The position numbers and the translations under genes were made by a program. Below, piece by piece: positions 1 to 64,000 of a stretch of 64,000 nt of DNA. The notes below the pieces were generated by a model. That model was given only the letters and a program-made list of their open reading frames with translations. It made no database searches and was not told the DNA's origin. Source of the stretch: a virus; IMG/VR virus record IMGVR_UViG_3300008954_000029, positions 1 to 64,000 of that record; one strand, written 5' to 3'. Positions within the stretch are counted from its first letter, which is position 1; each line of letters starts with the position of its first letter.

Positions 1-138
1 GCGGGGCCTCGTCCGGCGTGGCCCGGGCCAATCACAACAATCTTTGTTCTCACACAAGTAAGAGCGCAACACAATCGCAGTCTCCCACAAGGGGCCATTG
101 TAGTTCTTGAAGCGAAGCAGGGAACCTATTGAAATCAT
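1..138 (-). CDS. SH3-like small protein, truncated by window edge
   Basis: The first 46 codons of a gene that runs off the left edge. It opens M-I-S-I-G-S-L-L-R-F, a variant of the M-K-V-G-D-L-V opening shared by about 28 short genes in this window. In this family a GSL or GDL turn is followed by alternating hydrophobic residues, suggesting a five-strand SH3-like or KOW-like barrel. Its start overlaps the stop of the upstream gene (TAATG). Function unknown. Confidence 0.6.
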   Translation of the reverse strand, partial: MISIGSLLRFKNYNGPLWETAIVLRSYLCENKDCCDWPGPRRTRPR

Positions 139-359
139 TATGCAATCGCCTCAAACGTAGCGGGATGGTCAAGGTGACGGTGGACAGTCTGCCCATCAAC
201 GGTTAGGACGACATCAACCCAAACATCACGCACACCGGCCCGGTTCTTCTGTGCGGACTCGCGGACGGCGACAACGACGCCCGTGTGACCGGGCGCAACG
301 TGATTGCCGCAGGGCCGCGGGATGGCGTAGCGGTTGCGAACGAGGGTACCGACTTTCAT
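138..359 (-). CDS. SH3-like small protein (MKVGTLV family)
   Basis: 73 residues opening M-K-V-G-T-L-V-R. A central T-G-V-V-V-A-V strand and a V-W-V-D-V-V-L strand are typical of this small-barrel family. It is the first gene after the promoter at 388-415, so its transcript should begin a short distance upstream. No catalytic residues are evident; nucleic-acid or protein binding is possible but only inferred. Confidence 0.65.
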   Translation of the reverse strand: MKVGTLVRNRYAIPRPCGNHVAPGHTGVVVAVRESAQKNRAGVRDVWVDVVLTVDGQTVHRHLDHPATFEAIA

Positions 360-387
360 TGTTGCCCTTCCTCAACTTTCTATAACC

Positions 388-415
388 AGTATAACAGGTT
401 TGACGTAGAAGTCAA
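388..415 (-). promoter_or_regulatory. sigma70-type promoter
   Basis: On the minus strand TTGACT is followed after 16 nt by TATACT. An A/T-rich block lies just upstream of the -35, as at the other promoters of this array. It points at the gene starting at 359. Confidence 0.7.
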
Positions 416-449
416 GAAAAAAAAGAAACTATTTTCTAAACCCCGGACA

Positions 450-680
450 TCATTCAACTTTTTCCAAGTTCTTCATTTCGACGATGACCTCGCGGCCGTT
501 GACCAGCACCTTACAGCGCCATGCGCCGTTGAATGTATGGCGGTTGGGGTAAGGGTCTGAAACTACTAGGTAAATGTCGTCGCGATTCAGTCCCAGACGA
601 TGCCCCGCGCCTGGACGTGACGAGTCCCGGGTTGCAGCGAACGGGTTGATGTAGCGAGCCAGCGAGCCCTTTGTAATCAT
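450..680 (-). CDS. SH3-like small protein
   Basis: 76 residues opening M-I-T-K-G-S-L-A-R-Y and ending with an E-V-I-V-E-M-K-N-L-E-K-V-E segment, matching the usual C-terminal strand of the family. The stop of the upstream gene overlaps the start by four bases. The middle contains a V-V-S-D-P strand and an aromatic G-A-W segment. Role unknown. Confidence 0.6.
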   Translation of the reverse strand: MITKGSLARYINPFAATRDSSRPGAGHRLGLNRDDIYLVVSDPYPNRHTFNGAWRCKVLVNGREVIVEMKNLEKVE

Positions 681-877
681 TGGGAAATTACCTCAACGTG
701 ACGAACCAGGCGAGTGAAGATGCGGCCCGCGGCGTATAGGCGCACCACTGGTGTTCCGTCGCGCAGGCCGACATAAGAATCTTCAACAGCAACAGCGGTC
801 GCCCAAGTCTCGCGGGCGAATTCAGGCAGACTGCGAACCAGTGCGCCCTTCTTGATTGCGACCGGGCCGGCTACCAT
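677..877 (-). CDS. SH3-like small protein
   Basis: 66 residues. The G-A-L-V-R-S motif comes after a ten-residue N-terminal extension and the protein ends H-V-E-V-I-S-Q, the common tail of this family. The ATG overlaps the stop of the upstream 51-residue gene by seven bases, implying translational coupling. Function unknown. Confidence 0.6.
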   Translation of the reverse strand: MVAGPVAIKKGALVRSLPEFARETWATAVAVEDSYVGLRDGTPVVRLYAAGRIFTRLVRHVEVISQ

Positions 878-1026
878 CGTGAAACGTAGCCATCGGCAAC
901 CCGCGCGGGGTCAACAACTTCGGCCAGCGTGGCGAAGAAGGCCGCGGTTCGGTCGCAATCGTGGCGTGCGAAATGGCAGCCGGCATCGTCAAAGAAATCA
1001 CCCACGCACTTTCTCATCGCGTTCAT
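871..1026 (-). CDS. small Cys/His-rich protein, 51 aa
   Basis: A 51-residue ORF with a strong GGAG ribosome site before ATG 1026. It is not an SH3-like protein. It holds a C-V-G-D-F-F motif and a G-C-H-F-A-R-H-D-C cluster that could bind one metal ion. It lies between the promoter at 1050-1077 and the next gene, with coupled overlap at its end. No family recognised. Confidence 0.6.
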   Translation of the reverse strand: MNAMRKCVGDFFDDAGCHFARHDCDRTAAFFATLAEVVDPARVADGYVSRW

Positions 1027-1049
1027 CGCTCTCCTCATTTCCTACAACC

Positions 1050-1077
1050 AGTATAACAGGTTGGCTGTGAAAGTCAA
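1050..1077 (-). promoter_or_regulatory. sigma70-type promoter
   Basis: TTGACT, 16 nt spacer, TATACT on the minus strand. The block is nearly a copy of the promoter at 388-415, including the surrounding A-rich and CCAGTATAACAGG sequence, so it looks duplicated. Confidence 0.7.
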
Positions 1078-1096
1078 GAAAAAAATAAACTATTTT

Positions 1097-1294
1097 CTAA
1101 CCCTCTGAAATTACAGCGAAAACGTAGGCTGCGATGGCTTGGCGTCCGGTGGGGAGCAGGACTTCCACCATTTCGACGCCGGCTTCGATGTAACTATCTG
1201 ATAATGCTACGAAAAACTCGCCCCCGGTTTCTTTGGATGACCAACCGGGTCCGTGAACCATCCCCGTATGAAGGAGCGAACCCCTTGTAATCAT
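1097..1294 (-). CDS. SH3-like small protein
   Basis: 65 residues opening M-I-T-R-G-S-L-L and ending A-V-I-S-E-G. Central strands V-E-M-V-E-V-L-L-P resemble those of the plus-strand paralogue at 6864-7079. Overlaps the stop of the upstream SWIM-domain gene by four bases. Function unknown. Confidence 0.6.
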   Translation of the reverse strand: MITRGSLLHTGMVHGPGWSSKETGGEFFVALSDSYIEAGVEMVEVLLPTGRQAIAAYVFAVISEG

Positions 1295-1578
1295 TGGGCT
1301 TTTACCCCTTCAATGTGGCGGCACTTGCGACGCCAGCCATAACCAGGGCAAGAGCAAGAATACGAATCATTACGGTAGGTTACGGTGTAATGCTTGTCGC
1401 CCTTACTGGATACCACTTGCCAAACATTCTTTTTTGGCTCTGGTTTAGGCTTGGGAACAAACTTCTTTACAGGGTAAAGTTCTTTTGCTTCGTCAAGCGT
1501 GATGCCTTCCCACGCCTCATGTAGCGCACCGTTGGCAACGTAGGTCTTACCAGCGAGCCGGATGATACTAGGATTCAT
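1291..1578 (-). CDS. SWIM zinc-finger protein
   Basis: 95 residues from ATG 1578 (M-N-P-S-I-I-R-L-A-G). The C-terminal third carries C-S-C-P-G-Y-G-W-R-R-K-C-R-H-I, fitting the SWIM zinc-finger pattern CxC...CxH that binds DNA or protein partners. A proline/lysine-rich linker (K-P-K-P-E-P-K-K) precedes it. A longer in-frame start exists upstream but lies inside the neighbouring gene, so the internal ATG next to the neighbour's stop is preferred. Probably a small regulatory or DNA-binding protein. Confidence 0.7.
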   Translation of the reverse strand: MNPSIIRLAGKTYVANGALHEAWEGITLDEAKELYPVKKFVPKPKPEPKKNVWQVVSSKGDKHYTVTYRNDSYSCSCPGYGWRRKCRHIEGVKAQ

Positions 1579-1744
1579 GTTCGATTTTCTCAATAAATTC
1601 GGGGAGTTCCACGGTGAAGCGACTATGTATTCGACCACACCACTGAACGTCAAAGCCTTCGCCATTGGTGGCGATAACCAAGCCGACAAAACCTTCGTAC
1701 CCCTTGAAAGTATCTTTGTATTTTACCAAGTCACCGACTTTCAT
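1568..1744 (-). CDS. SH3-like small protein, 58 aa
   Basis: A compact family member: M-K-V-G-D-L-V-K-Y, then G-F-V-G-L-V-I-A-T, then F-D-V-Q-W and F-T-V-E-L strands. The start overlaps the stop of the upstream paralogue as ATGA, and its own end overlaps the start of the SWIM gene. The three genes are translationally coupled. Confidence 0.65.
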   Translation of the reverse strand: MKVGDLVKYKDTFKGYEGFVGLVIATNGEGFDVQWCGRIHSRFTVELPEFIEKIEHES

Positions 1745-1932
1745 CCGCTGATGACCTCCAAGTCCGCGCCGAGTCGCCTCACTTCGCGCAATCCTTGCCG
1801 GGCCCCGATAATGCTAACGCTGTAAATTCCGAAAGTTTCTTCCGAGTGAAGAACTTTTGTAATCAGACCGATGGAGCCGGCCGGCGCGCCGATGCTAGCG
1901 CGCTTGATTCTCACCAACTGGCCCGCCTTCAC
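1741..1932 (-). CDS. SH3-like small protein
   Basis: 63 residues from GTG 1932 (M-K-A-G-Q-L-V-R-I), ending L-E-V-I-S-G. The GTG start is chosen because it aligns with the family and overlaps the stop of the preceding basic-protein gene as GTGA. The G-L-I-T-K-V-L segment is the usual second strand. Confidence 0.65.
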   Translation of the reverse strand: MKAGQLVRIKRASIGAPAGSIGLITKVLHSEETFGIYSVSIIGARQGLREVRRLGADLEVISG

Positions 1933-2066
1933 GGTTGGACCTTCTTGCGACACGCGCGCTTGTTGGCACGCTTCTTGCGGTTGGGATGCTTCCCCGCCTT
2001 GGCGGCTCGGAGGAGCATCGCCAGGGCTACGGGGTCACGCTTCTTGTCTCGTCGCTTGCGCTTCAT
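1929..2066 (-). CDS. very basic 45-aa protein
   Basis: 45 residues of which about 20 are Lys or Arg (for example M-K-R-K-R-R-D-K-K-R at the start and N-R-K-K-R-A-N-K-R at residues 29-37). It resembles a ribosomal-protein-like or nucleic-acid-binding peptide. First gene after the promoter at 2090-2118, and coupled to the SH3-like gene after it. Function unknown. Confidence 0.6.
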   Translation of the reverse strand: MKRKRRDKKRDPVALAMLLRAAKAGKHPNRKKRANKRACRKKVQP

Positions 2067-2089
2067 CGTTTCCCTCACTCTCTACAACC

Positions 2090-2118
2090 ATAATAGCAAA
2101 GGTTTGGGGTCAGGTCAA
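2090..2118 (-). promoter_or_regulatory. sigma70-type promoter
   Basis: TTGACC, 17 nt, TATTAT on the minus strand, with an A/T-rich stretch upstream. It drives the basic 45-residue gene and the coupled SH3-like genes downstream. Confidence 0.65.
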
Positions 2119-2148
2119 GGAAAAAATGAAGGTTTGAGGATTTATTTT

Positions 2149-2358
2149 CTAACTCGTTGAAATTACTTGCAAGTTGTCTACCTTACAGGTGACGAGTTGA
2201 TGGGGGTTGTCGGCAAAGCGCACCTCGGCCCAGAAGGGGGCACCCTCCAGCTTCGGCCCGGGGTGAATCGGTCGTAAGCCGACGACCATCGCGGTCCTCT
2301 CCCCCTTGTCAAAGGCGTTGCGGTGGTATTGTACCAAGTCGCCCACTTGAACTTGCAT
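2149..2358 (-). CDS. SH3-like small protein
   Basis: 69 residues from ATG 2358 (M-Q-V-Q-V-G-D-L-V-Q-Y) ending L-Q-V-I-S-T-S. The strands A-M-V-V-G-L and F-W-A-E-V-R-F are visible. The start codon overlaps the TGA of the upstream gene; an upstream GTG at 2361 is an alternative. Confidence 0.65.
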   Translation of the reverse strand: MQVQVGDLVQYHRNAFDKGERTAMVVGLRPIHPGPKLEGAPFWAEVRFADNPHQLVTCKVDNLQVISTS

Positions 2359-2939
2359 CACGCAGCCGCCTGCTTCGCCTTCTCAATCTCAACGAGACGC
2401 GTGAACCCGGCCTGCTTCACCTTCTCCATTTCGCTCGTAGAGGCTCGGAGAGCCATTTCAAGCGGCGCGTTGGGGTGGCTCACGCACTCAAGGAGGGTGC
2501 GCTCTGCGCCGTATCCAGCGCGCCCGGTGGCGATTGTGGAGAGGGTCGTATCGTAGATGTCCTGCAACACCTTCGTCGGCGTGTTCGGGACGTCACCGCA
2601 GCCGCTCCAATAGGAGCCCCGGGTAAACCACGACATGCACCACCAGGCGATGCCTCGGCGGCGCGCTGTGTAATAGACATCCGCAATCTTATCGGGCGCA
2701 TCGTTGAGGTGGCCGGCGACCATCAAATTGACCTTGACGCTATTCGCCTTCCCGGCTAGAAGAATGTCGCGGGCCTTGGCGCAAAGGTTCGGATTGAGCG
2801 CGAGATACTTGCGACAAAGTAGGTATCGGTCTTGCGCGAGGCGAATTTGCGTCGCCTTGTCCGTGAATCGCAACTTGGCGACGGAGTTCTTCTCCGCGTT
2901 GGTCATTTCGTGAATGTGGTTGGCGAGTTCAACAGCCAT
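2358..2939 (-). CDS. hypothetical helical protein, 193 aa
   Basis: An all-helical protein. Repeated N-P-N-L-C-A-K-A-R-D-I-L-L-A and H-P-N-A-P-L-E-M-A-L-R-A segments recall variant leucine-rich (LRV-type) or HEAT-like repeats, but only two or three copies are visible. The C-terminus is a charged helix (E-M-E-K-V-K-Q-A-G). It is the largest gene of the left array and has its own promoter at 2971-2999. Function not recognised. Confidence 0.65.
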   Translation of the reverse strand: MAVELANHIHEMTNAEKNSVAKLRFTDKATQIRLAQDRYLLCRKYLALNPNLCAKARDILLAGKANSVKVNLMVAGHLNDAPDKIADVYYTARRRGIAWWCMSWFTRGSYWSGCGDVPNTPTKVLQDIYDTTLSTIATGRAGYGAERTLLECVSHPNAPLEMALRASTSEMEKVKQAGFTRLVEIEKAKQAAA

Positions 2940-2970
2940 TTGTTTGTTCCTTTTTCAACCTTGTATACCC

Positions 2971-2999
2971 ATCATAGCAGAGGCGAGAGGGGTTGTCAA
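2971..2999 (-). promoter_or_regulatory. near-consensus sigma70-type promoter
   Basis: Minus-strand TTGACA, exact 17 nt spacer, TATGAT. The -35 overlaps the stop codon of the upstream 58-residue gene, which shows how tightly packed the array is. Confidence 0.75.
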
Positions 3000-3172
3000 G
3001 AGTTTTTTTGTATTACTTCAAGATATTTTGTGGCGATGTAGGTTTGGGGGCTACCATCGGCCCATAGCACATCGGCTGTGGACGTGTGGGGGGTGCGGCG
3101 TATGCTGGCCACAAGCCCCACCATCCCCGCGATAGGGCCGCTCGTCGCCTTCACCAAATCTCCGACTTTCAT
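2996..3172 (-). CDS. SH3-like small protein, 58 aa
   Basis: 58 residues opening M-K-V-G-D-L-V-K-A and carrying the tail Y-L-E-V-I-Q-K-N-S. The middle contains M-V-G-L-V-A-S-I and A-D-V-L-W-A-D-G strands. It has its own promoter at 3179-3207. Confidence 0.65.
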   Translation of the reverse strand: MKVGDLVKATSGPIAGMVGLVASIRRTPHTSTADVLWADGSPQTYIATKYLEVIQKNS

Positions 3173-3178
3173 ACGCCC

Positions 3179-3207
3179 ATCATAGCAGAGGTGCAGTGGA
3201 AAGTCAA
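3179..3207 (-). promoter_or_regulatory. sigma70-type promoter
   Basis: TTGACT, 17 nt, TATGAT on the minus strand. The -10 ends only a few bases before ATG 3172, so the transcript would be nearly leaderless unless it starts further in. Confidence 0.6.
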
Positions 3208-3245
3208 GAAGAAAGCGGCCGCGGCCAAAAGAAAAATGCGAACCC

Positions 3246-3434
3246 TCATCGGTTGCTGATTTCTTCTAGGTGCTGGGCGTCATAGCGCACCGGACTCGCG
3301 GGGCCGTGCTTCGCGAGCGTCACGACGCAGACGGGACCCCCGGGTTTATCCTCCACAGCCACAACAAGGCCGATGGAGTCCCTGGGGACGTCCCAGAACG
3401 GGAGCTTGGTTCGCACTAGGCTACCCGGGCGCAC
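3246..3434 (-). CDS. SH3-like small protein
   Basis: 62 residues from GTG 3434 (M-R-P-G-S-L-V-R-T), ending H-L-E-E-I-S-N-R. Strands I-G-L-V-V-A-V and V-C-V-V-T-L are visible. The start overlaps the TAG of the upstream gene. Confidence 0.65.
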   Translation of the reverse strand: MRPGSLVRTKLPFWDVPRDSIGLVVAVEDKPGGPVCVVTLAKHGPASPVRYDAQHLEEISNR

Positions 3435-3814
3435 TAGAATTCAATGCTCCGCGAGACGTAAATGTCCCAGAACCCGCTACCGTGCTGCTCGATGTCCTCG
3501 GTTTCGTCTCCGATGCGAACAAACTTGTAGCAATCGTAAATGTCCGGGTCGCCTTCAAGGGGCTCGTCGGGCAAGAACTGCTCGGGGTTATCAACGAACG
3601 CCTGGATGGCGTCAATCTCGGGATAGCCATCGCCGTACCACTTGATACCGCTCCAACGCACAAGGATATTCCCGTCGCCCTGGTAGTCCTTCACCATGTC
3701 ATCGTGCTCCTTGAACACGAAGGATGCGGCCGACGGGCAGCGGGACAGCGCGGTCATAAAGGCAGGCATCGCCTCCTTACCAATTGCGAGAACGACGTCA
3801 GAACGATAACCCAT
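3434..3814 (-). CDS. conserved phage protein of MGYRSDV type
   Basis: 126 residues starting M-G-Y-R-S-D-V-V-L-A-I, an opening I recognise from many small phage and bacterial hypothetical proteins, continuing with W-S-G-I-K-W-Y and Y-K-F-V-R-I-G-D-E-T segments. Mixed alpha/beta and acidic; no catalytic motif is recognised. First gene after the promoter at 3853-3881. Confidence 0.65.
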   Translation of the reverse strand: MGYRSDVVLAIGKEAMPAFMTALSRCPSAASFVFKEHDDMVKDYQGDGNILVRWSGIKWYGDGYPEIDAIQAFVDNPEQFLPDEPLEGDPDIYDCYKFVRIGDETEDIEQHGSGFWDIYVSRSIEF

Positions 3815-3852
3815 TTTGTTTTCCTTTCGTTTCTTCCCTAACTTCTAAAACC

Positions 3853-3881
3853 AGTATAGCAAGGTTGAACCCCCCGGTCAA
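3853..3881 (-). promoter_or_regulatory. sigma70-type promoter
   Basis: TTGACC, 17 nt, TATACT on the minus strand, with an A-rich block just upstream of the -35. Confidence 0.65.
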
Positions 3882-3904
3882 GAAAAAAATGAAGTTTTAG
3901 GAAT

Positions 3905-4102
3905 TTATTTTGTAAGTGGTTGTTTTTGTTTAGGTTCTTCTGGGCAGATGATTCGGGTCCAGCCATCGGCATCCAGCCGATTATAGCAGCTGTGCTCCAC
4001 CTGATAGGCGCTCACGATGCGCGCATCAACCCGATGATAACCCGATGGGACGTAGCACCCCGTCAGCATCAGCGACAGTGTTAGCAAGCAAAGACGCATC
4101 AC
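3905..4102 (-). CDS. small lipoprotein
   Basis: 65 residues. A short hydrophobic signal with lipobox L-T-G-C at residues 13-16 predicts lipid attachment and an envelope location in the host. The mature part contains two further Cys that could pair. Coupled to the upstream SH3-like gene. Expression from a phage early array suggests a host-envelope or superinfection role, which is inference. Confidence 0.65.
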   Translation of the reverse strand: MMRLCLLTLSLMLTGCYVPSGYHRVDARIVSAYQVEHSCYNRLDADGWTRIICPEEPKQKQPLTK

Positions 4103-4449
4103 CTCTTCTTACTTCGCGAAATAAACTTCAAGTGGCCCCGCCGATGTTGAGTAGGCGATAGGGGCTTGGGGTTTGCCTGCCAAGAAACGTGGTAATGGGT
4201 GTTAGTGGGCGTCTCATAACGGTTCGTCTGATAGTTCCAGCGAGTCCGACCAGACCGCTCCGATATCCTCGTGATTAGGCCGACGATTGTATTCTTCCCC
4301 TCCCAATAAGCCTTGAACCTTTCCGCATCATCACCGCGAAGATGCCAATGACTGCTTTCGGGACCCCTAAAAAACCGCTTATGGCGCATTTCAACGTCCT
4401 GAATCTTTCGGGCCGCGGCCGACAGTGTAACCAAGTCACCAACTTTCAT
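4099..4449 (-). CDS. SH3-like protein with insertion
   Basis: 116 residues opening M-K-V-G-D-L-V-T-L, longer than the family norm because of a charged 30-residue insert (K-R-F-F-R-G-P-E-S-S-H-W-H) before the I-V-G-L-I-T-R-I strand. The terminal L-K-F-I-S-R-S-K-K-R aligns with the usual tail. Its start overlaps the stop of the upstream gene. Confidence 0.6.
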   Translation of the reverse strand: MKVGDLVTLSAAARKIQDVEMRHKRFFRGPESSHWHLRGDDAERFKAYWEGKNTIVGLITRISERSGRTRWNYQTNRYETPTNTHYHVSWQANPKPLSPTQHRRGHLKFISRSKKR

Positions 4450-4703
4450 TTATTTACTGGTTCCGCTGTCTGTGTGTTATTATCGATAGCCCGGAGCCAG
4501 CAAGCAAGCACGACACCTTCCCTTCCAGCATCGTCCCCTGTCTGCCAAAGCACCCGCGCCATTGGCGTGTAGTATTTTTCGTGGCTATGATTGCACGGTT
4601 CATACCCACAGCACGCAGTTGGCGGGTCAAGCGATATGACAACGCCCACAGAATCGTGCCCCGTATGCCGGGCTAAATCGCCTCTTTCCAGCTTCACATT
4701 CAT
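4446..4703 (-). CDS. SH3-like small protein
   Basis: 85 residues from ATG 4703 (M-N-V-K-L-E-R-G-D-L-A-R-H). A longer in-frame ORF exists upstream but would cross the promoter at 4704-4732, so the start just after that promoter is chosen. A C-C-G-Y-E-P-C-N-H insert could bind metal. The -10 lies directly at the start codon, suggesting a very short leader. Confidence 0.55.
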   Translation of the reverse strand: MNVKLERGDLARHTGHDSVGVVISLDPPTACCGYEPCNHSHEKYYTPMARVLWQTGDDAGREGVVLACWLRAIDNNTQTAEPVNK

Positions 4704-4732
4704 AGAATAGCAAATTATTTTTTGTTTGTCAA
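4704..4732 (-). promoter_or_regulatory. sigma70-type promoter
   Basis: TTGACA, 17 nt, TATTCT on the minus strand. The -35 overlaps the end of the preceding gene. Confidence 0.65.
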
Positions 4733-4920
4733 GAACTTTTTTCAGGCGCAAGCAGGCGAAGGTCGCTAGCATAGAAAATGGCCTTGTGGCCTGTTCTTTG
4801 CGAAATGACCGCATACGATGGCGGTTCGTCCATCGCTCCTGCCCAACATTTGACGACAATTCCGCGGACGACGCCGCGTCCCGAGACGCCAACCAACTCC
4901 ACAAGGGACCCAATCGTCAA
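4729..4920 (-). CDS. SH3-like small protein
   Basis: 63 residues, M-T-I-G-S-L-V-E-L-V at the start. The A-I-F-Y-A-S-D-L-R-L-L segment near the end closely matches A-I-F-Y-A-N-E-I-R-L-V in the next upstream gene, so these two are recent paralogues. Start and stop overlap by four bases. Confidence 0.65.
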   Translation of the reverse strand: MTIGSLVELVGVSGRGVVRGIVVKCWAGAMDEPPSYAVISQRTGHKAIFYASDLRLLAPEKSS

Positions 4921-5129
4921 GAGGTCCCCTCCTGTTCAACAAGCCGGATTTCGTTTGCGTAAAAAATGGCCTTCTCCCCCGTCGTTTGGAGGGCCACCGT
5001 GTAGGAGCGTGTGTCATACACGGTGGGGGTCCAACTCTCAATAATAACCCCACGCACGCCACGAACACCCGCGCAGTCGTGGGTCGTCTCAACGAGGCTC
5101 CCGATGGGGTAGCCATTACGATCATTCAT
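4917..5129 (-). CDS. SH3-like small protein
   Basis: 70 residues with an N-terminal extension before I-G-S-L-V-E-T. It is a close paralogue of the gene at 4729-4920 (shared G-V-R-G-V, T-G-x-K-A-I-F-Y-A segments). Has its own promoter at 5136-5164. Confidence 0.65.
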   Translation of the reverse strand: MNDRNGYPIGSLVETTHDCAGVRGVRGVIIESWTPTVYDTRSYTVALQTTGEKAIFYANEIRLVEQEGTS

Positions 5130-5135
5130 ACAAGC

Positions 5136-5164
5136 AGTATATCAGGGGGTGGTAACTTTGTCAA
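5136..5164 (-). promoter_or_regulatory. sigma70-type promoter
   Basis: TTGACA, 17 nt, TATACT on the minus strand; overlaps the 3' end of the upstream gene. Confidence 0.7.
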
Positions 5165-5384
5165 GAACTTTTTGGCACGTCACGACGAAATTGTTGTCGC
5201 CGTCAAAGACGATGGGGATGGCCTGGCCCTCGGTAAAGACGCACCCGGTCCCCTCCGTGTCCGCGTGAATGATGCTCACGCCGCCCGTGTGAGGGTTGGG
5301 GACTTCAACGGCGATAAGGCTCTCGTCAACGACGTCCACGATGCCAAAGAGGGCACCGGCTAGGATGAGCGTGGTGAGGTTCAT
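5142..5384 (-). CDS. small exported or membrane-anchored protein
   Basis: 80 residues from ATG 5384 with a hydrophobic N-terminus (M-N-L-T-T-L-I-L-A-G-A-L-F-G-I-V). The rest is beta-rich with two Cys (G-C-V-F, V-T-C-Q) that might form a disulfide after export. The start is chosen because its ATG overlaps the TGA of the 29-residue upstream gene. Unknown function. Confidence 0.55.
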   Translation of the reverse strand: MNLTTLILAGALFGIVDVVDESLIAVEVPNPHTGGVSIIHADTEGTGCVFTEGQAIPIVFDGDNNFVVTCQKVLDKVTTP

Positions 5385-5470
5385 CGGCGCGTGATCCTTG
5401 CGATTGCGGGGGCAAGACCGATGCCCGTTGCGTACACACCGAGCCACATAGCCAGAGGTAGATATTCCAT
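5381..5470 (-). CDS. 29-aa membrane peptide
   Basis: A 29-residue ORF, mostly a single transmembrane helix (L-A-M-W-L-G-V-Y-A-T-G-I-G-L-A) with a basic C-terminus (R-I-T-R-R). First gene behind the promoter at 5504-5532 and coupled by ATGA to the next gene. Possibly a small membrane toxin or a partner of the exported protein that follows. Confidence 0.5.
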   Translation of the reverse strand: MEYLPLAMWLGVYATGIGLAPAIARITRR

Positions 5471-5503
5471 TTCGATTGATTCCTTTTGTGAAAGCGAACG
5501 ACC

Positions 5504-5532
5504 ATAATACCCCAAACGACCCCCTTTGTAAA
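5504..5532 (-). promoter_or_regulatory. sigma70-type promoter
   Basis: TTTACA, 17 nt, TATTAT on the minus strand; the rightmost of nine leftward promoters. Confidence 0.6.
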
Positions 5533-5712
5533 GAGTTTTTTTCGTTAGCGATTACGGGGATTTACGGGCCGTCGCAATTCAAGTATATAGAATTATTGGA
5601 AAAATTTGCCGCAAAAAAGTGCGCCGATGAGAAAAAAATCTGGCACGCTTTTTGCTACGTGCGCGCGTCATCCTACGTACACGTATTCGCCTGCGGAGGT
5701 GAAAAAAAACTC
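5533..5712 (+). other. divergent intergenic control region
   Basis: About 180 bp between the last leftward promoter and the first rightward one. It is A/T-rich in the middle and contains no convincing gene: the reading frame through it has no ribosome site. No iterons or clear inverted repeats are visible, so neither an origin nor an operator can be claimed. Confidence 0.4.
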
Positions 5713-5741
5713 TTGACATCCTCTCCCGGGGGTGGTATAGT
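5713..5741 (+). promoter_or_regulatory. near-consensus sigma70-type promoter
   Basis: TTGACA, 17 nt, TATAGT on the plus strand. First of two tandem promoters driving the rightward operon from 5862. Confidence 0.75.
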
Positions 5742-5803
5742 GGTGGTACGAAAATCAAGGATTACCCCGCAACATAAAAATCTCCGGGTCAAGAAGATTT
5801 CTC

Positions 5804-5832
5804 TTGACAACGGCGCAAACCTTTGATACGAT
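5804..5832 (+). promoter_or_regulatory. sigma70-type promoter
   Basis: TTGACA, 17 nt, TACGAT on the plus strand, ending 30 bp before ATG 5862. Second of the tandem pair. Confidence 0.7.
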
Positions 5833-5861
5833 GGTAAAAGAACATCGGGGAAAGCAAAGCA

Positions 5862-6161
5862 ATGAATTTCTACAAACAGGTCGTCTGTGCTGACGGCTTC
5901 ACGATGAGCGTTCAAGCGGGCGGGGGCCACTATTGTAGGCCGCGCATTGACGATGCTGAACGCTACGAGGCCGTGGAGGTTGGATACCCCAACGAGGAAG
6001 AACCCCTCCTGATGCCTTACGTAGAAAGCGCGGAGCGGCCCTGCGATACTGTCTACCCCTACGTCCCTTCGGACAAGGTTTCTTTGGTCATCGCAAAGCA
6101 CGGCGGTATCGTTAGTGGCGAACTTCCGCCAGGGATTCCTTATCTTCGGGCGACGTCGTGA
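5862..6161 (+). CDS. tandem-duplicated hypothetical protein, copy A
   Basis: 99 residues. It shares V-C-A-D-G-F-T, D-x-A-x-R-Y-x-x-V-E-V and a C-terminal block (I-A-K-H-G-G-I-V-S-G-E-L-P-P) with the next gene, so the two are a duplication. Beta-rich, with scattered Cys. Preceded by an AAAGCAA leader and the tandem promoters. No family recognised. Confidence 0.65.
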   Translation: MNFYKQVVCADGFTMSVQAGGGHYCRPRIDDAERYEAVEVGYPNEEEPLLMPYVESAERPCDTVYPYVPSDKVSLVIAKHGGIVSGELPPGIPYLRATS

Positions 6162-6165
6162 AGGT
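6108..6165 (+). repeat. 58-bp direct repeat, copy 1
   Basis: Covers the last 17 codons of duplicate copy A and the GTG start of the next gene. It is identical to 6431-6488, 323 bp away, while the rest of the two genes has diverged; recent recombination or gene conversion is likely. Confidence 0.8.
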
Positions 6166-6484
6166 CACGACAGATGACAATGAGCAAATCGTGTGTGCCG
6201 ACGGCTTTACCCTGAATGTCCAAGCATCGTCGCGTCATTACTGTGAGCCCCACGTTGACAACGCTACACGGTACCGAACGGTCGAAGTCAGGTGTCAAAA
6301 AAAAGAAGCATTACTGGCACCATACTGCGCATGCGGCAAAGGCGATATGGAATACCCCATACAGTGTCACACAGTCTATACCTTTGTTCCAGTGGACAGG
6401 GTTACTCTGGTCATCGCAAAACACGGTGGAATCGTTAGTGGCGAACTTCCGCCAGGGATTCCTTATCTTCGGGCGACGTCGTGA
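6158..6484 (+). CDS. tandem-duplicated hypothetical protein, copy B
   Basis: 108 residues from GTG 6158, which overlaps the TGA of copy A. It is about half identical to copy A overall but identical at its C-terminus. It carries an additional C-A-C-G-K-G-D insert. Coupled in turn to the SH3-like gene at 6481. Confidence 0.65.
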   Translation: MKVTTDDNEQIVCADGFTLNVQASSRHYCEPHVDNATRYRTVEVRCQKKEALLAPYCACGKGDMEYPIQCHTVYTFVPVDRVTLVIAKHGGIVSGELPPGIPYLRATS

Positions 6485-6488
6485 AGGT
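6431..6488 (+). repeat. 58-bp direct repeat, copy 2
   Basis: Identical to 6108-6165. It includes the end of duplicate copy B and the GTG start of the first rightward SH3-like gene, so the repeat unit spans a gene junction. Confidence 0.8.
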
Positions 6489-6696
6489 AGGTGATTTAGT
6501 TTTGTGTACGTGGCAACCTACCATCAGAGAGGTCCTCCACGACGTTGCGGAGCCTCTCAAGCACCGAATCAAGGGGCGAATGGGCATCATTCTTGACCAC
6601 GAATTGCACCGCTACGCAATCGCCTTCCCCGCTCTTGGTGGGTATGTTCACTGGCTCTCGAAAAATGCCTTTGAGGTTATCAATGAAAGTCGGTGA
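6481..6696 (+). CDS. SH3-like small protein
   Basis: 71 residues from GTG 6481 (M-K-V-G-D-L-V-L-C), with R-M-G-I-I-L-D and Y-A-I-A-F-P strands and the tail F-E-V-I-N-E-S-R. The last codons are read in another frame as the start of the next gene. Confidence 0.7.
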   Translation: MKVGDLVLCTWQPTIREVLHDVAEPLKHRIKGRMGIILDHELHRYAIAFPALGGYVHWLSKNAFEVINESR

Positions 6697-6877
6697 TTTG
6701 ATTAGGTACGTCGGCGGCAACAGTCCGCGGAGAGGCGACCCCATCGAAGGTGATGGGGGGCCGACCGGACTCATAACAAAAATCGAAGGTGGCCACATTT
6801 GGTATTTTTGTTTCCGTCTTGGGCGAGAAACTTGGTCATCCACGTTGAATATGGAAGTCATCAGTGAAAGTCGGTGA
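6683..6877 (+). CDS. SH3-like small protein
   Basis: 64 residues from ATG 6683 (M-K-V-G-D-L-I-R-Y), ending M-E-V-I-S-E-S-R. The start lies 14 nt inside the end of the preceding paralogue, so the same DNA codes both the I-N-E-S-R tail and this M-K-V-G opening. A longer frame upstream exists but is a shadow of the previous gene. Confidence 0.7.
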   Translation: MKVGDLIRYVGGNSPRRGDPIEGDGGPTGLITKIEGGHIWYFCFRLGRETWSSTLNMEVISESR

Positions 6878-7079
6878 TTTGGTCATAGTTGACTACCTCT
6901 CGGGAGAAGAAAAGGCTCTCGTACTATCTGAACCACGACTGTCCGAAGATTGCTCCCACGATGAGGTGCTGCACGGCACGGCCTACGAGGTTGTAGAAGT
7001 GCTCTTGCCTTGGGGTCGTGATTTAGTTACTACCGACGAAGTGTTAGAGGTTATCAGTGAAAGTCGGGGACCTAGTTGA
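6864..7079 (+). CDS. SH3-like small protein
   Basis: 71 residues from GTG 6864 (M-K-V-G-D-L-V-I-V), with A-Y-E-V-V-E-V-L-L-P-W-G and V-L-E-V-I-S-E-S-R. It runs a few residues longer than its neighbours because the junction lost the in-frame TGA (CGGGGA instead of CGGTGA). Confidence 0.7.
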   Translation: MKVGDLVIVDYLSGEEKALVLSEPRLSEDCSHDEVLHGTAYEVVEVLLPWGRDLVTTDEVLEVISESRGPS

Positions 7080-7239
7080 AGGCAGGTTTACGGAAGAAAC
7101 ATCTTTGGGGATAGTGCTCAATTCCTGCGCCGACTATGTTTACGTAAAGTGGTTGGACATGGACCGAGAAATTAGATACTGCCGCAAAGGCCCAGTGATG
7201 ACAACAGGGTCGATGAGGGTTATCAGTGAAAGCAGGTGA
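7057..7239 (+). CDS. SH3-like small protein
   Basis: 60 residues from GTG 7057 (M-K-V-G-D-L-V-E-G), with S-L-G-I-V-L-N and Y-V-Y-V-K-W-L strands, ending M-R-V-I-S-E-S-R. Start and end are both overlapped with paralogues. Confidence 0.7.
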   Translation: MKVGDLVEGRFTEETSLGIVLNSCADYVYVKWLDMDREIRYCRKGPVMTTGSMRVISESR

Positions 7240-7408
7240 TTTGGCGAGGCTTCGTGGCCCGGGAGGTCGGCGGCCAATGCTCATACTACGAGAATTGATG
7301 ACGCAGGGGTATCCAGAATTTGAGTGTCTCCACAAAGGTCAAGTCGTAAGGTATTGGGCCGAAATGTTGGAGCCTGTAAATGAAAAAAAAATCCTTGACT
7401 TCTCCTGA
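7226..7408 (+). CDS. SH3-like small protein
   Basis: 60 residues from GTG 7226 (M-K-A-G-D-L-A-R-L). Its tail departs from the family (E-P-V-N-E-K-K-I-L-D-F-S) because the frame runs into the next promoter. This is the last unit of the tandem overlapped series. Confidence 0.6.
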   Translation: MKAGDLARLRGPGGRRPMLILRELMTQGYPEFECLHKGQVVRYWAEMLEPVNEKKILDFS

Positions 7409-7423
7409 ACTTTCTGGTATGAT
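7395..7423 (+). promoter_or_regulatory. sigma70-type promoter
   Basis: TTGACT, 17 nt, TATGAT on the plus strand, seven bases before ATG 7430; its -35 lies in the end of the previous gene. It drives the second part of the rightward block. Confidence 0.7.
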
Positions 7424-7429
7424 TTAGAA

Positions 7430-7708
7430 ATGCTCGGTAGCAAAGAACGCACCGCCGAAGTCGGTGATTTGATTATTCAACACGTCGGTAACGGTGACGA
7501 GTCCCCGACCTATGGAGGCGCGCGAGTGAAAAGCTATACAGGCGTCGTTCATAAGATCACCCGAAACAAGTGGAACCACGAAACTGTGTTCGTCACTTGG
7601 TCGAACGGAAGGCCCCCTCGTTATTATGAGGAGCATGGCTATCCTTCAATGAACATTCACAACTTGCGTAAAGATTTTGACATTATCAAAGGAAAAAAGG
7701 ATGGCTAA
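7430..7708 (+). CDS. SH3-like protein with longer loops
   Basis: 92 residues; E-V-G-D-L-I-I-Q-H at residues 10-18, then T-G-V-V-H-K-I and V-F-V-T-W-S strands. The initial nine residues are an extension. ATG 7430 lies very close to the -10, so a short leader or a later start is possible. Confidence 0.55.
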   Translation: MLGSKERTAEVGDLIIQHVGNGDESPTYGGARVKSYTGVVHKITRNKWNHETVFVTWSNGRPPRYYEEHGYPSMNIHNLRKDFDIIKGKKDG

Positions 7709-7910
7709 CCCTTCACAAAAATCGCCTGAAATGGTCAAGTTTCTCGACCGGTACTCGGGTCGGACGCGAGCAATCGGTACCGATGTATGTATTGATCCCC
7801 CCTTCGGGTGTGGGGCCAAGGCAACCGATTTTAGAGACGAAGTATCGCGAAAGGAATACACAATCAGCGGTCTTTGCCAATCGTGCCAAGACCTTGTTTT
7901 TGGAGAATGA
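7701..7910 (+). CDS. small putative zinc-binding phage protein
   Basis: 69 residues from ATG 7701 (M-A-N-P-S-Q-K-S-P-E), with G-G-A-A-A-rich ribosome site. G-C-G-A-K followed by I-S-G-L-C-Q-S-C-Q-D-L-V-F is a pattern common in small phage proteins and could bind zinc with three Cys. No function known. Confidence 0.65.
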   Translation: MANPSQKSPEMVKFLDRYSGRTRAIGTDVCIDPPFGCGAKATDFRDEVSRKEYTISGLCQSCQDLVFGE

Positions 7911-7916
7911 AAAAAA

Positions 7917-8222
7917 ATGAACATTGGTGATGTTATCGTGGCCCTCGACAACACAGACGAGGGATTCAAGGAAGGCCAGGTGTGTCTCATCGAACGAGTT
8001 GATGAGGATGACAACTATGGCGACTGTTATGATGTGATGACTCTCAAGGCGTGGACTGAAACTCACGCTTACTTTGGGAAGCCCACTCACTACTGGTCGG
8101 CCACTCGCATTGAGGAACCCGCCAACTTTCAGATCATCGGAAGGGCAGCAAAGCTCGGCAAGCTCGGAGTTGTTCCGATGTCGAAGCAGGTGCGGGAGGC
8201 GATCTTTGACTCTCGGGAGTAA
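7917..8222 (+). CDS. SH3-like protein
   Basis: 101 residues opening M-N-I-G-D-V-I-V-A-L. The first 75 residues look like the family barrel with an acidic D-E-D-D-N-Y-G-D loop; the C-terminal helix (L-G-V-V-P-M-S-K-Q-V-R-E-A-I) is an extension. Confidence 0.6.
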   Translation: MNIGDVIVALDNTDEGFKEGQVCLIERVDEDDNYGDCYDVMTLKAWTETHAYFGKPTHYWSATRIEEPANFQIIGRAAKLGKLGVVPMSKQVREAIFDSRE

Positions 8223-8391
8223 AGTAAGACTCACCCGTAATGGAAAATTTCTCCGCAAGGGTGACAAGGGTGTCATCGTGGGTATAACAAAGAGCCTGCC
8301 AGGTGGCACTGTTGATTTTCAAGTCTCGTTTGACAATGATCGCGTAGAAACAATCCACAGCGCGGACCTTGAAGCCGTTGTGCGCGACTGA
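8206..8391 (+). CDS. SH3-like small protein
   Basis: 61 residues from TTG 8206, chosen because GGGAGG sits about six bases upstream. M-T-L-G-S-K-V-R-L-T opening, G-D-K-G-V-I-V-G-I and V-D-F-Q-V-S-F strands, tail L-E-A-V-V-R-D. It resembles KOW-type or SH3-type RNA-binding barrels most clearly of the set. Confidence 0.55.
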   Translation: MTLGSKVRLTRNGKFLRKGDKGVIVGITKSLPGGTVDFQVSFDNDRVETIHSADLEAVVRD

Positions 8392-8593
8392 CCATTACAC
8401 CTTTTTTCAGCCTGGGGACTTGGTTTGTTACGAAGGGGAGTTCTGCGGCCTCGTTCTGTCTTGTAAACAAAATGAGTATTTTATTGTCAAATGGTTTGAC
8501 AATAGCGAAGAAACCGTGTATACTTATGACAGCGTGCAGTGGAAGCACATGCGAAATGCTTTCGTACTTGTGAGTTCCGCCCCCACGGAATGA
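8369..8593 (+). CDS. SH3-like small protein
   Basis: Up to 74 residues; the barrel starts at P-G-D-L-V-C-Y, then F-C-G-L-V-L-S and Y-F-I-V-K-W-F-D. The start is uncertain (TTG 8369 or the TTG twelve bases later); both lie within the end of the preceding gene. Confidence 0.5.
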   Translation: MKPLCATDHYTFFQPGDLVCYEGEFCGLVLSCKQNEYFIVKWFDNSEETVYTYDSVQWKHMRNAFVLVSSAPTE

Positions 8594-8594
8594 A

Positions 8595-8681
8595 ATGATT
8601 TATTTTTTGTGTAACGTAATTTGCTTCGTCTTGGTTATGGCCGGGTGCTTTGAGCATGACGATTGGGATGATGCGTTATGA
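8595..8681 (+). CDS. 28-aa predicted lipoprotein
   Basis: A tiny ORF: hydrophobic helix ending in lipobox V-M-A-G-C at residues 14-18, then an acidic 10-residue mature part (F-E-H-D-D-W-D-D-A-L). It overlaps the next gene as ATGA. If real, the mature product would be little more than a lipid anchor with an acidic tail. Confidence 0.45.
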   Translation: MIYFLCNVICFVLVMAGCFEHDDWDDAL

Positions 8682-8935
8682 AAAAAAAATCTATTCGCTT
8701 TGAGTCGGGGGATCTCCTTATACATTCCCGGAAGGAAAGCCAGGATCAAGACATCTACATCATTCTCGATAGGTTTTCAATTCCAGTAGAGAATGAGAAA
8801 ATTCTTCGTCACTTCTGGCATCTTTTTGATACCACGCAACAAAAGCGTGTCTCGATGTATGAAAAAAAAATGAGACACGAAGTGAAAAAAAACCCTGACC
8901 AGTGGAGGTTAGTGAAAAAAAGTAGGGTCCCTTAG
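8678..8935 (+). CDS. SH3-like protein, divergent
   Basis: 85 residues with F-E-S-G-D-L-L-I-H at residues 8-16 and a W-H-L-F-D strand; Lys-rich. The C-terminal codons run into the 5' end of tRNA-Thr by ten bases. Confidence 0.55.
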   Translation: MKKKSIRFESGDLLIHSRKESQDQDIYIILDRFSIPVENEKILRHFWHLFDTTQQKRVSMYEKKMRHEVKKNPDQWRLVKKSRVP

Positions 8936-9001
8936 CTCACTTGGCAGAGCATTTCACTTGTAATGAAAAGGCACTCGGTTCGACCCCGAGAGGGACCTCC
9001 A
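8926..9001 (+). tRNA. tRNA-Thr (UGU anticodon)
   Basis: Full cloverleaf: acceptor GGTCCCT/AGGGACC, D stem GCTC/GAGC, anticodon stem TTTCA/TGAAA with loop CTTGTAA, T arm CTCGG-TTCGACC-CCGAG. The 3' CCA is encoded. Reads ACA. Confidence 0.93.
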
Positions 9002-9014
9002 GGAGACAAAGAGC

Positions 9015-9566
9015 ATGCACAAAATCGATATTACAAAAAGAATAGCTGACAGCATTCCCGACAACAGGCAGGCGTGGGAAGGCTCTAAACACGAAAAATG
9101 GTTCTCGCTAGCTAGCGCCAGCAAGGGAAAGATTGGCACCCTGGCATACGCAGACCTCTTGCGATCAAAGGGTCTTGAGGTAAAGATCATCAGCAACGAG
9201 GGCGACCTAGAATATAAGGAAGCCGGGGCGCAGAAAAAAACGAAAGTTGAAGTGAAAACTTCCAAAGCCGATGTCTCAAAGTTGAAAAACGGGGAGCATA
9301 GGTTTGACCTCTGGTTCAACCAAATTCGCCCTAAACAAAAAGGGTGGAAAGAAATTGTCCTAGTAGGAGTGTTTCCCAACCACGTTAGAATCTGGCAGAA
9401 ATCGCGCAAGGAGTGGGACTCAACGTTCTCTGCCCTAGAATCGGTCAGCATCGGCCATAGGGGGTCAGAAGACCTAATGGAGGTGAGGCTGAGGAAGAAC
9501 ACTAACACAAACAACCTCAACGAATGGAAAGAAATCTACAATGACCAAGAAGGAAAAGCCCTGTAA
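9015..9566 (+). CDS. putative restriction endonuclease (PD-(D/E)xK type)
   Basis: 183 residues. D64 followed by the strand K-V-E-V-K-T at 77-82 fits the D...ExK core of PD-(D/E)xK nucleases, with a preceding helix G-T-L-A-Y-A-D-L-L-R-S-K-G that could carry the early acidic residue. The following gene overlaps it by 26 bp and encodes an adenine methyltransferase, so a type II restriction-modification pair is the most likely reading. An AGGAG ribosome site precedes ATG 9015. It sits between two tRNA genes, as cargo often does. No specificity can be read; a T4-like host-DNA nuclease is an alternative. Confidence 0.6.
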   Translation: MHKIDITKRIADSIPDNRQAWEGSKHEKWFSLASASKGKIGTLAYADLLRSKGLEVKIISNEGDLEYKEAGAQKKTKVEVKTSKADVSKLKNGEHRFDLWFNQIRPKQKGWKEIVLVGVFPNHVRIWQKSRKEWDSTFSALESVSIGHRGSEDLMEVRLRKNTNTNNLNEWKEIYNDQEGKAL

Positions 9567-10467
9567 TAGGAACAATGTAAAACAGGGGCACAGGACAAAG
9601 CAGTCCTACGCCAACACCCGCACGACAGGCAAAGAACAGTACTATACAAACCCCGATGTGGTCGATCTCTGCATTCGTGAAGTGCAAAAACACATTGACA
9701 TCAAAAACCACGTCATCTTGGAGCCCTGCGGAGGCACGGGAGAATTTATCGAAGGGCTCCGCAGAGCAGGTGTCTCGGACGATAAAATAGTATCTTTTGA
9801 CATCGAACCCAAGCACCCCATGGTGCAGGCTGGGGACTATCTAGAGACGGCCTTTGCAAGTGAAAATCTGATTTCGATTACGAATCCCCCCTTCGGCAGA
9901 GCTTCCAGCCTGGCTAAAAAGTTCTTCAACCATGCGGCTGGCCATTGTGAATTCATTTGTTATCTGGTGCCAAAAAGTTGGCGCAAGTGGACTGTCCACA
10001 ACTCTCTTGACAAAAGTTTCCACCTGATTGCCGATATTGAAATGCCGAAGAACTGTTTTTATCTCTCATCCGGCGAAAAGAAGGAAAAGGATGTATTGAA
10101 TACAGTTTTTCAGATCTGGGAGCGGAGGGACTACCAACGACAGAAAATCCAAGTCCCTGACCACAAGCTAATCAAAAAGGTGTTGCCAAAAAAGAACGAG
10201 CAGGGCCAAAAAATCGTGAGCGATGCAAACTACTCAATAATCACCTTTGGTCATAGCTGTGGCAAGACAGCCGAAATCCAAGGCGATGTTCCGTACAAAA
10301 CCACAACAATGTACCTCAAAATCGACAAGGACGAAGTAAAGGAGGCGCTGCAACAAGTCAACTTATCAAAGTATTACAACAATGTGTCTTATGTTCAGGC
10401 CCTCTCCATACAGGAAATCAACTATGAACTAAACGAGTGGTTTGGCCTACAAAACTACACGTTCTAA
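9541..10467 (+). CDS. DNA N6-adenine methyltransferase
   Basis: 308 residues. SAM-binding motif L-E-P-C-G-G-T-G-E-F at 60-69 and catalytic N-P-P-F at 115-118, in the order of gamma/alpha-class amino methyltransferases. F-D-I-E-P (86-90) matches the motif II acidic residue. It would methylate adenine in DNA, protecting phage DNA from the overlapping nuclease or from host enzymes. The C-terminal half (from about 200) lacks recognisable motifs and may be the target-recognition part. Start ATG 9541 lies inside the nuclease gene. Confidence 0.8.
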   Translation: MTKKEKPCNRNNVKQGHRTKQSYANTRTTGKEQYYTNPDVVDLCIREVQKHIDIKNHVILEPCGGTGEFIEGLRRAGVSDDKIVSFDIEPKHPMVQAGDYLETAFASENLISITNPPFGRASSLAKKFFNHAAGHCEFICYLVPKSWRKWTVHNSLDKSFHLIADIEMPKNCFYLSSGEKKEKDVLNTVFQIWERRDYQRQKIQVPDHKLIKKVLPKKNEQGQKIVSDANYSIITFGHSCGKTAEIQGDVPYKTTTMYLKIDKDEVKEALQQVNLSKYYNNVSYVQALSIQEINYELNEWFGLQNYTF

Positions 10468-10484
10468 CTCCAGCAAATACTTAT

Positions 10485-10560
<76 letters not shown>

Positions 10561-10573
10561 CTTGAGAGACAAA

Positions 10574-10768
10574 ATGGGAATAGGTGATCTAGTACAAATG
10601 CGCCAATTGCGCGCTCCGTTCGACGATATGTACGGAATAGGGGTAATCATTGACATCTACACCGATGTGTGTCTTATGGAGTACAAAGTGCAATTTAGAC
10701 ACGAAGCCTTGTGGGTGGAGGAGCCTGACCTAATACTGGTTAGCCGAATGCGAAAGAGGGAGATATAA
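10574..10768 (+). CDS. SH3-like small protein
   Basis: 64 residues from ATG 10574 (M-G-I-G-D-L-V-Q-M) with Y-G-I-G-V-I-I-D-I, A-L-W-V-E-E-P-D-L-I-L-V-S. It is the closest relative of the gene at 63486-63686 at the other end of the window (same W-V/L-E-E-x-D-L-I-L-V block). Confidence 0.65.
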   Translation: MGIGDLVQMRQLRAPFDDMYGIGVIIDIYTDVCLMEYKVQFRHEALWVEEPDLILVSRMRKREI

Positions 10769-11113
10769 ATGAGTAGAATTGTAGAGAAGCCCTGGGGTCA
10801 CGAACTTATTTGGGCCGAGACCGATAAATATGTTGGGAAGTATCTTTACATCGAATCGGGAAAGCGCCTTTCTAGGCAGTACCACGAAGTAAAAGATGAA
10901 ACCATCCTAGTAATCAGTGGGAACCTCACTCTCCAAATTGGAGAAGGCGACGACATGGAAACAATCGAACTCGGCAGCTATGATAGCTTTCACATCACGC
11001 CCGGTACAATCCATCGCTTTTGTGCGGCGAAGGGGTCCGTTCACCTGATCGAAGCATCCACTCCCGAACTGGATGATGTCGTAAGAATCCAAGATGACTT
11101 CGGACGGGACTGA
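10769..11113 (+). CDS. cupin protein, mannose-6-phosphate isomerase-like
   Basis: 114 residues forming a single cupin barrel. K-P-W-G-H-E-L-I-W and L-S-R-Q-Y-H-E-V-K-D-E-T match the type II phosphomannose isomerase / ManC C-terminal cupin, with H-I-T-P-G-T-I-H-R-F providing the second metal motif. His and Glu ligands are present. Likely binds a sugar phosphate or nucleotide sugar; a phosphomannomutase-like gene at 25473 is consistent with a mannose-related pathway, but isomerase activity is unproven. Directly abuts the upstream SH3-like gene. Confidence 0.75.
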   Translation: MSRIVEKPWGHELIWAETDKYVGKYLYIESGKRLSRQYHEVKDETILVISGNLTLQIGEGDDMETIELGSYDSFHITPGTIHRFCAAKGSVHLIEASTPELDDVVRIQDDFGRD

Positions 11114-11297
11114 ACTTCTCGGAATTGGCGCGCTGGTGCGCATCAAGGACGGGGTGGAGGATAGGGATATCCCCGTCAATCGGTTGGGCCTCATCGTGAG
11201 AATAGACGGGAAAGAAGAGACCTACTTTGTCCTCCTTTCCAACGGCAAGCAGCTTTGCTTCAACTCTTACTGGTTAATACCAGTCGAGACGGGATAA
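11094..11297 (+). CDS. SH3-like small protein
   Basis: 67 residues with I-G-A-L-V-R-I-K at 10-17, L-G-L-I-V-R-I-D and Y-F-V-L-L-S strands. ATG 11094 lies 20 nt inside the cupin gene. Confidence 0.6.
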   Translation: MTSDGTELLGIGALVRIKDGVEDRDIPVNRLGLIVRIDGKEETYFVLLSNGKQLCFNSYWLIPVETG

Positions 11298-11311
11298 CTC
11301 TGTTCTTCTGA

Positions 11312-11321
11312 ACTATTTATA
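11312..11321 (+). promoter_or_regulatory. ACTATTTATA motif
   Basis: The only plus-strand copy of the recurrent motif in front of genes, immediately before the plus-strand gene at 11325; it keeps the same orientation to transcription as the minus-strand copies. Confidence 0.45.
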
Positions 11322-11324
11322 GCG

Positions 11325-11543
11325 ATGAAGAAAGAGATGAACCTAAAAGTTGGAGACCTCCTTCACAACGAAGAGACACAAGTCTCTTTCATTCTCGTAG
11401 AGTATTATAAGAAGGCTGGTCCTCCACGTTACTTCTGGAAGATGCTGTCTCTCAAGTCGGGCACACTCGTTCACATTCAAGCGGCCGAACTAAATAAAGA
11501 AATCTTAAAACAAAATGCGAGCTGGGTCGTTATAGAGGGTTAG
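11325..11543 (+). CDS. SH3-like small protein
   Basis: 72 residues (M-K-K-E-M-N-L-K-V-G-D-L-L); ATG 11337 is an equally good start. Contains F-I-L-V-E-Y-Y and Y-F-W-K-M-L-S-L strands. It ends one base before the convergent dnaJ-like gene with no visible terminator between them. Confidence 0.6.
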   Translation: MKKEMNLKVGDLLHNEETQVSFILVEYYKKAGPPRYFWKMLSLKSGTLVHIQAAELNKEILKQNASWVVIEG

Positions 11544-11544
11544 A

Positions 11545-12180
11545 CTACTTCTTCTCGCAATTAATTGTTGCCTGATACACAACGTCCTCAAAGATAACAC
11601 CCTGGCCGCGGCAATTGCCACACGGGTTAGGAACAACCCTCCCTCTACCACTACAATGGGCGCACGCTTGAACCGTGCTCATAACCATCCCGCCCATTCG
11701 TTGAGTGTGCTCAACCTGCCCCTCGCCGTCGCACACGCTACACTCCACAATCTCGTCTCCACCAACACCCCCACATGGGGCACACAACTTTTCTTCACGA
11801 ATCTTGAACTTCTGTTTTATTGGTCCCGCCTTGATGTCCTTGAGGGGGATAGTGAATCGCACAGTAGGTTCGTGCTTGACCCTTTGACGTTGACTTGGGC
11901 GGGGGCGCTGGTGGCCGAAGATGTCATGGAAGATTGACTCAAACCCCTCAAAGGGATTACCAGGATGGGGGCGACGGCCACGATTGTCGTACTGTTGACG
12001 AAGCGAGTCATCACTCAAAGTTGAGTACGCGGCGCTGATCTCCTTGAACTTATCTTCTGCTTCTGGATTGTCGGGGTTCTTATCTGGATGGTACTTCTGC
12101 GCTAACTTGCGGTATGCTTTCTTTATTTCGCTCTTTGTGGCATTCTTCTTAAGGCCTAGAGCCTTATAGAAATCAGTCAT
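11545..12180 (-). CDS. DnaJ-type co-chaperone, short form
   Basis: 211 residues from ATG 12180. Residues 1-65 are a J domain with K-Y-H-P-D-K-N, the HPD loop that stimulates host DnaK ATPase. A short glycine/phenylalanine-poor linker follows, then a zinc domain with four CxxCxGxG repeats ([32 protein letters not shown]). The protein stops soon after, lacking the C-terminal client-binding and dimerisation domains of the usual 370-residue DnaJ. It may redirect the host Hsp70 to phage assembly. Overlaps the upstream secreted-protein gene by eight bases. Confidence 0.88.
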
Positions 12181-12586
12181 GTATCTCCACTTCCGCTGTA
12201 TACTGCGCACGTTCCACGATACAAGTCGCGTCGTTACAGAGAGAATAACTTAATCTTATCTTCACTTCTTCAACCCCCGCTTCCAAAGGAACAAACGGAA
12301 TTACGACTACAATGTAATCCTTCTCAACTAGGAAATGTTCTTTCTCGTAGAGTCCGTAAGTTTTAAGTTTGGTGGGCTTCTTTGCTATGCGAGCAGTGGA
12401 AGGATAATCCTTATTGTATTTGAGATTGTCGTGAGGCTGAATAACTATTAAAAGTTGATTTGCTAGACCAGTCTGGTATTCGTTGGTCATCAAGAAGATG
12501 TCGCTATGACGTGGCTCTGCCGAAGTTGACACGGGGATCACCAACATAGTCAGCAACACCAAAATTGAAGCAATTTTTCTTATCAT
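12173..12586 (-). CDS. secreted protein, DsbD alpha-domain-like
   Basis: 137 residues with a clear signal peptide ([15 protein letters not shown]). The C-terminal [13 protein letters not shown] resembles the Y..C.....C region of the periplasmic N-terminal domain of DsbD-like thiol reductases. The domain is beta-rich as expected. A periplasmic redox or folding role is plausible given the neighbouring chaperone gene, but the family call is tentative. Confidence 0.5.
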
Positions 12587-12597
12587 ACTGTTAGTAA

Positions 12598-13200
12598 CTA
12601 GGCCTCTGGTTCGTTTTCTATCTCCTCTACAAACTCATCCAAGTCTTGTAGGTCGTACAAGACATAAACTTTCTGACGGATTCCGGGGAGGGAAAGAACT
12701 CTGTTGAAGTTCTCGTTCTCCATTTCTCGCTTCATCAAAGCGACACGATCCGGTGTTCCTCTTGCGTGGTGACGGCGCTCATACTCTTCGGCGTCATCAA
12801 TGGCGCAGTGCATAAACCGAATGTCCCTTCCGTTCTGTTCGGCAAAACGATTCAATTTGCTCACGCTGGAAATGTCTGTTATGATTACCGCCTTCCCTGG
12901 TTGATGGAAGTCGTTAATGTTCGTTCCATAGTAGTGTCCGTCATAACGATTTGTATTGATCATCAGTCCGCGGTTGAATAAGTCATTGAATTCTTTTGGA
13001 GAAACAAAATGGTATTCCTTTTCCTCAAAAGTGCGCGGAGGTCGTGTCGTGAAAGACTTTATGTGACGCCAACCTTTTCCCGTGAGGTGATTCTTGTAAG
13101 TTGTCTTTCCACAACCGGTTGGGCCAAAGATGGCGATGATAGGATCTCGGCTGCGGGACTCACTCATACGGTATTTCCATTCTTCAATTAGTTTCTTCAT
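12598..13200 (-). CDS. leader-tagged guanylate-kinase-like protein
   Basis: 200 residues. Residues 1-14 (M-K-K-L-I-E-E-W-K-Y-R-M-S-E) are a variant of the shared putative capsid-targeting leader. Then comes a guanylate-kinase fold: Walker A G-P-T-G-C-G-K-T-T at about 26-34, S-F-T-T-R-P-P-R for GMP binding, and E-K-E-Y-H-F-V-S. It would phosphorylate GMP or a related nucleotide; the lid region is atypical. GAGGTGA ribosome site overlaps the end of the upstream gene. Tagging suggests it may travel in the virion. Confidence 0.75.
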   Translation of the reverse strand: MKKLIEEWKYRMSESRSRDPIIAIFGPTGCGKTTYKNHLTGKGWRHIKSFTTRPPRTFEEKEYHFVSPKEFNDLFNRGLMINTNRYDGHYYGTNINDFHQPGKAVIITDISSVSKLNRFAEQNGRDIRFMHCAIDDAEEYERRHHARGTPDRVALMKREMENENFNRVLSLPGIRQKVYVLYDLQDLDEFVEEIENEPEA

Positions 13201-13913
13201 CTGCTCACCTCTTCATCGGTATCGTCTATTATACCCTCTTTCAGGTTCTCTAGTTTAGCAATAGTTGCGTCAGTGGTGCCGTGCTTGTGAAGTATTCCTA
13301 TTCCGCCGGCTTCCTTCCAAGCATTAATCTTTTTGGGTGTGTCGTCAATAAGAATGTTCGGCTTGCCGTCCTCGTTGACCGCATACTTATGTTTGTTTCT
13401 TTCCACGATCGTGCGATGATCTTCAATTCCCAAGTTTCTATTGACCCAGGCGCGCTTGCCCTGGTGGTCTCCACCCTCGGGATCACTTCTCATAGGAGCA
13501 GTGAGGATAAAAGGAGCAGGCGTTAGTTCTTCAAGGTAGTTCCACAGGTCCAGACCGTCAGGCCTCTGCCAGCCCAGATTAGTCCAGAAGTCCAAGTTGT
13601 TTTGGAGGCGAGGATACATATAGTTGCGCACGGCCTGGATTCTAATCTCTTTGTGGAGACTGAAATCATCAGGAGTAACTTGGAATGGCTCTGACCTTCC
13701 AAGTTCTCGCAACTTCTCGATCATTTTATCGTAACGTTTTCTTTGTTCCTCGGGGACGCGGCTAGGGTCTGCTAAATCCTCATTTATTAATTTAGCAGCT
13801 CCCTCTTCGAAGCCTACGAGAACGCCGTCCAGGTCGCAATAAATCTGGAATGGGTAGATTTCTTCTTCGGATTCAGTCAAATAGGTTCTCCAATTTTCAA
13901 GTATGAGTTTCAT
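13197..13913 (-). CDS. leader-tagged HAD phosphatase / 5'-nucleotidase-like
   Basis: 238 residues. Leader M-K-L-I-L-E-N-W-R-T-Y-L-T-E (1-14) is followed by an HAD domain: nucleophile motif Y-C-D-L-D-G-V-L-V at about 25-33, motif II in I-L-T-A-P (threonine) and motif IV I-L-I-D-D-T near residue 196. The large helical cap between motifs resembles 5'(3')-deoxyribonucleotidases. It could hydrolyse nucleotides or another phosphoester. Four-base overlaps join it to both neighbours. Confidence 0.75.
   Translation of the reverse strand: MKLILENWRTYLTESEEEIYPFQIYCDLDGVLVGFEEGAAKLINEDLADPSRVPEEQRKRYDKMIEKLRELGRSEPFQVTPDDFSLHKEIRIQAVRNYMYPRLQNNLDFWTNLGWQRPDGLDLWNYLEELTPAPFILTAPMRSDPEGGDHQGKRAWVNRNLGIEDHRTIVERNKHKYAVNEDGKPNILIDDTPKKINAWKEAGGIGILHKHGTTDATIAKLENLKEGIIDDTDEEVSR
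13890..13913 (-). repeat. leader repeat, copy 1
   Basis: 24 bp encoding M-K-L-I-L-E-N-W; identical to copy 2 and two mismatches from copies 3-5. Confidence 0.8.
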
Positions 13914-14275
13914 AACTGTACCCTTTGCACTGGTACTTTTTCCACACCGAGCCTCTTTGCGGCTTCAAGTCGATGGTGGCCATCCACAACATACCAAAAG
14001 GGTTCATCTTGGCCACTCTTCGGTGTCGGTTCGTAGTCCTCCTGCCCTTGCAACTTTGCTGTAACAACGGGCTTTTGGCTGCAAACGCTTATCGGCTCAA
14101 AGTCTCCATTTTCAATCTGGTACATTTTATTTTGTACCTGCTGCTCGCACTCTTGACTAGGACAGTCGTGGTCCTTGCCGTGACCCAACTCTTCTGTTGG
14201 GATTAGTTCCTCTATCCTAACGTGGAAAACTCCTTCGTTTAAATACTTCTTCCAATTTTCAAGTATGAGTTTCAT
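13910..14275 (-). CDS. leader-tagged ParB/Srx-like protein
   Basis: 121 residues. Leader M-K-L-I-L-E-N-W-K-K-Y-L-N-E, then a single domain ending in Y-V-V-D-G-H-H-R-L-E-A-A-K-R-L-G, the hallmark D-G-x-H-R of ParB-like nuclease / sulfiredoxin / CTPase folds. A C-P-S-Q-E-C pair may bind metal. No DNA-binding domain is attached. It could act on nucleotides or phosphoproteins in the host; the activity is not predictable from sequence. Confidence 0.7.
   Translation of the reverse strand: MKLILENWKKYLNEGVFHVRIEELIPTEELGHGKDHDCPSQECEQQVQNKMYQIENGDFEPISVCSQKPVVTAKLQGQEDYEPTPKSGQDEPFWYVVDGHHRLEAAKRLGVEKVPVQRVQL
14252..14275 (-). repeat. leader repeat, copy 2
   Basis: 24 bp identical to 13890-13913. 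Confidence 0.8.
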
Positions 14276-15223
14276 TTATTCTTCGACCTCCGGCAACTCT
14301 GGTTGCCCCTCTATAGTAGAATAACCCACATCAATAATCGCAACCTGACCGTTCTTCTCCATAATGTTTGAGGTTTTCAGGTCATCAAAAGTAATTCCGT
14401 TCTCTTTCAAGAAAGTCAATGCGGAAGCGAGTTGGTGAAAGTAATCCAGTCTGGGGTCATCAAGAAACTTGTTTGCGTATTCTTCTGCTGCCTCAACCGA
14501 ATTGAAGTATTGGTTGTAGGCACCTCCCAGCAAGATCCACAGCACCTCAAACAACTTATGTTCGGCAGGACCCCAACCCATTGCGGCTGCTATTTGCTTG
14601 ATTTTAGGGCGAACATCGGCGGCTGTCTCACTTGGCTCTCCAAGTATCGCCGGATTGTTGTTGGCTGCTTCTAAAAACTGGGCCACTAATTCTTTTCCTT
14701 TTTCAAGGTTGGCGTCATCCCAGTTATAAAATAACTCTTTGTCTTTCCTGCGAATCATAAAGTAAAGCATCTCCGCAGCATCAGCCATGTTATTCGTCGG
14801 GTAGTCCAAGAATTCATAGACGATGACATAGGGGGCCGTGCGATGCGTTCCTCCGCTGTTGTCCATGTTCTCCCTGGCTCTGCGACCAGCAGCAACGATG
14901 TCATAAACATTTGGATGAGACTTTCCTACCAAGAGGGCAGCACCTTCTGTCTCGCGACGGTCGTTCGTAAATTTGAGAACCTTGTCTCCAAACCTGTACG
15001 CCTTTCCTCGCGAGCCCTGACCCAAGAAGGACGGTTCGCCTTCCAAACCTCCCCATTCCTTGATGGCTGCTAGTTCTTCCTCGGGGATCTGAATGGTGTT
15101 ATCACTCTCACCCACCTCTTTCAAGAGGTCAAGGACAAAACGTTTTCCGGTATCGGGATCAAGAGTATTGATTCTCTCATTTAAGCGGTTGTACTCTCGC
15201 CAATTTTCAAGTAGGAGTTTCAT
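14276..15223 (-). CDS. leader-tagged protein kinase-fold enzyme
   Basis: 315 residues. After the leader (M-K-L-L-L-E-N-W-R-E-Y) the kinase core is visible: glycine loop L-G-Q-G-S-R-G-K-A-Y at 67-76, candidate lysine in K-V-L-K-F (81-85), catalytic F-D-D-L-K-T-S-N at 279-286 (D281, K283, N286) and I-D-V-G at 297-300 in place of DFG. The catalytic set appears intact, so phosphotransfer is likely. T7 and other phages use kinases to reprogramme the host; a packaged copy could act at once after injection. Confidence 0.75.
   Translation of the reverse strand: MKLLLENWREYNRLNERINTLDPDTGKRFVLDLLKEVGESDNTIQIPEEELAAIKEWGGLEGEPSFLGQGSRGKAYRFGDKVLKFTNDRRETEGAALLVGKSHPNVYDIVAAGRRARENMDNSGGTHRTAPYVIVYEFLDYPTNNMADAAEMLYFMIRRKDKELFYNWDDANLEKGKELVAQFLEAANNNPAILGEPSETAADVRPKIKQIAAAMGWGPAEHKLFEVLWILLGGAYNQYFNSVEAAEEYANKFLDDPRLDYFHQLASALTFLKENGITFDDLKTSNIMEKNGQVAIIDVGYSTIEGQPELPEVEE
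15200..15223 (-). repeat. leader repeat, copy 3
   Basis: 24 bp coding M-K-L-L-L-E-N-W, identical to copies 4 and 5. Confidence 0.8.
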
Positions 15224-15663
15224 TGTGGAACTTCCTCGACAACACCCCTCAACATAATGCCCGACAAGGGCTCGAAGTTTTCCTCCGGTATCTTGTTGGA
15301 ATGGAAGGGCTTACCTCCCCCTTCGCGATTGACGGCAACAGTAACGTGCGGAAAGGAAATCTTCTTACTGATTTCGCTTGGGGCCTCAACCTTTACAGCC
15401 ATAGCTCTCTCATCTTGCCCGACAGCCACAACGGGCAGTTCCACCTCTGAACCCGCAGGATAAGTCTGTGAGAAGTCGTGCTTACCTTTCTTGTGTACCA
15501 AAGATCCTAATGTGATAGTCATGTGGTGAGCAACGGGTTCCCACCCTTCTGGAATTGGAAGGCTCAAAAGCGCTTCCTTCGAGGCGTCGTCCAAAACTAT
15601 TCCAGAGTACGCTATGTTCTGTTCTGTTAAGAACTCTCGCCAATTTTCAAGTAGGAGTTTCAT
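15220..15663 (-). CDS. leader-tagged 2H phosphoesterase
   Basis: 147 residues. Leader M-K-L-L-L-E-N-W-R-E-F-L-T-E (1-14). Two HxT motifs, H47-M-T49 (in H-H-M-T-I-T-L) and H106-V-T108 (in F-P-H-V-T-V-A-V), spaced about 60 residues apart, define the 2H phosphoesterase family (LigT, T4 Acb1). These enzymes open or cleave 2',3' or 3',5' cyclic phosphodiesters. In T4 a 2H enzyme (Acb1) destroys CBASS signal nucleotides, so a packaged anti-defence role is attractive but untested; RNA-end processing is the alternative. Confidence 0.78.
   Translation of the reverse strand: MKLLLENWREFLTEQNIAYSGIVLDDASKEALLSLPIPEGWEPVAHHMTITLGSLVHKKGKHDFSQTYPAGSEVELPVVAVGQDERAMAVKVEAPSEISKKISFPHVTVAVNREGGGKPFHSNKIPEENFEPLSGIMLRGVVEEVPQ
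15640..15663 (-). repeat. leader repeat, copy 4
   Basis: 24 bp identical to copies 3 and 5. Confidence 0.8.
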
Positions 15664-16169
15664 TTACTTATTACACCCCCATGTTTCTCATAAAATTCTA
15701 AATCCTCTGGGGTTGCTTCCCTGACTAGATGTGAGTAATCATCTACATTCACCTCTTCGACGTCACACACTTGCGCATCAACCTCTGAAACCCATTCCGG
15801 TTTATCTCTCGGCACGCCAGTATTTCTAAAGGTATCTTTTGGCAATTTGTACAAAAAAACCTTCTCCCCATGACGTATCTTCCCTTTAACAACTACTAAT
15901 TGAAGTGGCTTTGCGCTAACGTTGGTGAAAACATCAGGCCACGACCCATCGGAATCTCTTCCCACTAAACCAGCCATAATTGCCTGATTCCTGTCCTCAG
16001 TTGCGTATACTGCTTTAAGGTTTTGTTCTGGAGCGCCGCCGATATCCTCGGCTTGTCGAGCTTGCACTGGACCTTCAAATTTTACAGCAGAGCCATGCCA
16101 CACGAACTCGTCGCAAGGTTTCTTCTCTTCATTCAAATACTTTCGCCAATTTTCAAGTAGGAGTTTCAT
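15660..16169 (-). CDS. leader-tagged ADP-ribosyltransferase-like protein
   Basis: 169 residues. Leader M-K-L-L-L-E-N-W-R-K-Y-L-N-E. Then F-V-W-H-G-S (about 22-27) and A-V-Y-A-T-E-D-R-N-Q-A-I (about 53-64) recall the H and Y motifs of the ART fold, which binds NAD. A clear third Glu motif is not identified; E-E-V-N-V near 137 is a candidate. T4 packages the ADP-ribosyltransferase Alt with a leader of the same kind, which makes the comparison apt. Fold assignment is tentative. Confidence 0.5.
   Translation of the reverse strand: MKLLLENWRKYLNEEKKPCDEFVWHGSAVKFEGPVQARQAEDIGGAPEQNLKAVYATEDRNQAIMAGLVGRDSDGSWPDVFTNVSAKPLQLVVVKGKIRHGEKVFLYKLPKDTFRNTGVPRDKPEWVSEVDAQVCDVEEVNVDDYSHLVREATPEDLEFYEKHGGVISK
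16146..16169 (-). repeat. leader repeat, copy 5
   Basis: 24 bp identical to copies 3 and 4. Confidence 0.8.
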
Positions 16170-17074
16170 ATATCAATCACCACAAATTCATCTGGGCTTT
16201 CTATGCTCATTCCGAGATTACCAGGATGAACGTCTTGGAGGACGTGCGTTGTCCTGAGACGCACAGCGAGTCTGGTAAGTGTTTTAATCAAATTCATTGT
16301 TAGGTCGGGAGTGAGTACGCCCATCTCCATATCAAGTATATCTTCTTCTTCCGCAAAAGGCAAGCTCTTTCTGTTGCGCCACCAGTGTTGAACCAGTTCC
16401 ACTTTCTCATCCACGCTCCGATTGGGGTCCTTTAAGAGAGCCCCGTGATAAAGTGCGGCCTCCACAAACTGCGCCAGTTGGTGAATGTCAAAGTCAAGAC
16501 GCATCAAATCAAACTCGGGCAGTTTTCCCAGGCTGTGCGGGGCAGCATCAGACAACGGTATAATTCCACTCATTTCAACGTATTTTAGGTCACGGCCTGA
16601 TTGATCAGGGAAAGGAACTTCCCCATAGTCGTGAATTGCCGGCTCGTCCGTTGAGGACTCTCCCTTAAACTGTCTGTCTTGAATACCAGCATACCAATCT
16701 AGATCATCATACTCTCCACCGCCGTATCCACTCCGAAATAGACTAAAAATGTGATCGTTGTCCAGCCGGTAGGCAATCTTCTTGGTGCCGCTCCCGATGA
16801 CTTTAAGAATCTTATTTGTCCGCAGAGGCGGTATACTTCCCACTAATTGAATCAATTCTTCCTCGTCAAGATCCCAAAGAGCGAACTTCTCCATCGCGTC
16901 AGGACCTTGCGTCGTGGGGGTAATCTTTAACATTTTCCGATTGTGATGAACGATCGGGTCATCAGCGAGCGGAACTTGTTCCGTCTCTCTTTCTCCGTCA
17001 TCACCAAGGTCGGGATCGTCGTCAAGGACGCGCTCATTCAAATACTTCCGCCAATTTTCGAATAGAAGTTTCAT
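16166..17074 (-). CDS. leader-tagged kinase-like protein, ends at the DFG position
   Basis: 302 residues. Leader M-K-L-L-F-E-N-W-R-K-Y-L-N-E followed by an acidic stretch. V-I-G-S-G-T-K-K-I-A-Y-R-L resembles a kinase glycine loop, and L-Q-D-V-H-P-G-N-L-G near residue 283 is the catalytic loop of APH/ABC1-type kinases. The protein stops directly after F-V-V-I-D-I, i.e. at the metal-binding Asp, so the activation segment and C-lobe end are missing. Either a minimal APH-like kinase or a pseudokinase. Confidence 0.65.
   Translation of the reverse strand: MKLLFENWRKYLNERVLDDDPDLGDDGERETEQVPLADDPIVHHNRKMLKITPTTQGPDAMEKFALWDLDEEELIQLVGSIPPLRTNKILKVIGSGTKKIAYRLDNDHIFSLFRSGYGGGEYDDLDWYAGIQDRQFKGESSTDEPAIHDYGEVPFPDQSGRDLKYVEMSGIIPLSDAAPHSLGKLPEFDLMRLDFDIHQLAQFVEAALYHGALLKDPNRSVDEKVELVQHWWRNRKSLPFAEEEDILDMEMGVLTPDLTMNLIKTLTRLAVRLRTTHVLQDVHPGNLGMSIESPDEFVVIDI
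17051..17074 (-). repeat. leader repeat, copy 6 (diverged)
   Basis: 24 bp coding M-K-L-L-F-E-N-W with a few changes from copies 3-5. Confidence 0.7.
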
Positions 17075-17077
17075 ATC

Positions 17078-17506
17078 TTATAAATAGTTTCTTCTCTTCG
17101 TTTCATCCCGGTAATACTTCTCGGTGCCGTAGTACTTAACGCGTGTCCCAAACAGCCAATCAGCGAAGGGAAGTAGAACTCCCCAGTTAGCCTCCTTCGG
17201 TCCTAGATGGTGGTCATAATGCCACGGAAGCCAACACTTGGCCCACTCCACATCCATATGTGATTTGGTGTGAGCCCAGTAATATAATAACATATATGTG
17301 TATAATGTCAAGACAAAAGTTGGAGAAACATAAAAGAGAGGAGCGTGCGAGAGAATGAGGACGATACCAACAAAGATTTCTTTTCCGTAGAAGTTACCAT
17401 CTTTATAAGTGTTATCGTGCCCTCGGGATTTTGTTACGCGTTTGTGATGATCGTGGAAATGAAAAGACCAATAAGATCCCTTATTCTTGCCAAGCGTGTG
17501 TAACAA
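17078..17506 (-). CDS. fatty acid hydroxylase / sterol desaturase family protein
   Basis: 142 residues from TTG 17506. His clusters H-F-H-D-H-H, H-T-K-S-H and H-Y-D-H-H fit the di-iron motif set of the membrane fatty acid hydroxylase superfamily, with two hydrophobic segments between them. The frame stays open upstream to 17590 and encodes another hydrophobic helix (V-V-V-V-V-L-G-A-I-A-Y-A) behind a perfect AGGAGG. At the ideal spacing the codon is GTA (17579-17581), not a normal start. The true protein is probably about 25 residues longer. It may modify host lipids or carotenoids. Confidence 0.72.
   Translation of the reverse strand: MLHTLGKNKGSYWSFHFHDHHKRVTKSRGHDNTYKDGNFYGKEIFVGIVLILSHAPLFYVSPTFVLTLYTYMLLYYWAHTKSHMDVEWAKCWLPWHYDHHLGPKEANWGVLLPFADWLFGTRVKYYGTEKYYRDETKRRNYL
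17079..17088 (-). promoter_or_regulatory. ACTATTTATA motif
   Basis: Minus-strand ACTATTTATA overlapping the stop of the hydroxylase gene and ending four bases before ATG 17074. Too close for a conventional leader containing a ribosome site. Confidence 0.4.
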
Positions 17507-17577
17507 GAACTTATGAATAAATACTTCGGCGATGTTTGCGTATGCTATCGCCCCTAAAACAACAACTACTACCCCAC

Positions 17578-17922
17578 TTACTTTTTTCCTCCTTTCTTCG
17601 GTCCTCCGTTACTGGGAAGAACCTTTTCTACCCTGAGGCCGTAAAGGCCCGTATTGGGAACAATTAATTTTCTGTCTGTTTCTAATAAATGAAAAACTGT
17701 TTTGGTGGGAGTCTGGCGGACGATTCTTGCTTTCTTTACTCCTCCGATATAAACTATGTCATCGGGGTTAAAATCACTCCCAATCATAAACAATGTGCCA
17801 GCAAGAACGTTGGCCACCAAATCCTTAACCAAAAGAGAAACGAAGGCAGCAACAAAGAACCACCCGTAGTTGCCAAAGAGAGTAACAAGTAGTGATTCTA
17901 TTTCTTTAATGTCCAGAAACAT
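17578..17922 (-). CDS. truncated MscS-like channel domain
   Basis: 114 residues. One hydrophobic helix, then V-K-D-L-V-A-N-V-L-A-G-T-L-F-M-I-G, the pore-helix-to-beta transition of MscS channels, and D-D-I-V-Y-I-G-G-V of the beta domain. T-K-T-V-F-H and I-V-P-N-T-G-L-Y match the next strands. Only TM3 and the beta domain are present; MscS is normally about 280 residues. It might interfere with host osmotic channels by mixed assembly. AGGAGG at its 3' end serves the downstream gene. Confidence 0.7.
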   Translation of the reverse strand: MFLDIKEIESLLVTLFGNYGWFFVAAFVSLLVKDLVANVLAGTLFMIGSDFNPDDIVYIGGVKKARIVRQTPTKTVFHLLETDRKLIVPNTGLYGLRVEKVLPSNGGPKKGGKK

Positions 17923-17928
17923 ATAAGG

Positions 17929-19527
17929 TTATTCCCCCGAACCATCCGCCACATGCCCCAGGCCAAAGGGCGGCGGGCGACGAGGTGGTCTGCTAACCAG
18001 TGGCGCGCCGGTGTGGTCTTTGCCTGCTTTGGCCAGCTCTATCCAATTCTTGAAGGTTTCTTTGTATTCGTCAAGCATAGCATTCATCTGTCGGTACTTT
18101 CCACTCATAACTTCACGGGCAGAAGCTTGACCTACCTCTATCCCCCTCTTCAATACTGGTGACATTCCGTAGTTGCGAAACTTATCATCTATTTTTTCTT
18201 TTACCTCGCGAAAGTAATCGTGCGCCGGGTGGCGATTGGCGTCGCGATGCGGAAGAAGATCCTTCCATTCAAAATAAGCCTCTCTCATTTCGTGCCCAAT
18301 GTGTGCAAGGTAGCGATGAACGAGGTATTCTATTATGAGTACCTCGCCCTCGCCCTTCAACAATTCAAGTGTTTTGGCGAAATCAGTTTCTTCATTTCCA
18401 GGATTAAACATCCAGTCATCACCTTTGAGGCCCACAAAAGTTATCAAACCATCAATAAAGTCCTGAGTCACTCGTAATTGTGGATGTGTAGGGTCTGGGC
18501 TGATGTCTGCGACCAACTCCCGAACCAACTCTCGCATTTCTCGCGCACCGCCGATCTTGGCGCGCCTCTTAATCTTTTCTGGTGTGTGGGTGTTGGGAAG
18601 GACCTCCACTAATTCTAAATTTCGCTCGGGATCAGCCATGGTAAAGAAGACGGCTTGCAGGGGCTCGTTAGGGTGAATAAAACCTACGCCGGCGTCGTCC
18701 ACAACACCGGCAATGCCCAGCTTACGCATTATGGCGTTCCAGCGCATCGGGTCTTCTTGAGCAGCATTGCGCGCCAGACCCCACAAATGGGCTGCCTTGC
18801 TCTCCTCGGGTGGGAAAGGCAGCGCGGTGCCCATGTGAAACTTGAGATACCGGTTGGTAGCATCTTCGGATCTCGTCACGGCAGTGTCGCCCGGGCCAGT
18901 CGAGGTGGAGGGGTCCCTTGCCAGGCGCAACCAGTCAAGCGGGGGATCATAAGGTTGGCCCGTCGATGGGGCCCATCCGCGGCGCAGCGCGCGCGCGCGG
19001 CGGGCATACCTTGTTTTCCTTTCGGAATCCATCATTTCGTCTGAAAGGAGTGCTTCGACGTACTCATCGTACTCATCCAGCGGAATGTCCTCGGCGGTAT
19101 AGATTACGGGCACACCTTCCGCTACCTTAAACAACATAATAAAAGGCTGGCCCTGGGCAAATGGGAGAGTGCCGTCAAGAAACTGATCAAAAATAGTTTG
19201 ATTGAGGGGATAAGAATAAATTCCGATCGGAGTACTGAATCGTGTGGTTGGGTTTACTCCAAACTTAAATTGGGGGCCTTGTTTGGATCGGTCCCACTCG
19301 CGCTCTGCTTCAATCTTCCCAAAGTGAATGAAGTGAGTGGGCTTTTCGCCAGTAGGAACAACGTACTGACGTAGAACGTCGTCCGTTCCTCCCATTTCGC
19401 CAGATTCTAGGCGGTAGGGGCCTTTCGCCCCTAACTTGCCCAACTCTGTCTTCCAACGGGTGGCCATTTCGTCCATTCGCGACTCTTTTACAAGCCTTCG
19501 CCACTTTGCTTCGTTATGTCTCTTCAT
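17929..19527 (-). CDS. large leader-tagged protein, possible ART-like fold
   Basis: 532 residues from ATG 19527 (M-K-R-H-N-E-A-K-W-R-R-L-V-K-E-S), a diverged form of the leader with W-R-R and an (V)-x-E end. A segment H-F-I-H-F-G, later F-S-T-P-I-G-I-Y-S-Y-P-L, and H-P-N-E-P-L-Q-A-V-F-F could be the H, Y and E/Q motifs of an ADP-ribosyltransferase fold. The C-terminus is proline-rich (P-P-R-R-P-P-P). No confident family. The chosen ATG overlaps the end of the 48-residue gene upstream; the longer frame would not have a ribosome site. Confidence 0.6.
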   Translation of the reverse strand: MKRHNEAKWRRLVKESRMDEMATRWKTELGKLGAKGPYRLESGEMGGTDDVLRQYVVPTGEKPTHFIHFGKIEAEREWDRSKQGPQFKFGVNPTTRFSTPIGIYSYPLNQTIFDQFLDGTLPFAQGQPFIMLFKVAEGVPVIYTAEDIPLDEYDEYVEALLSDEMMDSERKTRYARRARALRRGWAPSTGQPYDPPLDWLRLARDPSTSTGPGDTAVTRSEDATNRYLKFHMGTALPFPPEESKAAHLWGLARNAAQEDPMRWNAIMRKLGIAGVVDDAGVGFIHPNEPLQAVFFTMADPERNLELVEVLPNTHTPEKIKRRAKIGGAREMRELVRELVADISPDPTHPQLRVTQDFIDGLITFVGLKGDDWMFNPGNEETDFAKTLELLKGEGEVLIIEYLVHRYLAHIGHEMREAYFEWKDLLPHRDANRHPAHDYFREVKEKIDDKFRNYGMSPVLKRGIEVGQASAREVMSGKYRQMNAMLDEYKETFKNWIELAKAGKDHTGAPLVSRPPRRPPPFGLGHVADGSGE

Positions 19528-19660
19528 TCCTCTTATTTTCCTCAACCATCTTATCTATTAACTTCTGTTTAACTATTTTCTTGTGTTCCTCGTCCAAACC
19601 TTCTCGCATTTCTCTGAAATTTCGCCATGCCTCGTTAAACGTAAGACGCTCCCTGTCCAT
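19514..19660 (-). CDS. 48-aa helical protein with leader-like start
   Basis: A short ORF (M-D-R-E-R-L-T-F-N-E-A-W-R-N-F-R-E-M at the start, then a charged helix ending N-K-R-N-E-E-T). The A-W-R-N-F-R-E-M part resembles the leader tags but lacks M-K-L. It overlaps the next gene by 14 bases. An ACTATTTA motif lies upstream at 19713. Confidence 0.5.
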   Translation of the reverse strand: MDRERLTFNEAWRNFREMREGLDEEHKKIVKQKLIDKMVEENKRNEET

Positions 19661-19712
19661 CTCTACACAAATTAAGCACATACATCGTCATCCCCTTCAT
19701 TTTCATAGCATC

Positions 19713-19722
19713 AATAAATAGT
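19713..19722 (-). promoter_or_regulatory. ACTATTTATT motif
   Basis: Minus-strand copy of the recurrent motif, about 50 bp upstream of the 48-residue gene and just after the cysteine synthase stop. Confidence 0.4.
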
Positions 19723-20579
19723 TAGTAACAGGACAAATACCGTTCGCCGCGGTCGCATAGGATAGTCAGCACGATGTTTCCATTCAGACTTCTTTTAGCA
19801 GCCCACCGTTCAGATGCTAATACGTTTGCGCCTGAACTTATTCCAACGAGCAACCCATCTTCACGGGCTAGCCTGTTGGCTCTTTCTATTGCGTCTTTCG
19901 TACTCACCTTTATAACTTCGTTGACTATCTTGGGATCTAACAAAAAGTCTTTTCCATCGTTGATCCCTTGAATACCGTGAGAAAGATTATCTTCCTCGGG
20001 GCACACCTGAACTACACGTAGATCAGAAAACCTCCTGATCAATCTCTTATGAAGTCCCATTATAGTTCCACCGGTGCCTGATCCCAACACAATAGCGGAG
20101 GGGCGTCGGTACGCAGGAAGTTGGTCAAGGATTTCTCGTGCCGTGGTCTTGACGTGGCAGGCGATGTTGTCTGGATTAGAGAACTGTCTTGGATTATAAA
20201 ACCCCTTACCACCCTCGGCGCACATCTTTTCTTTCAACTCAATAGCGTCAAGAAAAGCGTTGTCGCCCACTTCAATTATCTTTGCGCCATAAGCCCGAAT
20301 CATCTGCTTGCGTTCTTCGCTCATATTCCTCGGCATTATGATAATGACTTCATACCCTCTGGACGCTCCAATCATCGCCATTGAGATCCCAGTGTTACCG
20401 CTAGTGGCTTCCACAATTGTGTCGCCCGGTTCAAGTTCTCCTCGGCCCTCGGCTTCCTTGATGATGTACAAAGCCATCCGGTCTTTAATTGAGCCAGAGG
20501 GATTATAAGTTTCTAATTTGGCGTACAACGAGGGTCCCAACTTAACCAGGGGTGTGTCTCCGACAATCCTTTCAATCAT
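19722..20579 (-). CDS. cysK: cysteine synthase (O-acetylserine sulfhydrylase)
   Basis: 285 residues, a little short for CysK/CysM (about 300). Signature N-P-S-G-S-I-K-D-R with the PLP lysine (K in S-I-K-D), substrate loop T-S-G-N-T-G, phosphate loop G-S-G-T-G-G-T at about 175-181 and S-S-G-A-N near the C-terminus. It makes cysteine from O-acetylserine and sulfide in the cytoplasm. In a phage this is an auxiliary metabolic gene, possibly helping host sulfur supply or thiol stress. CysK versus CysM versus cystathionine synthase cannot be settled. Overlaps the upstream YkuK-like gene by eight bases. Confidence 0.88.
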   Translation of the reverse strand: MIERIVGDTPLVKLGPSLYAKLETYNPSGSIKDRMALYIIKEAEGRGELEPGDTIVEATSGNTGISMAMIGASRGYEVIIIMPRNMSEERKQMIRAYGAKIIEVGDNAFLDAIELKEKMCAEGGKGFYNPRQFSNPDNIACHVKTTAREILDQLPAYRRPSAIVLGSGTGGTIMGLHKRLIRRFSDLRVVQVCPEEDNLSHGIQGINDGKDFLLDPKIVNEVIKVSTKDAIERANRLAREDGLLVGISSGANVLASERWAAKRSLNGNIVLTILCDRGERYLSCY

Positions 20580-21060
20580 CTTTCTTTCTCACCTTTGAGT
20601 GTCTATCTGCGACAGATGCTGCCGCAAAGGCTTCGGGCTTTATTTTACAGTCAAAACCATTCCCAGTGACGTACCCGACTATCATACTGGCTAGGTTACT
20701 GGTTGGTGTCTCCTTGTCTGTATTGCTCACGTCAACGTGTAGTTCTATCTTCAAACCTGGAAACAATGTGGCGATGTCCTGAGCAATACGAATAGTTCTA
20801 TCGGCTTCGGCCAAGATGCGAGTAGCGAGAACGGTCATCTCGCGAGAAGATAAAACCTCGCGAGTTATAAAGTATTTTCCACCTCGCTGATTGTAGGCTC
20901 CGTGAAGCACGATAGCCGAAGACATTATACAACCGCCATTATGGGGCTGTGTGTCTGATCCGATGTATACGGTACCATCAGCAAGATGATGCTGCTCAAT
21001 CGCGTCTACTATCTGGGCATAATCAACAACGCGACCGTCTCCGGCGAACCAACTATACAT
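20572..21060 (-). CDS. RNase H-like YkuK family (DUF458) protein
   Basis: 162 residues. V-Y-I-G-S-D-T-Q at about 31-38 and I-E-L-H-V-D-V-S-N near 120 are the acidic strands of the predicted RNase H-fold nuclease family typified by Bacillus YkuK, with G-G-K-Y-F-I-T-R-E between. Substrate unknown. ATG 21060. Confidence 0.7.
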   Translation of the reverse strand: MYSWFAGDGRVVDYAQIVDAIEQHHLADGTVYIGSDTQPHNGGCIMSSAIVLHGAYNQRGGKYFITREVLSSREMTVLATRILAEADRTIRIAQDIATLFPGLKIELHVDVSNTDKETPTSNLASMIVGYVTGNGFDCKIKPEAFAAASVADRHSKVRKKDD

Positions 21061-21081
21061 TGGCTAGCCACAAAGAGACGA

Positions 21082-22134
21082 TCACTTCACAAGCCACTCC
21101 CACCTTTCACTCCAATAGTTCAAAGGAGATTCTACCACATTCTCTTGAAGTTGTTCAACTTCTCCGATGGGAGGTGCGCTCTTTCCACGCTGCTTTGAGG
21201 GGTTGACCGTGAAGGGAACGCTCTTGCGTTTCTTGCCTTTGGTGGTAAGGCGGTTCTTTGAGTGTTTACGTTTGACTGCGCGCTGGAACTTGCCGCGGTC
21301 TTGCGGCGGCTCGGCCTGCTCCGTATACCGGTCAACATTGCCGTAAAACTGATTTCCCTCTGGTGGACGTTGTTTGTCCTGGACACTCATCACAGCATCA
21401 TAAGAATCAACCTTCAAGCGCATTAGGTCTTTTAGTGATTCATTGCGGCGCAACACTTTGAAGACAAGGTTTTCAACCGAAAACTCGCCCTCGGGAGAGT
21501 CCAGGCCTGCTCTGCGATAGTTCTTTATTCTGTCGCTCAAGTAGCGTGTTGTCGCTAGTGCCTCCTCGTAGTTGGCCTCGCTGTAAAGAAGCTTGGCGCG
21601 ATCAATCTGATCCATAAAGGAGGCTGCCTTGCCTTTGACGGAATGCCAATCTACCTGGGGCTCTTGGGGTTGTGGTTCTACGACCCAGTTATTATTTAAG
21701 ATAGAATAAACACCTGAGGAATGGTGCGTCTCGTCCTCGTTCTCAACATAAATCTCCACCTCAAAGCCGAAGATCTTTATGTCGTGTCGCTTGTTCCAAA
21801 GGGCCTTTTGGGCATTGAACATGTCCCGAACAATGTCCTCGTTCTCATCCACATCAGCGAAGTTGACGACGATGTGTAAATCCACGTCAGAGTAGTTGGA
21901 CCAATTATAGTTGGCCAAGGACCCAGTAAATCTTATGTCTTTAATCTGGACGTTAGGAAGGTCCAAATTCTCAAAAAACTGGGAGGCAATTTTTAGGAGC
22001 CGTTGAGAAATGACGGGATCAAGCTTTTTGACGGGGGACCAGAACTTTGTGTTCAGTTCGTCGTGGAATTTGAAGCTGGACACGTCAACGTTTTCGGCGT
22101 CCATATATTCTTCAAGGGAAACAATCTTCTTCAT
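21082..22134 (-). CDS. nucleotidyltransferase (Pol beta-like)
   Basis: 350 residues. F-T-G-S-L-A-N-Y-N-W-S-N-Y-S-D-V-D-L-H-I at about 68-87 is the G-S...D-x-D metal-binding core of minimal nucleotidyltransferases; the third carboxylate probably lies in V-E-I-Y-V-E. The C-terminal third is basic and low-complexity (K-R-K-H-S-K-N-R, K-G-K-K-R-K-S). It could add nucleotides to RNA, protein or an antibiotic-like target. Lies directly before a leader-tagged gene. Confidence 0.75.
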   Translation of the reverse strand: MKKIVSLEEYMDAENVDVSSFKFHDELNTKFWSPVKKLDPVISQRLLKIASQFFENLDLPNVQIKDIRFTGSLANYNWSNYSDVDLHIVVNFADVDENEDIVRDMFNAQKALWNKRHDIKIFGFEVEIYVENEDETHHSSGVYSILNNNWVVEPQPQEPQVDWHSVKGKAASFMDQIDRAKLLYSEANYEEALATTRYLSDRIKNYRRAGLDSPEGEFSVENLVFKVLRRNESLKDLMRLKVDSYDAVMSVQDKQRPPEGNQFYGNVDRYTEQAEPPQDRGKFQRAVKRKHSKNRLTTKGKKRKSVPFTVNPSKQRGKSAPPIGEVEQLQENVVESPLNYWSERWEWLVK

Positions 22135-22503
22135 TTAGGCAACTCTCCGCACTCGGCCCACCACCTTCAACACCCGGATGCCCTTAATGTTGTTCACTGC
22201 GGGACGCAGGATCTTGCTGACGTAGGAGCGAGGAGAAATGCGTACGCTTTGCATACAACAAAACTTAACCCGGATAGTATCATAATAGTTGCTGGCGTCT
22301 TCGGTACCAGACCCCGGCAAGTATGAAACAACAGTCACCCCGGGGATGGAACGGATCTCTCCAATGGTTTCATACTTGTCGCCGCCGATGTCCTTGTTCT
22401 TCTTGATTCGGATGTGTGTCTCAAAGGATTGATACTCGTACCCTGATTTGGGGTCCTTCAACTCAAAAAGAAACTCTTTCCATTTTTGTGTGTAATCGCT
22501 CAT
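22135..22503 (-). CDS. conserved phage protein with leader-like start
   Basis: 122 residues opening M-S-D-Y-T-Q-K-W-K-E-F-L-F-E, which matches the leader pattern (W-K-E-F-L-x-E). The rest is alpha/beta with I-R-S-I-P-G-V-T-V-V and I-R-V-K-F-C strands, like a ferredoxin-fold domain. GTAGGAA ribosome site. Function unknown. Confidence 0.62.
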   Translation of the reverse strand: MSDYTQKWKEFLFELKDPKSGYEYQSFETHIRIKKNKDIGGDKYETIGEIRSIPGVTVVSYLPGSGTEDASNYYDTIRVKFCCMQSVRISPRSYVSKILRPAVNNIKGIRVLKVVGRVRRVA

Positions 22504-22529
22504 ACGTATTCCTACATTATACCAGTAGA

Positions 22530-22539
22530 TATAAATAGT
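22530..22539 (-). promoter_or_regulatory. ACTATTTATA motif
   Basis: Minus-strand motif 27 bp before ATG 22503, at a distance compatible with a -10 element and a leader carrying TAGGAA. Confidence 0.5.
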
Positions 22540-22561
22540 TTTAAGCCAGCGAAAGTGCTTA

Positions 22562-23257
22562 TTACTTTATTGATTCAAAGTAGGTATTGATGTGCTCTCG
22601 CAGAAACTCTATGTGCACAGAGATGGACGAGTGAGGATACCGAGAATGAACGGCCGAAATCATTCCAACTATTTCGTGCCTCTCGTTGTACACCGGGCCT
22701 CCTGAGTTCCCTGCGTATGCGGGGATTGATGTCATAAGCACCATCTTTGGGTCTCCACTCAAATCAAGTTCAGTTCCAAGAAAGTCGTGACCAACAACCC
22801 ACCCGCTTGTCTTGGTGGGAAAGGTCCCCGATGGAGCACCTATGGTGTGCACACGATCGCCTGTACGGGGCGCATTGGGCGCCAGCGTGAGAACACTGAA
22901 CGCGTCGATGGCCATAAAAACACGGACTATACAAGCATCTCCGTCCTCCGCTGTATAGACGACTCTGCCACCAAACTCCTCTCTCACACCTTCGTGTGGA
23001 GGGATCGTGGCCACCTTCGCTGGGCGGCCGACTTTCAAACAAATGTGGTCCGCTGTCATCACGAAGACATCATCACCGGCAGACCCTATAACAAAGCCAG
23101 CGCCAGTAGCGACACCTTCATCGTGCTCTAAATAGACTTGAGCCACTCCACGGTATACAGGGTCCGCCGGGGTCGTTGGCGCACTATATACATAAGTTGT
23201 CTCCTGATGAGCACACGAAACTAAAGTAAAAGTTAATAAAAGCGTAAACCACTTCAC
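22562..23257 (-). CDS. trypsin-like serine protease lipoprotein
   Basis: 231 residues. Signal with lipobox L-V-S-C at 12-15. Catalytic triad H71 (M-T-A-D-H), D107 (D-A-C-I-V) and S185 (G-N-S-G-G-P). It is a trypsin/HtrA-like protease anchored to the outside of the cytoplasmic or outer membrane; no PDZ domain. It could cleave host surface receptors to block superinfection or help lysis. Follows the vWA lipoprotein in the same operon. Confidence 0.82.
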   Translation of the reverse strand: MKWFTLLLTFTLVSCAHQETTYVYSAPTTPADPVYRGVAQVYLEHDEGVATGAGFVIGSAGDDVFVMTADHICLKVGRPAKVATIPPHEGVREEFGGRVVYTAEDGDACIVRVFMAIDAFSVLTLAPNAPRTGDRVHTIGAPSGTFPTKTSGWVVGHDFLGTELDLSGDPKMVLMTSIPAYAGNSGGPVYNERHEIVGMISAVHSRYPHSSISVHIEFLREHINTYFESIK

Positions 23258-23269
23258 ATTTTATTCCTC

Positions 23270-25483
23270 CTATCGGCAAACGTCGCTAAATATATCGTCT
23301 AAATATCCCCTTATTGTACCTGAACTTATCCCGCTGTATAATCCGTAACACGCTTGCGCTATGTTGGCCGGGGCGCACCACTGCGTGTACGTCCCTTGCG
23401 GCACTATGGCATAAACTTCCAGAGTATCTGCGGCCTCGCAACTCCCAACCGTACAGGGGGTTAGTGCGGCGCGTACATCGGCAGCCATCAGGCGCGGGTC
23501 CCTCAATGATTGCGCGTGCTCGTCTGACATCACAACAACCATCGGCCACGCATCGTCCCTGAAGCTCAAACCAATACTGTTCGTGGCGATGGATTCCACG
23601 GCATCATACTGTGGCTCCTCGTTCCAGAAATCACAAGTCAAAGTATTCAAGGCATTGGCGAAGGCTAGTGAGTCAACGAAATCAATGTGTATGTCTGGTG
23701 TGATTACTGGCTGGCGACCGGGGATGTTTACCAAGGCAAAGCGATGGGGCGTGTTTGCGAACTCCAGCACGTAGGGTCGGATCGCGTCTCGGAGAGCACG
23801 AATCTTACCGCACATTGATCCACTACGGTCAATGGCGAAAATCATGTCAACCGTGTCGTGCGCGTCCAAATCCTCATCTATGTCGCCGTCGCAGTCGTCG
23901 TCGAGATTGTTACAGGTTTCGTCCTCCGGGAGGACTTGTCCAGCACAATAGCCATCTACAAAAACACCATCCAATTCCCCACCCCAGCGTCCCATACTAC
24001 ACGTAGCTTGGCCGGCTGCGCACTCCCCAACATCCTCGGTACCAGGGGGCCCCGTGTAGCAGCGTGCGAGAAGGCCTTCATCTATCTCTTCGTCGCAATC
24101 ATCGTCCCAAGCGTTACAGTCCTCTTCCTGAGGTGCACCACCAGTAACGTCGCACGCCGGATCTCGCGGCTGCTCAAAGGCGCACATAGCCATACACTCG
24201 GTGAATGCTGTGCGGCTACACTCATCATCAACACAGACACACTCCATAAAACCAGAGCCGCACGTTAACATAGGGTTATTCTGACACGGCAACAGCATCC
24301 CCAAGAACTCGGGAGGGCACGTGCACTCCAACCCCTCATCCACAGATCCGTCGCAGTCGTTGTCTTCGGAATCGCAAATCTCTTCCTGAGGCAGCGGGGC
24401 GGAGCACCCTCCCCACCAGCCGACTCGGCAGGTCTCAAAGCCTGAGCCACACTCATTCTCGCAAGGTCGTAGTAGACCCTCGTCAATGGTTCCGTCGCAG
24501 TCGTTGTCGCGACCGTCGCACTGTTCCACCTCTGGGGGTGTATCGCCAATACACATTAAGTCTTGCCCGTTACAAGAGAGAGAACCGTAAGTACAACTTC
24601 CCACATCGGTAAGTCCACATTGGGTACCAGCACCCTGTGGGTTATCATCAACTTGTCCGTCGCAATCATTATCAACGGAATCACAAACTTCCTGAGACGG
24701 TAGCACCTCGTTCATACACCCCGACCAGGCACCATCGGCGCATAGTTCAATTCCTGTTCTACAAGGTGTGTCGGAAGTTTCCGGACTGTTAAACACAAGC
24801 CAGTCTTGTGGGGTACCATCGCGGTCTGAGGGGCCTGACCAACACATCCTCTTCAGTCCCTCGTCCGTGTGGCCATCGCAGTTGTTGTCGAGGCCATCGC
24901 ACAATTCTGTGGCCGGCCCTTGTGCGCCTAGGCAAGCACCCGACACCCACTCATCGTCTTCAGTACCCCCAATACGGTCGTGACCGTCCAGCCACGATCC
25001 CCATTCAGAACCACCCCGGGGAAGTGGTCGGCAAACCTGATCGCCATAAACGCATTGTCCAAGGAGGGCGCCGGTCCGATTTGAGTGGTCCTCAATAGTT
25101 CCTAGTTCTCTACCCTCTTCATCCAGCCAGCACTTTCTTTTGCTTGTAGTAGCCCAGTCAACCGAATACTCCTTCCCCGCGGGCCAGCACTCGCACCCCT
25201 CGTCCACGCCATCGTCCCCGTATCCGCACGGGGTACCGTCCCCATTGGAATCTTGTTCTTCGAAAGGTTTGGAAATACAATCGCAATCATTGTCGAGTCC
25301 ATCACAAAGCTCAGGAATCTCGGGGTCTGCCTCTGCGCTGGTGTTTTCTAGACTACAAGTAGTGTCGGGTGGGAAGGAGTCGGTGGATGTGCCGCCGAGT
25401 AGGTTAAGATCTTCGCACGAACATCCGCTTATGATTGTTAAAGTTAGTAGTAGTGGTAGGCCCTTTAATAATCTATATAACAT
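23270..25483 (-). CDS. lipoprotein with MopE-type repeats and vWA domain
   Basis: 737 residues. Lipobox I-S-G-C at 18-21. The first 530 residues contain about eight C-D-G-x-D-N-D-C-D-G-x-x-D-E type repeats, a putative metal-binding motif frequent in Myxococcota surface proteins. From about 540 a von Willebrand A domain begins (F-A-I-D-R-S-G-S-M, the DxSxS MIDAS motif). Rich in Cys, so likely disulfide-bonded outside the cell. Probably host-derived; it may act in adhesion, surface remodelling or as a decoy receptor. Confidence 0.8.
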   Translation of the reverse strand: MLYRLLKGLPLLLTLTIISGCSCEDLNLLGGTSTDSFPPDTTCSLENTSAEADPEIPELCDGLDNDCDCISKPFEEQDSNGDGTPCGYGDDGVDEGCECWPAGKEYSVDWATTSKRKCWLDEEGRELGTIEDHSNRTGALLGQCVYGDQVCRPLPRGGSEWGSWLDGHDRIGGTEDDEWVSGACLGAQGPATELCDGLDNNCDGHTDEGLKRMCWSGPSDRDGTPQDWLVFNSPETSDTPCRTGIELCADGAWSGCMNEVLPSQEVCDSVDNDCDGQVDDNPQGAGTQCGLTDVGSCTYGSLSCNGQDLMCIGDTPPEVEQCDGRDNDCDGTIDEGLLRPCENECGSGFETCRVGWWGGCSAPLPQEEICDSEDNDCDGSVDEGLECTCPPEFLGMLLPCQNNPMLTCGSGFMECVCVDDECSRTAFTECMAMCAFEQPRDPACDVTGGAPQEEDCNAWDDDCDEEIDEGLLARCYTGPPGTEDVGECAAGQATCSMGRWGGELDGVFVDGYCAGQVLPEDETCNNLDDDCDGDIDEDLDAHDTVDMIFAIDRSGSMCGKIRALRDAIRPYVLEFANTPHRFALVNIPGRQPVITPDIHIDFVDSLAFANALNTLTCDFWNEEPQYDAVESIATNSIGLSFRDDAWPMVVVMSDEHAQSLRDPRLMAADVRAALTPCTVGSCEAADTLEVYAIVPQGTYTQWCAPANIAQACYGLYSGISSGTIRGYLDDIFSDVCR

Positions 25484-26207
25484 CCTTATTTTTAACTAGG
25501 TCATAGTTTTTTAATAGCTCCATTGTTTCTCGCCAATTAGAGACATTGTGCCAAGAAGTATCTTGATATTTCTGCATTTCAACGATCGCCTGATAATCGT
25601 TGCCACCCTCTTCTAACCTGTCTCCAAAATAGATTATGGGCTGGGGAGTCTCGTTTTCTATGATCCAGTTAATTGTTTGCGATTTATCGTTGCCAGAGGG
25701 ATATACATCGATGCTTATCTTGCCGCCAATCGTGAAGTCTAGGTCCTCGAATTGTTCGCCTAGCTCATAAACAATCGCTTCCCTTTCGCGAGCAATCTTG
25801 TCGTGTTCGTAATAGATCTCACGCTGAGTGGCGTCAGCGTTCCTACCTACCACAGAGAAGTTCAGCATCCCAGTGCGCATCTCTATGTGATTACCCAGAC
25901 GCAGTGGAAAGGGGCTAGAATTTAAAACGGCAGTGAGTGCCTCAATCAAATCCTGCGAAGGTGAAAAGTTATTTTCGTAAACTAGGCGACCATCCACATA
26001 GCATTGATTCCCCATGCAGCAAAAGATTGCTGCGGCTGGCGTAAGGAGTACGCGAGGTAACTGTTCTTCGACTTTCTTAAAATCACTCCCTGTAGTGAGG
26101 TAGTATTTCTTATCCTTTCCCCACTCTATGAAGAACTGTACGAACTCATCCGCAGCGGGCTCTCGGTGGGGAGTGAGTGTCCCGTCAATATCAAACACAT
26201 AAAGCAT
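25473..26207 (-). CDS. HAD phosphatase, eukaryotic-type phosphomannomutase-like
   Basis: 244 residues. HAD motif F-D-I-D-G-T-L-T at 5-12, and M-R-T-G-M-L-N-F-S-V-V-G-R at about 110-122, which closely matches the cap segment of PMM2-type phosphomannomutases. G-D-R-L-E-E-G-G-N-D-Y near residue 200 is motif IV. It would interconvert mannose-6-P and mannose-1-P or act as a sugar phosphatase. Together with the cupin at 10769 it hints at mannose metabolism. Confidence 0.75.
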   Translation of the reverse strand: MLYVFDIDGTLTPHREPAADEFVQFFIEWGKDKKYYLTTGSDFKKVEEQLPRVLLTPAAAIFCCMGNQCYVDGRLVYENNFSPSQDLIEALTAVLNSSPFPLRLGNHIEMRTGMLNFSVVGRNADATQREIYYEHDKIAREREAIVYELGEQFEDLDFTIGGKISIDVYPSGNDKSQTINWIIENETPQPIIYFGDRLEEGGNDYQAIVEMQKYQDTSWHNVSNWRETMELLKNYDLVKNKDVI

Positions 26208-26209
26208 AG

Positions 26210-26524
26210 CTAAATGGCGTAGCCAGCAGCGCGCAGGCCTCGCTGAAGCTCTCCGTCCAAAAGCTCCATGGCTGCTTCAAATTCAAGATCGCTACACTCC
26301 ATGCTCATGTTGAGCCTCAGTAGCCTTCTGTATTCGCCCTCCCCTGTGATGATGGTGGGGTCGTGCAGACTGTATTCATACAAGGTTGTGAGTGCGTTGA
26401 AGGCTGAGTCGAAAAGCTTATAAGCCCTGTCCTCGTCCCACTCTGCCGCCTCAATTAACGCAGTCATCGCAGACATCTGCTTGGCCGCTTCCTTGAATTG
26501 TTCGTCTGTCAAATCAAACTTCAC
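26210..26524 (-). CDS. hypothetical helical protein
   Basis: 104 residues from GTG 26524 (M-K-F-D-L-T-D-E-Q-F-K-E), chosen because GGAG lies six bases upstream. All-helical and acidic. Not recognised. Confidence 0.55.
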   Translation of the reverse strand: MKFDLTDEQFKEAAKQMSAMTALIEAAEWDEDRAYKLFDSAFNALTTLYEYSLHDPTIITGEGEYRRLLRLNMSMECSDLEFEAAMELLDGELQRGLRAAGYAI

Positions 26525-26525
26525 T

Positions 26526-26885
26526 TTATTCTCCAAAAGTAACCTGCTCACCATCCTGATAAGTGATAATTGTCTTGTTATCAGGGTGAGGCTCGATGTG
26601 GACCTTTACAAAATCGGACATGCTGTCAAACACAGCGATGCCTCCACGAGGTGGCGGGTAAAGCCAGTGGACAATGCACTGTCCCGTCGCTAGCACAACG
26701 CCCTCAATAACAATCCCTTCACCAGAGACGCCTGTCTCGTCTGCCTGGCGGCAGACCGTAAAAGCACGGATGCCTTGTGCGGCCAACTTCGGTGGCGACT
26801 TGGGGATCAAATCTTCTGCGCTCGTAGTTTCCTCTGGTGCCTCTACCTTCTCTTTCTTCTTTTTGGATGTGGTGGTTTTAGTCAT
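26526..26885 (-). CDS. conserved phage protein of unknown function
   Basis: 119 residues. A Lys-rich N-terminus (T-S-K-K-K-K-E-K) precedes a small barrel-like domain with G-E-G-I-V-I-E-G-V-V-L and I-V-H-W-L-Y-P-P-P-R-G-G-I-A-V-F. The pattern is familiar from marine phage proteins but has no known role; it could be a distant relative of the SH3-like proteins. Confidence 0.6.
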   Translation of the reverse strand: MTKTTTSKKKKEKVEAPEETTSAEDLIPKSPPKLAAQGIRAFTVCRQADETGVSGEGIVIEGVVLATGQCIVHWLYPPPRGGIAVFDSMSDFVKVHIEPHPDNKTIITYQDGEQVTFGE

Positions 26886-26886
26886 T

Positions 26887-27288
26887 TTATTGCTCAGACA
26901 TGTCTAGGAAATACCAGTACTTCACTTCCAGACCAGTCTCCTCATCAATAGCGTGCTTTATAAAAACATACCCCAACTGGTTATTTTCATTGTTCTCGTT
27001 ATGAAGCCGAAGGTATTCAAGCATCAAAATGTCGGACAACTTATCTTCAAGTTCCGGGTGCTCAACCCCCTTCCAGGCGACGGCGAACATGTCAACAACG
27101 CCTAGGCATTCAGTATACCGAAAGGCCATAAAGTTCTCGCGGAATACTTGGAGTACATAATTCTCCTTCGCCGTACACTCCTCCAAAACTGCGTCGATGG
27201 AGACATTGTACTTTGCCTTTGCCCAGCGAACCTGATTGGCGCACCCTGTGGACAGCAGCAGCGCCAATACTAATAATAATTTCTTCAT
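26887..27288 (-). CDS. lipoprotein of unknown function
   Basis: 133 residues with a classical lipobox L-S-T-G-C at 12-16 followed by a helical mature domain. Coupled by four bases to the upstream peptide deformylase gene. Confidence 0.65.
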   Translation of the reverse strand: MKKLLLVLALLLSTGCANQVRWAKAKYNVSIDAVLEECTAKENYVLQVFRENFMAFRYTECLGVVDMFAVAWKGVEHPELEDKLSDILMLEYLRLHNENNENNQLGYVFIKHAIDEETGLEVKYWYFLDMSEQ

Positions 27289-27770
27289 TCTTTGTTCTCC
27301 AATTCTTCCATGTTATTGAAATTACCTCTGAACTCTCGATCAAACATAGTCAAGCCATCCAGATGATCAATTTCGTGCTGGACACATATGCATTCTAATA
27401 GACTTTCAAAATCATTTAAATCTTTTGATCCGAACTCTCTTGGGTGTGGGAGATTGTCAGCCTCAACTAAAATTTTAGACGAACGAAGCGTGCGAACAGT
27501 TTGGCCCGGGAAAGAAAGACAACCCTCATCAAACATGATCTTCCCAAAAGCTCCTATTATTTTTGGGTTAACAAGAGCAATTGGCTCACGCACGTTCACC
27601 ACGCAGACCCGCTTTGCTATGCCAATCTGATTGGCTGCTAGGCCGATACCACTATCAGAAGCCGACAATGTTAGGAAGAGCTTTTCAACAACATCCTTCG
27701 ACTCTCCAGGTGCGCACGGTTCACAAACATTTTTGAGAATTTGTATGTCCTCAATGATCTTGCTTGTCAT
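27285..27770 (-). CDS. def: peptide deformylase
   Basis: 161 residues. All three motifs are present: G-I-G-L-A-A-N-Q-I-G at 41-50, E-G-C-L-S-F-P-G with the metal-binding Cys, and H-E-I-D-H-L-D-G with the catalytic Glu and two His ligands. It removes formyl from new proteins. Phage deformylases are known in cyanophages and may favour fast protein turnover during infection. The C-terminus is slightly extended compared with minimal phage forms. Confidence 0.93.
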   Translation of the reverse strand: MTSKIIEDIQILKNVCEPCAPGESKDVVEKLFLTLSASDSGIGLAANQIGIAKRVCVVNVREPIALVNPKIIGAFGKIMFDEGCLSFPGQTVRTLRSSKILVEADNLPHPREFGSKDLNDFESLLECICVQHEIDHLDGLTMFDREFRGNFNNMEELENKE

Positions 27771-27807
27771 AATAATAAATTACCACAAATTCGCCCAGTT
27801 GTTAAAT

Positions 27808-28419
27808 CTATATCTCTCCCCTCAGAATAGCCTCAAAATACTGCTTCATCATAGAGGCCTTGGCTGACTTATCTTTCAACTCGCCGTATCCCCACCCAAT
27901 CCTGCTTGCGATGCCACTCAGTTGAGACGAGGTCTTCGCAATCTGTCCCTCCACTATACCTATGTGCCCTTCTGACGGAGGATCTATCTGAATGCCAAGC
28001 TCTATTGCGATTCTTTCTAATGCAACAAGATTCTCATCCTCATAATGTTCATAAGCCTTCTGAAACAGTGCCTTCTTCTCTTCTTGTACCTCTTTGGAGC
28101 GCAGAGCGAACTTATCGGGGTGTATTTGCTTTGCTATTTCCTTATAGATTTTCTTTAATTCTTGCCTTTGTGTTTTTGGTTCTGGCTCATTTTTGGATTC
28201 GCATCGTTTTGTAGACAGTTCTTCGTCCTTCCTCTTCTGGGCGTCGTCTACTGCCTGCTTCTGCTCATCGCTCAACAGTTTATAGAATTCCTCAAAATCC
28301 TTTTCAAACTCTTGTGCCCTAGTCCCAAACTCCTCCTCCATCTCCTCCAACTCTAACGTCAAGTATTCGTATTTATGTTTAAGCTTGCGGTATGAGGTAG
28401 AGAGCTTTTTATTCGCCAT
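27808..28419 (-). CDS. coiled-coil protein with J-domain-like HPD motif
   Basis: 203 residues. Residues 1-75 form a coiled coil (Y-L-T-L-E-L-E-E-M-E-E-E-F). Residues about 90-145 contain I-Y-K-E-I-A-K-Q-I-H-P-D-K-F followed by two helices, fitting a J domain with the HPD loop. It may be a second recruiter of host DnaK. The C-terminal 50 residues are unassigned. Confidence 0.7.
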   Translation of the reverse strand: MANKKLSTSYRKLKHKYEYLTLELEEMEEEFGTRAQEFEKDFEEFYKLLSDEQKQAVDDAQKRKDEELSTKRCESKNEPEPKTQRQELKKIYKEIAKQIHPDKFALRSKEVQEEKKALFQKAYEHYEDENLVALERIAIELGIQIDPPSEGHIGIVEGQIAKTSSQLSGIASRIGWGYGELKDKSAKASMMKQYFEAILRGEI

Positions 28420-28436
28420 AGCAAAGAATTATTGCA

Positions 28437-30845
28437 TCACCCTCCTTCACTAAAGACTTCCCTCATCAGAGCCTCAGCCTTTTCCTTATAAGTATCGTGC
28501 TGTGCCTCATAAGAGGGATTTAATAGTTTGTGGATCTCCTGAATCTGTCGCTCTTGAACATCGGCTACGCCCAACTGGTATTGTGGATCGGACAATTCTG
28601 GATAGTCAATGTTGTTGAGAGCTTTTGTGATCGTAACTTGCAGAAGTTGCTGTATCTTGTTAAAGACCTCTTGTTGATCAAGATACTTGGCGAAGTTCAT
28701 AACGATTTGTGCGTCTTCCTCGGTGGCCTTGAAACCTTCTTGGTGCTCCATGTCCATAATCAGATCAATTGTTATGTACCATTTGGGCACTACATACTTC
28801 TTTCCGCCCTCTTCCTCAACGTGCGCACCTCGGAAGCCGGCTGAATCGGCGCGGGGAAGCACTAGCACACTCACATTATCGTCGCGGCCAAACCCCAATT
28901 CCTCTGCGGCCTTTTGCCAGGTCTCTTCTTCCCGTTTCTCAGCAGCCTCCTCATCACCGCCAAAGGGAAGTTCCATCTGCCTAGTGAGGTCGTCCAAGGT
29001 TTGGCTCAAAGTATCTTCAAGAACGCCAACAACACGATCACCGATCAACTTCTTTGTATGACCGTGGCGCTCCAAGAAGGTGAAGACGTCGCTCAGAACT
29101 GCTTGTGGATTGGGTGCGTCAAGTATCCACTGGGGGATTTCAATACGGGGACGCAGTTGGGCGGAAAAAGAGACTTCTTCGTTATCGTATTCAACTTCAA
29201 AGTTGTCTAACTCAAGATCTTCAAATACCTTTACATACTTCTGTACGTCCGGGGACCAGATCGCACCGTGCTCAACGAAAGCATTCCTCAATGCCTTTTC
29301 GTCTCGCATTATGTCTTCCAGCTTCCGATCATAGTCGGCCATCCTGTCCAGGAAGTTTTCGTAACCTTCTAGGCCTGAGGCCTCCCTGTAATCGTCGGGC
29401 CTAAACTCAATTCGCACGGCCTCGTCGTACCTATCCCACTCTGCCCCATCGACATAGATCCCTTCTTCATCGAGAATCTTCTCAATCGCCGTGACGAACT
29501 TTTCTTCGTCTAAAACACTCTCCTCTGCCACATCCGGTTCAAAGCTCCACCCACCTTCCCAGCTCGAATAGCCTTCGTCGAGGTGGTGCTGGACCCACAA
29601 ATGGGCGAAATCATACTCGCGCAGCTTTCTATTAAAGTCTTCCGGGTCGGGCCCGCCGGGGTTGTCCTGGTGGTGTTGTGCCGTTAAACCTATGATGTCG
29701 CCGGATTGTTCGTCCACCAGTTCTTCGACCAGAGACGCCAACTCAGTGAGGTCGTCCAAACTTATCTCTGTTAGATCAAGCCCATAACCTTCGGCCCACA
29801 ATCTCCAAAACTCGATGCCGCCTTGACCCTCACTCAGACCCTCTAATGCCTCTTGGGCGAAGTCGTATCCCGCGTCTTCGGCAAACTGCTCAGGATTTTT
29901 CTTTTTGAGCTTTTTATAAGAGTCTATACCATTCAGTCCCTTGTAAAAGACGTTAAGCCTGGCGGCATTATGGATGCCGCCGGAGCCAATCTCATCGTCA
30001 GCGCGATCCCAAACTGTGTCTGGCTCTCCATAACTGTTGGGGTCGTAGACCAGGGCCAACTTCCTATCATCAAAATCTTGCGGAATGTGTTTGAAGGTGA
30101 CGAAATAAAACGCGGCGCCCTTATCCCGATAGTCGTTAAAGTGATTATAAGCTTCGGTGTATGCGATACACCACTTCGTTCCTTGGCCGAAATAACAAGC
30201 AGCCTCTTCGCTCTCTGGGCGTAGAATTCCATAGTCATCGGTGTCCTCTATGTATTCTGTGGTGCTTCTGGCCTCTTCACGCATACGCTCCATCTGATCA
30301 CGCCTGGTCTCTTCCCGTTCGGCCTCGTATACTGCGGTCTGTATTTCATAGGTATCTTCAAATTCATCAATAGATTTCTTAATCAGGCCTCGTTCCGAGT
30401 ATTTGTGGAATTTCGGAAGGGCCCGGACAAGGCGATCGCCGTGTTCTCTTATGTAGCGCCCAAGAGAAGTAGCGTCCTCTGTATCAAGCAACTCGTTGCC
30501 GGCTTCAAGCGTTGCCTGGGCTTTGGCACTTAGGCGTGGAGAGAGATGTCTGAAAGTCTCTTTTGTCCAGTCTTTAAGATACTTCGCGAACCAAGGAAGG
30601 TATTTATTTTTACCACTAGGATCAGCCTCCGACGCCGCTTTAAGCGCCGATGTGACGGCGTCGGTCACAATTTCCAACGCCTCTGGCTTAATGTGAGGCA
30701 TAACGTCTCTGTCGATAATCTTCTTCCAGTTCGTAGCAGAAGCCACCGCATCAGTGTAGCGACTCTCAATTAATAATTGTTCGTCAATAGTGATAGGGTT
30801 GGCCGAAAAAGAACGCCAACTATCAAAGACACTTTTCATTCCCAT
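28437..30845 (-). CDS. large hypothetical phage protein with leader-like start
   Basis: 802 residues, opening M-G-M-K-S-V-F-D-S-W-R-S-F-S, a weak version of the leader. Residues about 200-260 hold G-Q-G-T-K-W-C-I-A followed by F-Y-F-V-T-F-K, a motif I have seen in other large marine-phage proteins without known function. The remainder is acidic and mostly helical. Could be a virion or injected protein. ATG 30845 or 30839 are both possible. Confidence 0.6.
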   Translation of the reverse strand: MGMKSVFDSWRSFSANPITIDEQLLIESRYTDAVASATNWKKIIDRDVMPHIKPEALEIVTDAVTSALKAASEADPSGKNKYLPWFAKYLKDWTKETFRHLSPRLSAKAQATLEAGNELLDTEDATSLGRYIREHGDRLVRALPKFHKYSERGLIKKSIDEFEDTYEIQTAVYEAEREETRRDQMERMREEARSTTEYIEDTDDYGILRPESEEAACYFGQGTKWCIAYTEAYNHFNDYRDKGAAFYFVTFKHIPQDFDDRKLALVYDPNSYGEPDTVWDRADDEIGSGGIHNAARLNVFYKGLNGIDSYKKLKKKNPEQFAEDAGYDFAQEALEGLSEGQGGIEFWRLWAEGYGLDLTEISLDDLTELASLVEELVDEQSGDIIGLTAQHHQDNPGGPDPEDFNRKLREYDFAHLWVQHHLDEGYSSWEGGWSFEPDVAEESVLDEEKFVTAIEKILDEEGIYVDGAEWDRYDEAVRIEFRPDDYREASGLEGYENFLDRMADYDRKLEDIMRDEKALRNAFVEHGAIWSPDVQKYVKVFEDLELDNFEVEYDNEEVSFSAQLRPRIEIPQWILDAPNPQAVLSDVFTFLERHGHTKKLIGDRVVGVLEDTLSQTLDDLTRQMELPFGGDEEAAEKREEETWQKAAEELGFGRDDNVSVLVLPRADSAGFRGAHVEEEGGKKYVVPKWYITIDLIMDMEHQEGFKATEEDAQIVMNFAKYLDQQEVFNKIQQLLQVTITKALNNIDYPELSDPQYQLGVADVQERQIQEIHKLLNPSYEAQHDTYKEKAEALMREVFSEGG

Positions 30846-30866
30846 TTTTATATTATACTCCCGTCC

Positions 30867-30876
30867 TATAAATAGT
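30867..30876 (-). promoter_or_regulatory. ACTATTTATA motif
   Basis: Minus-strand motif 21 bp before ATG 30845 and directly after the Hsp20 terminator, so it is well placed to restart transcription. Confidence 0.55.
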
Positions 30877-30895
30877 TTAAAACATTACTATAACA

Positions 30896-30926
30896 TAAAA
30901 AAAGAGCCCCCCGAATGGGGGGCTCA
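30896..30926 (-). terminator. Rho-independent terminator after hsp20
   Basis: Perfect stem GAGCCCCCC/GGGGGGCTC with loop ATTC on the minus strand, followed by seven U. The strongest terminator in the window; it isolates the Hsp20 unit. Confidence 0.92.
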
Positions 30927-30956
30927 AAGAGGACTAATGTCTTGTTACTGTCGTTT

Positions 30957-31352
30957 TTAACTAACTGGAATGCTAGTAGTCGTGGTGTCAACCTCAGGTC
31001 GCGCAATCGTGACCATCAGAATGCCGTTCTCGTAAGTCGCCGTGATGTCATCGGGCGTCGCTCCCTCGGCAACACGCCAAGAGCGAGTGTAAGAACTCTT
31101 CGTGAAGTAAGTATCATCATCCTCAGCGGCCGCGTAGCCGATGGTGATGGTATTGTTGGACAGATCAACGTTGAAGCTGGACTGTGCTACCCCTGGTGCG
31201 GCAACACTAATCTCTGTACGATTGTCGAAATGCTCAACACGCACTTGACGATTGGTGAAGGTGGGTGTGCGTGTAATAGTGGTGGGACGGAAAAAATCTT
31301 CAAAGATTCCGAAGAGTGGGTCGGCATTGGCGTATCGAACTAGGTTATTCAT
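30957..31352 (-). CDS. Hsp20 small heat-shock protein
   Basis: 131 residues. N-terminal D-P-L-F-G-I-F-E-D-F-F as in IbpA-type proteins, then the alpha-crystallin strands V-E-H-F-D-N-R-T-E-I-S-V-A-A-P-G-V, F-N-V-D-L-S-N-N-T-I-T-I and E-N-G-I-L-M-V-T-I. The I-P-V tail could serve as the I-X-V/I oligomerisation motif. It holds unfolded proteins. It has its own strong promoter and terminator, implying high independent expression. Confidence 0.9.
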   Translation of the reverse strand: MNNLVRYANADPLFGIFEDFFRPTTITRTPTFTNRQVRVEHFDNRTEISVAAPGVAQSSFNVDLSNNTITIGYAAAEDDDTYFTKSSYTRSWRVAEGATPDDITATYENGILMVTIARPEVDTTTTSIPVS

Positions 31353-31406
31353 TTGTTTGGTTCCTCCTGTTTTACAGTTCGTTTTAGTCCTCTCGGGACA
31401 CTTATA

Positions 31407-31435
31407 ATATAAGCACCGTCAAAAAGGATGTCAAG
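31407..31435 (-). promoter_or_regulatory. sigma70-type promoter for hsp20
   Basis: TTGACA, 17 nt, TATATT on the minus strand, about 55 bp upstream of the hsp20 start; an AGGAGGAAC ribosome site follows. Confidence 0.8.
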
Positions 31436-31452
31436 AGGTTTTTTAAAAAAAG

Positions 31453-31779
31453 TCACTGTTCGATCAAAGAGACGTTATAATCCCTTCTCAGCAGGCGTAC
31501 GCCAGATGCCATTGCCCGGGTAAAAGAGGTGATAGGGTTTAGATCCTCTTTTGTAAGATACACCTCATCGCCCGGTTCAATTCCGTACATGTACTCATCA
31601 ATGACAAAATTCAAGTTTCCAGCGACAGCGTAAATCTCCATCAAATACGTGAGATAAAGATCATCGGTTCGAAACGGAGCCTCTAGGAGCGCACAGATGC
31701 GCTCCTGGTATCGAAGAGAAGATTCTCGTATCTCCTCCAAGGAAGAGCGGGAAGGGATCGCCAGAGGCTCTCCTGTCAT
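31453..31779 (-). CDS. hypothetical helical protein
   Basis: 108 residues, helical, with Y-L-T-Y-L-M-E-I-Y-A-V-A-G-N-L-N-F-V in the middle. Start overlaps the stop of the upstream gene. No family recognised. Confidence 0.6.
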   Translation of the reverse strand: MTGEPLAIPSRSSLEEIRESSLRYQERICALLEAPFRTDDLYLTYLMEIYAVAGNLNFVIDEYMYGIEPGDEVYLTKEDLNPITSFTRAMASGVRLLRRDYNVSLIEQ

Positions 31780-32222
31780 CTTTTGAGAGCAGTTCCGGAA
31801 AAAGCCTTAACCTTTCTGTTGTCCGTCAAGGCTACGATTGCCAAATACTTGCCGTCTTCATCTTCCCGGATGTGTACTCTCCCTTCTTCCGTAATCCGCT
31901 TACGGCCCTTGGGGCGCTCCCAACTGGGGATCTTACTGAAGTATAGTCGGAGATTGCCGTAGGGAGGGCTCTTCTTTCGGCGGCCGCGCTTTGGCTGTTT
32001 AATAATGTTCAGAAACTCGACACAACCCAAGGCAATCTCTTGTGGCTCTCGCTCTTGTGACAGAAGCTCTTCAAGGTTCTCTACCTCAATGCGAAGCCCC
32101 ACAGGGAAAGTCTTACTTCCAATACCAGGGGCGTTATTGTACCATGTCCTCAGATAATGGCCAACCTTAGGCTTGCCATTCTTTTCCGAAAGAACTTTCA
32201 ACTTACATTCAATCGGTTCCAT
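31776..32222 (-). CDS. hypothetical protein
   Basis: 148 residues. Beta-rich with a basic loop (K-R-G-R-R-K-K-S) and a strand L-R-L-Y-F-S-K-I. It could bind nucleic acid. Third gene of an operon from the promoter at 32842. Confidence 0.6.
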   Translation of the reverse strand: MEPIECKLKVLSEKNGKPKVGHYLRTWYNNAPGIGSKTFPVGLRIEVENLEELLSQEREPQEIALGCVEFLNIIKQPKRGRRKKSPPYGNLRLYFSKIPSWERPKGRKRITEEGRVHIREDEDGKYLAIVALTDNRKVKAFSGTALKR

Positions 32223-32226
32223 AACT

Positions 32227-32532
32227 CTACCCCTTCAAAAGTCGGCTTCGGGTCTTGAAGATCTTCTCTTCCACAACATCAGGCGAGCCCACAACTACCA
32301 CGTCCAACCCGGAGTTGCCCCGGTTCATATGGATGCGTGTGAAACTCTGCCCTTGATCCAAGTCAGGCATCCTTCCCTCACGCAAATGTTGCTTCACAGC
32401 CTCGTCGGCGCGCAAACACACCACTTGGTCTGAATTTACAAAAACTTCTCTCAAAGAATAACTTACCTCAGGCAGAGTACCAAGTGTTTGGGCCTCCTTC
32501 TTCGGCACTACCTCAATCAGTTTGACTATCAT
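32227..32532 (-). CDS. hypothetical protein
   Basis: 101 residues from ATG 32532 (M-I-V-K-L-I-E-V-V-P-K-K-E). Alternating strands and R-I-H-M-N-R-G; similar in style to small phage accessory proteins. Overlaps the upstream gene by 20 bases. Confidence 0.6.
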   Translation of the reverse strand: MIVKLIEVVPKKEAQTLGTLPEVSYSLREVFVNSDQVVCLRADEAVKQHLREGRMPDLDQGQSFTRIHMNRGNSGLDVVVVGSPDVVEEKIFKTRSRLLKG

Positions 32533-32818
32533 TTTCCTCTGTTGTCGTAGGGTTAATAACATTGTTGTATCCAGACAAGATCATCTGGATATCCTCCAAC
32601 TTCACATCTATGTTGAAGAGTTGTTGACGCAACATAGCCACGTTCTGCTGGGCTGTGTCAAGGTTCTCTCCGGTGTCTGACGCACTGGTGACCGTTGCGG
32701 TAACAGGGTCACACAGAGTCAAACTATCAACCACCTGATTCTTGATGGTTTCCATCATCTGTTGAAGGTGAGTCGATAGTTCGGCGACGTCAATGGTTTC
32801 TGCGATTTTGATTTTCAC
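32513..32818 (-). CDS. hypothetical helical protein
   Basis: 101 residues, predicted long helices (L-S-T-H-L-Q-Q-M-M-E-T-I, V-A-M-L-R-Q-Q-L-F) and an acidic tail. First gene after the promoter at 32842. Unknown function. Confidence 0.6.
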   Translation of the reverse strand: MKIKIAETIDVAELSTHLQQMMETIKNQVVDSLTLCDPVTATVTSASDTGENLDTAQQNVAMLRQQLFNIDVKLEDIQMILSGYNNVINPTTTEENDSQTD

Positions 32819-32841
32819 GATTTTCTCCTAAATCTAGAATC

Positions 32842-32870
32842 AGTATACCAAGAAAATGTACACTAGTCAA
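32842..32870 (-). promoter_or_regulatory. sigma70-type promoter
   Basis: TTGACT, 17 nt, TATACT on the minus strand, 24 bp before ATG 32818. Confidence 0.75.
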
Positions 32871-32873
32871 GTA

Positions 32874-33167
32874 TTAATTTACAATTTGTTTCTGAAAGAC
32901 AGCGAATGCTAATGTGACGCAACCTACGATAATCATCCACATTATTTTAGTTGTGTTTGACCTGAACGATTCAAGTCCTTTGATGCGCGCATCCAACTCT
33001 CGGAGGCGAGCATAGAGTCCCACGTCAGGGTGGTAGACTGCCTCCTTGATTCTGGAAACATCCTCACCCAACGCAATTTGCTTCTCTTTGATGGTATCAA
33101 TACCATCAATAATGTGCTGAATTTGGCCCTTAATCTCAATTAGGGTAACACTTTGATGATCATCCAT
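32874..33167 (-). CDS. XhlA-like coiled-coil membrane protein
   Basis: 97 residues: a heptad-patterned helix (I-K-G-Q-I-Q-H-I-I-D-G-I-D-T-I) followed by a single C-terminal transmembrane segment (I-M-W-M-I-I-V-G-C-V-T-L-A-F-A-V). The layout is that of haemolysin XhlA-type phage proteins that sit near lysis genes. A lysis or membrane-tethering role is possible. Confidence 0.6.
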   Translation of the reverse strand: MDDHQSVTLIEIKGQIQHIIDGIDTIKEKQIALGEDVSRIKEAVYHPDVGLYARLRELDARIKGLESFRSNTTKIMWMIIVGCVTLAFAVFQKQIVN

Positions 33168-33173
33168 AGCACT

Positions 33174-33183
33174 TTTAAATAGT
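33174..33183 (-). promoter_or_regulatory. ACTATTTAAA motif
   Basis: Minus-strand variant of the motif, overlapping the end of groEL and ending seven bases before ATG 33167. Confidence 0.4.
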
Positions 33184-34752
33184 CTAATCTTCTATAATAG
33201 CATAGTTGGTTGTGATTAATGTTCCTGCTACGGAGGCGGCGTTTTGCAACGCGCACCTTGTCACCTTTGTTGGATCAACAACGCCATGCTTAATCATGTC
33301 GGCAATCTCCCCACTCTGATAATCGTACCCTAGTGGCCCCTCTTCTGCCTCAACCAAAGAGACAACCAAGTCAGGCGAATGGCCCGCGTTCAATGCCATC
33401 TGGCGCAGAGGAGCCTTCACAGCGTCCAGCACGATGTCTACGCCAAGGCGCTGCGATTCGGTCTCAGTCTCCACGCTAAGGTCCTTAATGGCCCGCAGGA
33501 GGGCCACCCCTCCCCCTGGTACAATACCTTCCTGCTGAGCGGATCTGACGGCCTCCAAGGCATCCTCAATGCGGTGCCTCTTCTCAATCATTTCAATCTC
33601 CGTAGGAGCACCAACCTTGATGATAGCAACGCCACTGAGGAGGCGTGTGATGCGCTCTTGGATTCTCTCGCATTCTTTGAGATTGTCTGTCTCTTGTAGA
33701 GCCACCTTGAGAGTCTCAATCCTCTCGTCAATCGCCTCAAAGTCTCCCTTCGCATCAACAACGGTTGTTAAATTCTTTCCAACCTCAATTGACTTAGCTG
33801 TGCCAAGATGTTCTAGCTTCACCTCCGCAAGATCTATTCGGGATTGCTTAGTGATAAAGGTTGCTCCTGTCGCCACTGCTAAGTCAGCCAGGATGCTTCT
33901 ACGCTCCTCGCCATAGCGAGGTGCCTTCACGGCAGCAACCTTCATAGTGCCTCTCACCGCATTCATAATCAGAGCAGCGAGGGCTTGGCCCTCAACCTCT
34001 TCTGCGACGATGATGAAAGGGCGGCCCTCCCGGGCTACGATCTCCAACAGCGGGAGGATCTCTTCCACAGTTTCTATCTTGCTGTCGCACACCAAGATGA
34101 GGGGATCCTCGTATTGTACGACACCCCTGCGCTCGTTGTTGACGAAAGCACCAGCGGCATAGCCAGAGTCAAAGCGGAAACCCTCAACGATGTCCAGGGA
34201 GGTATCAACGGACTTGGCTTCCTCAATGGTGACTGAGCCGTCCTTGCCCGCTTGGTCAATGGCCATTGCGACGAGGTTGCCGATTGATGTATCACCATTA
34301 GCAGAAATGGTCGCGACGTGCTCAATGTCGTTCTTGCTGGTGATAGGCTGGGAAAGGTTCTCCAACCGAAGGGAGATCTCCTTCACGGCCTTATCAATTC
34401 CCCGCTTCAACTCAACGGGCGACGAGCCAGCCAAAAGATACTTTTGAGCGTTGATGTAGATGGCTCGGGCTAACACGGTGGCCGTAGTGGTCCCATCGCC
34501 AGCATCAATGTTCGTCTTTTCTGACGCCTGTTTAATAATCTGTGCGCCAGCATTCTCAAAGGGATCTGAAAGATCAACAAACTTTGCGACTGTTACGCCG
34601 TCCTTGGTGATTATTGGGTTCTTGCCCTTCTGATGAAGGATTACATTGCGACCCAACGGCCCAAGCGTTGACGCAACATTGTTTGTGAGCTTATTGACTC
34701 CCTCTAAAATCTTGTTCTGTAATTCTTGGTTAGAACTATACTCTCTGGACAC
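33184..34752 (-). CDS. groEL: GroEL chaperonin
   Basis: 522 residues from GTG 34752 after AGGAGG. T-L-G-P-L-G-R-N-V, G-D-G-T-T-T-A-T-V-L-A and G-I-V-P-G-G-G-V-A-L mark the equatorial ATP site; the apical domain includes E-G-F-R-F-D-S-G-Y. It lacks the flexible GGM tail of bacterial GroEL and is about 25 residues shorter. It folds proteins inside a ring chamber. A GroES-like protein is encoded far away at 51299. Phage GroELs are known from a few large phages and may act without host GroES. Confidence 0.96.
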   Translation of the reverse strand: MSREYSSNQELQNKILEGVNKLTNNVASTLGPLGRNVILHQKGKNPIITKDGVTVAKFVDLSDPFENAGAQIIKQASEKTNIDAGDGTTTATVLARAIYINAQKYLLAGSSPVELKRGIDKAVKEISLRLENLSQPITSKNDIEHVATISANGDTSIGNLVAMAIDQAGKDGSVTIEEAKSVDTSLDIVEGFRFDSGYAAGAFVNNERRGVVQYEDPLILVCDSKIETVEEILPLLEIVAREGRPFIIVAEEVEGQALAALIMNAVRGTMKVAAVKAPRYGEERRSILADLAVATGATFITKQSRIDLAEVKLEHLGTAKSIEVGKNLTTVVDAKGDFEAIDERIETLKVALQETDNLKECERIQERITRLLSGVAIIKVGAPTEIEMIEKRHRIEDALEAVRSAQQEGIVPGGGVALLRAIKDLSVETETESQRLGVDIVLDAVKAPLRQMALNAGHSPDLVVSLVEAEEGPLGYDYQSGEIADMIKHGVVDPTKVTRCALQNAASVAGTLITTNYAIIED

Positions 34753-34807
34753 ACTTCCTCCTGTGGTAAGTTTATAGTAACACGAGTTATTAGGAATTTA
34801 AATGGAT

Positions 34808-36400
34808 TTATATTTCTTTGACGCCCTTTTCTGGGTCGGTAATCAAATCATTCAACTCTTCGGAGGCTCGCACCGCAGTCTGCCCATAAGCAAACCGATT
34901 GCCTCCTTGCGGGGTAAGGTAGTAGCCCGTGATCCCCTGGGTGAGCGTGTCTAGGGCTGCGAAAATCGAGACAACAGTATCTTTTAATGAATCGGTGTAT
35001 TCCTCAGCCAGCCTTAGGGCGTTCTCTCTATCAATCTGTAAATAACCGAGTCTCACCTTCTTATACACATCGGGCAGAGCTTTCTTGAGGACATCGCTTG
35101 AGTTTATCTCAAACTGCGACACTTTGGATTCTGTTAGCAAATCTTCTGAGGTCGGATTAGTGGACTCCATTCTGATGCCGCGGCGGGCGGCCAACTGCCG
35201 GCCCCACTCCCGAGGATCCTCCGCATACAACTCTCTGAAGTATTCGATGTCCTGTGTGGCTGTATCACTCACCTCTGCTTCGCTCTCACCCCTGAAATCT
35301 CCCAACTCATGGTCCGCTGGGAAATCCATAGTCTTGAAGAACTTTCTCCGCCTTGCGACGACGGCGCCCAACTCATCCAGAGACATTTCGTTCATCTGCT
35401 GGTCTGTCAGATCAAACTCCGCAGGGGCCTTGTACCCGAAATCCTGTGCTGCCTTCTTAATCATTCGCACACCCTTCTTGGCCTCAGCGGATAGCAGCTT
35501 CGCCAACATCTTTGGACCTATGCGCTGTTGAAAGGCTATGGCCGCTTTAACAAATTCTCGGGCGGCGGCCTGCTTTTTCATGATCTTTTCTACCTTGCTT
35601 CCAGCTATGTCTCGGCGGTGCGTCAAGCGAGGATCGGCGGCTTCCGACAATTGAATCTGAAAGTCCAACTCGTTGGCCAGCCAATAATAAATGTTTTCTG
35701 GGTCGATAATGAAAGAATAAAAAGAAACCCCTTTTGTATCGTCTTTTCCGAATTTATACACACAAAGATACTCGATGCCTTCCCGACCATCCGGACCAGA
35801 AAGGAACCCAATTAAGTTCTTGATACTGCCCTTTACAGGTGTTGTCGGTACAAGCAGTTTAAGTGAGATGGGCTTCCCCTCGGCATCCCTCAAATCGTCA
35901 ATCTGAAGCTCGCCGTCAGCCTTTTCTACCTGCTGTGTTCCCCTAAGCAGTCCCGCAAGAAACGCTTCAAACAAGAAGCCGGCGCCGGAGGGGGAGAAGT
36001 TATTAACAACTGTCGACAAGAGATCCAAAAACATCAAGTTAGAAAGGATCTCGTGTGTTTCGTACTTTTCCGGGCGAACCCTTTCAGTGAAAAGGTTGAG
36101 GTATCTCAGCTTATCCTCAATGGTCGACCCAGGGATGTTGTTCATGTAAGCTTCGAACTGTTGGCGGGCATCTGTGTCCTTTTGCCCCCAGGCTTCACTT
36201 ATCTCAAACTTTGGCAGCATGTCCAAGAACGACTTAGACATGTCCTCTATTTTGGTCGACATGGTTGACTGTGCGTGAGCGGCGTCCTCGCTCATGGCCT
36301 GCTCAACCATTTCTAGGAGCGTGGCCATGTTAAGGAGAGTCTTCTTTCTTGGCTTGAAATATTCTTCTACAAGAAGATCGAGGTCTTTGCTACTTTCCAT
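34808..36400 (-). CDS. putative PD-(D/E)xK nuclease-like phage protein
   Basis: 530 residues. G-A-G-F-L-F-E-A-F-L-A-G-L-L at about 150-163, then D-L-R-D and P-I-S-L-K-L-L with K-G-S-I-K-N-L, spaced as in restriction-like nuclease cores (E, D, x-L-K). Similar segments occur in large proteins of marine T4-like phages. The N-terminal 25 residues (L-V-E-E-Y-F-K-P-R-K-K-T-L-L) might be a leader of a different type. Function uncertain. Confidence 0.5.
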   Translation of the reverse strand: MESSKDLDLLVEEYFKPRKKTLLNMATLLEMVEQAMSEDAAHAQSTMSTKIEDMSKSFLDMLPKFEISEAWGQKDTDARQQFEAYMNNIPGSTIEDKLRYLNLFTERVRPEKYETHEILSNLMFLDLLSTVVNNFSPSGAGFLFEAFLAGLLRGTQQVEKADGELQIDDLRDAEGKPISLKLLVPTTPVKGSIKNLIGFLSGPDGREGIEYLCVYKFGKDDTKGVSFYSFIIDPENIYYWLANELDFQIQLSEAADPRLTHRRDIAGSKVEKIMKKQAAAREFVKAAIAFQQRIGPKMLAKLLSAEAKKGVRMIKKAAQDFGYKAPAEFDLTDQQMNEMSLDELGAVVARRRKFFKTMDFPADHELGDFRGESEAEVSDTATQDIEYFRELYAEDPREWGRQLAARRGIRMESTNPTSEDLLTESKVSQFEINSSDVLKKALPDVYKKVRLGYLQIDRENALRLAEEYTDSLKDTVVSIFAALDTLTQGITGYYLTPQGGNRFAYGQTAVRASEELNDLITDPEKGVKEI

Positions 36401-36403
36401 GCT

Positions 36404-36413
36404 ACTAAATAGT
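36404..36413 (-). promoter_or_regulatory. ACTATTTAGT motif
   Basis: Minus-strand motif ending three bases before ATG 36400; overlaps the gap after the endolysin gene. Confidence 0.35.
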
Positions 36414-36414
36414 T

Positions 36415-37320
36415 TTATTCTTCGTTAAGTTCTTTAATAATTTCGCCGAGTTTCAGGCCTGCGCAGTCAATCTTCTTCTTGGAAAGATTGAAGTGACAAA
36501 CCACTCCTTTGAAGAGGCCCTTCGCCGAATCTACGTGGTATCGCGTAATGTAGTCGCCCTTGGAATCTCGCGGACAAGCAACGGGAATGTTGTAATGCGC
36601 GCATAAAACACGCAATAACTCTTGATACGCCTCCAATTGCTTTGGGTAGTACCCTAGGTGCGGAGGGTGCTTGCGTCCGTGGGTGTAGGACTCATCAAGG
36701 ATGGGTCGTCGCCCAAAGCCCTTTCTGGTATACCACTTCTGGTACTTCGCATAATAGGCGTTGCTGAAATCTATCCCAATACTGATGTTATTGGCTCCGC
36801 GGGCGTGCCACGCAATGTCGTTGGTGTCCATCATCTGGTAGATGGTGCCGTCATTATCAATCACAAAGTGGGAAGAGATTTCTCTCTTCTTCAAAATCTT
36901 AAAACAAGAATGTGCTGATAACGCAGCATCCCAATGGGTTACAATCATCGTCGGTGTGCGGCCGGCGGGAGCCTGTTTGTAACACGCCTCGGGGAGCACA
37001 AGAGCACCCTCCTCGGTCATCGTCACAACATTACAGTTGATGGGGACTTGGACGCCATCACAAACGATGTGATCAACAGTCACCGTCTCTGGGGCAGGTG
37101 TCTCCACCACCTCAATGTCTTCTGATTCGCGCTTGGTCATAGCCCTTCTGTATGTAGTTGGGCCTACCAAACCATCCACAGCCAACTTGTGCTGATTCTG
37201 GAAAATCTTAACCTGTCGCACTAGTTCAGAGTCAAAAGTGTCGGCCCCGAACCAGGACGGATCCCAGCCGTTCTTCTCCGCTGATTCTTGGTTATATTTA
37301 ATAATATCTACGAACTTCAT
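36415..37320 (-). CDS. endolysin: peptidoglycan-binding domain plus amidase
   Basis: 301 residues from ATG 37320. Residues 1-65 form a peptidoglycan-binding repeat (F-Q-N-Q-H-K-L-A-V-D-G-L-V-G-P-T-T-Y). From about 130 an Amidase_2 domain follows: T-H-W-D-A (first zinc His), S-S-H-F-V-I-D-N-D-G-T-I-Y-Q and W-H-A-R-G-A-N-N. It cleaves the N-acetylmuramoyl-L-alanine bond. No signal peptide, so a holin or other export route is needed. The chosen start removes a 12-residue upstream extension lying in clpP. Confidence 0.88.
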   Translation of the reverse strand: MKFVDIIKYNQESAEKNGWDPSWFGADTFDSELVRQVKIFQNQHKLAVDGLVGPTTYRRAMTKRESEDIEVVETPAPETVTVDHIVCDGVQVPINCNVVTMTEEGALVLPEACYKQAPAGRTPTMIVTHWDAALSAHSCFKILKKREISSHFVIDNDGTIYQMMDTNDIAWHARGANNISIGIDFSNAYYAKYQKWYTRKGFGRRPILDESYTHGRKHPPHLGYYPKQLEAYQELLRVLCAHYNIPVACPRDSKGDYITRYHVDSAKGLFKGVVCHFNLSKKKIDCAGLKLGEIIKELNEE

Positions 37321-37330
37321 TTTTAAACAA

Positions 37331-37975
37331 CTAAATAATTTCGTCCACAATCCCATACTTTAAAGCCTGCTCAGCGTCAAAATAGACGTTCATCTTCTGG
37401 TCTAGAATCTTCTTTATCTGCCTCTTCTTCAACTTGCTCTCTCTCGCCAGGGCTGCGAAGTATCTATCCTGCATCCATTTGAACTCATCAAACTCATTCT
37501 CCAAACTATAAATGGAGCCGTGATGACCTGCTGAGACGCTGTGGAGCATCAGACGACAATTGGCGCCGATGCGCCGGCGTCCCTTAGTTCCGGAAGCCAG
37601 AAGTAGCACGCCGGCAGACATCACCTCGCCTAGGCCGAGAGTGCCGATTTCACAGTCCTCTCTGACCACGCGCATTGAGTCGTAGATCGCGAACATATCG
37701 GCCGCAGATCCACCACCTGTGCAGATGATGAATTCAATCGGTTCAATGAACTCCTCTTCGGTCTCCGGATCAATTTCTCTGCCGGTCTCTCTCATCGCAA
37801 AAAGAGAATAGACCGTCTCCATACCCTTTTCAGGACCAATGTCTCCATAGAGGCCGATAGTGCGGATCTGTGGAGGTCCCGGGGGGATGATGATAGGAGG
37901 AAGCGAAAAGTCCTCCTCTGGATCGGGCTCTGCGCAGTGATGGCAGTGGCCCGAGACACATTTTCTGGATTTCAT
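37331..37975 (-). CDS. clpP: ClpP-like protease with Asn in the triad
   Basis: 214 residues. Core ClpP fold with S120 (G-E-V-M-S-A-G), H145 (R-L-M-L-H-S) and N196 (K-M-N-V-Y-F) where most ClpPs have Asp. Listeria ClpP1 also carries Asn here and has reduced or conditional activity. The N-terminal 35 residues hold an unusual C-V-S-G-H-C-H-H-C cluster and a proline-rich stretch not found in standard ClpP. A prohead-protease role is conceivable since no other maturation protease is visible here. Confidence 0.85.
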   Translation of the reverse strand: MKSRKCVSGHCHHCAEPDPEEDFSLPPIIIPPGPPQIRTIGLYGDIGPEKGMETVYSLFAMRETGREIDPETEEEFIEPIEFIICTGGGSAADMFAIYDSMRVVREDCEIGTLGLGEVMSAGVLLLASGTKGRRRIGANCRLMLHSVSAGHHGSIYSLENEFDEFKWMQDRYFAALARESKLKKRQIKKILDQKMNVYFDAEQALKYGIVDEII

Positions 37976-38269
37976 TTAGTTTCCTTTCTTGATTAGACGA
38001 AAAGTGCCGTTCTTCTTCAACTGATAGAACGTATGAGGGAACTCTCTTACCCACGCATTCCACTCTCTTTCAGAACCGAACTCCTTGCGGTAGCCGAGAA
38101 TAACTCTCTTATTCTTCGGGGAGCCTCCCTCGACAAACTGCTTCCAATCCTGAAACAACTTGATGATCTTGTTTTGTTTTCTCTTTGGGATGCCAATCAG
38201 TTCCAATTGAACCTTGTAGGCTGATTCCTCTTCTTCTCGCGAATCCTTCCAGGCGTATGCTTCAATCAT
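37976..38269 (-). CDS. hypothetical basic protein
   Basis: 97 residues from ATG 38269 (M-I-E-A-Y-A-W-K-D-S-R-E-E-E-E). Lys/Arg-rich helices (K-R-K-Q-N-K-I-I-K-L-F). The longer frame upstream lacks a ribosome site. Adjacent to clpP in one operon. Unknown. Confidence 0.55.
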   Translation of the reverse strand: MIEAYAWKDSREEEESAYKVQLELIGIPKRKQNKIIKLFQDWKQFVEGGSPKNKRVILGYRKEFGSEREWNAWVREFPHTFYQLKKNGTFRLIKKGN

Positions 38270-38298
38270 TTTATCACCTATACTCTTATATAGTATCA

Positions 38299-38697
38299 TT
38301 ATTGCCTATTCTCCTCGTCGAACGATCCAAGCACGTATCTCTGAGCACTTGCCCAATCGCTAAACGGCAAAAGGCCGTGCATTTGTCGCGGATAGGAGGC
38401 AAAGAATTGCCGGATTACATTTTGTCGCCAGGTATGTAGCGTGCGATCATCGACCGACCTTACGAAATCAATCTCCTTCTTGGTCATTCCAGCTTCTTCA
38501 AGATATTCATACTTCTTCTTGCAAAGAAACTCGATATCAGTGTTCATGCTATAAGCGAGCGTAATGATGCGCTTATTTAGTTCATCAAACACGATGTTCA
38601 TTTGACCAAAATTAATCAGATTGTGTAGGAATTTGTAAGTGACTGCGCCCCCTACGAACCATAGAAGGCTATGAACAAGTTGTGTGCTAATCTCCAT
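38299..38697 (-). CDS. membrane-anchored phage protein
   Basis: 132 residues with an N-terminal membrane segment (L-V-H-S-L-L-W-F-V-G-G-A-V-T-Y) and a cytoplasmic helical domain rich in aromatic residues (Y-E-Y-L-E-E-A-G-M-T-K). The layout is familiar from marine myoviruses, where its role is unknown. Confidence 0.6.
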   Translation of the reverse strand: MEISTQLVHSLLWFVGGAVTYKFLHNLINFGQMNIVFDELNKRIITLAYSMNTDIEFLCKKKYEYLEEAGMTKKEIDFVRSVDDRTLHTWRQNVIRQFFASYPRQMHGLLPFSDWASAQRYVLGSFDEENRQ

Positions 38698-38704
38698 GTT
38701 CTAA

Positions 38705-38733
38705 AGAATAACACAGAGAGGGTGGGTCGTCAA
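38705..38733 (-). promoter_or_regulatory. sigma70-type promoter
   Basis: TTGACG, 17 nt, TATTCT on the minus strand; the -10 is only eight bases from ATG 38697. Confidence 0.55.
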
Positions 38734-38751
38734 GTAAAAAATGAAATTATC

Positions 38752-39288
38752 TTACTTTTTTGCTTCGCGGACAAGACGGGCAGCGACGCGACGAGTCAGT
38801 TCCTCGACGAGATCTGCGGGGATCTGGCGACCTTCCTCTAGGTCGTCGTCCTCTTGCTTGGCGGCATAATCGCCCTCTTCCAACTCGTCGGCCCCTTCGA
38901 GAGGCTCAACATCAGAGCCAAGCTCAGCCTCAAGTTCGGCGCCGGCGTCCATTGGAACTTCCTCGGCGGGGGGCTCGCCGCCCTCAACACTGACATCTAC
39001 GCCAGTCACATCACCGATAGCATCGGCAATGGCGCCGACGAGCGCCTCGACGGTCTCAGGATCTACATCAACAGCAGGACCCTCGACTTCCAGGGGAGCA
39101 ACGTCACCGGTGGCTTCGAGATCGTCGACTTCCGGGGCTTCATCAGCGAGAGCCGCTAGGGGGTCAACCTCTTCCTCTTCTTCATCCAGAGTATCAACAA
39201 AATTCTCCGTGAGGTTATCCAGGGTAGCGAGCTTCATAAAGCGTCGAACGGTGCCCTCGGAAAGTAGTGGTGATTTGCGGCTGCTCAT
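38752..39288 (-). CDS. highly acidic protein, prohead-core-like
   Basis: 178 residues. It opens with S-E-G-T-V-R-R-F-M-K-L-A-T-L-D-N-L-T-E, a motif seen at the start of structural proteins of marine myoviruses, followed by a 120-residue acidic low-complexity middle (E-E-E-E-E-V-D, E-V-D-D-L-E-A) and a basic amphipathic helix at the end (V-E-E-L-T-R-R-V-A-A-R-L-V). This is the style of scaffold or prohead core proteins. Tentative. Confidence 0.55.
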   Translation of the reverse strand: MSSRKSPLLSEGTVRRFMKLATLDNLTENFVDTLDEEEEEVDPLAALADEAPEVDDLEATGDVAPLEVEGPAVDVDPETVEALVGAIADAIGDVTGVDVSVEGGEPPAEEVPMDAGAELEAELGSDVEPLEGADELEEGDYAAKQEDDDLEEGRQIPADLVEELTRRVAARLVREAKK

Positions 39289-39340
39289 GTGTTATTTCTC
39301 CTTAAAACAATAGCAAGTTGTCATTTATAAGTAGTCTAAG

Positions 39341-39601
39341 TTAGTCTAAACGGCCGTTATTTATTATGCCCTGATTCTTCAATCTCTTCCTCATCTTAAC
39401 CTTCAAAGAATCCTCAATCTGCTTGACGCGGACAAAACTTATGCCTAGTCTTTCCGAAACTTGTCGCAATGTCATTCGGCCGTGTTTCGCGACGGCAATG
39501 TCGGTACAATTTAAATCTTCCTCAAACTCTATCCATAAACGACACTCTTCGTTCGGACAACTAACTTCGTGCTTTACGCACGTCTTTGCGCATTCTCTCA
39601 A
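39341..39601 (-). CDS. sigma region 4-like DNA-binding protein with Cys cluster
   Basis: 86 residues. C-terminal M-T-L-R-Q-V-S-E-R-L-G-I-S-F-V-R-V-K-Q-I-E is a sigma70 region 4 helix-turn-helix. The N-terminus has C-A-K-T-C and C-P-N-E-E-C-R-L-W-I, and D-I-A-V-A-K-H-G precedes the helix, an arrangement I associate with small sigma-like proteins of myxobacteria and relatives. It could be a phage sigma factor fragment or an anti-host regulator that recruits RNA polymerase to phage promoters. Confidence 0.72.
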   Translation of the reverse strand: MRECAKTCVKHEVSCPNEECRLWIEFEEDLNCTDIAVAKHGRMTLRQVSERLGISFVRVKQIEDSLKVKMRKRLKNQGIINNGRLD

Positions 39602-39927
39602 AATGTATCTTCTCCTGATTCTATTAAATCAAATATATTTTCTAATTCATCGTCGGAAAAGGCGAATTTATGAGCCTCTTCCTTTCCTTTTTCAATTAAC
39701 TTTAATGTCTTCTCTCTCTTAATACGACTCTGAATCTTATTCTTCTCTTTATAATCTTTGATGTATTGAAGAATTAAATCATTGTTCTCTAAATACCCAT
39801 CGACCATCGCCTTAAAAAACTTAACCTGCGAAAGATCATCGTGCCGAAGACGGATACGAAGATCTACGTGCTTCTTCTCTTCAATTACGAAGGTTAAATT
39901 CTTATGGTCCTCAGGGTATCTATTCAC
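39598..39927 (-). CDS. hypothetical regulator-like protein
   Basis: 109 residues. L-R-I-R-L-R-H-D-D-L-S-Q-V-K-F-F could be a ribbon-helix-helix segment, followed by a basic helix. Overlaps the sigma-like gene by four bases. Possible DNA-binding protein. Confidence 0.5.
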   Translation of the reverse strand: MNRYPEDHKNLTFVIEEKKHVDLRIRLRHDDLSQVKFFKAMVDGYLENNDLILQYIKDYKEKNKIQSRIKREKTLKLIEKGKEEAHKFAFSDDELENIFDLIESGEDTF

Positions 39928-40949
39928 CGTCTATCCAAGATGTGCGTTGAACTCTCAAACTGGCCAGCGGCCGTCTGACGGATCAGTTCCGACTTCATCC
40001 ACAATTGCTGAATTGTAGCCGCCCCACTGTAAGAGAAGCCCGACAGAATGCCGGCTCGGAGACCCTCCAAAATACCAGAAGCCGCACCTACGCACGGGAC
40101 TGTTGTTGAGACACCCTCAGCAAAAGTACAACTTCCCCGCCATTCAGTCTGAGCCTCAGAGGAAGCCATCCCACGATACACCTTTTGTTGGTGCCCATTC
40201 ACCCTAACATACTCGCCAGGCGCCTCCTCTGTACCAGCCAGCAGCGAACCAACCATAGCAAAGTCGGCACCAGCAGCCAAGGCCTTAACAATGTCGCCTG
40301 AGTTCTTGATCCCTCCATCGGCTATGATGGGGACATCGTATTCCAGTGCGGCACACTCAGCAATGGCTGTGATGTTGGGAACGCCGTGCCCTGTTTGGAG
40401 GCGCGTAGAACAGATGCTACCTCCACCGATTCCGACACGAACACTATCGGCACCCCACTCACTAAGAGCCCGATAAGCATCTACCGTGGCCACGTTGCCG
40501 GCCATCAGATGTACGTTTCCTTGAAACTCTTTCTTCAAGGACTCAATAGCGTCACGCACCATCACGTGATGGCCGTGCGCTACATCAATACAAATGACTT
40601 CGGCTCCTGCCTCCACCAAGGCCTTGGCTCGTAGAATGTAATCCCCTGTAACACCGACCGCTGCCCCAATGTGGAAAGGGGCAGTAGCATTTTCCCTAGC
40701 ATTCTTGACTAACTCTGCCTGTTCCTGTACGGTATTGTATCGGTGTATGATACCTAGGCCACCAGCATCCGACATAGCAGTCGCCATTCTGGAACCACAT
40801 ACCGTATCCATCGGGCTAGCGATAATAGGCAGGCTCAGACGAATAAAGTCGTCCAAATCATTCCCAATGTTTATCTCTGTGCGACTCTTAATCTCGCTGT
40901 ACTTTGGGACGAGCAAAACATCGTCATAAGTGAGTGCTGGTATGGTCAT
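39924..40949 (-). CDS. IMP dehydrogenase / GMP reductase family enzyme
   Basis: 341 residues from ATG 40949, without CBS domains. [12 protein letters not shown] at the start, the catalytic loop G-G-G-S-I-C-S-T-R with C180, and Y-R-G-M-A-S-S near 250. Sequence cues are mixed: the S-I-C-S-T-R loop fits both, the missing CBS region and short length favour GMP reductase. It would control the balance of IMP, XMP and GMP. With the short PurA it suggests phage control of purine nucleotides. Confidence 0.85.
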
Positions 40950-41182
40950 TGTTGTTCCTCCGGGCCGTGTTCGGGGCATAGGAGGCGAATGTTTCCAGTC
41001 TCAAAATCACACTCCACTCTCCAACTATTAACTGTCTCGCGAGTTCGCTCAAAGGGAGCGTCACAAACCGTACAATTGGAGGGCATGTTCTGCATGTGTT
41101 CCAACTGTTTAGACATTCTTTTAATAGCGTCCTTCTCCTGCTCTCTAGCCTTCCGGCGTCTTATCCTTCTTCCTAAGTTCAT
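40946..41182 (-). CDS. small zinc-finger-like protein
   Basis: 78 residues: a basic N-terminal helix (R-R-I-R-R-R-K-A-R-E-Q-E) and a C-terminal N-C-T-V-C ... L-L-C-P-E-H pair that could hold one zinc. Coupled to dut and to the IMPDH-like gene by four-base overlaps. Unknown role. Confidence 0.6.
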   Translation of the reverse strand: MNLGRRIRRRKAREQEKDAIKRMSKQLEHMQNMPSNCTVCDAPFERTRETVNSWRVECDFETGNIRLLCPEHGPEEQQ

Positions 41183-41628
41183 CGTAATCCCGTTGACCCA
41201 AAGCCGCCGTCCCCTCTTTCAGTCTTCTGGTTCAAACAATCCTCCGTCACCTCTTCGATCTCGCAGGTGATGATCGGAACTAAAACAGCCTGGGCGACTT
41301 TCTGGTTTATCTCGACTCGGCGGCAGGTCGTTCCAATATTGTGCAAATTGACGAACACTTCTCCGTCATACCCGGCATCGACCACGCATGCACCAACCAC
41401 AAGCTGCTGCCTAAAGGCAATGCCTGACTTGTTCTTGACCTCTAGCATGTGGTTGTCTGGCACCTCCACTTTAATTCCTGTCGGGACTAACCTCGTCTCA
41501 CCGGGGTGGATGGTGATACCACGATCCGTCTCCTTCCCATCTGGACAGTAAAACAAGTCCATCCCCGCATCAGTCGGGTGGGCTCGGTGTGGTAGTCTTG
41601 CGTTTTCTCTAATCCTATAAACTCTCAT
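41179..41628 (-). CDS. dut: dUTP pyrophosphatase
   Basis: 149 residues with all five trimeric dUTPase motifs: D-A-G-M-D-L, K-N-K-S-G-I-A, G-V-V/A-C-V-V-D-A-G-Y-D-G-E-V, the A-V-L-V-P region and C-terminal R-G-D-G-G-F-G-S-T-G. It converts dUTP to dUMP, protecting DNA from uracil and feeding ThyX. Confidence 0.94.
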   Translation of the reverse strand: MRVYRIRENARLPHRAHPTDAGMDLFYCPDGKETDRGITIHPGETRLVPTGIKVEVPDNHMLEVKNKSGIAFRQQLVVGACVVDAGYDGEVFVNLHNIGTTCRRVEINQKVAQAVLVPIITCEIEEVTEDCLNQKTERGDGGFGSTGLR

Positions 41629-42329
41629 TACAATGTTCTCCTATGAAGGTCCAAAAACAAATCTTTTTGTTGTGTTTCTACAATCTGCGCAGCAATCTCA
41701 TTTACTGCGTCCTTTCTTGCCTCGGTCGTTCCTCGGTCAGCATCCCACGGAACGTGAATGGTGTGTACCCCTTGTCCAGTTAGCACACCAACCATGTGAT
41801 TAATTTCTCGATCTAACTCTCGCAAGTAATTGATGTCAATAACATTCTCACACTTGCGGCCGGTCTGCGACTCCATCCTGCGACGGATCCTCTCCGCTGC
41901 GACCTCTGGGCTCACCACGAGACGCACACATACGCTAGGTAGCAGGACGCTCGCAGTCATAGCGTGATAGATACTACGGTAAGTCTCAAACTCATTCTCA
42001 CTCATCGCACCAGTCTTGACTTGTAGGCGCGCAAACGAGGTATCGCCAAAGTAACTTCGGTCAAGAACGGCGTGACCTTGTTTGTTCATCGCATACCACT
42101 GAGCCTGTAAGTGCATCATATAGCGTGCTTGAAGCAAATGAACTTGCATTGTGAACGCCCACCTCTCCTGGTTCTGATAGAAGGAGGCGAGGTAAGGATT
42201 AGCATTGTCCTTCTCATCCGGCTCCATCAGGGTGAGGGTGTTTTCGCCAAGAGCCTCACCAAGTTCCCTCGAAAGAGAACTCTTGCCGGCCCCAATCAAA
42301 CCTTCTACGATTACTACCTTGTTGTTCAT
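41628..42329 (-). CDS. deoxynucleoside kinase
   Basis: 233 residues. P-loop G-L-I-G-A-G-K-S-S at 10-18, E-P-D-E-K-D after strand 2, and the D-R-S-Y-F-G-D-T-S-F-A motif (about 92-102) typical of deoxyribonucleoside kinases. R-I-R-R-R-M forms the lid. Substrate preference cannot be read. Works with NrdJ and ThyX in dNTP supply. Abuts dut. Confidence 0.85.
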   Translation of the reverse strand: MNNKVVIVEGLIGAGKSSLSRELGEALGENTLTLMEPDEKDNANPYLASFYQNQERWAFTMQVHLLQARYMMHLQAQWYAMNKQGHAVLDRSYFGDTSFARLQVKTGAMSENEFETYRSIYHAMTASVLLPSVCVRLVVSPEVAAERIRRRMESQTGRKCENVIDINYLRELDREINHMVGVLTGQGVHTIHVPWDADRGTTEARKDAVNEIAAQIVETQQKDLFLDLHRRTL

Positions 42330-43318
42330 CCCAACATCCTAAATGTGTGTCTAATAGATCGCGTACTAAATCCCCATTGGTCGCTGTAATCCAGCTTAGC
42401 CATGTAGGGGTGGTTCAAAATAATCTTATCTCTCGCCAAATTGGCGTTCCAGCACTTGATAGTCTCAGCGCTACTCGTTGAATCAATAGTCTTGATAATC
42501 AAGAAGTTCTTTCCATTCCTCGTCTTCTTCTGAATCACCTCTCTCGGGATAAACCAGGCAACCCCCAAGTTATCGTCCCACTCGCCAAGCGGAGGAACCA
42601 TGTGTTCTTCCAACTTGCGGAGAATGTGTTCGTCCATCACCAACTCAAAGGGAAAAACCCCAGTCAAATCAACAAGATACTGGATCTTCTCCTCGTCTGT
42701 AAACTCTCCTTCGCTCGCATACTTCTTGATGTTTTCAGTGAGGTTCTTTTCCTTTCTTGGACGATCAACCGCTACGGCAGTCCAAAAATGCTTCGCCCCA
42801 CTAAACCTCTCGTCGATGAGAGAGGACAAGGCGCCTGCTCTCGTCAATGCGTCCAAAGCCTTCTTATTCAGTTTACTATAAACAATACCCTCATTAAAGA
42901 TAAATTCTTCAACAGTGTTGAAAGGCCTATTCGCAATGATTTGATCAATTGCGGCATCACCCAAGCCCTTGATTGAAGTGAGAGGCTGAATGAGCGTCTT
43001 GTTGTCGGACGCAATCTCCCAAACTCTTCCTGAGGAATTGACGTCAAGCGGTTGTAGCTCAAACCCGTACTTCCGCGCCAAGTTAATGGCCTTCTCCTTC
43101 CTTCCCTCAGGCTCCTTATCCAAGAAAGCCGCCATCCATTCAGCAGGATAAGAGTTAAACAACCAAGCACACTGGAACGACAGCATTGAATAAGAAATGG
43201 CGTGACTATTGCTCGTCAGCATCCCATTCGCCAAGTAAAATTGGTGGTCTTTGTGTGCGACTTCTAGATCGCAAACATCCATTTCCCCTACTTCTTCAAA
43301 GGCAATTATCTTCGCCAT
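42326..43318 (-). CDS. dnaE: C-terminal half of split DNA polymerase III alpha (C-intein + C-extein)
   Basis: 330 residues. Residues 1-37 are the C-intein (ends N-G-M-L-T-S-N); residue 38 is the +1 Ser of the extein S-H-A-I-S-Y-S. The rest matches the fingers/HhH part of DnaE (Y-P-A-E-W-M-A-A-F-L, then helix-hairpin-helix I-K-G-L-G-D-A-A-I). After trans-splicing with the product of 44216-47041 a polymerase of about 1,136 residues would result. There is an overlap of 23 nt with the endonuclease gene upstream. Confidence 0.93.
   Translation of the reverse strand: MAKIIAFEEVGEMDVCDLEVAHKDHQFYLANGMLTSNSHAISYSMLSFQCAWLFNSYPAEWMAAFLDKEPEGRKEKAINLARKYGFELQPLDVNSSGRVWEIASDNKTLIQPLTSIKGLGDAAIDQIIANRPFNTVEEFIFNEGIVYSKLNKKALDALTRAGALSSLIDERFSGAKHFWTAVAVDRPRKEKNLTENIKKYASEGEFTDEEKIQYLVDLTGVFPFELVMDEHILRKLEEHMVPPLGEWDDNLGVAWFIPREVIQKKTRNGKNFLIIKTIDSTSSAETIKCWNANLARDKIILNHPYMAKLDYSDQWGFSTRSIRHTFRMLG
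43208..43318 (-). other. split intein C-terminal part (37 aa)
   Basis: I-I-A-F-E-E-V-G-E-M-D-V-C-D-L-E-V then D-H-Q-F-Y-L-A-N-G-M-L-T-S-N are intein blocks F and G. The terminal Asn and +1 Ser needed for splicing are present. The layout is that of the cyanobacterial DnaE C-inteins, which have about 36 residues. Confidence 0.93.
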
Positions 43319-44303
43319 AACATTCTCCCAATTTGAATACGCCAGTTTGTTTATTATCTACTATTTCTCTAATTTTGTCAAGAACTTCCTGCCTAATTCT
43401 GCCAGTCGAATTAGCCCAGCACACGTATCCGACTCTTATCAAACACTTGTTTTTACCAACAACAATCTGCTCAACAAGTTTATCGCGACTGCGCGTTCTT
43501 GCAATGCTTTCTTCAATCCTAATGCTGCCTACTTTTTCTTCTCTTCCCAGGTTCTCAAAATGGAAGGGTCCATCTACTTCAATGTAGATAAGGCGATCTT
43601 TGGAGCGAAAATCAATTTGTTTCCTGTCGCTGTGGCCGGCCTCTTCAAATCGAACGGAGCGCAACATCTTTCCCCACTCAAAAACACCTGAATACTCTTC
43701 TTCCAGCCATTCTAACAAGAACTTTTCCGGCTTTGTCTTCTTCCATTGTTTTGGCGCCGCCAGCATCCTTTCGGTGCATCGTTTTCGGAATTTCCCAGGG
43801 TTCTCCCTCCTCCATTTGGCCAGTTGTTCGGCGCGCTGCTCTTGTATGTCCTTTCTTGCAGAAGTCTTAATCGCTGTTCGCGATGCTCTCTCCCTAAATC
43901 CCTTGGTCTTGTTTAATTCTCCAAGCAAGCGCGCACGGCGCTGGCGCTCTTCCGGAGAAGCCATAATGCTTGCGGAAACGGCGCGTCGCTGTCGCCTCTT
44001 GTAATTCAGAGAGCACGCCTCAATCCCCAATTCCTTTGCTCTCCGTTTGTTGATTTGGTGAAGTTTGTTTAAATGACTGTAAAGAGAAGCCGATGCATAC
44101 TCGCAGTAGGGGCACTTTACAAAATCACCAATCTCCAAGGCTTTCGAGGAACATTTCTCGCAGTTTCTCCGATGGAGGTGAAAAGAGGCCATTGACGGAG
44201 GTTCATAGCCACATACTATACAATCTCTAACTCTCTCTCCAAGATCTCCTTGATCGGCAGCATCTGACCGCACTTCGTCCTGAACTTGTGGTCCATCGTG
44301 CAT
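43296..44303 (-). CDS. homing endonuclease nested between the dnaE halves (Vsr-like / EDxHD)
   Basis: 335 residues. Two N-terminal Cys/His fingers (C-I-V-C-G...H-L-H-R-R-N-C-E-K-C and C-P-Y-C-E...H-L-N-K-L-H), a basic helical middle, then a nuclease core: K-P-E-K-F-L-L-E-W-L, K-Q-I-D-F and L-I-Y-I-E-V-D-G-P-F-H-F. This E-V-D-G..H pattern fits the Vsr-like nucleases described in fractured genes with split inteins. It probably cuts intein-less dnaE alleles to spread the insertion. GGGAG lies ten bases before ATG 44303. The gene overlaps the N-intein coding sequence by 88 bp and the C-half by 23 bp. Confidence 0.85.
   Translation of the reverse strand: MHDGPQVQDEVRSDAADQGDLGERVRDCIVCGYEPPSMASFHLHRRNCEKCSSKALEIGDFVKCPYCEYASASLYSHLNKLHQINKRRAKELGIEACSLNYKRRQRRAVSASIMASPEERQRRARLLGELNKTKGFRERASRTAIKTSARKDIQEQRAEQLAKWRRENPGKFRKRCTERMLAAPKQWKKTKPEKFLLEWLEEEYSGVFEWGKMLRSVRFEEAGHSDRKQIDFRSKDRLIYIEVDGPFHFENLGREEKVGSIRIEESIARTRSRDKLVEQIVVGKNKCLIRVGYVCWANSTGRIRQEVLDKIREIVDNKQTGVFKLGECYGEDNCL
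43353..43381 (-). promoter_or_regulatory. candidate internal promoter before the dnaE C-half
   Basis: TTGACA, 17 nt, GATAAT on the minus strand, inside the end of the endonuclease gene and 35 bp before the dnaE C-half start. It could supply separate transcription of that half. It also codes for protein, so chance is possible. Confidence 0.4.
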
Positions 44304-47041
44304 CTTACTTTTCTCCCATCATCAAGGGTAAATTCGAAAACCTTTTTCACTCCGTTGTGATGAACTTGCTCGACCGGAATGAAGATGTCTTCACCGGTGT
44401 CTTCGTCTCGGGAGCGGACAATGTCTCCTACTACAACGTCGCCAATTTGCTTATCAGCAACCTTTCCCTTGTCTTTATTATAAATAGTAACCTTTTCAGA
44501 AAAAGACAAACATTTGTTGAAGCCGTAGCCAGAGAAGTATTCAAACAGGTCCCAAATCTGTTGGGATGTTGCGTAATCAATCTTCTTTTGTTCGCAACCG
44601 TCAATGAACTTCTTCTTAATCTTATTCTTTTCCTTCTCCACCTCCGCAACACCCTTCTTGGTCAGCAACTTGCGAAGTTTGTTGCCCTCGTCCAAAGAAA
44701 TGTTGCGACCCAACTTGTGGGCCAACTCAGCAATCTGCTCTTGGAAGATCAAGAAGCCAGCAGTGTCTTTGGTTATGTCCTTAAAGACTTGATGGGGGTA
44801 TTCAACACTATCAGGGTCGCGACGGGCTTCCACATAACTCTTATCTACGCCCGCACTCAACGGCCCAGGTCGGTAGATGGAGGTGATAGCAGCCAAATCA
44901 ACCAAGTTCGTCGGCATTACCCGTTGGCATAGTTTTTGCGCACCACTTTCGGTGAATTGAAAGATTCCAGCCCAACTTCCATCGTGAAAGATGTTTTCAT
45001 AGACATCTTGATCGTTAAAGTCAATCACCTCCGGGTGGAGATTCTTATTATAAAACTCACGCACATCGTCAAATGTGGGATCTGCGATGCCTTCGTGGCG
45101 CTTCAAAATGTGACGGATTGCTCCCTCCATCATACGAAGTGATGCGAGGCCAAGAATGTCAAACTTAATAAAGCCCATTGGCTCCAAATGCCTGACGTTT
45201 TGACCCTCCGTCCAAGGAGTTTGCCTAACACCCTTGCTGTTAATGAGCGGCATACGGGTATCAAGATCCTCGCCAATCACCACCCCACCAGCGTGCCTAG
45301 AACAAGACCGAATCTGTCCGTAAAGAACATTAATGTGAGTCTTGACTTGCGGATACTTCCTGAGGAAGTCTTGAAGCGACTTACTATACAACATCACTTC
45401 TTCAAAAGTAGGCGTATAGACACCAGCCTTGATGCCGTGTGCCTTCTTGGCCTCCGGTGTTGCCTCATAGAGCATTCGGCCAGTTACGAAATTGACCTCC
45501 GTAAAGGGAATGTCGTAGAACTTTGAAATGTCCTTAATAAGGCTGCGAAGTTGAAGAGTATTCCAGTTAGAAATGGGAACAACAGTCGTGTCGCCCCACT
45601 CCTGAATCAGATCCTCCTTCAAAGACATCGGGTCGCTTACGTCGTAGTCAATATCCGGGTATCCCGCACCTTCTTCCGTCAGGAATCGCGAAAATTGAAG
45701 CTTATACTTCAAAGGATCAACTTGCGTAATCCCCATGACATACGAAATCAGCGAACCAGCAGCGCTTCCACGCCCAGCCCCAACAAGTTGGTCCTGAACG
45801 GCCCTATCAGCAATCGCCTTCATTGTTAGGAAATACTTGGAGAACCCACGCTTCTGGATTACCTTGATTTCGCCCTTCAAGCGATCAACATACTCCTTGT
45901 TGTCTTCCAGGCCATTGGCTTTCAGGCCATCAACACAATACTGGACAAGCGCTTGGTCAGCACTCACGCCATCCGGCACAACAAAGTCAGGAAGGCGAAC
46001 CTCCGTGTCGGGGAAGAACGATTCCACCCGATCGTGGGCGATTTGGTGTGTGCGAACAATAGAATCCATCACCAAGTCATCGTTATAAGAGACATTCAAC
46101 TCGCTGGCGAACCTCTTGTAGGACTCCCACATAGCATCGCCATTCTTTGGGTAGAGTTCGTAGTCCATGTCATCAAGAGACGCGGGGAGGTCAATGTCGA
46201 GCCACTCGGGCCGACGAGCCTTCCCAATCCAACCAAGCCGACGATAAAGTTCGCGGTCCTTGAACGTGTCTTGCGACGGGAAATGGCTATCGGCCGTCGA
46301 AATGAGATCGACGCCCATTTTTTGACACGTCTTAATGATGTATTGGTTTAGTTCGTGCTGCTCGGGGATGCGATTCCATTGAATCTCGCCGTACCAACGA
46401 TCGCCGAAGACCTCCTGCATTTGCTGTGTGGTCTTATACATCGCTTGCATAACGGCATCGGGGCCGTCGTCGCGATTTCTCCAATAATCTTGAGCGTATA
46501 CGCCGCCAAGACAGGCACTACTCGCAATGATGCCTTCACCATACTCTTTAAGAAGGCGATAATCCATACGCGGATAGCGATAGAAGTTACCTTCCTTGAA
46601 ACTTTCCGAAACCAACTTAAAAAGATTATTAAGCCCGGTTTGGTTTTGGGCCAAGAGAATCAAGTGGCTACGACGGCGTAGCAAGTCCTTCTTCTCGCCG
46701 CGAGTTTCCTCTTCAACGAAAGTCCCGATCTCCTCGTTACGCTTCTCCTTTAGAGCCTCAACCTCCTGCTTCCACTTTGAAATGGAGGGAAGGAAGTAGG
46801 CTTCGCAACCGAAGATCGGCTTAAAGTCCTTGCCGTCCTTCTGCATCTTCTTGGCGTGCTGGGCTTGATAGACTAGCCCGTTGGCGTTTCCGTGGTCCGT
46901 GAGTGCCAAAGCATCCTGACCGGTCTCCCAAGCATAATCCATGTGCTCACCGGGATAACCGAGGCCGTCGAAAATGCTCGCATTCGAGTGGGCATGCAGG
47001 CCCACGAACTTGACGTGTGATTTAATTCTCTTCTTGCTCAT
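44216..47041 (-). CDS. dnaE: N-terminal half of split DNA polymerase III alpha (N-extein + N-intein)
   Basis: 941 residues. PHP domain at the start (F-V-G-L-H-A-H-S-N-A-S and L-T-D-H-G-N), palm region G-A-G-R-G-S-A-A-G-S and the catalytic P-D-I-D-Y-D near 475. The extein stops at residue 843 in G-Y-G-F-N-K; the N-intein follows to the stop. Replicative polymerase of the C family, unusual in phages, which mostly use family A or B. The split lies three residues downstream of the cyanobacterial DnaE split site. Confidence 0.93.
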   Translation of the reverse strand: MSKKRIKSHVKFVGLHAHSNASIFDGLGYPGEHMDYAWETGQDALALTDHGNANGLVYQAQHAKKMQKDGKDFKPIFGCEAYFLPSISKWKQEVEALKEKRNEEIGTFVEEETRGEKKDLLRRRSHLILLAQNQTGLNNLFKLVSESFKEGNFYRYPRMDYRLLKEYGEGIIASSACLGGVYAQDYWRNRDDGPDAVMQAMYKTTQQMQEVFGDRWYGEIQWNRIPEQHELNQYIIKTCQKMGVDLISTADSHFPSQDTFKDRELYRRLGWIGKARRPEWLDIDLPASLDDMDYELYPKNGDAMWESYKRFASELNVSYNDDLVMDSIVRTHQIAHDRVESFFPDTEVRLPDFVVPDGVSADQALVQYCVDGLKANGLEDNKEYVDRLKGEIKVIQKRGFSKYFLTMKAIADRAVQDQLVGAGRGSAAGSLISYVMGITQVDPLKYKLQFSRFLTEEGAGYPDIDYDVSDPMSLKEDLIQEWGDTTVVPISNWNTLQLRSLIKDISKFYDIPFTEVNFVTGRMLYEATPEAKKAHGIKAGVYTPTFEEVMLYSKSLQDFLRKYPQVKTHINVLYGQIRSCSRHAGGVVIGEDLDTRMPLINSKGVRQTPWTEGQNVRHLEPMGFIKFDILGLASLRMMEGAIRHILKRHEGIADPTFDDVREFYNKNLHPEVIDFNDQDVYENIFHDGSWAGIFQFTESGAQKLCQRVMPTNLVDLAAITSIYRPGPLSAGVDKSYVEARRDPDSVEYPHQVFKDITKDTAGFLIFQEQIAELAHKLGRNISLDEGNKLRKLLTKKGVAEVEKEKNKIKKKFIDGCEQKKIDYATSQQIWDLFEYFSGYGFNKCLSFSEKVTIYNKDKGKVADKQIGDVVVGDIVRSRDEDTGEDIFIPVEQVHHNGVKKVFEFTLDDGRKVRCTMDHKFRTKCGQMLPIKEILERELEIV
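44219..44512 (-). other. split intein N-terminal part (98 aa)
   Basis: Begins with Cys (C-L-S-F-S-E-K-V), block A. V-R-C-T-M-D-H-K-F is block B with the TxxH, and G-Q-M-L-P-I-K-E-I-L-E-R-E-L closes the module, strikingly like Npu DnaE N-intein (D-G-Q-M-L-P-I-D-E-I-F-E-R-E-L). Catalytic residues are intact. Confidence 0.94.
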
Positions 47042-47049
47042 TCCAATAC

Positions 47050-47499
47050 TTACCTTTTAAGCCTTCGCGACTTAGTTACACCTTCGCGACTTAGGATGCG
47101 GCTCACCTTGGTAATGCTCCACTTCTCTCCGGGAAACATCGTTTCCATTCTCTCCACGATTTCACGCAGCTTCCAACCAGAGTTGCGATAATCCACGACG
47201 GTTGAAGCCATAAACCACTTATCCCCCTTCGCCAGCTTCCCGTTTTCAACCTTGTAGCCAAACGGAGCACCTCCCACCCACTCTCCACGAGCCTGCTTTT
47301 GCGCCAAGGCCTGCTTTGTCAATTTCCTGATCGACGGTCCTGAACCTTTGCTATGTACCGCCCAATGGCAATCTTGACAGAGGGAGACTGTCCTTTTACC
47401 TCCTAAGCTTCGGGGCACCACATGATGATCATGCAAGTCATCGCGCGAACCGCACTCAAAGCACGATGTGCGCGCATTTGATTTATTCTTCTTCGTCAT
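47050..47499 (-). CDS. HNH endonuclease with recombinase-like helix
   Basis: 149 residues. C-F-E-C-G ... D-H-H-V-V-P-R-S-L-G-G ... L-C-Q-D-C-H-W-A-V-H is an HNH core with zinc-binding CxxC pairs. The C-terminal half (G-A-P-F-G-Y, then W-K-L-R-E-I-V-E-R-M) looks like the C-terminal DNA-binding part of serine recombinases, common in phage free-standing HNH genes. It lies eight bases from the start of the dnaE N-half, so both ends of that gene face a mobile nuclease. Confidence 0.8.
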   Translation of the reverse strand: MTKKNKSNARTSCFECGSRDDLHDHHVVPRSLGGKRTVSLCQDCHWAVHSKGSGPSIRKLTKQALAQKQARGEWVGGAPFGYKVENGKLAKGDKWFMASTVVDYRNSGWKLREIVERMETMFPGEKWSITKVSRILSREGVTKSRRLKR

Positions 47500-48373
47500 C
47501 GATTCCTATTGGGTTAAGTTCTCTATAGTATAGCATCTTTTTAGATGGCCGCGCAAGTAAATTCGCCTCTTCCGAGCCTAAAAAGTTGGTCAAGTTGTCC
47601 CAACTGTCTATTCGGTAATACCACGGCAATTCCACCTCTTTTGCTCCATCCATTATAACAGATTCATAGACCTTGTCAAGAGAAAATTTTCGGGCTGAAT
47701 TTCTTTCTTCTAATGGGAGCTTGTCGTAATTTTCATTATAAACATACGTCTCCGGGTCAAACGTGCCGGTGCCACTTTTCATTGTTCTGAGGATTGTTTT
47801 GTATTCTTCCTCACGGAAAGAAAAACCAAGGTATTCTCCGTCCTTAAAAGTCTTTCCTTCATAGGACAAGCAAAATAAGTCCTTGCCTGAAATGTCCCTG
47901 CGATGGGGGCGCAGAATCTTGGGGTCATACACGCCATAAGGGTAAGAAACATAGTATTTCTTGGGGACGGCCCACTTGCTTATACGATGAGCAACCCACC
48001 ACGCCATAAGGGCGCCTTGCATCACGCTCCACCCGTAACAATCTATCTTATCACGATACTTTGGGTGGATGGGGACATAGTAAATGGGGATCGACCTTTG
48101 GTTCTCAAAAGCGTTTCTATCAAATGCCCTATAGAGCCACACAGGATCCTGGACGTAGTCACCGATCCGATGTCGGATGAGGGGCTGCATGTCATCATTA
48201 CAAACAATCCAAATTGTATCCGCTCCCGCAAAGGCACACTCCACCACAGACCTCTCAATGGCGAGATAGTTCTGCGCTATTGGTTGTAGGCAGTCGTGCC
48301 AAGGAAAACCAAAGTCCCCCTCAAAGCCAGCGACAGGAATGACGCCTACTAGATGGTCGTGTCCCTTACCCAT
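47483..48373 (-). CDS. putative nucleotidyltransferase-like phage protein
   Basis: 296 residues. V-I-P-V-A-G-F ... P-W-H-D-C-L-Q-P-I-A and G-A-D-T-I-W-I-V-C-N-D-D resemble GT-A-fold nucleotidyltransferases. Similar proteins occur in marine phages, always unassigned. Overlaps the HNH gene by 17 bases and the upstream gene by eight. May belong with the PurA-like gene in a nucleotide- or sugar-modifying module. Confidence 0.55.
   Translation of the reverse strand: MGKGHDHLVGVIPVAGFEGDFGFPWHDCLQPIAQNYLAIERSVVECAFAGADTIWIVCNDDMQPLIRHRIGDYVQDPVWLYRAFDRNAFENQRSIPIYYVPIHPKYRDKIDCYGWSVMQGALMAWWVAHRISKWAVPKKYYVSYPYGVYDPKILRPHRRDISGKDLFCLSYEGKTFKDGEYLGFSFREEEYKTILRTMKSGTGTFDPETYVYNENYDKLPLEERNSARKFSLDKVYESVIMDGAKEVELPWYYRIDSWDNLTNFLGSEEANLLARPSKKMLYYRELNPIGIDDEEE
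47652..47679 (-). promoter_or_regulatory. candidate internal promoter before HNH and dnaE N-half
   Basis: TTGACA, 16 nt, TATAAT on the minus strand inside the coding sequence of the gene at 47483. Perfect hexamers, but the bases also code protein, so it may be chance. Confidence 0.4.
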
Positions 48374-49112
48374 ACGGATTTATGATTATATCATCGTATT
48401 CATCAGGAATCAAGTCCTTTGTTTCAATAATCTCTCTTCGGTCGTATGCTAGTTTTATTGAAATACGGTAATGTTCGCCTGTTTCCTTATTTATGCCGTT
48501 CTTGCGACCCTGAATACCAGCCTCTTTCATCATGTCCAACACCTTGTACCGGACATAGATCTCTAACGCTTCGTTTTCTTTAATTCCCTCGGGACCAAAG
48601 TAGGAAATGGCCACTAAATTACGATCTTTTAGGTACTCTTCGTCATTAATAAAATGAACTTCTCTCACAAAGTCTTCATCTGAGGTAAGTTTCTTTATAT
48701 CGTGTGGAGCGCAAGACGGTATGTCATACCAGTCTAACACCTTGTAGCCCAAAGTATCTTTTTGATAGGAAGCCTGTATTCCTTCAACGTTTTGGTCATC
48801 AAAGACATACAACTTGTCGTATTGTACCCGGAACACGCGAGAGTTCTGCGTCACAACTTTAACCAAATTATCTTCTTCAATACGAACGTTGGAAACCTTA
48901 TCAGCGAACATACTGAGTCCTCGCAAGCTCAAGTCTGCTAGTAGTTTGTCTCGCAGGGCTGTGGAATTCTGGTGGCCTTCAACCAAATCAAACGGACGAG
49001 ACTTCTCCAAATGGTTTAAAATAAGGGGATACTTGTTCTCGTAACTGTACCGTACAGCGTCCGTATTGCCCCCTATAACAACGCCTTCAAACTTATAAAT
49101 GTGGTTATTCAA
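48366..49112 (-). CDS. hypothetical protein with Rossmann-like start
   Basis: 248 residues from TTG 49112 (M-N-N-H-I-Y-K-F-E-G-V-V-I-G-G-N-T-D-A). The G-G-N-x-x-A turn after a strand resembles a dinucleotide-binding fold, but no full motif is seen. The middle contains V-Y-F/V-F-D-D-Q-N. Sits directly after purA. Unknown function. Confidence 0.5.
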   Translation of the reverse strand: MNNHIYKFEGVVIGGNTDAVRYSYENKYPLILNHLEKSRPFDLVEGHQNSTALRDKLLADLSLRGLSMFADKVSNVRIEEDNLVKVVTQNSRVFRVQYDKLYVFDDQNVEGIQASYQKDTLGYKVLDWYDIPSCAPHDIKKLTSDEDFVREVHFINDEEYLKDRNLVAISYFGPEGIKENEALEIYVRYKVLDMMKEAGIQGRKNGINKETGEHYRISIKLAYDRREIIETKDLIPDEYDDIIINPYG

Positions 49113-49119
49113 TATACTT

Positions 49120-50112
49120 CTAGATGGCCTCTTTATTCGAACTAAAAACGACCTCCACCTCATCATTAATGTTTTGAGTAATAAATTCCTTCATTTCGTT
49201 TGAATTATCAAAATCAAGAATTTGCTGATCTAGGATTAAGCGGTATTCACCAACCTCTTCCAGGACATCAACCTTGTTGATGATCAGGTTTGTTACTCCA
49301 TTGATGTTAGAGGCCTTTTGGAGGAGATTTAAATCCATCCAATTACATTGCCTTGGACGACCGGTAGTAGCACCGTATTCTTCGCCTGCGTCACGAATAG
49401 CATTGAAAATAGCGTCCTTAGGTTGGAACTTCTTGGCCCCGACGTAGGTTTCGTACATCTTCGCTACGCCATAGACGTTTCTTAAAGAACGTGGGGGTAC
49501 TCCGTTAAGAAATGCTGAAGCAGTCGTGCAGTGAGATGAAGTAACAAAAGGATAATCACCCCAATCAACGTCCAGTCCAAATCCCTGGGCGCCCTCAAAA
49601 AGTATCCGCACGTCTTCGCCACTTTCATGAAGTTCTTCGTAAAGATCGACAATAAATTCTTGAAGTACTTCAACGTTTTCGGCTCTTACTCCCTTTCTTG
49701 CGTACTTATCGCGATAGGCGGGCCCATTTCCTCGTTTCGTTGTTCCGATAGCAGTGTCCCTTCCATCTTCACGGAGGTGGTCTCGTGTGATGACATGTGT
49801 ATTGCGTGCAATACGTACAAATCGTCTAGCGGGTATTCCTGCTTCTTCGAGTTCCTTGATTTCAGCGAAAAACTGATCAGGATAAACAACGCACCCAGGC
49901 CCAATAATAGACTTGACGCCGTGCAAAACTCCGCAAGGTATGTGGTGAGTGACGAGCTTTTGTCCATTATGGTAAATAGTGTGGCCAGCGTTTTGACCAC
50001 CATTGTACCTTATGACATGTGTGTAGTCCCCGTTCTTACACAAATGGTTTGTTACTTTACCCTTTCCACAGTCTCCATACTGTAAATCCACCACCACATC
50101 TGCGATCATCAT
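49120..50112 (-). CDS. purA: short adenylosuccinate synthetase (PurA / PurZ-like)
   Basis: 330 residues, archaeal or phage length (bacterial PurA is about 430). G-D-C-G-K-G-K at 13-19 with D14 in the place of the catalytic Asp, H44 in N-A-G-H-T, G-T-T-K-R-G-N-G-P-A-Y and F-E-G-A-Q-G. It would join IMP (or dGMP in Z-type relatives) with aspartate using GTP. PurZ of diaminopurine phages replaces the Asp with Ser or Gly; here Asp is kept, favouring the ordinary reaction. Substrate should nevertheless be tested. Confidence 0.88.
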   Translation of the reverse strand: MMIADVVVDLQYGDCGKGKVTNHLCKNGDYTHVIRYNGGQNAGHTIYHNGQKLVTHHIPCGVLHGVKSIIGPGCVVYPDQFFAEIKELEEAGIPARRFVRIARNTHVITRDHLREDGRDTAIGTTKRGNGPAYRDKYARKGVRAENVEVLQEFIVDLYEELHESGEDVRILFEGAQGFGLDVDWGDYPFVTSSHCTTASAFLNGVPPRSLRNVYGVAKMYETYVGAKKFQPKDAIFNAIRDAGEEYGATTGRPRQCNWMDLNLLQKASNINGVTNLIINKVDVLEEVGEYRLILDQQILDFDNSNEMKEFITQNINDEVEVVFSSNKEAI

Positions 50113-50122
50113 TTCTCCTTTG

Positions 50123-50596
50123 TTAATTTATTAGCTTGTGATATTCTTTAATTGACTTAATTTTATTTTCTATTCTTTTCGCCAATTTAAGGACTCTATT
50201 GGCGTACCTCTTGGAAGACTTCAATTTCTTACATCTGTATCCACCATTGTACCCGCACAAGCCCCTCTTATACCTTCCCTTACCATAATCATACACCCAA
50301 AACGCCAGCGTCTTTGCCCCCACCTCTATTGACTTCCTGGGGTCCTTCAACTGGTTACAGGTTACTTTCGGTCTTGTGTACTTGGGCAGTACCTGTGTTA
50401 GTCCACAAGCACCACTTCTACTGACTGCTTCTGGCTTCCACCTGCTCTCCTCATTTATCAGGGCCACCAAAACTCTCGACCTTACCTTGTTCTTCTGTGC
50501 CTGTTCCACAAGATAATCCATGTGTTCACACGCAACTGCCGAATTTGGAAGTTGGATGGAAATCACAGACATACATAATAGTTGTGCCAGAGTCAT
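50123..50596 (-). CDS. secreted lytic transglycosylase
   Basis: 157 residues with a signal peptide (L-L-C-M-S-V-I-S-I-Q-L). The SLT core is visible: A-L-I-N-E-E-S-R-W with the catalytic Glu near 49, G-A-C-G-L-T-Q-V-L-P, and G-Y-N-G-G near 116. It cleaves glycan strands in the periplasm. It complements the amidase endolysin. Overlaps thyX by four bases. Confidence 0.82.
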   Translation of the reverse strand: MTLAQLLCMSVISIQLPNSAVACEHMDYLVEQAQKNKVRSRVLVALINEESRWKPEAVSRSGACGLTQVLPKYTRPKVTCNQLKDPRKSIEVGAKTLAFWVYDYGKGRYKRGLCGYNGGYRCKKLKSSKRYANRVLKLAKRIENKIKSIKEYHKLIN

Positions 50597-51306
50597 ACGT
50601 GCCCTCGCAACTCTCTATACGCAGAGACGGTCGTTGGCCACAGTTCTGTGGCGATGTCCAGGCAGGCTTGCGCAACTCTTTGAATTTCCCACTGTGCGTG
50701 AGCGTCTAAACGTAGGTCAATGAATTTGAGAAGATTAGACAAGTTGGCTGTTCCGTAATATTCCGTGTAGAGATTCTGCGGAAGGACTCCACGGGCTTGT
50801 TCGCGACACACACCGGCAGCAAGCAACTCTTCATACACAGATACAGAAGTCGCGTGATGGGCTTTTACCTTCTCGCTAGCCAAAAGATAATAATACTCGG
50901 GCAGCTCGGGATTTATCAATTCTTCCTCATTTGAAGCCTGCCTGTTAGACTTGTGTTGTGTCCTAAAAGCCTCTGGCTCGTAGAATTGAAGGTTCTCATC
51001 AGTGTACCTGCGGGAAACCTCATTGTAGGACCAAGTTCGGTGCCTATGGTGCTGACTCCTGATGAACAACGGTACGACAAACTTGAATGTCGCCCCACAA
51101 TGCTCCAGAGTGGATGTGTGGCGATTCTTAATAAGATACTTTATTAATTTCTTATCTTTTTCATCCAACTCTTCCTTATACTTGCCGAAACTTACACGGG
51201 CAGAGTTGACCACCATCTTGTCGTCACCATAATGCTGGATTAATTGAACCTTTCCAATGTCGTCACCGTAAAGATCAACTGAAATCTCCTTTGATTCGTC
51301 ATTCAT
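50593..51306 (-). CDS. thyX: flavin-dependent thymidylate synthase
   Basis: 237 residues. The ThyX motif R-H-R-T-W-S-Y-N-E-V-S-R-R is present at about 88-100 (RHRxxSxxExSxR). It methylates dUMP using FAD, NADPH and methylene-tetrahydrofolate, and takes dUMP from the Dut reaction. Confidence 0.94.
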   Translation of the reverse strand: MNDESKEISVDLYGDDIGKVQLIQHYGDDKMVVNSARVSFGKYKEELDEKDKKLIKYLIKNRHTSTLEHCGATFKFVVPLFIRSQHHRHRTWSYNEVSRRYTDENLQFYEPEAFRTQHKSNRQASNEEELINPELPEYYYLLASEKVKAHHATSVSVYEELLAAGVCREQARGVLPQNLYTEYYGTANLSNLLKFIDLRLDAHAQWEIQRVAQACLDIATELWPTTVSAYRELRGHV

Positions 51307-51580
51307 TTACAATGCCAACAACGTGGTTCTCAAGGATCAGGTGTACTTCTTCGTCCAAGATCCTGACCTTCTCTATCATTGGTGCATTGACCGCAATTAG
51401 CGTCTTTTTAACAAAATGCTTAGCACAGTCATCAGCGACGGCCACCACCCGGCAAAGCTTGTATTGCTCGCTTCGTGGATTATAATTCTCCGGAAGTAAA
51501 ACGCTTGATTTACTCTTATCCTTCGGAAGTTGAATAAGCTCAACTTGAAGGTGTCGGTTAACAGGCTTGAAATTCACCAT
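51299..51580 (-). CDS. GroES-like co-chaperonin
   Basis: 93 residues from ATG 51580. F-K-P-V-N-R-H-L-Q-V-E, V-L-L-P-E-N-Y and E-E-V-H-L-I-L-E-N-H-V-V-G-I-V match the beta-strands and roof of GroES/gp31-type phage co-chaperonins; the mobile-loop region (P-K-D-K-S-K-S-S-V-L-L-P) is present. It probably caps either the phage GroEL at 33184 or host GroEL. Overlaps thyX by eight bases. Confidence 0.75.
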   Translation of the reverse strand: MVNFKPVNRHLQVELIQLPKDKSKSSVLLPENYNPRSEQYKLCRVVAVADDCAKHFVKKTLIAVNAPMIEKVRILDEEVHLILENHVVGIVNE

Positions 51581-51671
51581 TTTCTCCAATAATGTGATTC
51601 AAAAACGATATGGTCTAATTGTAACGCCAAACGAGGTATTTGTTAATCACGCAATTGGCAATTATGCAATT

Positions 51672-52517
51672 TTATTCGTCCTCGCACTCATCGTCATCGG
51701 CGATATCGACGTCCTCGGGTACCTCTTCGCCACGAAGGCGCGCGCACTCTTCGAATGTCATGTTATTGTCGAAAATAAAGTGATAATCGTTGTCCCTGAG
51801 CAGGTTGTAAACCCTCTCGATGGGAATGAAGTAACCCATGTGCGTGATGGGGTCGCTGCTGAAGCCCATGGGTTGTACTGTGATCCTGGAAGGGATTCCA
51901 ATGTATTCGTATTTCTTCCTCTCGTCCGAGTAACGATAGAGGGCTCCTCCGGAGTTTCCAAAAATAGTCTGGGCAGTCGACATCCAATAGCGGTAATGGC
52001 TGATCTCATCATCCATGTAACAAATGTGACCGCTTGTGGCGATTGGGGCGTGGCCTAAGGACGCACCGACAGCATAGCAGGGATCAAAAATGTGAATGTT
52101 TTCGATGTCGCTCTCTGGGAACAGATTTGCGACATAAGGAGCACGGGTCTCCTTGTCGCGGACACGCAGGAGGGCCCAGTCCTGGCCGCCTTCCACCTCT
52201 GAATAGGCGACGATGTCCGCCTCAATAGCAAAACTACCAATACAGTGTGAATAATTGTTGTATTTAAAATATTCCACGTATACTGTATCAAGGATCTCGG
52301 TATCCATCTTCTTTTTCTTTACTGGATTCCATCTTTTCTCAACCTTAATACACTTTGCGACTACGTGGTGGTTGGTAATGACATAGGTGTGAAACTCGTC
52401 TCCGTGCTTCTCTGAATAGACAACGGTACCCGAACCACCAGAGCCCTTTGCTCTAACGCGGACGGTAGGGTAGAACATCTCTTCGTGCTTTTTAATAATT
52501 TTTGGTGATACAGGCAT
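51672..52517 (-). CDS. cytoplasmic trypsin-like serine protease
   Basis: 281 residues without signal peptide. H51 (T-N-H-H-V-V), D113 (G-Q-D-W-A-L) and S189 (G-N-S-G-G-A) form a trypsin-like triad. The C-terminus is acidic (D-I-A-D-D-D-E-C-E-D-E). Related proteases occur in marine myoviruses; head maturation or host protein cleavage are possible roles. TAGGAGA ribosome site. Confidence 0.8.
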   Translation of the reverse strand: MPVSPKIIKKHEEMFYPTVRVRAKGSGGSGTVVYSEKHGDEFHTYVITNHHVVAKCIKVEKRWNPVKKKKMDTEILDTVYVEYFKYNNYSHCIGSFAIEADIVAYSEVEGGQDWALLRVRDKETRAPYVANLFPESDIENIHIFDPCYAVGASLGHAPIATSGHICYMDDEISHYRYWMSTAQTIFGNSGGALYRYSDERKKYEYIGIPSRITVQPMGFSSDPITHMGYFIPIERVYNLLRDNDYHFIFDNNMTFEECARLRGEEVPEDVDIADDDECEDE

Positions 52518-52555
52518 AATCGTCTCCTAAGTTAGTGCGCTGGGCGCAGCCTTAC

Positions 52556-52565
52556 ATTAAATAGT
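52556..52565 (-). promoter_or_regulatory. ACTATTTAAT motif
   Basis: Minus-strand motif about 40 bp before the protease start and just after the nrdJ stop; distance fits a -10 element. Confidence 0.5.
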
Positions 52566-52566
52566 C

Positions 52567-54981
52567 TCATCCACACTTAGCGTACCCACAAGAAGTACAA
52601 GTTATGCACCCATCTTGATAAAGAAGCGCTTCCGCGTTACACTCTGTACAGACCCGGTCGCTGGGCTCTTCCCCGTCTTCAATGTAGTTTTTCAGGATTC
52701 TCGCGATACAACGAGCGAAACTGAACATGTCAGAGTCCTTGTCCTTTTGAAGTTGCTCCACCATAAACTTTACTTTGGCGCCGTGACGAAGGCCAAGCGA
52801 AATCATTCGAGTAAACGCAGAATTGTTAGGATTATCAAAGACTTTGACTACATCCTTGATGTGGATAGTATCTCCATTATAGCCAAATGAAAGGTCATAA
52901 CGGTTATTTTTCGTCTTGAAGCAATGCTTGGCCAACTTCCCCTTGTCGTACTTCTTGGGAATCTCAATCAAACTCGCTTCACCACCTAGAACCTCGTATG
53001 GCTTGCCGTCCAAAAGTCCGACCAAAACAACCCACTTTTCACCCTTAATTGTGGTGTGGTGGATGTCGCAGTCTAGTTCTTGGGGACGCTTTGGAGCGCA
53101 ACTCTGGGGAAATTCCTCGGTCTGTTCCTCAGATGTCTCATTCGTCACCAGGACGCCAGTGCGCGACCCGTCAACGTAGACAGTGATGCCCTTCAAGCCC
53201 TTCTTCCATCCCTCCAAGTATAGCTCTCCTACCAAGGAGGGCAGAGTACCCTTAGGCAGATTAATCGTTGAAGAAATGGAGTGGTCAATGTGCTGCTGAA
53301 TTGCGGCCTGGATCTCCACTCGCTTCGCCCAATCAATTTGGTCAGAGGTTGTGAAAAAGTTTGGAACTTTCTTCTTTCCCTGAGTATCCAAAAATTCTTG
53401 TACGTTGTGATGGAAGACTTCATACTCCATCCAGCGATCTCCAAGATCATCTACAAAATCAGCCTTAATGTGCTGCTCGTTATGCGACAACTTACGACGG
53501 CGAATGTAAGAGTTCCTAAATACAGGCTCAATACCGGTGCTCGTCTGTGAAAGAAGCGATACAGAACCAGTAGGAGCATTCGTTAGGATAGAAATGTTCC
53601 TTCTGCCGTGAGCGCGAATCTTCGCTTGTAGAACTTGTGGGAGATCCTTGATAAAAGAATTGTCCTTCTCAACCTCCCAGTCAAACACGGGAAATGCGCC
53701 TCGCTCTTGGGCCATCTTGACGCTCTCCTCGTAAGCGCTGACCTTCATAATACGATAAATGTCGTCAACAATAGCGATGGCGACGTCGCTGTCGTAAGAG
53801 AGGTCCAGGCGAGCAATCGCGTCGGCTAGTCCGTGGGTGCCTAAGCCCGTGCGTCGGCCATTCATACAGGCGTCAATCATCTTCGTCCAAAGCGCCTTTT
53901 CGTCGTCAGTATCACAAGTTTCCTTGATCCTAAGGAGCTTCTCGTTTTCCAACTCAACAAGGTCGTCAGAAAGCCTAGTCGCAACACGAATTACATCGCT
54001 GAACTTCTTCAGATCAAAGGAAGCCTTCTTGGTAAAGGGGTTCTTGACTAAGTTTTTTAAATTTACCGAAATTAAACGGCACGAGTCATAGGCAGAAAGA
54101 GCAATCTCAGCACAAGGATTCACACAGATAGTCTTAAATCCATCGTATTCGTTTGCGGGCAGACGGCTCGTAATGTTGTCCCACATCAGAAGACCCGGCT
54201 CAGCAGTTTGAGTAGCAGATTCTACAATTTGAGTCCATAACTCGGTTGCTTCAATTTCACGGGTGTGCGTGGGTTCATCAGAATCAATTGGGAACTGTAA
54301 AGTGAACGTTTCCTCGTTCTCAACAGCCCTCATAAAGTCGTCGCTTATCTTGACGGAAACATTCGCCCCTGTTACCTTCGTTAGATCGTGCTTCATCGTC
54401 ACAAATTTATCAATGTCCGGATGGCGAACATCCATAGAAATCATAAGTGCGCCACGACGGCCATTTTGGCCAATCATACGACAAACGTATGAATAAAAGT
54501 CTGCGAAACTCCAAGCACCGGTGGTGGTGCGGGCAGCATTGTTTACAGGGGCATTTTCTGGCCGTAAGTTACTAATATCCAAGCCAACACCGCAGCGGCG
54601 CTTGAATAGATTAGCCAATTCCTTGCCACTGTCAATAATTGAAGAAACATTGTCAGCAGGAGAATCAACGACAACACAATTAGAGAGAGAGACATTGACA
54701 TAATCGTTTCCTATTCCATACATAGGCGAGCCCTGAGGAACGATGCTCTCAAAGCCCTTCAAAAAGTTATAAATTTCATCTTCACCAAGAGGGTTGGAAA
54801 ACTTATCTTCAACACGAGCAAATTCTCTGGCCAATCTACGATGCATGTCATCGGGGGTCAATTCCATAAAATTGCCCTCCTGATCTTTTAGGCAGTACTT
54901 GGTCATCCACACATTGGTGGCCAATTCATCACCGTCAAAGTATTTTAGAGTCGCGGCCCTAACTTCTTGTTCGTTGTGCAT
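52567..54981 (-). CDS. nrdJ: class II (B12-dependent) ribonucleotide reductase
   Basis: 804 residues. S-N-C-V-V (first redox Cys), N-P-C-A-E-I-A-L (radical Cys and Glu) and N-A-P-T-G-S-V-S (phosphate loop) are present, in the NrdJ order. The C-terminal tail has C-T-E-C ... C-I-T-C-T-S-C-G-Y, a zinc-type region typical of class II enzymes. It makes deoxyribonucleotides using adenosylcobalamin and needs no NrdB, consistent with none being seen. Overlaps the helicase gene by 23 bases. Confidence 0.93.
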   Translation of the reverse strand: MHNEQEVRAATLKYFDGDELATNVWMTKYCLKDQEGNFMELTPDDMHRRLAREFARVEDKFSNPLGEDEIYNFLKGFESIVPQGSPMYGIGNDYVNVSLSNCVVVDSPADNVSSIIDSGKELANLFKRRCGVGLDISNLRPENAPVNNAARTTTGAWSFADFYSYVCRMIGQNGRRGALMISMDVRHPDIDKFVTMKHDLTKVTGANVSVKISDDFMRAVENEETFTLQFPIDSDEPTHTREIEATELWTQIVESATQTAEPGLLMWDNITSRLPANEYDGFKTICVNPCAEIALSAYDSCRLISVNLKNLVKNPFTKKASFDLKKFSDVIRVATRLSDDLVELENEKLLRIKETCDTDDEKALWTKMIDACMNGRRTGLGTHGLADAIARLDLSYDSDVAIAIVDDIYRIMKVSAYEESVKMAQERGAFPVFDWEVEKDNSFIKDLPQVLQAKIRAHGRRNISILTNAPTGSVSLLSQTSTGIEPVFRNSYIRRRKLSHNEQHIKADFVDDLGDRWMEYEVFHHNVQEFLDTQGKKKVPNFFTTSDQIDWAKRVEIQAAIQQHIDHSISSTINLPKGTLPSLVGELYLEGWKKGLKGITVYVDGSRTGVLVTNETSEEQTEEFPQSCAPKRPQELDCDIHHTTIKGEKWVVLVGLLDGKPYEVLGGEASLIEIPKKYDKGKLAKHCFKTKNNRYDLSFGYNGDTIHIKDVVKVFDNPNNSAFTRMISLGLRHGAKVKFMVEQLQKDKDSDMFSFARCIARILKNYIEDGEEPSDRVCTECNAEALLYQDGCITCTSCGYAKCG

Positions 54982-56350
54982 CTTGCTTTCCTTCTTCCTT
55001 CCATGACATGTACTTCTTTTTAATGTTACTCATCTGCTTTTCAGCAGCCTTAACATTAATTTCTTCCACTGTTTCGTTAGTAGGTTCAAAGACTTTTATT
55101 TTTACGTTGCTCGTATCCATAAAAATAGGATATATCATACCATCATACCCTTGTCTGTTTTTAGCAACAAACATTCTTCCGGTATTGGCGGTTTTATCTT
55201 CAATTGTTCTAGAAACGGTGCAGATGAAGTCGGCCACAAAGCACTTGTTGAACGCCTCGCTAATAGCCTCCATCGTAATGACTTCGGCGTTGAGTCCTGA
55301 GCGGTTTGTTTGTGAGGCAGTCCAGAAAAGGCACTTAAACTCTTGCGCAAGGCCGCGCAATTCTTCATACATTGATTCCAATTCGTGCCTCTTTTCCCTC
55401 TCTACACGCTTTGGACGCAAAAGATCGGCATAATCGACGATGACCATGTCAACGTCAATGCCTCGTGTCTTAAGCTTCTCCAGATGCGTCTTAATCGTAT
55501 TCGTACTCGCCGTTTTCGACGGGTACTCTTTAATTATCAGTCTGCCACCGAAATTGGACACTTTTTCGTATACTTCTTCCTTGAAAACTGGAAGATCGTT
55601 GATTGGTACTCCAGTTAAGCAACTGTCATAACGCAGGCCGATGGACATGTCTTGTAGTTCCAGAGTATAGTGGACAACAGTCTTGCCCTCCTTGATCGCC
55701 TGGGCGCCTAAGTGGACCAGGACCATCGACTTCCCTGCGCCAGTTGGGGCGATCACAACGCCAAGCTCGCTGTTGCCTAGACCTCCATTGGTGATGTCGT
55801 CAATAAGCTTCCACCCTGTTGTGACTGGGTGTCGCATCTTTGGAACATAGCGGTCCTCAAAGTCAGCGATGTACTCATACCCAAAATTGTTATCGGATCC
55901 AAGCTTGATTGCGTTGTTGATGATTGTGCTGATTTCATCAAAAGACGAGTGATGGAGGAGGTCAACGGACTGAATCATCGCTTCCTTGAGCTTCTGCTTC
56001 TTACAGAAGTCAAGAGACACGTCCTTAATGTATTCTGCCTCCCTGATTTCCTTTGAGGAGAGGGCCCGGGCCAGGAAGTCGCGGGTTTGCTTACAAACGG
56101 CATCACTCTCATCCTCCATTTGGGAACGGAGGATTGTAGCCATAATTTCGTATGTTGGGTGCGTCTCGTACTTGTCTCTGTACTCAAAGATGCGACGCAC
56201 AAACGCTTGAAGGTATTTTAATTCAAAAAAACTGGTAGAAAGGACCTCTTGCATTTGGTCACAAAAGGCTCTCTCCTGCAGGATAAGGTGGGCCAGTTTC
56301 TCCTGGAAAGACTTACCGAACTTTGAGAAATCTGCTTTTTCGTGTTTCAT
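54959..56350 (-). CDS. DnaB-like replicative helicase
   Basis: 463 residues from ATG 56350. RecA-type core: Walker A A-P-T-G-A-G-K-S at about 200-207, Walker B M-V-I-V-D-Y-A-D, motif W-T-A-S-Q-T-N-R-S, and an arginine finger region (C-T-V-S-R-T). The N-terminal 150 residues form the helical primase-interaction part. It unwinds the fork ahead of the split polymerase. No separate primase is recognised here. Confidence 0.88.
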   Translation of the reverse strand: MKHEKADFSKFGKSFQEKLAHLILQERAFCDQMQEVLSTSFFELKYLQAFVRRIFEYRDKYETHPTYEIMATILRSQMEDESDAVCKQTRDFLARALSSKEIREAEYIKDVSLDFCKKQKLKEAMIQSVDLLHHSSFDEISTIINNAIKLGSDNNFGYEYIADFEDRYVPKMRHPVTTGWKLIDDITNGGLGNSELGVVIAPTGAGKSMVLVHLGAQAIKEGKTVVHYTLELQDMSIGLRYDSCLTGVPINDLPVFKEEVYEKVSNFGGRLIIKEYPSKTASTNTIKTHLEKLKTRGIDVDMVIVDYADLLRPKRVEREKRHELESMYEELRGLAQEFKCLFWTASQTNRSGLNAEVITMEAISEAFNKCFVADFICTVSRTIEDKTANTGRMFVAKNRQGYDGMIYPIFMDTSNVKIKVFEPTNETVEEINVKAAEKQMSNIKKKYMSWKEEGKQDAQRTRS

Positions 56351-56418
56351 CAACCCTCTTTGTCAATACTAGTATTGTACAGGTCTGGACTGTTTTAGTT
56401 TAGATCTTTACTTAGAAT

Positions 56419-56447
56419 AAAGTATCACAAGTTTAAAGATGTGTCAA
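56419..56447 (-). promoter_or_regulatory. sigma70-type promoter
   Basis: TTGACA, 17 nt, TACTTT (or GATACT with a 15 nt spacer) on the minus strand, between tRNA-Ala and the helicase gene. Confidence 0.6.
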
Positions 56448-56459
56448 GGACAAAAAGGG

Positions 56460-56532
56460 TGGAGCCGGAGGGACTTGAACCCACGACATTCACGCTGCCA
56501 GCGTGACGCTCTCCCAACTGAGCTACGGCCCC
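56460..56532 (-). tRNA. tRNA-Ala (GGC anticodon)
   Basis: Acceptor GGGGCCG/CGGCTCC includes the G3:U70 pair that marks alanine tRNAs. Anticodon stem TCACG/CGTGA with loop CTGGCAG, reading GCC. 3' CCA is not encoded. Confidence 0.93.
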
Positions 56533-56540
56533 TTTTCACC

Positions 56541-56550
56541 CTTAAATAGT
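56541..56550 (-). promoter_or_regulatory. ACTATTTAAG motif before tRNA-Ala
   Basis: Minus-strand motif eight bases before the 5' end of tRNA-Ala; this position in front of an RNA gene argues for a transcriptional rather than translational role. Confidence 0.5.
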
Positions 56551-56588
56551 CGGCCCCTTTTAAAGGTTCCTTAATTGTATGATTGCGG

Positions 56589-56676
56589 CAGAGAAGGAGG
56601 GATTCGAACCCTCGGTACGCTTTTGACGCACACACGATTTCCAGTCGTGCACCTTCGGCCTCTCGGTCACTTCTCT
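56589..56676 (-). tRNA. tRNA-Ser (GGA anticodon)
   Basis: Perfect acceptor AGAGAAG/CTTCTCT, anticodon stem CACGA/TCGTG with loop CTGGAAA, long variable arm typical of serine, discriminator G. Reads TCC. CCA not encoded. Confidence 0.92.
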
Positions 56677-56705
56677 ATAAGCCAGAATTCATGTTTTTCA
56701 AAAGT

Positions 56706-56778
56706 ACGCCCGGTAGGAATCGAACCTACAACCGATGGGTTAAAAGCCCAGTGCTCTGCCTGGTTGAGCTACGAGCGC
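56706..56778 (-). tRNA. tRNA-Lys (UUU anticodon)
   Basis: Acceptor GCGCTCG/CGGGCGT, anticodon stem CTGGG-side with loop CTTTTAA reading AAA, T arm GTAGG-TTCGATT-CCTAC. CCA not encoded. Confidence 0.9.
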
Positions 56779-56789
56779 TTACTCCCCAA

Positions 56790-57116
56790 CTATCTTGACG
56801 ACATCGCCGTCTTCGTCTTACCTTCCCAGATACTATTCTTGACCTTAATGGTCACATGCCATCGTTTATGAACTTCTGAAGCGATCCTCTCCTTCAGCGG
56901 CACGGCCATTGTGTGCGTCAGCCTGGTGTTGAATGGGGGCTCTTGTTGAATAATGACCAGCTTCACTTCTGCGTCGAGCTCAAGGAACTTGTATTTTACA
57001 CCCTCCTTTTCAAATAGTCTAGCACTTTCCTCTCCGCAAATAACCTCTGCTAGAGCTACCTTTTGTACAAAACTCTTGTGCTTCTCTCTTGCCTTAAGAT
57101 CCGCTCGTGTCGCCAT
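56790..57116 (-). CDS. hypothetical small protein
   Basis: 108 residues from ATG 57116, preferred over 57137 because GGAGAAGG lies just upstream. It has a basic N-terminal helix (A-R-E-K-H-K-S-F-V-Q-K) and later beta strands (V-K-L-V-I-I-Q-Q-E, W-H-V-T-I-K-V-K). Located between tRNA-Ile and tRNA-Lys. No family recognised. Confidence 0.55.
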   Translation of the reverse strand: MATRADLKAREKHKSFVQKVALAEVICGEESARLFEKEGVKYKFLELDAEVKLVIIQQEPPFNTRLTHTMAVPLKERIASEVHKRWHVTIKVKNSIWEGKTKTAMSSR

Positions 57117-57190
57117 AAAAAGTGTTTCCTTCTCCATTAACTAGACCTCACCAAGTTCTTTGCGCACCAATTAAATTTTCAACTTCCAAG

Positions 57191-57263
57191 TTGGCCCACC
57201 GGGACTTGAACCCGGAACCGCCCGCTTATAAGACGGGTGCTCTAACCCTTGAGCTATGGGCCA
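57191..57263 (-). tRNA. tRNA-Ile (UAU anticodon)
   Basis: Acceptor TGGCCCA/TGGGCCA, D stem GCTC/GAGC, anticodon stem CCCGT/GCGGG with loop CTTATAA, T arm CCGGG-TTCAAGT-CCCGG. Reads ATA with a directly encoded U34. CCA not encoded. Confidence 0.9.
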
Positions 57264-57271
57264 GTATCGGA

Positions 57272-57310
57272 AAACGGGGCCGACAACTGTCTCGCTCCCG
57301 ACCCCGTTTA
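57272..57310 (-). other. hairpin in the tRNA operon leader
   Basis: On the minus strand AACGGGG pairs with CCCCGTT around an inner GACAGTTGTC palindrome, followed by TTTT. It would lie at the 5' end of the transcript from the promoter at 57318, just before tRNA-Ile. Could be an attenuator or a processing element. Confidence 0.5.
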
Positions 57311-57317
57311 TGTTACT

Positions 57318-57346
57318 AATATATCAAAGTACCTTCTCTAAGTCAA
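57318..57346 (-). promoter_or_regulatory. sigma70-type promoter for tRNA-Ile
   Basis: TTGACT, 17 nt, TATATT on the minus strand, 55 bp before tRNA-Ile. Confidence 0.75.
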
Positions 57347-57367
57347 GAGAAAAGTGCACTTTACATA

Positions 57368-57493
57368 TTACTTTCCTTGACCTCGATACTTCTTCCTGTA
57401 GTGCTTGGACTGACCTTTGGGACCGGGGCGGCCCCACTTTGTGAACACACTGCAGCCCTGTCGGACCTTCTTCTTTTGTCCTCGATTCTTCAT
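57368..57493 (-). CDS. very basic 41-aa protein
   Basis: 41 residues (M-K-N-R-G-Q-K-K-K-V-R-Q at the start, then W-G-R-P-G-P-K-G-Q-S-K-H-Y-R-K-K-Y-R). Highly basic and glycine-rich, likely binds nucleic acid. GGAAAACA ribosome region. It follows the DUF3293-like gene by a few bases. Confidence 0.6.
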   Translation of the reverse strand: MKNRGQKKKVRQGCSVFTKWGRPGPKGQSKHYRKKYRGQGK

Positions 57494-57505
57494 TGTTTTC
57501 CTTTT

Positions 57506-58195
57506 TTAGTCTGAATTCTTCTTTAGTTTTGTAAGAAAGGAGTTGAGTACTCCTCTGTGGTGCCAGTAATACTTCGGCGTCTTGTTTTCAACTTGTAACT
57601 TTTCTTCGCGAATGCGAATCTCCCTTACGAGAGCATCTTCTTCGTTGATGTCACCGTTGATAACTGGCTGGTTGGACTCTTCAACGATTTCGTAATCTTC
57701 GTCGAAGAAGGGGATGATGAACTTGCGGCCAGAGGAGTGCCTCTCCTGAGAGTAGAAGTCTTCACGGTCCTGGACGTCAGAACCAACAAGAGCAACGTCC
57801 CTTTCCTGGACCACCTTGTAACCTTCAATGTACTGAAAGCGCATTGATTCATCATCCCTCTTGATCCCCCAGATTACAGACTCTTGTCCGAAGTCCTTGC
57901 CAAGGTTCATAATCTCGGACTTTGTGATGTTGGGAACAAGAAAAGAGTTTTCAAGATTGCCGAACTTTCCCTTGATCCTGATGTAGCCCAGATTCCTCTC
58001 GCGCAGACGTTCTTGGAGAAGCTTGTTACGCTCTTGATTCTCTTGTGGATTCAGTTGGTTGCCGTCAGGGTTCTCTGCGGTGATGAATCCAACTGTATGG
58101 ACGTTAGGGACGGAGCCCATGAGCATGTTGGCGATGCGAGGAAACCCCGACTCTGTAATCAAGGTCTTTCGCCAACTTTCCATAATTTCTCTCAT
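57506..58195 (-). CDS. leader-tagged DUF3293-like protein
   Basis: 229 residues from ATG 58195, nine bases after AGGA. The leader M-R-E-I-M-E-S-W-R-K-T-L-I-T-E ends in (L)-I-T-E as expected for prohead-protease cleavage. The following F-I-T-A-E-N-P ... L-G-Y-I-R-I-K-G ... E-N-S-F-L-V and F-G-Q-E-S-V-I-W resemble DUF3293. A separate C-terminal region is acidic. It is far from the main leader-tagged cluster, showing the tag is used genome-wide. Confidence 0.65.
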   Translation of the reverse strand: MREIMESWRKTLITESGFPRIANMLMGSVPNVHTVGFITAENPDGNQLNPQENQERNKLLQERLRERNLGYIRIKGKFGNLENSFLVPNITKSEIMNLGKDFGQESVIWGIKRDDESMRFQYIEGYKVVQERDVALVGSDVQDREDFYSQERHSSGRKFIIPFFDEDYEIVEESNQPVINGDINEEDALVREIRIREEKLQVENKTPKYYWHHRGVLNSFLTKLKKNSD

Positions 58196-58206
58196 TATCA
58201 TTGTCC

Positions 58207-58216
58207 TATAAATAGT
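58207..58216 (-). promoter_or_regulatory. ACTATTTATA motif
   Basis: Minus-strand motif about 12 bp before the start of the DUF3293-like gene at 58195. Confidence 0.45.
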
Positions 58217-58219
58217 TGC

Positions 58220-58342
58220 TTATTCTTCTTTGCTCTCGTCTTCTTCCTTGGGCAAATAGTTGAGGTTTGCGACCACAAATACTATAATACCACCGATGAT
58301 TGACAAAGTCAAGAACAGATTACGAATTGTCTCAAGCAACAA
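58220..58342 (-). CDS. 40-aa membrane protein
   Basis: From TTG 58342, overlapping the end of the next upstream gene: L-F-L-T-L-S-I-I-G-G-I-I-V-F-V-V is one transmembrane helix, followed by an acidic tail (K-E-E-D-E-S-K-E-E). The start codon is uncertain. Such peptides often modulate holins or host membrane proteins. Confidence 0.45.
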   Translation of the reverse strand: MLLETIRNLFLTLSIIGGIIVFVVANLNYLPKEEDESKEE

Positions 58343-58847
58343 TTTGGTATTCTTTATCTCCGCGATACTTGACAAACCAGTCGGGGACCTTACTCTTCGG
58401 GTATCGCATATTACTCTTGTTGGCATAATAACGACGGTATGACTCCACGATGTTGTCGCCTTTGAAATAATCAGGCATTGCCATCTTCAACGGAGTTGAA
58501 AAGTGACAATCAAAGTTGTCGCGGTCATACAAGGAGACGACCTGATCTAGCACGGCATCGCACTTATGTGTCTTACCGAATCTCTCGGTATACTCCTCTA
58601 GCATCGCGGCGCAGTGAACAACAAGCGCCCTAAAGTTTGCTGAAGATTCAGCGGCCCATAAACACGATGGGTGTTTAGGATTAAAAGATTTATAGGGTGC
58701 TTGGATCCCCTGCTCGTTCAAGACCGTGGAAAGGATCTGACAAGACTCCAAAATCATCTTGACGACGCGCAAGTTATCTAGCGACTGTGCAGACTTGACC
58801 CAATCAACGTCGCCATCGTTATTGCTTTCAATGGCGAAAATGTTCAC
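58332..58847 (-). CDS. conserved phage protein (MNIF family)
   Basis: 171 residues from GTG 58847 (M-N-I-F-A-I-E-S-N-N-D). L-R-V-V-K-M-I-L-E-S-C-Q-I-L-S-T, H-P-S-C-L-W-A ... N-F-R-A-L and A-M-P-D-Y-F ... Y-R-R-Y-Y match a widespread phage family that usually begins M-N-I-F-x-L-D. Some databases link it to pyrimidine-dimer glycosylases, but I cannot confirm that. The start overlaps the upstream gene as GTGA. Confidence 0.65.
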   Translation of the reverse strand: MNIFAIESNNDGDVDWVKSAQSLDNLRVVKMILESCQILSTVLNEQGIQAPYKSFNPKHPSCLWAAESSANFRALVVHCAAMLEEYTERFGKTHKCDAVLDQVVSLYDRDNFDCHFSTPLKMAMPDYFKGDNIVESYRRYYANKSNMRYPKSKVPDWFVKYRGDKEYQIVA

Positions 58848-59134
58848 AGGATCATCTTCTTTACTTGGTCGTAAGCGTCGATAAGAGCATCCATGTCCTT
58901 CTCGTTCTTGATCATCCGATAAGCCTTGACGGCGGCCCAAATCTCATCCTTGGTGAGGTACCCCTCCTCAATGTAAGACTTGCGCATGTCGCGCTTGTGC
59001 TCCTTGAAGGGCTCCATAGCGGCCTCGGTTTCCGCTAGGTCCTTCAAATAGTTCTTGACGTGCTCCTCCTTTGAAAGGACAACACCCTCTTCCTCATCAT
59101 CCTGATAAGGCTCAATGTGCACTACGTTACTCAT
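58844..59134 (-). CDS. hypothetical acidic helical protein
   Basis: 96 residues; helix-rich with K-R-D-M-R-K-S-Y-I-E-E-G-Y-L-T-K-D-E-I, somewhat like GapR/DUF2312 proteins. Operon partner of the MNIF-family gene. Tentative. Confidence 0.55.
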   Translation of the reverse strand: MSNVVHIEPYQDDEEEGVVLSKEEHVKNYLKDLAETEAAMEPFKEHKRDMRKSYIEEGYLTKDEIWAAVKAYRMIKNEKDMDALIDAYDQVKKMIL

Positions 59135-59329
59135 TTATTCTTCTCCTTTACTAATCCAATCGTCAATGGAAATCATCGACAGTGCGAAAGCCCCACCAAC
59201 AAGGTACAGGCCCAAAACGAACTTTGCTGCTGCGGCAGCGTCATCAGTGGCGACCCAAAGACTCGTAAACGATACGAGTACCCACAACAGGTTCGCCACC
59301 ACTCTTCTACTATTTTTTGTCTTAAACAT
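59135..59329 (-). CDS. small membrane protein, 64 aa
   Basis: From ATG 59329 after a perfect AGGAGG. Two transmembrane helices (V-V-A-N-L-L-W-V-L-V-S-F and F-V-L-G-L-Y-L-V-G-G-A-F-A-L). Small two-helix proteins of this kind can be holins or antiholins, but evidence is limited to topology. Abuts the next gene (stop TAA 59135 after the ATG 59134). Confidence 0.55.
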   Translation of the reverse strand: MFKTKNSRRVVANLLWVLVSFTSLWVATDDAAAAAKFVLGLYLVGGAFALSMISIDDWISKGEE

Positions 59330-59339
59330 ACTAACCTCC

Positions 59340-59813
59340 TTAGTTATTTTCGTAAGCAGCCAGGAGTTCAAAAGACTCTCGTGACTGCTTTTCCTCATTA
59401 GCCCTAATCTTCTCTAACTCGCCCTGGTAAATTCTTTCTCTTAACTCTGTCGTTGACCAACCGTGGTCTCTACTGTTGAAGTATACCTTAATTGGTAGGT
59501 CGTGTCCAGTAAAATCTTTACCCTTATGGTCGGCGCCTATAATGCGAACTTCCGGATTGATGAACCGGAGGAGTTCGTACAATTCCTCCTCGGTGCTGTA
59601 CTCAACAACCTCATCCACGTGCCTAACTGCTCGCAATTGGATGCGGCGCTCGTCTAGACTCTGAACAGGCTTGTTCTTGGCCGGCCTATCAATGGTCGGA
59701 TCCGTTTGAAGTCCGACAATCAGATAGTCACAAACAGAGCGCGCCTCTTGAAGCATCAGGACGTGGCCTGCGTGAAGCAAGTCAAAGGCGCCGCAAGTAA
59801 ATCCTTTATTCAT
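59340..59813 (-). CDS. cytidylyltransferase (TagD/RfaE-type)
   Basis: 157 residues from ATG 59813. G-A-F-D-L-L-H-A-G-H at 8-17 has the HxGH nucleotide-binding site; R-x-x-x-L/W-S-T-T-E-L-R-E-R-I near 120 is the second conserved motif. It would attach CMP or AMP to a sugar/glycerol phosphate. Fits the sugar-phosphate enzymes elsewhere in the window. Confidence 0.82.
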   Translation of the reverse strand: MNKGFTCGAFDLLHAGHVLMLQEARSVCDYLIVGLQTDPTIDRPAKNKPVQSLDERRIQLRAVRHVDEVVEYSTEEELYELLRFINPEVRIIGADHKGKDFTGHDLPIKVYFNSRDHGWSTTELRERIYQGELEKIRANEEKQSRESFELLAAYENN

Positions 59814-60039
59814 CACTCCCCTCTCTCAATGAGATAAGCCTGTCTATGTAAAATCGTGCTTTTTTCAAGTCTTCAAGTGGTTTGTCTTTATGCTTGTGCC
59901 TTGTAACATACTTTACTACATTACCCTCATTAAAATCTAAATCCCAAGACTCGATGAAATCAATAACTTCAATCCCCTTGTTGTAGTGCTCTGGGTGGAA
60001 CACCATCTCCCTTTTCTTCGGCACGGTGTCTTCACTCAT
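59806..60039 (-). CDS. DUF3310 protein
   Basis: 77 residues. H-P-E-H-Y-N-K-G-I-E-V-I-D-F-I and N-V-V-K-Y-V-T-R-H-K-H-K-D ... L-E-D-L-K-K-A-R-F-Y-I define DUF3310, a small MazG-like helical family common in phages, thought to concern nucleotide metabolism. Overlaps the cytidylyltransferase gene. Confidence 0.8.
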   Translation of the reverse strand: MSEDTVPKKREMVFHPEHYNKGIEVIDFIESWDLDFNEGNVVKYVTRHKHKDKPLEDLKKARFYIDRLISLREGSDE

Positions 60040-60053
60040 CGCACACTCCTCGG

Positions 60054-60135
60054 TAGGAAAGGCGGGACTCGAACCCGCAAGCCCGAAGGGCGGGAGATTT
60101 TAAGTCTCCTGTGTATGCCGTTCCACCACTTTCCC
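60054..60135 (-). tRNA. tRNA-Leu (UAA anticodon)
   Basis: Acceptor GGGAAAG/CTTTCCT, anticodon stem GGAGA/TCTCC with loop CTTAAAA, long variable arm (CGCCCTTCGGGCT), T arm GCGGG-TTCGAGT-CCCGC. Reads TTA. CCA not encoded. Confidence 0.93.
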
Positions 60136-60148
60136 GAACTGTGTGATT

Positions 60149-60177
60149 ATAATACCTCATTTAGGACATCGTGTCAA
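60149..60177 (-). promoter_or_regulatory. sigma70-type promoter for tRNA-Leu
   Basis: TTGACA, 17 nt, TATTAT on the minus strand, 14 bp before tRNA-Leu; the -35 overlaps the end of the membrane protein gene. Confidence 0.78.
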
Positions 60178-60427
60178 GAGTTTTCTTCAACATACGGATC
60201 TCTTCTTCCAGTTCTGCGTAGGGCCTCTTACGCTTGCTGAAGCCTTCCCACAAAGATAGCACGATTGCGTTAAGAACCAGCAGACTATACACAGACATTG
60301 ATACGGTCGCCGCTGTGTCGCTGATTGCCATACAAATAGCAGTCATCACAAAGGTGAGTTTTGCCAAGATAAAGCTTACAGCCGCTACCTGTATGCGCAG
60401 CGATCCCTCTAAAAAGGCTTGAAACAT
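60161..60427 (-). CDS. membrane protein with coiled-coil tail
   Basis: 88 residues: hydrophobic segments V-A-A-V-S-F-I-L-A-K-L-T-F-V-M and Y-S-L-L-V-L-N-A-I-V-L-S-L-W, then a charged helix (Y-A-E-L-E-E-E-I-R-M-L-K-K). Unknown; located next to the TSP3 gene. Confidence 0.55.
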   Translation of the reverse strand: MFQAFLEGSLRIQVAAVSFILAKLTFVMTAICMAISDTAATVSMSVYSLLVLNAIVLSLWEGFSKRKRPYAELEEEIRMLKKTLDTMS

Positions 60428-60431
60428 TTAT

Positions 60432-61301
60432 TTAGCGGCGGCGCAAAAGAGCGGGAAGAGGGGCATCCAGCGGCAGTACTACGTTACATCCCGTCATGGT
60501 CTCGCCAGAGCCCACCATGTCAGTCTTTCCCACCTCTTCCTCACACTCTGAGGTATTGACGAGGCCGGCGGGGCCGTTCGCACAATAATCGTCCGGACTC
60601 CACTCAGATACGTCTGAAATTCCATTGCCATCCATGTCAAAGTCGCACTCGTCCCCTATTCCATCACGATCGGAGTCAATCTGGTGGAAATTATATACGG
60701 CAATACAGTTATCGACGTGGTCGCTGACCCCGTCGCGGTCACGGTCAGTAACACATTGCATGTTTCTGGTATAGTCGCGCCTATGCAGGAGCGGACACTC
60801 ATCCGTGATATCTGGAACGCTATCGTTATCATCATCGGAATCGCAGGCGTCGCCCCAACCATCCCCGTCTGTGTCTATCTGGCTAGGATTACTAACATCG
60901 GAGCAATTATCGTCAGGATTATTTACCGAATCGTTATCCAAGTCCTCGTCACAATAATCACCCAATCCGTCAGCGTCTCTATCAAATTGATTTGGATTCC
61001 AACTGGTTCGACAAGTGTCGCAGGCATCTCCCCACCCATCTGAGTCTATGTCCATCTGATCTGGGTTCGAGGCCCATGGGCAGTTGTCCGAATCATCCTC
61101 CACTCCATCCTCGTCATAGTCATCAGCGTATTGATAAGTGTCGCCCTGGTCGGTATTGGCGATTAGAACGCTTCCTCCGCCTCCTCCACCCCCTCCGGAT
61201 TCCTCAGGGGTCCCACACAGGCCACCGGCACACTCTCCCTCCTCGTCTGCGTGAGCGGTGCTCAGCATCAGTGCGCTAATCATAATCACATTCTTCAACA
61301 T
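60432..61301 (-). CDS. secreted thrombospondin type 3 repeat protein with MYXO-CTERM-like tail
   Basis: 289 residues. Signal peptide (I-S-A-L-M-L-S-T-A-H-A), a glycine run, then about six D-x-D-x-D-G-x-x-D calcium-binding repeats (D-S-D-G-W-G-D-A-C-D and similar). The end, G-C-N-V-V-L-P-L-D-A-P-L-P-A-L-L-R-R-R, has the Cys, hydrophobic and Arg cluster order of the MYXO-CTERM sorting signal, although the hydrophobic part is weak. Probably a host-type surface protein; calcium-dependent adhesion is a guess. Confidence 0.75.
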   Translation of the reverse strand: MLKNVIMISALMLSTAHADEEGECAGGLCGTPEESGGGGGGGGSVLIANTDQGDTYQYADDYDEDGVEDDSDNCPWASNPDQMDIDSDGWGDACDTCRTSWNPNQFDRDADGLGDYCDEDLDNDSVNNPDDNCSDVSNPSQIDTDGDGWGDACDSDDDNDSVPDITDECPLLHRRDYTRNMQCVTDRDRDGVSDHVDNCIAVYNFHQIDSDRDGIGDECDFDMDGNGISDVSEWSPDDYCANGPAGLVNTSECEEEVGKTDMVGSGETMTGCNVVLPLDAPLPALLRRR

Positions 61302-61328
61302 TCTTGACTCCTAGTTTAGTTTTGTTTG

Positions 61329-61550
61329 TCAGACAACTTCGAAACCCTGTGGTCCCTCAGTGAGGGTCTTGACTTCATTCTGGGCGCACAGCATCTTCCA
61401 ATAAGCCGGGCTTGCGATCGTAACATCGTTTTTGAAATAAGCTTTTAACCACTTGTGTCTCGCAATGCCAGAACTAACACTAAGCGGCCTGGGGACGACA
61501 ATGGTACCCAGTTTGGTTACGACAAACTCGCAAGACTTGTTTTTCTGCAC
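61329..61550 (-). CDS. hypothetical small protein
   Basis: 73 residues, beta strands at start (C-E-F-V-V-T-K-L-G-T-I-V-V) and W-L-K-A-Y-F in the middle. Own promoter at 61580. Function unknown. Confidence 0.55.
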   Translation of the reverse strand: MQKNKSCEFVVTKLGTIVVPRPLSVSSGIARHKWLKAYFKNDVTIASPAYWKMLCAQNEVKTLTEGPQGFEVV

Positions 61551-61579
61551 CGCTCGGCCTCTCCAAAGTTTGTATTACT

Positions 61580-61608
61580 ACTATACCTTAATTTTCTTGT
61601 TTAGTCAA
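61580..61608 (-). promoter_or_regulatory. sigma70-type promoter
   Basis: TTGACT, 17 nt, TATAGT on the minus strand, 30 bp before ATG 61550. Confidence 0.75.
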
Positions 61609-61875
61609 GGTGTTTTTTTTGATCCTCACCCAAACAGCCCAAGTCAAGGGCACCATAATCCCGTGTAAGCACAAAAGCCAACTGATGGGGGTGGCAGTAT
61701 GAAACCAGGGATTAACATTGTTCCCCAGCCAGTAAAAAAGAATTGGAAACCCTATGTCCTCAATAACTTCCCAGATCAAAAAGATAACCAGGAACGCTAA
61801 GCCGTGTTCCTTGAATGTCTTTTTTAAACGTTGTGGAGAAATGTGGTTCCACTTCTTCTTTAACCAGCGAAACAT
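61588..61875 (-). CDS. small membrane protein
   Basis: 95 residues with two or three membrane segments (L-A-F-L-V-I-F-L-I-W-E-V-I-E-D-I-G, I-S-W-L-L-C-L-H-G-I-M-V-P-L-T-W) and basic N-terminus. Its end overlaps the promoter of the next gene. Unknown. Confidence 0.55.
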   Translation of the reverse strand: MFRWLKKKWNHISPQRLKKTFKEHGLAFLVIFLIWEVIEDIGFPILFYWLGNNVNPWFHTATPISWLLCLHGIMVPLTWAVWVRIKKNTLTKQEN

Positions 61876-61878
61876 CTT

Positions 61879-62220
61879 TCAGTCCAAAAGCCTTATTCTC
61901 ATCCTCTCGTAACCCAACTGGCCCAGATCAACAACAAAATCTAGATTTCCTTCGATGTTGGGCAAATAACATTTATCATCGTAATAAACAACTTTATCCG
62001 AGTTCGTTAATTGATAACAAATTTCTCTAGAGTGACGTTCTGTTTGTGTAGTTACCCACCTGTAAGAGTAGAGGGCGCCCACTTCAAATAACGAAAACAA
62101 CACAACAAAAGCGAGAATACGCTTTTTAAATTTCTTATGTTGCTCAATTAAAAGCTGGTTTATTTCGGCAGTCCTATCTGCTTCCTTCCTATTAGGGCAA
62201 ACTGGGCAACCAACTATCAC
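61879..62220 (-). CDS. membrane-anchored protein with N-terminal CxxC
   Basis: 113 residues. N-terminal V-G-C-P-V-C-P-N-R resembles half a zinc ribbon, then a charged helix, one membrane span (I-L-A-F-V-V-L-F-S-L-F-E-V-G-A-L-Y) and a periplasmic beta part with two Cys. Unknown. Confidence 0.55.
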   Translation of the reverse strand: MIVGCPVCPNRKEADRTAEINQLLIEQHKKFKKRILAFVVLFSLFEVGALYSYRWVTTQTERHSREICYQLTNSDKVVYYDDKCYLPNIEGNLDFVVDLGQLGYERMRIRLLD

Positions 62221-62242
62221 TATTATTTTTTACCTCTGAAAA

Positions 62243-62503
62243 TTAAACCCAAGTGGAAATAAAGCCTTTATTATAACTATTCCCAATCTCATAAGATAAC
62301 TCGTATTCTCCAAGAACTTTGATTACAATTTCACGCATCTTTTCTGAAAAGCCAGTAACAATGTGAATCTCTGTTTCGTCACCCCAGTGTGACTCTATGA
62401 ATCGTATGCTGGCGCTTCTAACGTCTTCGTGCCTCATAGAATGTAAATCTAGTTTAGGTATGTCTTGATACGCGTTTCTTTGGAATCGCTTACGCCTTGG
62501 CAT
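62243..62503 (-). CDS. Smr domain protein
   Basis: 86 residues. L-D-L-H-S-M-R-H-E-D-V and I-H-I-V-T-G-F-S-E-K-M are the two Smr motifs (LDLHG... and the H-G-x-G-type loop, here T-G-F-S). Smr domains bind or nick nucleic acids; MutS2-type Smr cleaves RNA at stalled ribosomes. Overlaps the exonuclease gene by 14 bases. Confidence 0.75.
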   Translation of the reverse strand: MPRRKRFQRNAYQDIPKLDLHSMRHEDVRSASIRFIESHWGDETEIHIVTGFSEKMREIVIKVLGEYELSYEIGNSYNKGFISTWV

Positions 62504-63464
62504 TGAAGTCTGAAATATTCCTCTTAAAGTTCTGGAACAGATCGTTCAAAGAAATTTCCCCGATGCCGTCTTCAATCATCATCTTTCGCACTTGCGTCTT
62601 GTTCAGCATCGGCACAAAACTTCCAAGAACACTGTTAATGTTCTGCTTTTGTTGAATGGAGATTGATGGTGCGTAAAGCTGCATTAACTTGTAGTTCTCA
62701 CGAATAAGACTTTCGCCTTCAATAATGTTCGTGTGCGCACCCACCTTCTTTTCAACGCCCTCACAATACTCAATCACCTCATCAATAGAATAGTCCTTCT
62801 CCTCAGCCAAAAACGAAAGACGCTTGGCTACGGTAGGGATTCCGACGCGGCCAACCCCGGGCAAGTTATCACTGGTGTCGCCGGCGATGGCGCGAGCCAA
62901 AGCAAAGTTGGTGGGGTGAATACCAAACTTCTCAACAACTCGCGTCTTGTTCAACATTTCCTTTTGGATAGGGCGATAAAGGACGGTTTCATCGTCCAGT
63001 AGTTGGATGAAATCCTTATCGGAACTGACGATGACCTTCTGCCAGCCCTTGTGCTCCGGATGGTTGACGACATAAGAAATGATGTCATCTGCCTCTACGT
63101 GATCCGAAACAAACTGAATCATCGGCATTTCATTGAGGTATTCAAACAGCCTCGTCTGTTGCCAGATCTTGTTGGCGATCTCCTCGTTCTCAGAGAGATT
63201 CCTGATGGTGCGATTGAGGCGGATGGGCTTGCGGCCTTCCTTGTAGCCCTTGTTGGTGCTCTTCCTCTTCTGAGAACCACCAGCACCGTCCCAGCAGACA
63301 ACTATTTTGTCTGGCTTAATCTCCCTTACGAGACGGTTGGTAATCTTCAAAAAACCCTTCAAGCCACCAATAGGTTGTCCGTTTGAGGACAGGCTAGGGT
63401 CAACGATGTACGCCCTGATAAACTGATTCACAGCATCAAGAACGAGAAGTCTTTTCGCTTTCAT
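62490..63464 (-). CDS. 5'-3' exonuclease / flap nuclease
   Basis: 324 residues. L-V-L-D-A-V-N-Q-F-I-R at the start, V-V-C-W-D-G-A-G-G, the acidic cluster V-E-A-D-D-I-I near 130 and S-S-D-K-D-F-I-Q-L, then G-D-T-S-D-N-L-P-G-V of the helix-3-turn. This is the PolA N-terminal / T4 RNase H family, which removes RNA primers and flaps. It supports the split polymerase, which has no 5' nuclease. Confidence 0.9.
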   Translation of the reverse strand: MKAKRLLVLDAVNQFIRAYIVDPSLSSNGQPIGGLKGFLKITNRLVREIKPDKIVVCWDGAGGSQKRKSTNKGYKEGRKPIRLNRTIRNLSENEEIANKIWQQTRLFEYLNEMPMIQFVSDHVEADDIISYVVNHPEHKGWQKVIVSSDKDFIQLLDDETVLYRPIQKEMLNKTRVVEKFGIHPTNFALARAIAGDTSDNLPGVGRVGIPTVAKRLSFLAEEKDYSIDEVIEYCEGVEKKVGAHTNIIEGESLIRENYKLMQLYAPSISIQQKQNINSVLGSFVPMLNKTQVRKMMIEDGIGEISLNDLFQNFKRNISDFNAKA

Positions 63465-63485
63465 GTTTCCTTATTATAATGTTTT

Positions 63486-63686
63486 TTATTTTTCTTGTAT
63501 AGAGTTAACTAAGATTAGATCTTCTTCCTCAAGCCACCTGACCGCGGCGTTCTCAAAGAAGTAAACCACGCAAATGTAATGTCCACCCCACTGTTCAACA
63601 TCGACTACAATGCCTAGGCCCTCGATAGGATCGTAAGGTACCTTCAGGAACTCCTCAGCTTTCACAAGGTCGCCGATGTTTAACAA
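63486..63686 (-). CDS. SH3-like small protein
   Basis: 66 residues, M-L-N-I-G-D-L-V-K-A, G-L-G-I-V-V-D-V and A-V-R-W-L-E-E-E-D-L-I-L-V. Close relative of 10574-10768. Shows that the family extends beyond the left array. Overlaps the upstream gene by seven bases. Confidence 0.65.
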   Translation of the reverse strand: MLNIGDLVKAEEFLKVPYDPIEGLGIVVDVEQWGGHYICVVYFFENAAVRWLEEEDLILVNSIQEK

Positions 63687-63895
63687 TCATCGTCCCTCTT
63701 CTTCCTTCGGTGTGACTTGGCTTTTTGTAAATGGTTGTCTATCTTGTTGATAAGTTTCTGCTTCCAGGGGGGTAGTTCTTCGTCACCAACGGAGGCGCGT
63801 AGCAACTCCAAAATAAGGCGCAGTTCCCTCTTTGATAGGAAGACTTTCCTTAAAAAAGCGGGAATCTTTCTGGACCCTATATCGTCGTCGCTCAT
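63680..63895 (-). CDS. hypothetical basic protein
   Basis: 71 residues, helices with L-S-K-R-E-L-R-L-I-L-E-L-L and a basic end (K-S-H-R-R-K-K-R). Preceded by a CTATTTAAG motif near 63914. Unknown. Confidence 0.55.
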   Translation of the reverse strand: MSDDDIGSRKIPAFLRKVFLSKRELRLILELLRASVGDEELPPWKQKLINKIDNHLQKAKSHRRKKRDDDC

Positions 63896-63931
63896 TCATA
63901 GAACCTCTCTTCCCCTTAAATAGAGCAGGAA

Positions 63932-64000
63932 TCACAGTTTAATCCTGGAAATCTTCTCTCCACCCTCAGTATATACCACCTTCTTCACTCCACAAAAGCG
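63932..64000 (-). CDS. C-terminus of a gene cut by the window edge
   Basis: The last 22 codons (F-C-G-V-K-K-V-V-Y-T-E-G-G ... R-I-K-L). G-V-K-K-V-V-Y recalls the end of deoxycytidylate deaminases, which would fit the nucleotide genes here, but the fragment is too short to be sure. Confidence 0.4.
   Translation of the reverse strand, partial: RFCGVKKVVYTEGGEKISRIKL

What the first reader, a model, noticed from the sequence alone, without database searches (positions are those of the whole stretch)
12598..19660. Family of unrelated proteins sharing a capsid-targeting-like leader
Guanylate-kinase-like, HAD, ParB-like, two kinase-fold, 2H phosphoesterase and ART-like proteins all start with M-K-(L/K)-L-L-E-N-W-R-K-Y-L-N-E or variants. 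The leaders end in (L/I/M/V)-X-E, the T4 gp21 cleavage consensus, and resemble the T4 capsid-targeting sequence M-K-T-Y-Q-E-F-I-A-E. More distant forms occur at 22135, 28437 and 57506. This suggests a set of proteins packaged in the head, trimmed, and injected with DNA.
Basis: partly seen in the sequence, partly recalled or inferred. Interest (0 to 1): 0.92.

Follow-up and report, generated by a model that had tools for sequence, protein, structure and literature searches.

The report
Phage head-delivery tags on many enzymes
A group of mostly marine, uncultured T4-like viruses of bacteria put one short tag, ending in a protease cut-site motif, on the front of hundreds of unrelated enzymes, most likely to load them into the virus head and inject them into the host; this would extend a trick known from two or three T4 proteins to a whole arsenal.

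Summary
Seven consecutive minus-strand genes (12598-17074) encode unrelated proteins that share M-K-(L/K)-L/I-x-E-N-W-R-x-Y/F-L-x-E (scores 29-43; control maximum below 6). Divergent forms at 22135, 28437 and 57506 hold up; ART-like at 15660 does not. The leader recurs on 222 non-redundant proteins (NUDIX, GNAT, HAD, 2H, kinases, nucleotidyltransferases) in uncultured T4-type phages.

It is best explained as a T4-like capsid-targeting sequence. T4's MKTYQEFIAE and this leader share aromatic-x-x-aromatic-(L/I)-x-E. The (L/I/V/M)-x-E is kept when spacing shifts (39 of 50 non-standard leaders; 9 expected). Orthologues with diverged N-termini keep only W-x-x-(F/Y)-(L/I)-x-E. Leader genes sit between portal gp20 and protease gp21, or flank gp21. 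Shell protein gp23 of the same phages keeps L-L-(R/K)-E at its propeptide boundary. A second, unrelated leader (MKITKxQLKQIIKEEL) has I-x-E at the same residues 12-14, and orthologues swap leaders.

gp21 is absent from the held 84.7-kb fragment, which stops before the head genes; all three relatives longer than 100 kb encode it. Packaging, cleavage and injection are inferred: no virion proteomics. No near-identical leader was found in named phages or open-access papers.

The parts
12598..13200 (-). guanylate-kinase-like P-loop protein, leader MKKLIEEWKYRMSE at 13159-13200
13197..13913 (-). HAD 5'-deoxyribonucleotidase-like protein, leader MKLILENWRTYLTE at 13872-13913
   Evidence: leader-bearing and leaderless homologues
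13910..14275 (-). ParB-like (weak) protein, leader MKLILENWKKYLNE at 14234-14275
14276..15223 (-). protein-kinase-like protein, leader MKLLLENWREYNRLNE at 15176-15223 (two-residue insertion, LxE kept)
15220..15663 (-). 2H phosphoesterase-like protein (HMT and HVT motifs), leader MKLLLENWREFLTE at 15622-15663
15660..16169 (-). unassigned protein (ART-like claim not supported), leader MKLLLENWRKYLNE at 16128-16169
16166..17074 (-). kinase-fold protein, leader MKLLFENWRKYLNE at 17033-17074; orthologues carry type-1, short or type-2 leaders
22135..22503 (-). 122-aa protein with divergent leader MSDYTQKWKEFLFE (22462-22503)
28437..30839 (-). 800-aa protein, homologue of canonical-leader proteins; divergent leader MKSVFDSWRSFSANPITIDE (30780-30839)
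57506..58195 (-). DUF3293 protein with divergent leader MREIMESWRKTLITE (58151-58195)

Best explanation
The N-terminal 14-20 residues are a modular capsid-targeting propeptide that works like the T4 internal-protein CTS. During late infection the translationally coupled leader genes are expressed. An amphipathic helix carrying W8 and Y/F11 docks each enzyme on the scaffold core of the prohead. The gp21-type protease then cuts after (L/I/V/M)-x-E, freeing the intact enzyme inside the head. The enzymes enter the next host with the DNA and act on nucleotides, RNA or proteins before phage transcription starts, probably against host defences. Shown here: the leader, its LxE rule, its swap between unrelated proteins and with a second leader type, its placement on head-module genes, and a gp21/gp23 system with LxE in the same phage group. 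Inferred: core docking, cleavage, packaging, injection and counter-defence function.
For: 222 non-redundant leader proteins. With leaders defined by residues 2-11 only, 94.6% have LxE with Glu at 12-23 against 20-23% in control stretches; of 50 without Glu14, 39 have LxE against 9.1 expected, maximum 18 in 2000 draws. T4 IPII/IPIII MKTYQEFIAE and IPI MKTFKEF...ITE read from the T4 record share aromatic-x-x-aromatic, and IPII/IPIII also (L/I)-x-E directly after it; in T4, residues 4 and 7 matter for targeting and 8 and 10 for processing (PMC9026906). General motif at N-termini: 77 of 8194 starts, about half of them internal MENW starts of known leaders, against 11 of 13,366 internal Met. Orthologue series: MYTWKKFIEE, MKYNWNKFITE, MNRKWITFLDE, MKIKNWQKFIRE. 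Leaders between gp20 and gp21 or next to gp21 in 18 of 44 gp21 loci. gp21 in 5 of 16 relatives, including all three over 100 kb; H85 and S140 (T4 numbering) in 35 of 35. gp23 keeps LL(R/K)E before the mature domain in 56 of 59, including the window's own species. Orthologous kinases and other families swap type-1 and type-2 leaders. A strict DNA pattern has two matches in 257 Gb of cellular genomes: a phage-like contig in a MAG and a chance hit.
Against: No virion proteomics. No gp21 in the held 84.7-kb fragment, although it ends before the head genes. The exact T4 CTS sequence is not present. The P1' residue is often E or D (62 of 178), unlike the A/S seen in gp23 and T4 IPs. About 5% of leaders lack LxE. 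The nearest cultured phages by gp23 lack this leader.
Confidence: 0.82

Rival explanations
1. The leader sends the proteins to another place in the infected cell (membrane, replication factory or a shared partner protein) as an amphipathic helix and is never cut; the final LxE is part of the docking surface.
For: Leader is a predicted helix (low-confidence models) with a hydrophobic face; P1' is often acidic.
Against: LxE is kept at shifted positions where a fixed docking surface would not need it; type-2 leader shares only the LxE position; leader genes lie in the gp20-gp21 interval.
Confidence: 0.1
2. The leader is a DNA-level recombination or duplication cassette (or translation-start element) that lets the phage shuffle genes; the peptide itself has little function.
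For: Synonymous codons in leaders of one locus differ less than random codon choice predicts (0.39 vs 0.55); 209 of 222 starts form ATGA, which allows stop-start overlap.
Against: Third codon positions vary most (0.39 vs 0.25 and 0.16); no conserved upstream DNA beyond a purine-rich ribosome-binding region; diverged orthologues keep only W-x-x-F/Y-L-x-E at the protein level.
Confidence: 0.05
3. The leader targets proteins to the prohead as scaffold or core components, but they are degraded or expelled and are not delivered to the host.
For: In T4, gp67, gp68 and much of gp22 are cut by gp21 and largely leave the head (PMC9026906); some leader proteins sit in the gp67/gp68 position.
Against: Many leader proteins match intact enzyme families (NUDIX, GNAT, HAD, 2H, kinases), the class expected for injected effectors (PMC5512222), not scaffolds.
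Confidence: 0.15

Closest known systems
T4 capsid-targeting sequence of IPI, IPII, IPIII and Alt (Mullaney and Black 1996; PMC9026906)
   Same: N-terminal, short, shared by unrelated proteins, aromatic-x-x-aromatic-(L/I)-x-E, gp21-type protease and gp23 shell in the same phage group, variable spacing as in IPI
   Different: Different sequence (MKLLLENWRKYLNE); up to about 14 genes per phage instead of a few; cargo includes many recognisable enzymes; a second leader type in the same phages; host and virion unknown
Polyvalent proteins of phages and conjugative elements (Iyer et al. 2017, PMC5512222)
   Same: Overlapping repertoire: ParB-like, kinase, GNAT and similar enzymes, predicted to be injected
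   Different: Here most domains are separate single-domain proteins that share a short leader, not one multidomain polypeptide
Ejection-protein propeptides of SPN3US/phiKZ giant phages (PMC5694885)
   Same: N-terminal propeptides on internal head proteins cut after Glu; the paralogues gp53 and gp54 share 15 identical N-terminal residues
   Different: A-x-E or S/A/G-x-E specificity; most propeptides much longer (about 80-127 residues); different phage lineage

Membership tests
T4-type capsid-targeting sequence | Short leader at the extreme N-terminus shared by otherwise unrelated proteins | tested here: met
T4-type capsid-targeting sequence | Ends in the gp21 cleavage consensus (L/I)-x-E | tested here: met
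   94.6% with LxE vs 20-23% in controls; V and M also occur at P3
T4-type capsid-targeting sequence | Two aromatic residues spaced i, i+3 before the cleavage motif (T4 residues 4 and 7, needed for targeting) | tested here: met
   W8 in 221/222, Y/F11 in 210/222; general motif search recovers exactly IPII and IPIII in the T4 stretches searched
T4-type capsid-targeting sequence | Sequence identity to MKTYQEFIAE | tested here: not met
   Only the W/Y-x-x-F/Y-L/I-x-E pattern is shared
T4-type capsid-targeting sequence | gp21-type prohead protease in the same phage | tested here: inconclusive
   Not in the held 84.7 kb, which ends before the head genes; gp22 and gp23 on a contig of the same species; gp21 in relatives
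T4-type capsid-targeting sequence | Leader is necessary and sufficient for packaging and is removed in the mature head | not testable with these tools
   Needs virion proteomics or reporter fusion
Polyvalent proteins | Several disparate domains in one polypeptide | tested here: not met
   The seven window leader proteins are 121-315 aa with at most one recognised domain each
SPN3US/phiKZ ejection propeptides | A-x-E (or S/A/G-x-E) cleavage motif | tested here: not met
   P3 is L/I/V/M in 177 of 178 canonical leaders

The most novel reading that the evidence does not exclude
A large clade of environmental T4-type phages uses at least two interchangeable, sequence-unrelated head-targeting tags as a general delivery platform. 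Any enzyme gene can be made a virion cargo by gaining a 14-residue leader, so the tags give a sequence-only way to read the injected effector arsenal of uncultured phages.
Probability: 0.7. Interest if true: 0.9.

Novelty: new variant of a known kind. Interest (0 to 1): 0.82.

Why it matters
Which proteins a phage injects with its DNA is known for few phages and cannot normally be read from a genome. If these leaders are head-targeting tags, hundreds of otherwise anonymous genes in uncultured marine T4-like phages become predicted injected effectors, probably counter-defence enzymes: NUDIX, 2H, HAD, GNAT and kinase families are repeatedly chosen. The leaders would also be new small tags for loading proteins into phage heads. 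The orthologue series defines the minimal motif W-x-x-(F/Y)-(L/I)-x-E and suggests how the T4 CTS relates to it.

Tried and rejected
Chance: rejected by the reversed-sequence and internal-Met controls. DNA cassette: weakened by codon-position analysis. Presence in cultured phages: a tblastn of the leader found only distant Microviridae matches and the type-2 leader none; the nearest cultured phages by gp23 (Flavobacterium phage immuto, first 148 of 160 kb; Microcystis phage Mel-JY01; part of RM378) lack it. Search for gp21 in the own record: negative, explained by truncation. Homologues of the 15660 protein: none; single-sequence fold useless (pLDDT 33), so ART-like is left unproved. The 16166 model is low confidence (49), so its Foldseek hits are only supportive. 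Literature: leader strings found in no open-access paper; keyword searches returned mainly T4, P1 and SPN3US work. PADLOC gave few scattered hits.
Full report
OBSERVATION. The window is bases 1-64000 of an 84,662-base viral record. Seven adjacent minus-strand ORFs at 12598-17074 begin with MK(L/K)(L/I)xENWRxY/FLxE or a close variant, and most overlap by four bases (ATGA). A position matrix built from these seven gives 29-43 for each. The best score among all start codons of the reversed sequences is 4.5 to 5.8 (18,037 starts). The proteins are unrelated beyond the leader: guanylate kinase, HAD deoxyribonucleotidase, weak ParB-like, protein kinase-like, 2H-like, one unassigned, and one kinase fold. 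The ART-like claim for 15660 found no support. Of the distant forms, 22135 is in exact register (W8, F11, L12, E14). 28437 is homologous to canonical-leader proteins, with its IDE at the place where they have LKE or LNE before QLLIEGR. 57506 scores above all controls.

THE LEADER IS WIDESPREAD AND PHAGE-SPECIFIC. A relative search with one protein returned 18 viral loci, most of them rich in leader genes. A stricter pattern has only two matches in 257 Gb of cellular genomes. One is a contig with several type-1 and type-2 leader genes, most likely phage DNA binned into a MAG; the other is a chance hit. After redundancy removal there are 222 leader proteins. Pfam hits among 193 of them are NUDIX (6), GNAT (4 or more), HAD/NT5C, 2H/LigT, nucleotidyltransferase, poly(A) polymerase, exonuclease, kinase, zeta toxin-like, M23 peptidase and others; most members match no family. 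Single phages carry up to 13-14 type-1 genes in an array (G010, 72-86 kb, on the same strand as gp21 at 65 kb).

THE LxE RULE. Leaders were defined by residues 2-11 alone, so that the end was not selected for; 94.6% then have (L/I/V/M)-x-E with Glu at residues 12-23, against 20-23% in later stretches of the same proteins. In 50 leaders where residue 14 is not Glu, 39 still have LxE at another spacing (YNRLNE, YINLLNE, FALLTE, HIIIKE), against 9.1 expected and a maximum of 18 in 2000 draws. At Glu14 the P3 residue is L/I/V/M in 177 of 178. gp21 of T4 cuts after L/I-x-E (PMC9026906).

RELATION TO T4. Read from the T4 record, IPII and IPIII start MKTYQEFIAE and IPI starts MKTFKEFTSTTTPVSTITE. Truncation and suppressor work located targeting at residues 4 and 7 and processing at 8 and 10 (PMC9026906). 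The marine leader places W8, Y/F11, L12 and E14 in the same register. A general motif, M-x(2-6)-aromatic-xx-aromatic-(L/I/V/M)-x-E, finds exactly IPII and IPIII in the two T4 stretches searched. In the relatives it finds 77 further starts (about half are internal MENW starts of known leaders) against 11 in 13,366 internal methionines. Orthologues with diverged N-termini act as a natural mutagenesis series. NUDIX homologues begin MSINKWNSYLTE, MKYNWNKFITE, MNRKWITFLDE or MKFKQWNQYLTE. Nucleotidyltransferase homologues of window ORF 21082 begin MYTWKKFIEE, MDFIKSWKSFLEE or MKLLFENWKKYITE.

HEAD CONTEXT. The rest of the record carries T4-type tail genes (sheath, tube, hub), UvsX and a single-strand DNA-binding protein, and ends in what look like neck genes. 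A second contig with 100% identical proteins over the two genes compared continues into gp23 and gp22. So the missing gp21 reflects truncation, not proven absence. gp21 (PF03420) is found in 5 of 16 leader-bearing records, including all three above 100 kb, and a T4 gp21 match in 44 loci overall (some of them overlapping copies). H85 and S140 (T4 numbering), which I recall as catalytic residues, are invariant in 35 of 35 aligned. In 18 of 44 gp21 loci a leader gene lies between gp20 and gp21 or directly beside gp21, the place of T4 core genes 67, 68 and 22. gp23 of these phages has LL(R/K)E, 14-15 residues before the conserved VAFP(I/L)VRR motif, in 56 of 59, resembling T4 LTE65/AE.

A SECOND LEADER. 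A blind search for repeated N-termini found MKITKxQLKQIIKEEL on 94 non-redundant proteins (none in the reversed control), with I-x-E again at residues 12-14. Of 45 loci with it, 35 also have type-1 leaders. Orthologues swap leaders: the kinase of window 16166 has type-1 relatives (L040, L004, L003) and type-2 relatives (L001, L002), and there are 39 cross-type homologue matches in all, counted in both directions. Two unrelated sequences sharing the position of LxE on interchangeable proteins is hard to explain without processing at that site.

RIVALS. DNA cassette: synonymous sites are somewhat conserved (0.39 vs 0.55), but third positions vary most and nothing upstream is conserved except a purine-rich stretch. 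Other cellular targeting and core-only scaffolding remain possible but fit the context less well.

WHAT IS INFERRED. Docking on the core, cleavage, retention, injection and counter-defence function are not shown. In T4, IPI blocks a type IV restriction enzyme, and IPIII without its CTS still works when made in the host cytoplasm (PMC9391042), which is the model assumed here.

KNOWN OR NEW. No near-identical leader was found in 50,697 named phage records nor in open-access papers; subscription papers could not be searched, and short-query tblastn misses diverged forms. The principle (a CTS) is known. The scale, the sequence, the enzyme cargo and the second interchangeable leader appear undescribed. 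Hence: new variant of a known kind.

Noticed in passing
L169:11351-13657, L151:12829-18194, L116, L001, L002, L018: Second repeated leader family MKITKxQLKQIIKEEL on 94 unrelated proteins, interspersed with type-1 leader genes, I-x-E at residues 12-14.
   Followed up: yes
L289:1803, L289:25470, L291:4836, 5762, 13631, 15144, 19587, 20588 (Flavobacterium phage immuto): Cultured relative has its own repeated N-termini on different proteins: MENFDLKKFLVENKLT, MKKQILSEQFRRMQKLAGIITES and MKKSQLRxIIxxxL, some also holding LxE; a possible cultured test system.
   Followed up: partly
window 38752-39288; L183:1550-2662; L166:3298-3891; L150:3853-4404: Motif (S/N)E-x-x-x-RRFMKLA in a conserved protein of the window resembles RMQKLAGI at the C-terminus of the gp22 scaffold of the same species; a possible further core-binding motif.
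   Followed up: no
window 42326-47041: DNA polymerase III alpha is split: the upstream part ends in an intein N-half-like sequence and the downstream ORF 42326-43318 starts with an intein C-half-like sequence, with a possible endonuclease ORF (43296-44303) between them; looks like a split-intein DnaE interrupted by a homing-type gene (read by eye).
   Followed up: no
window 23270-25483 and 60432-61301: Lipoprotein-like ORF with many CDGxDNDCDG repeats and a vWA-like end, and an ORF with thrombospondin-type DxDxDGxGD repeats; such repeats recall Myxococcota-like bacteria and may hint at the host.
   Followed up: no
window 34808-36400: Conserved 530-aa protein with homologues in G007 and G010; one homologue (L132:3093-4019) carries the type-1 leader.
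   Followed up: partly
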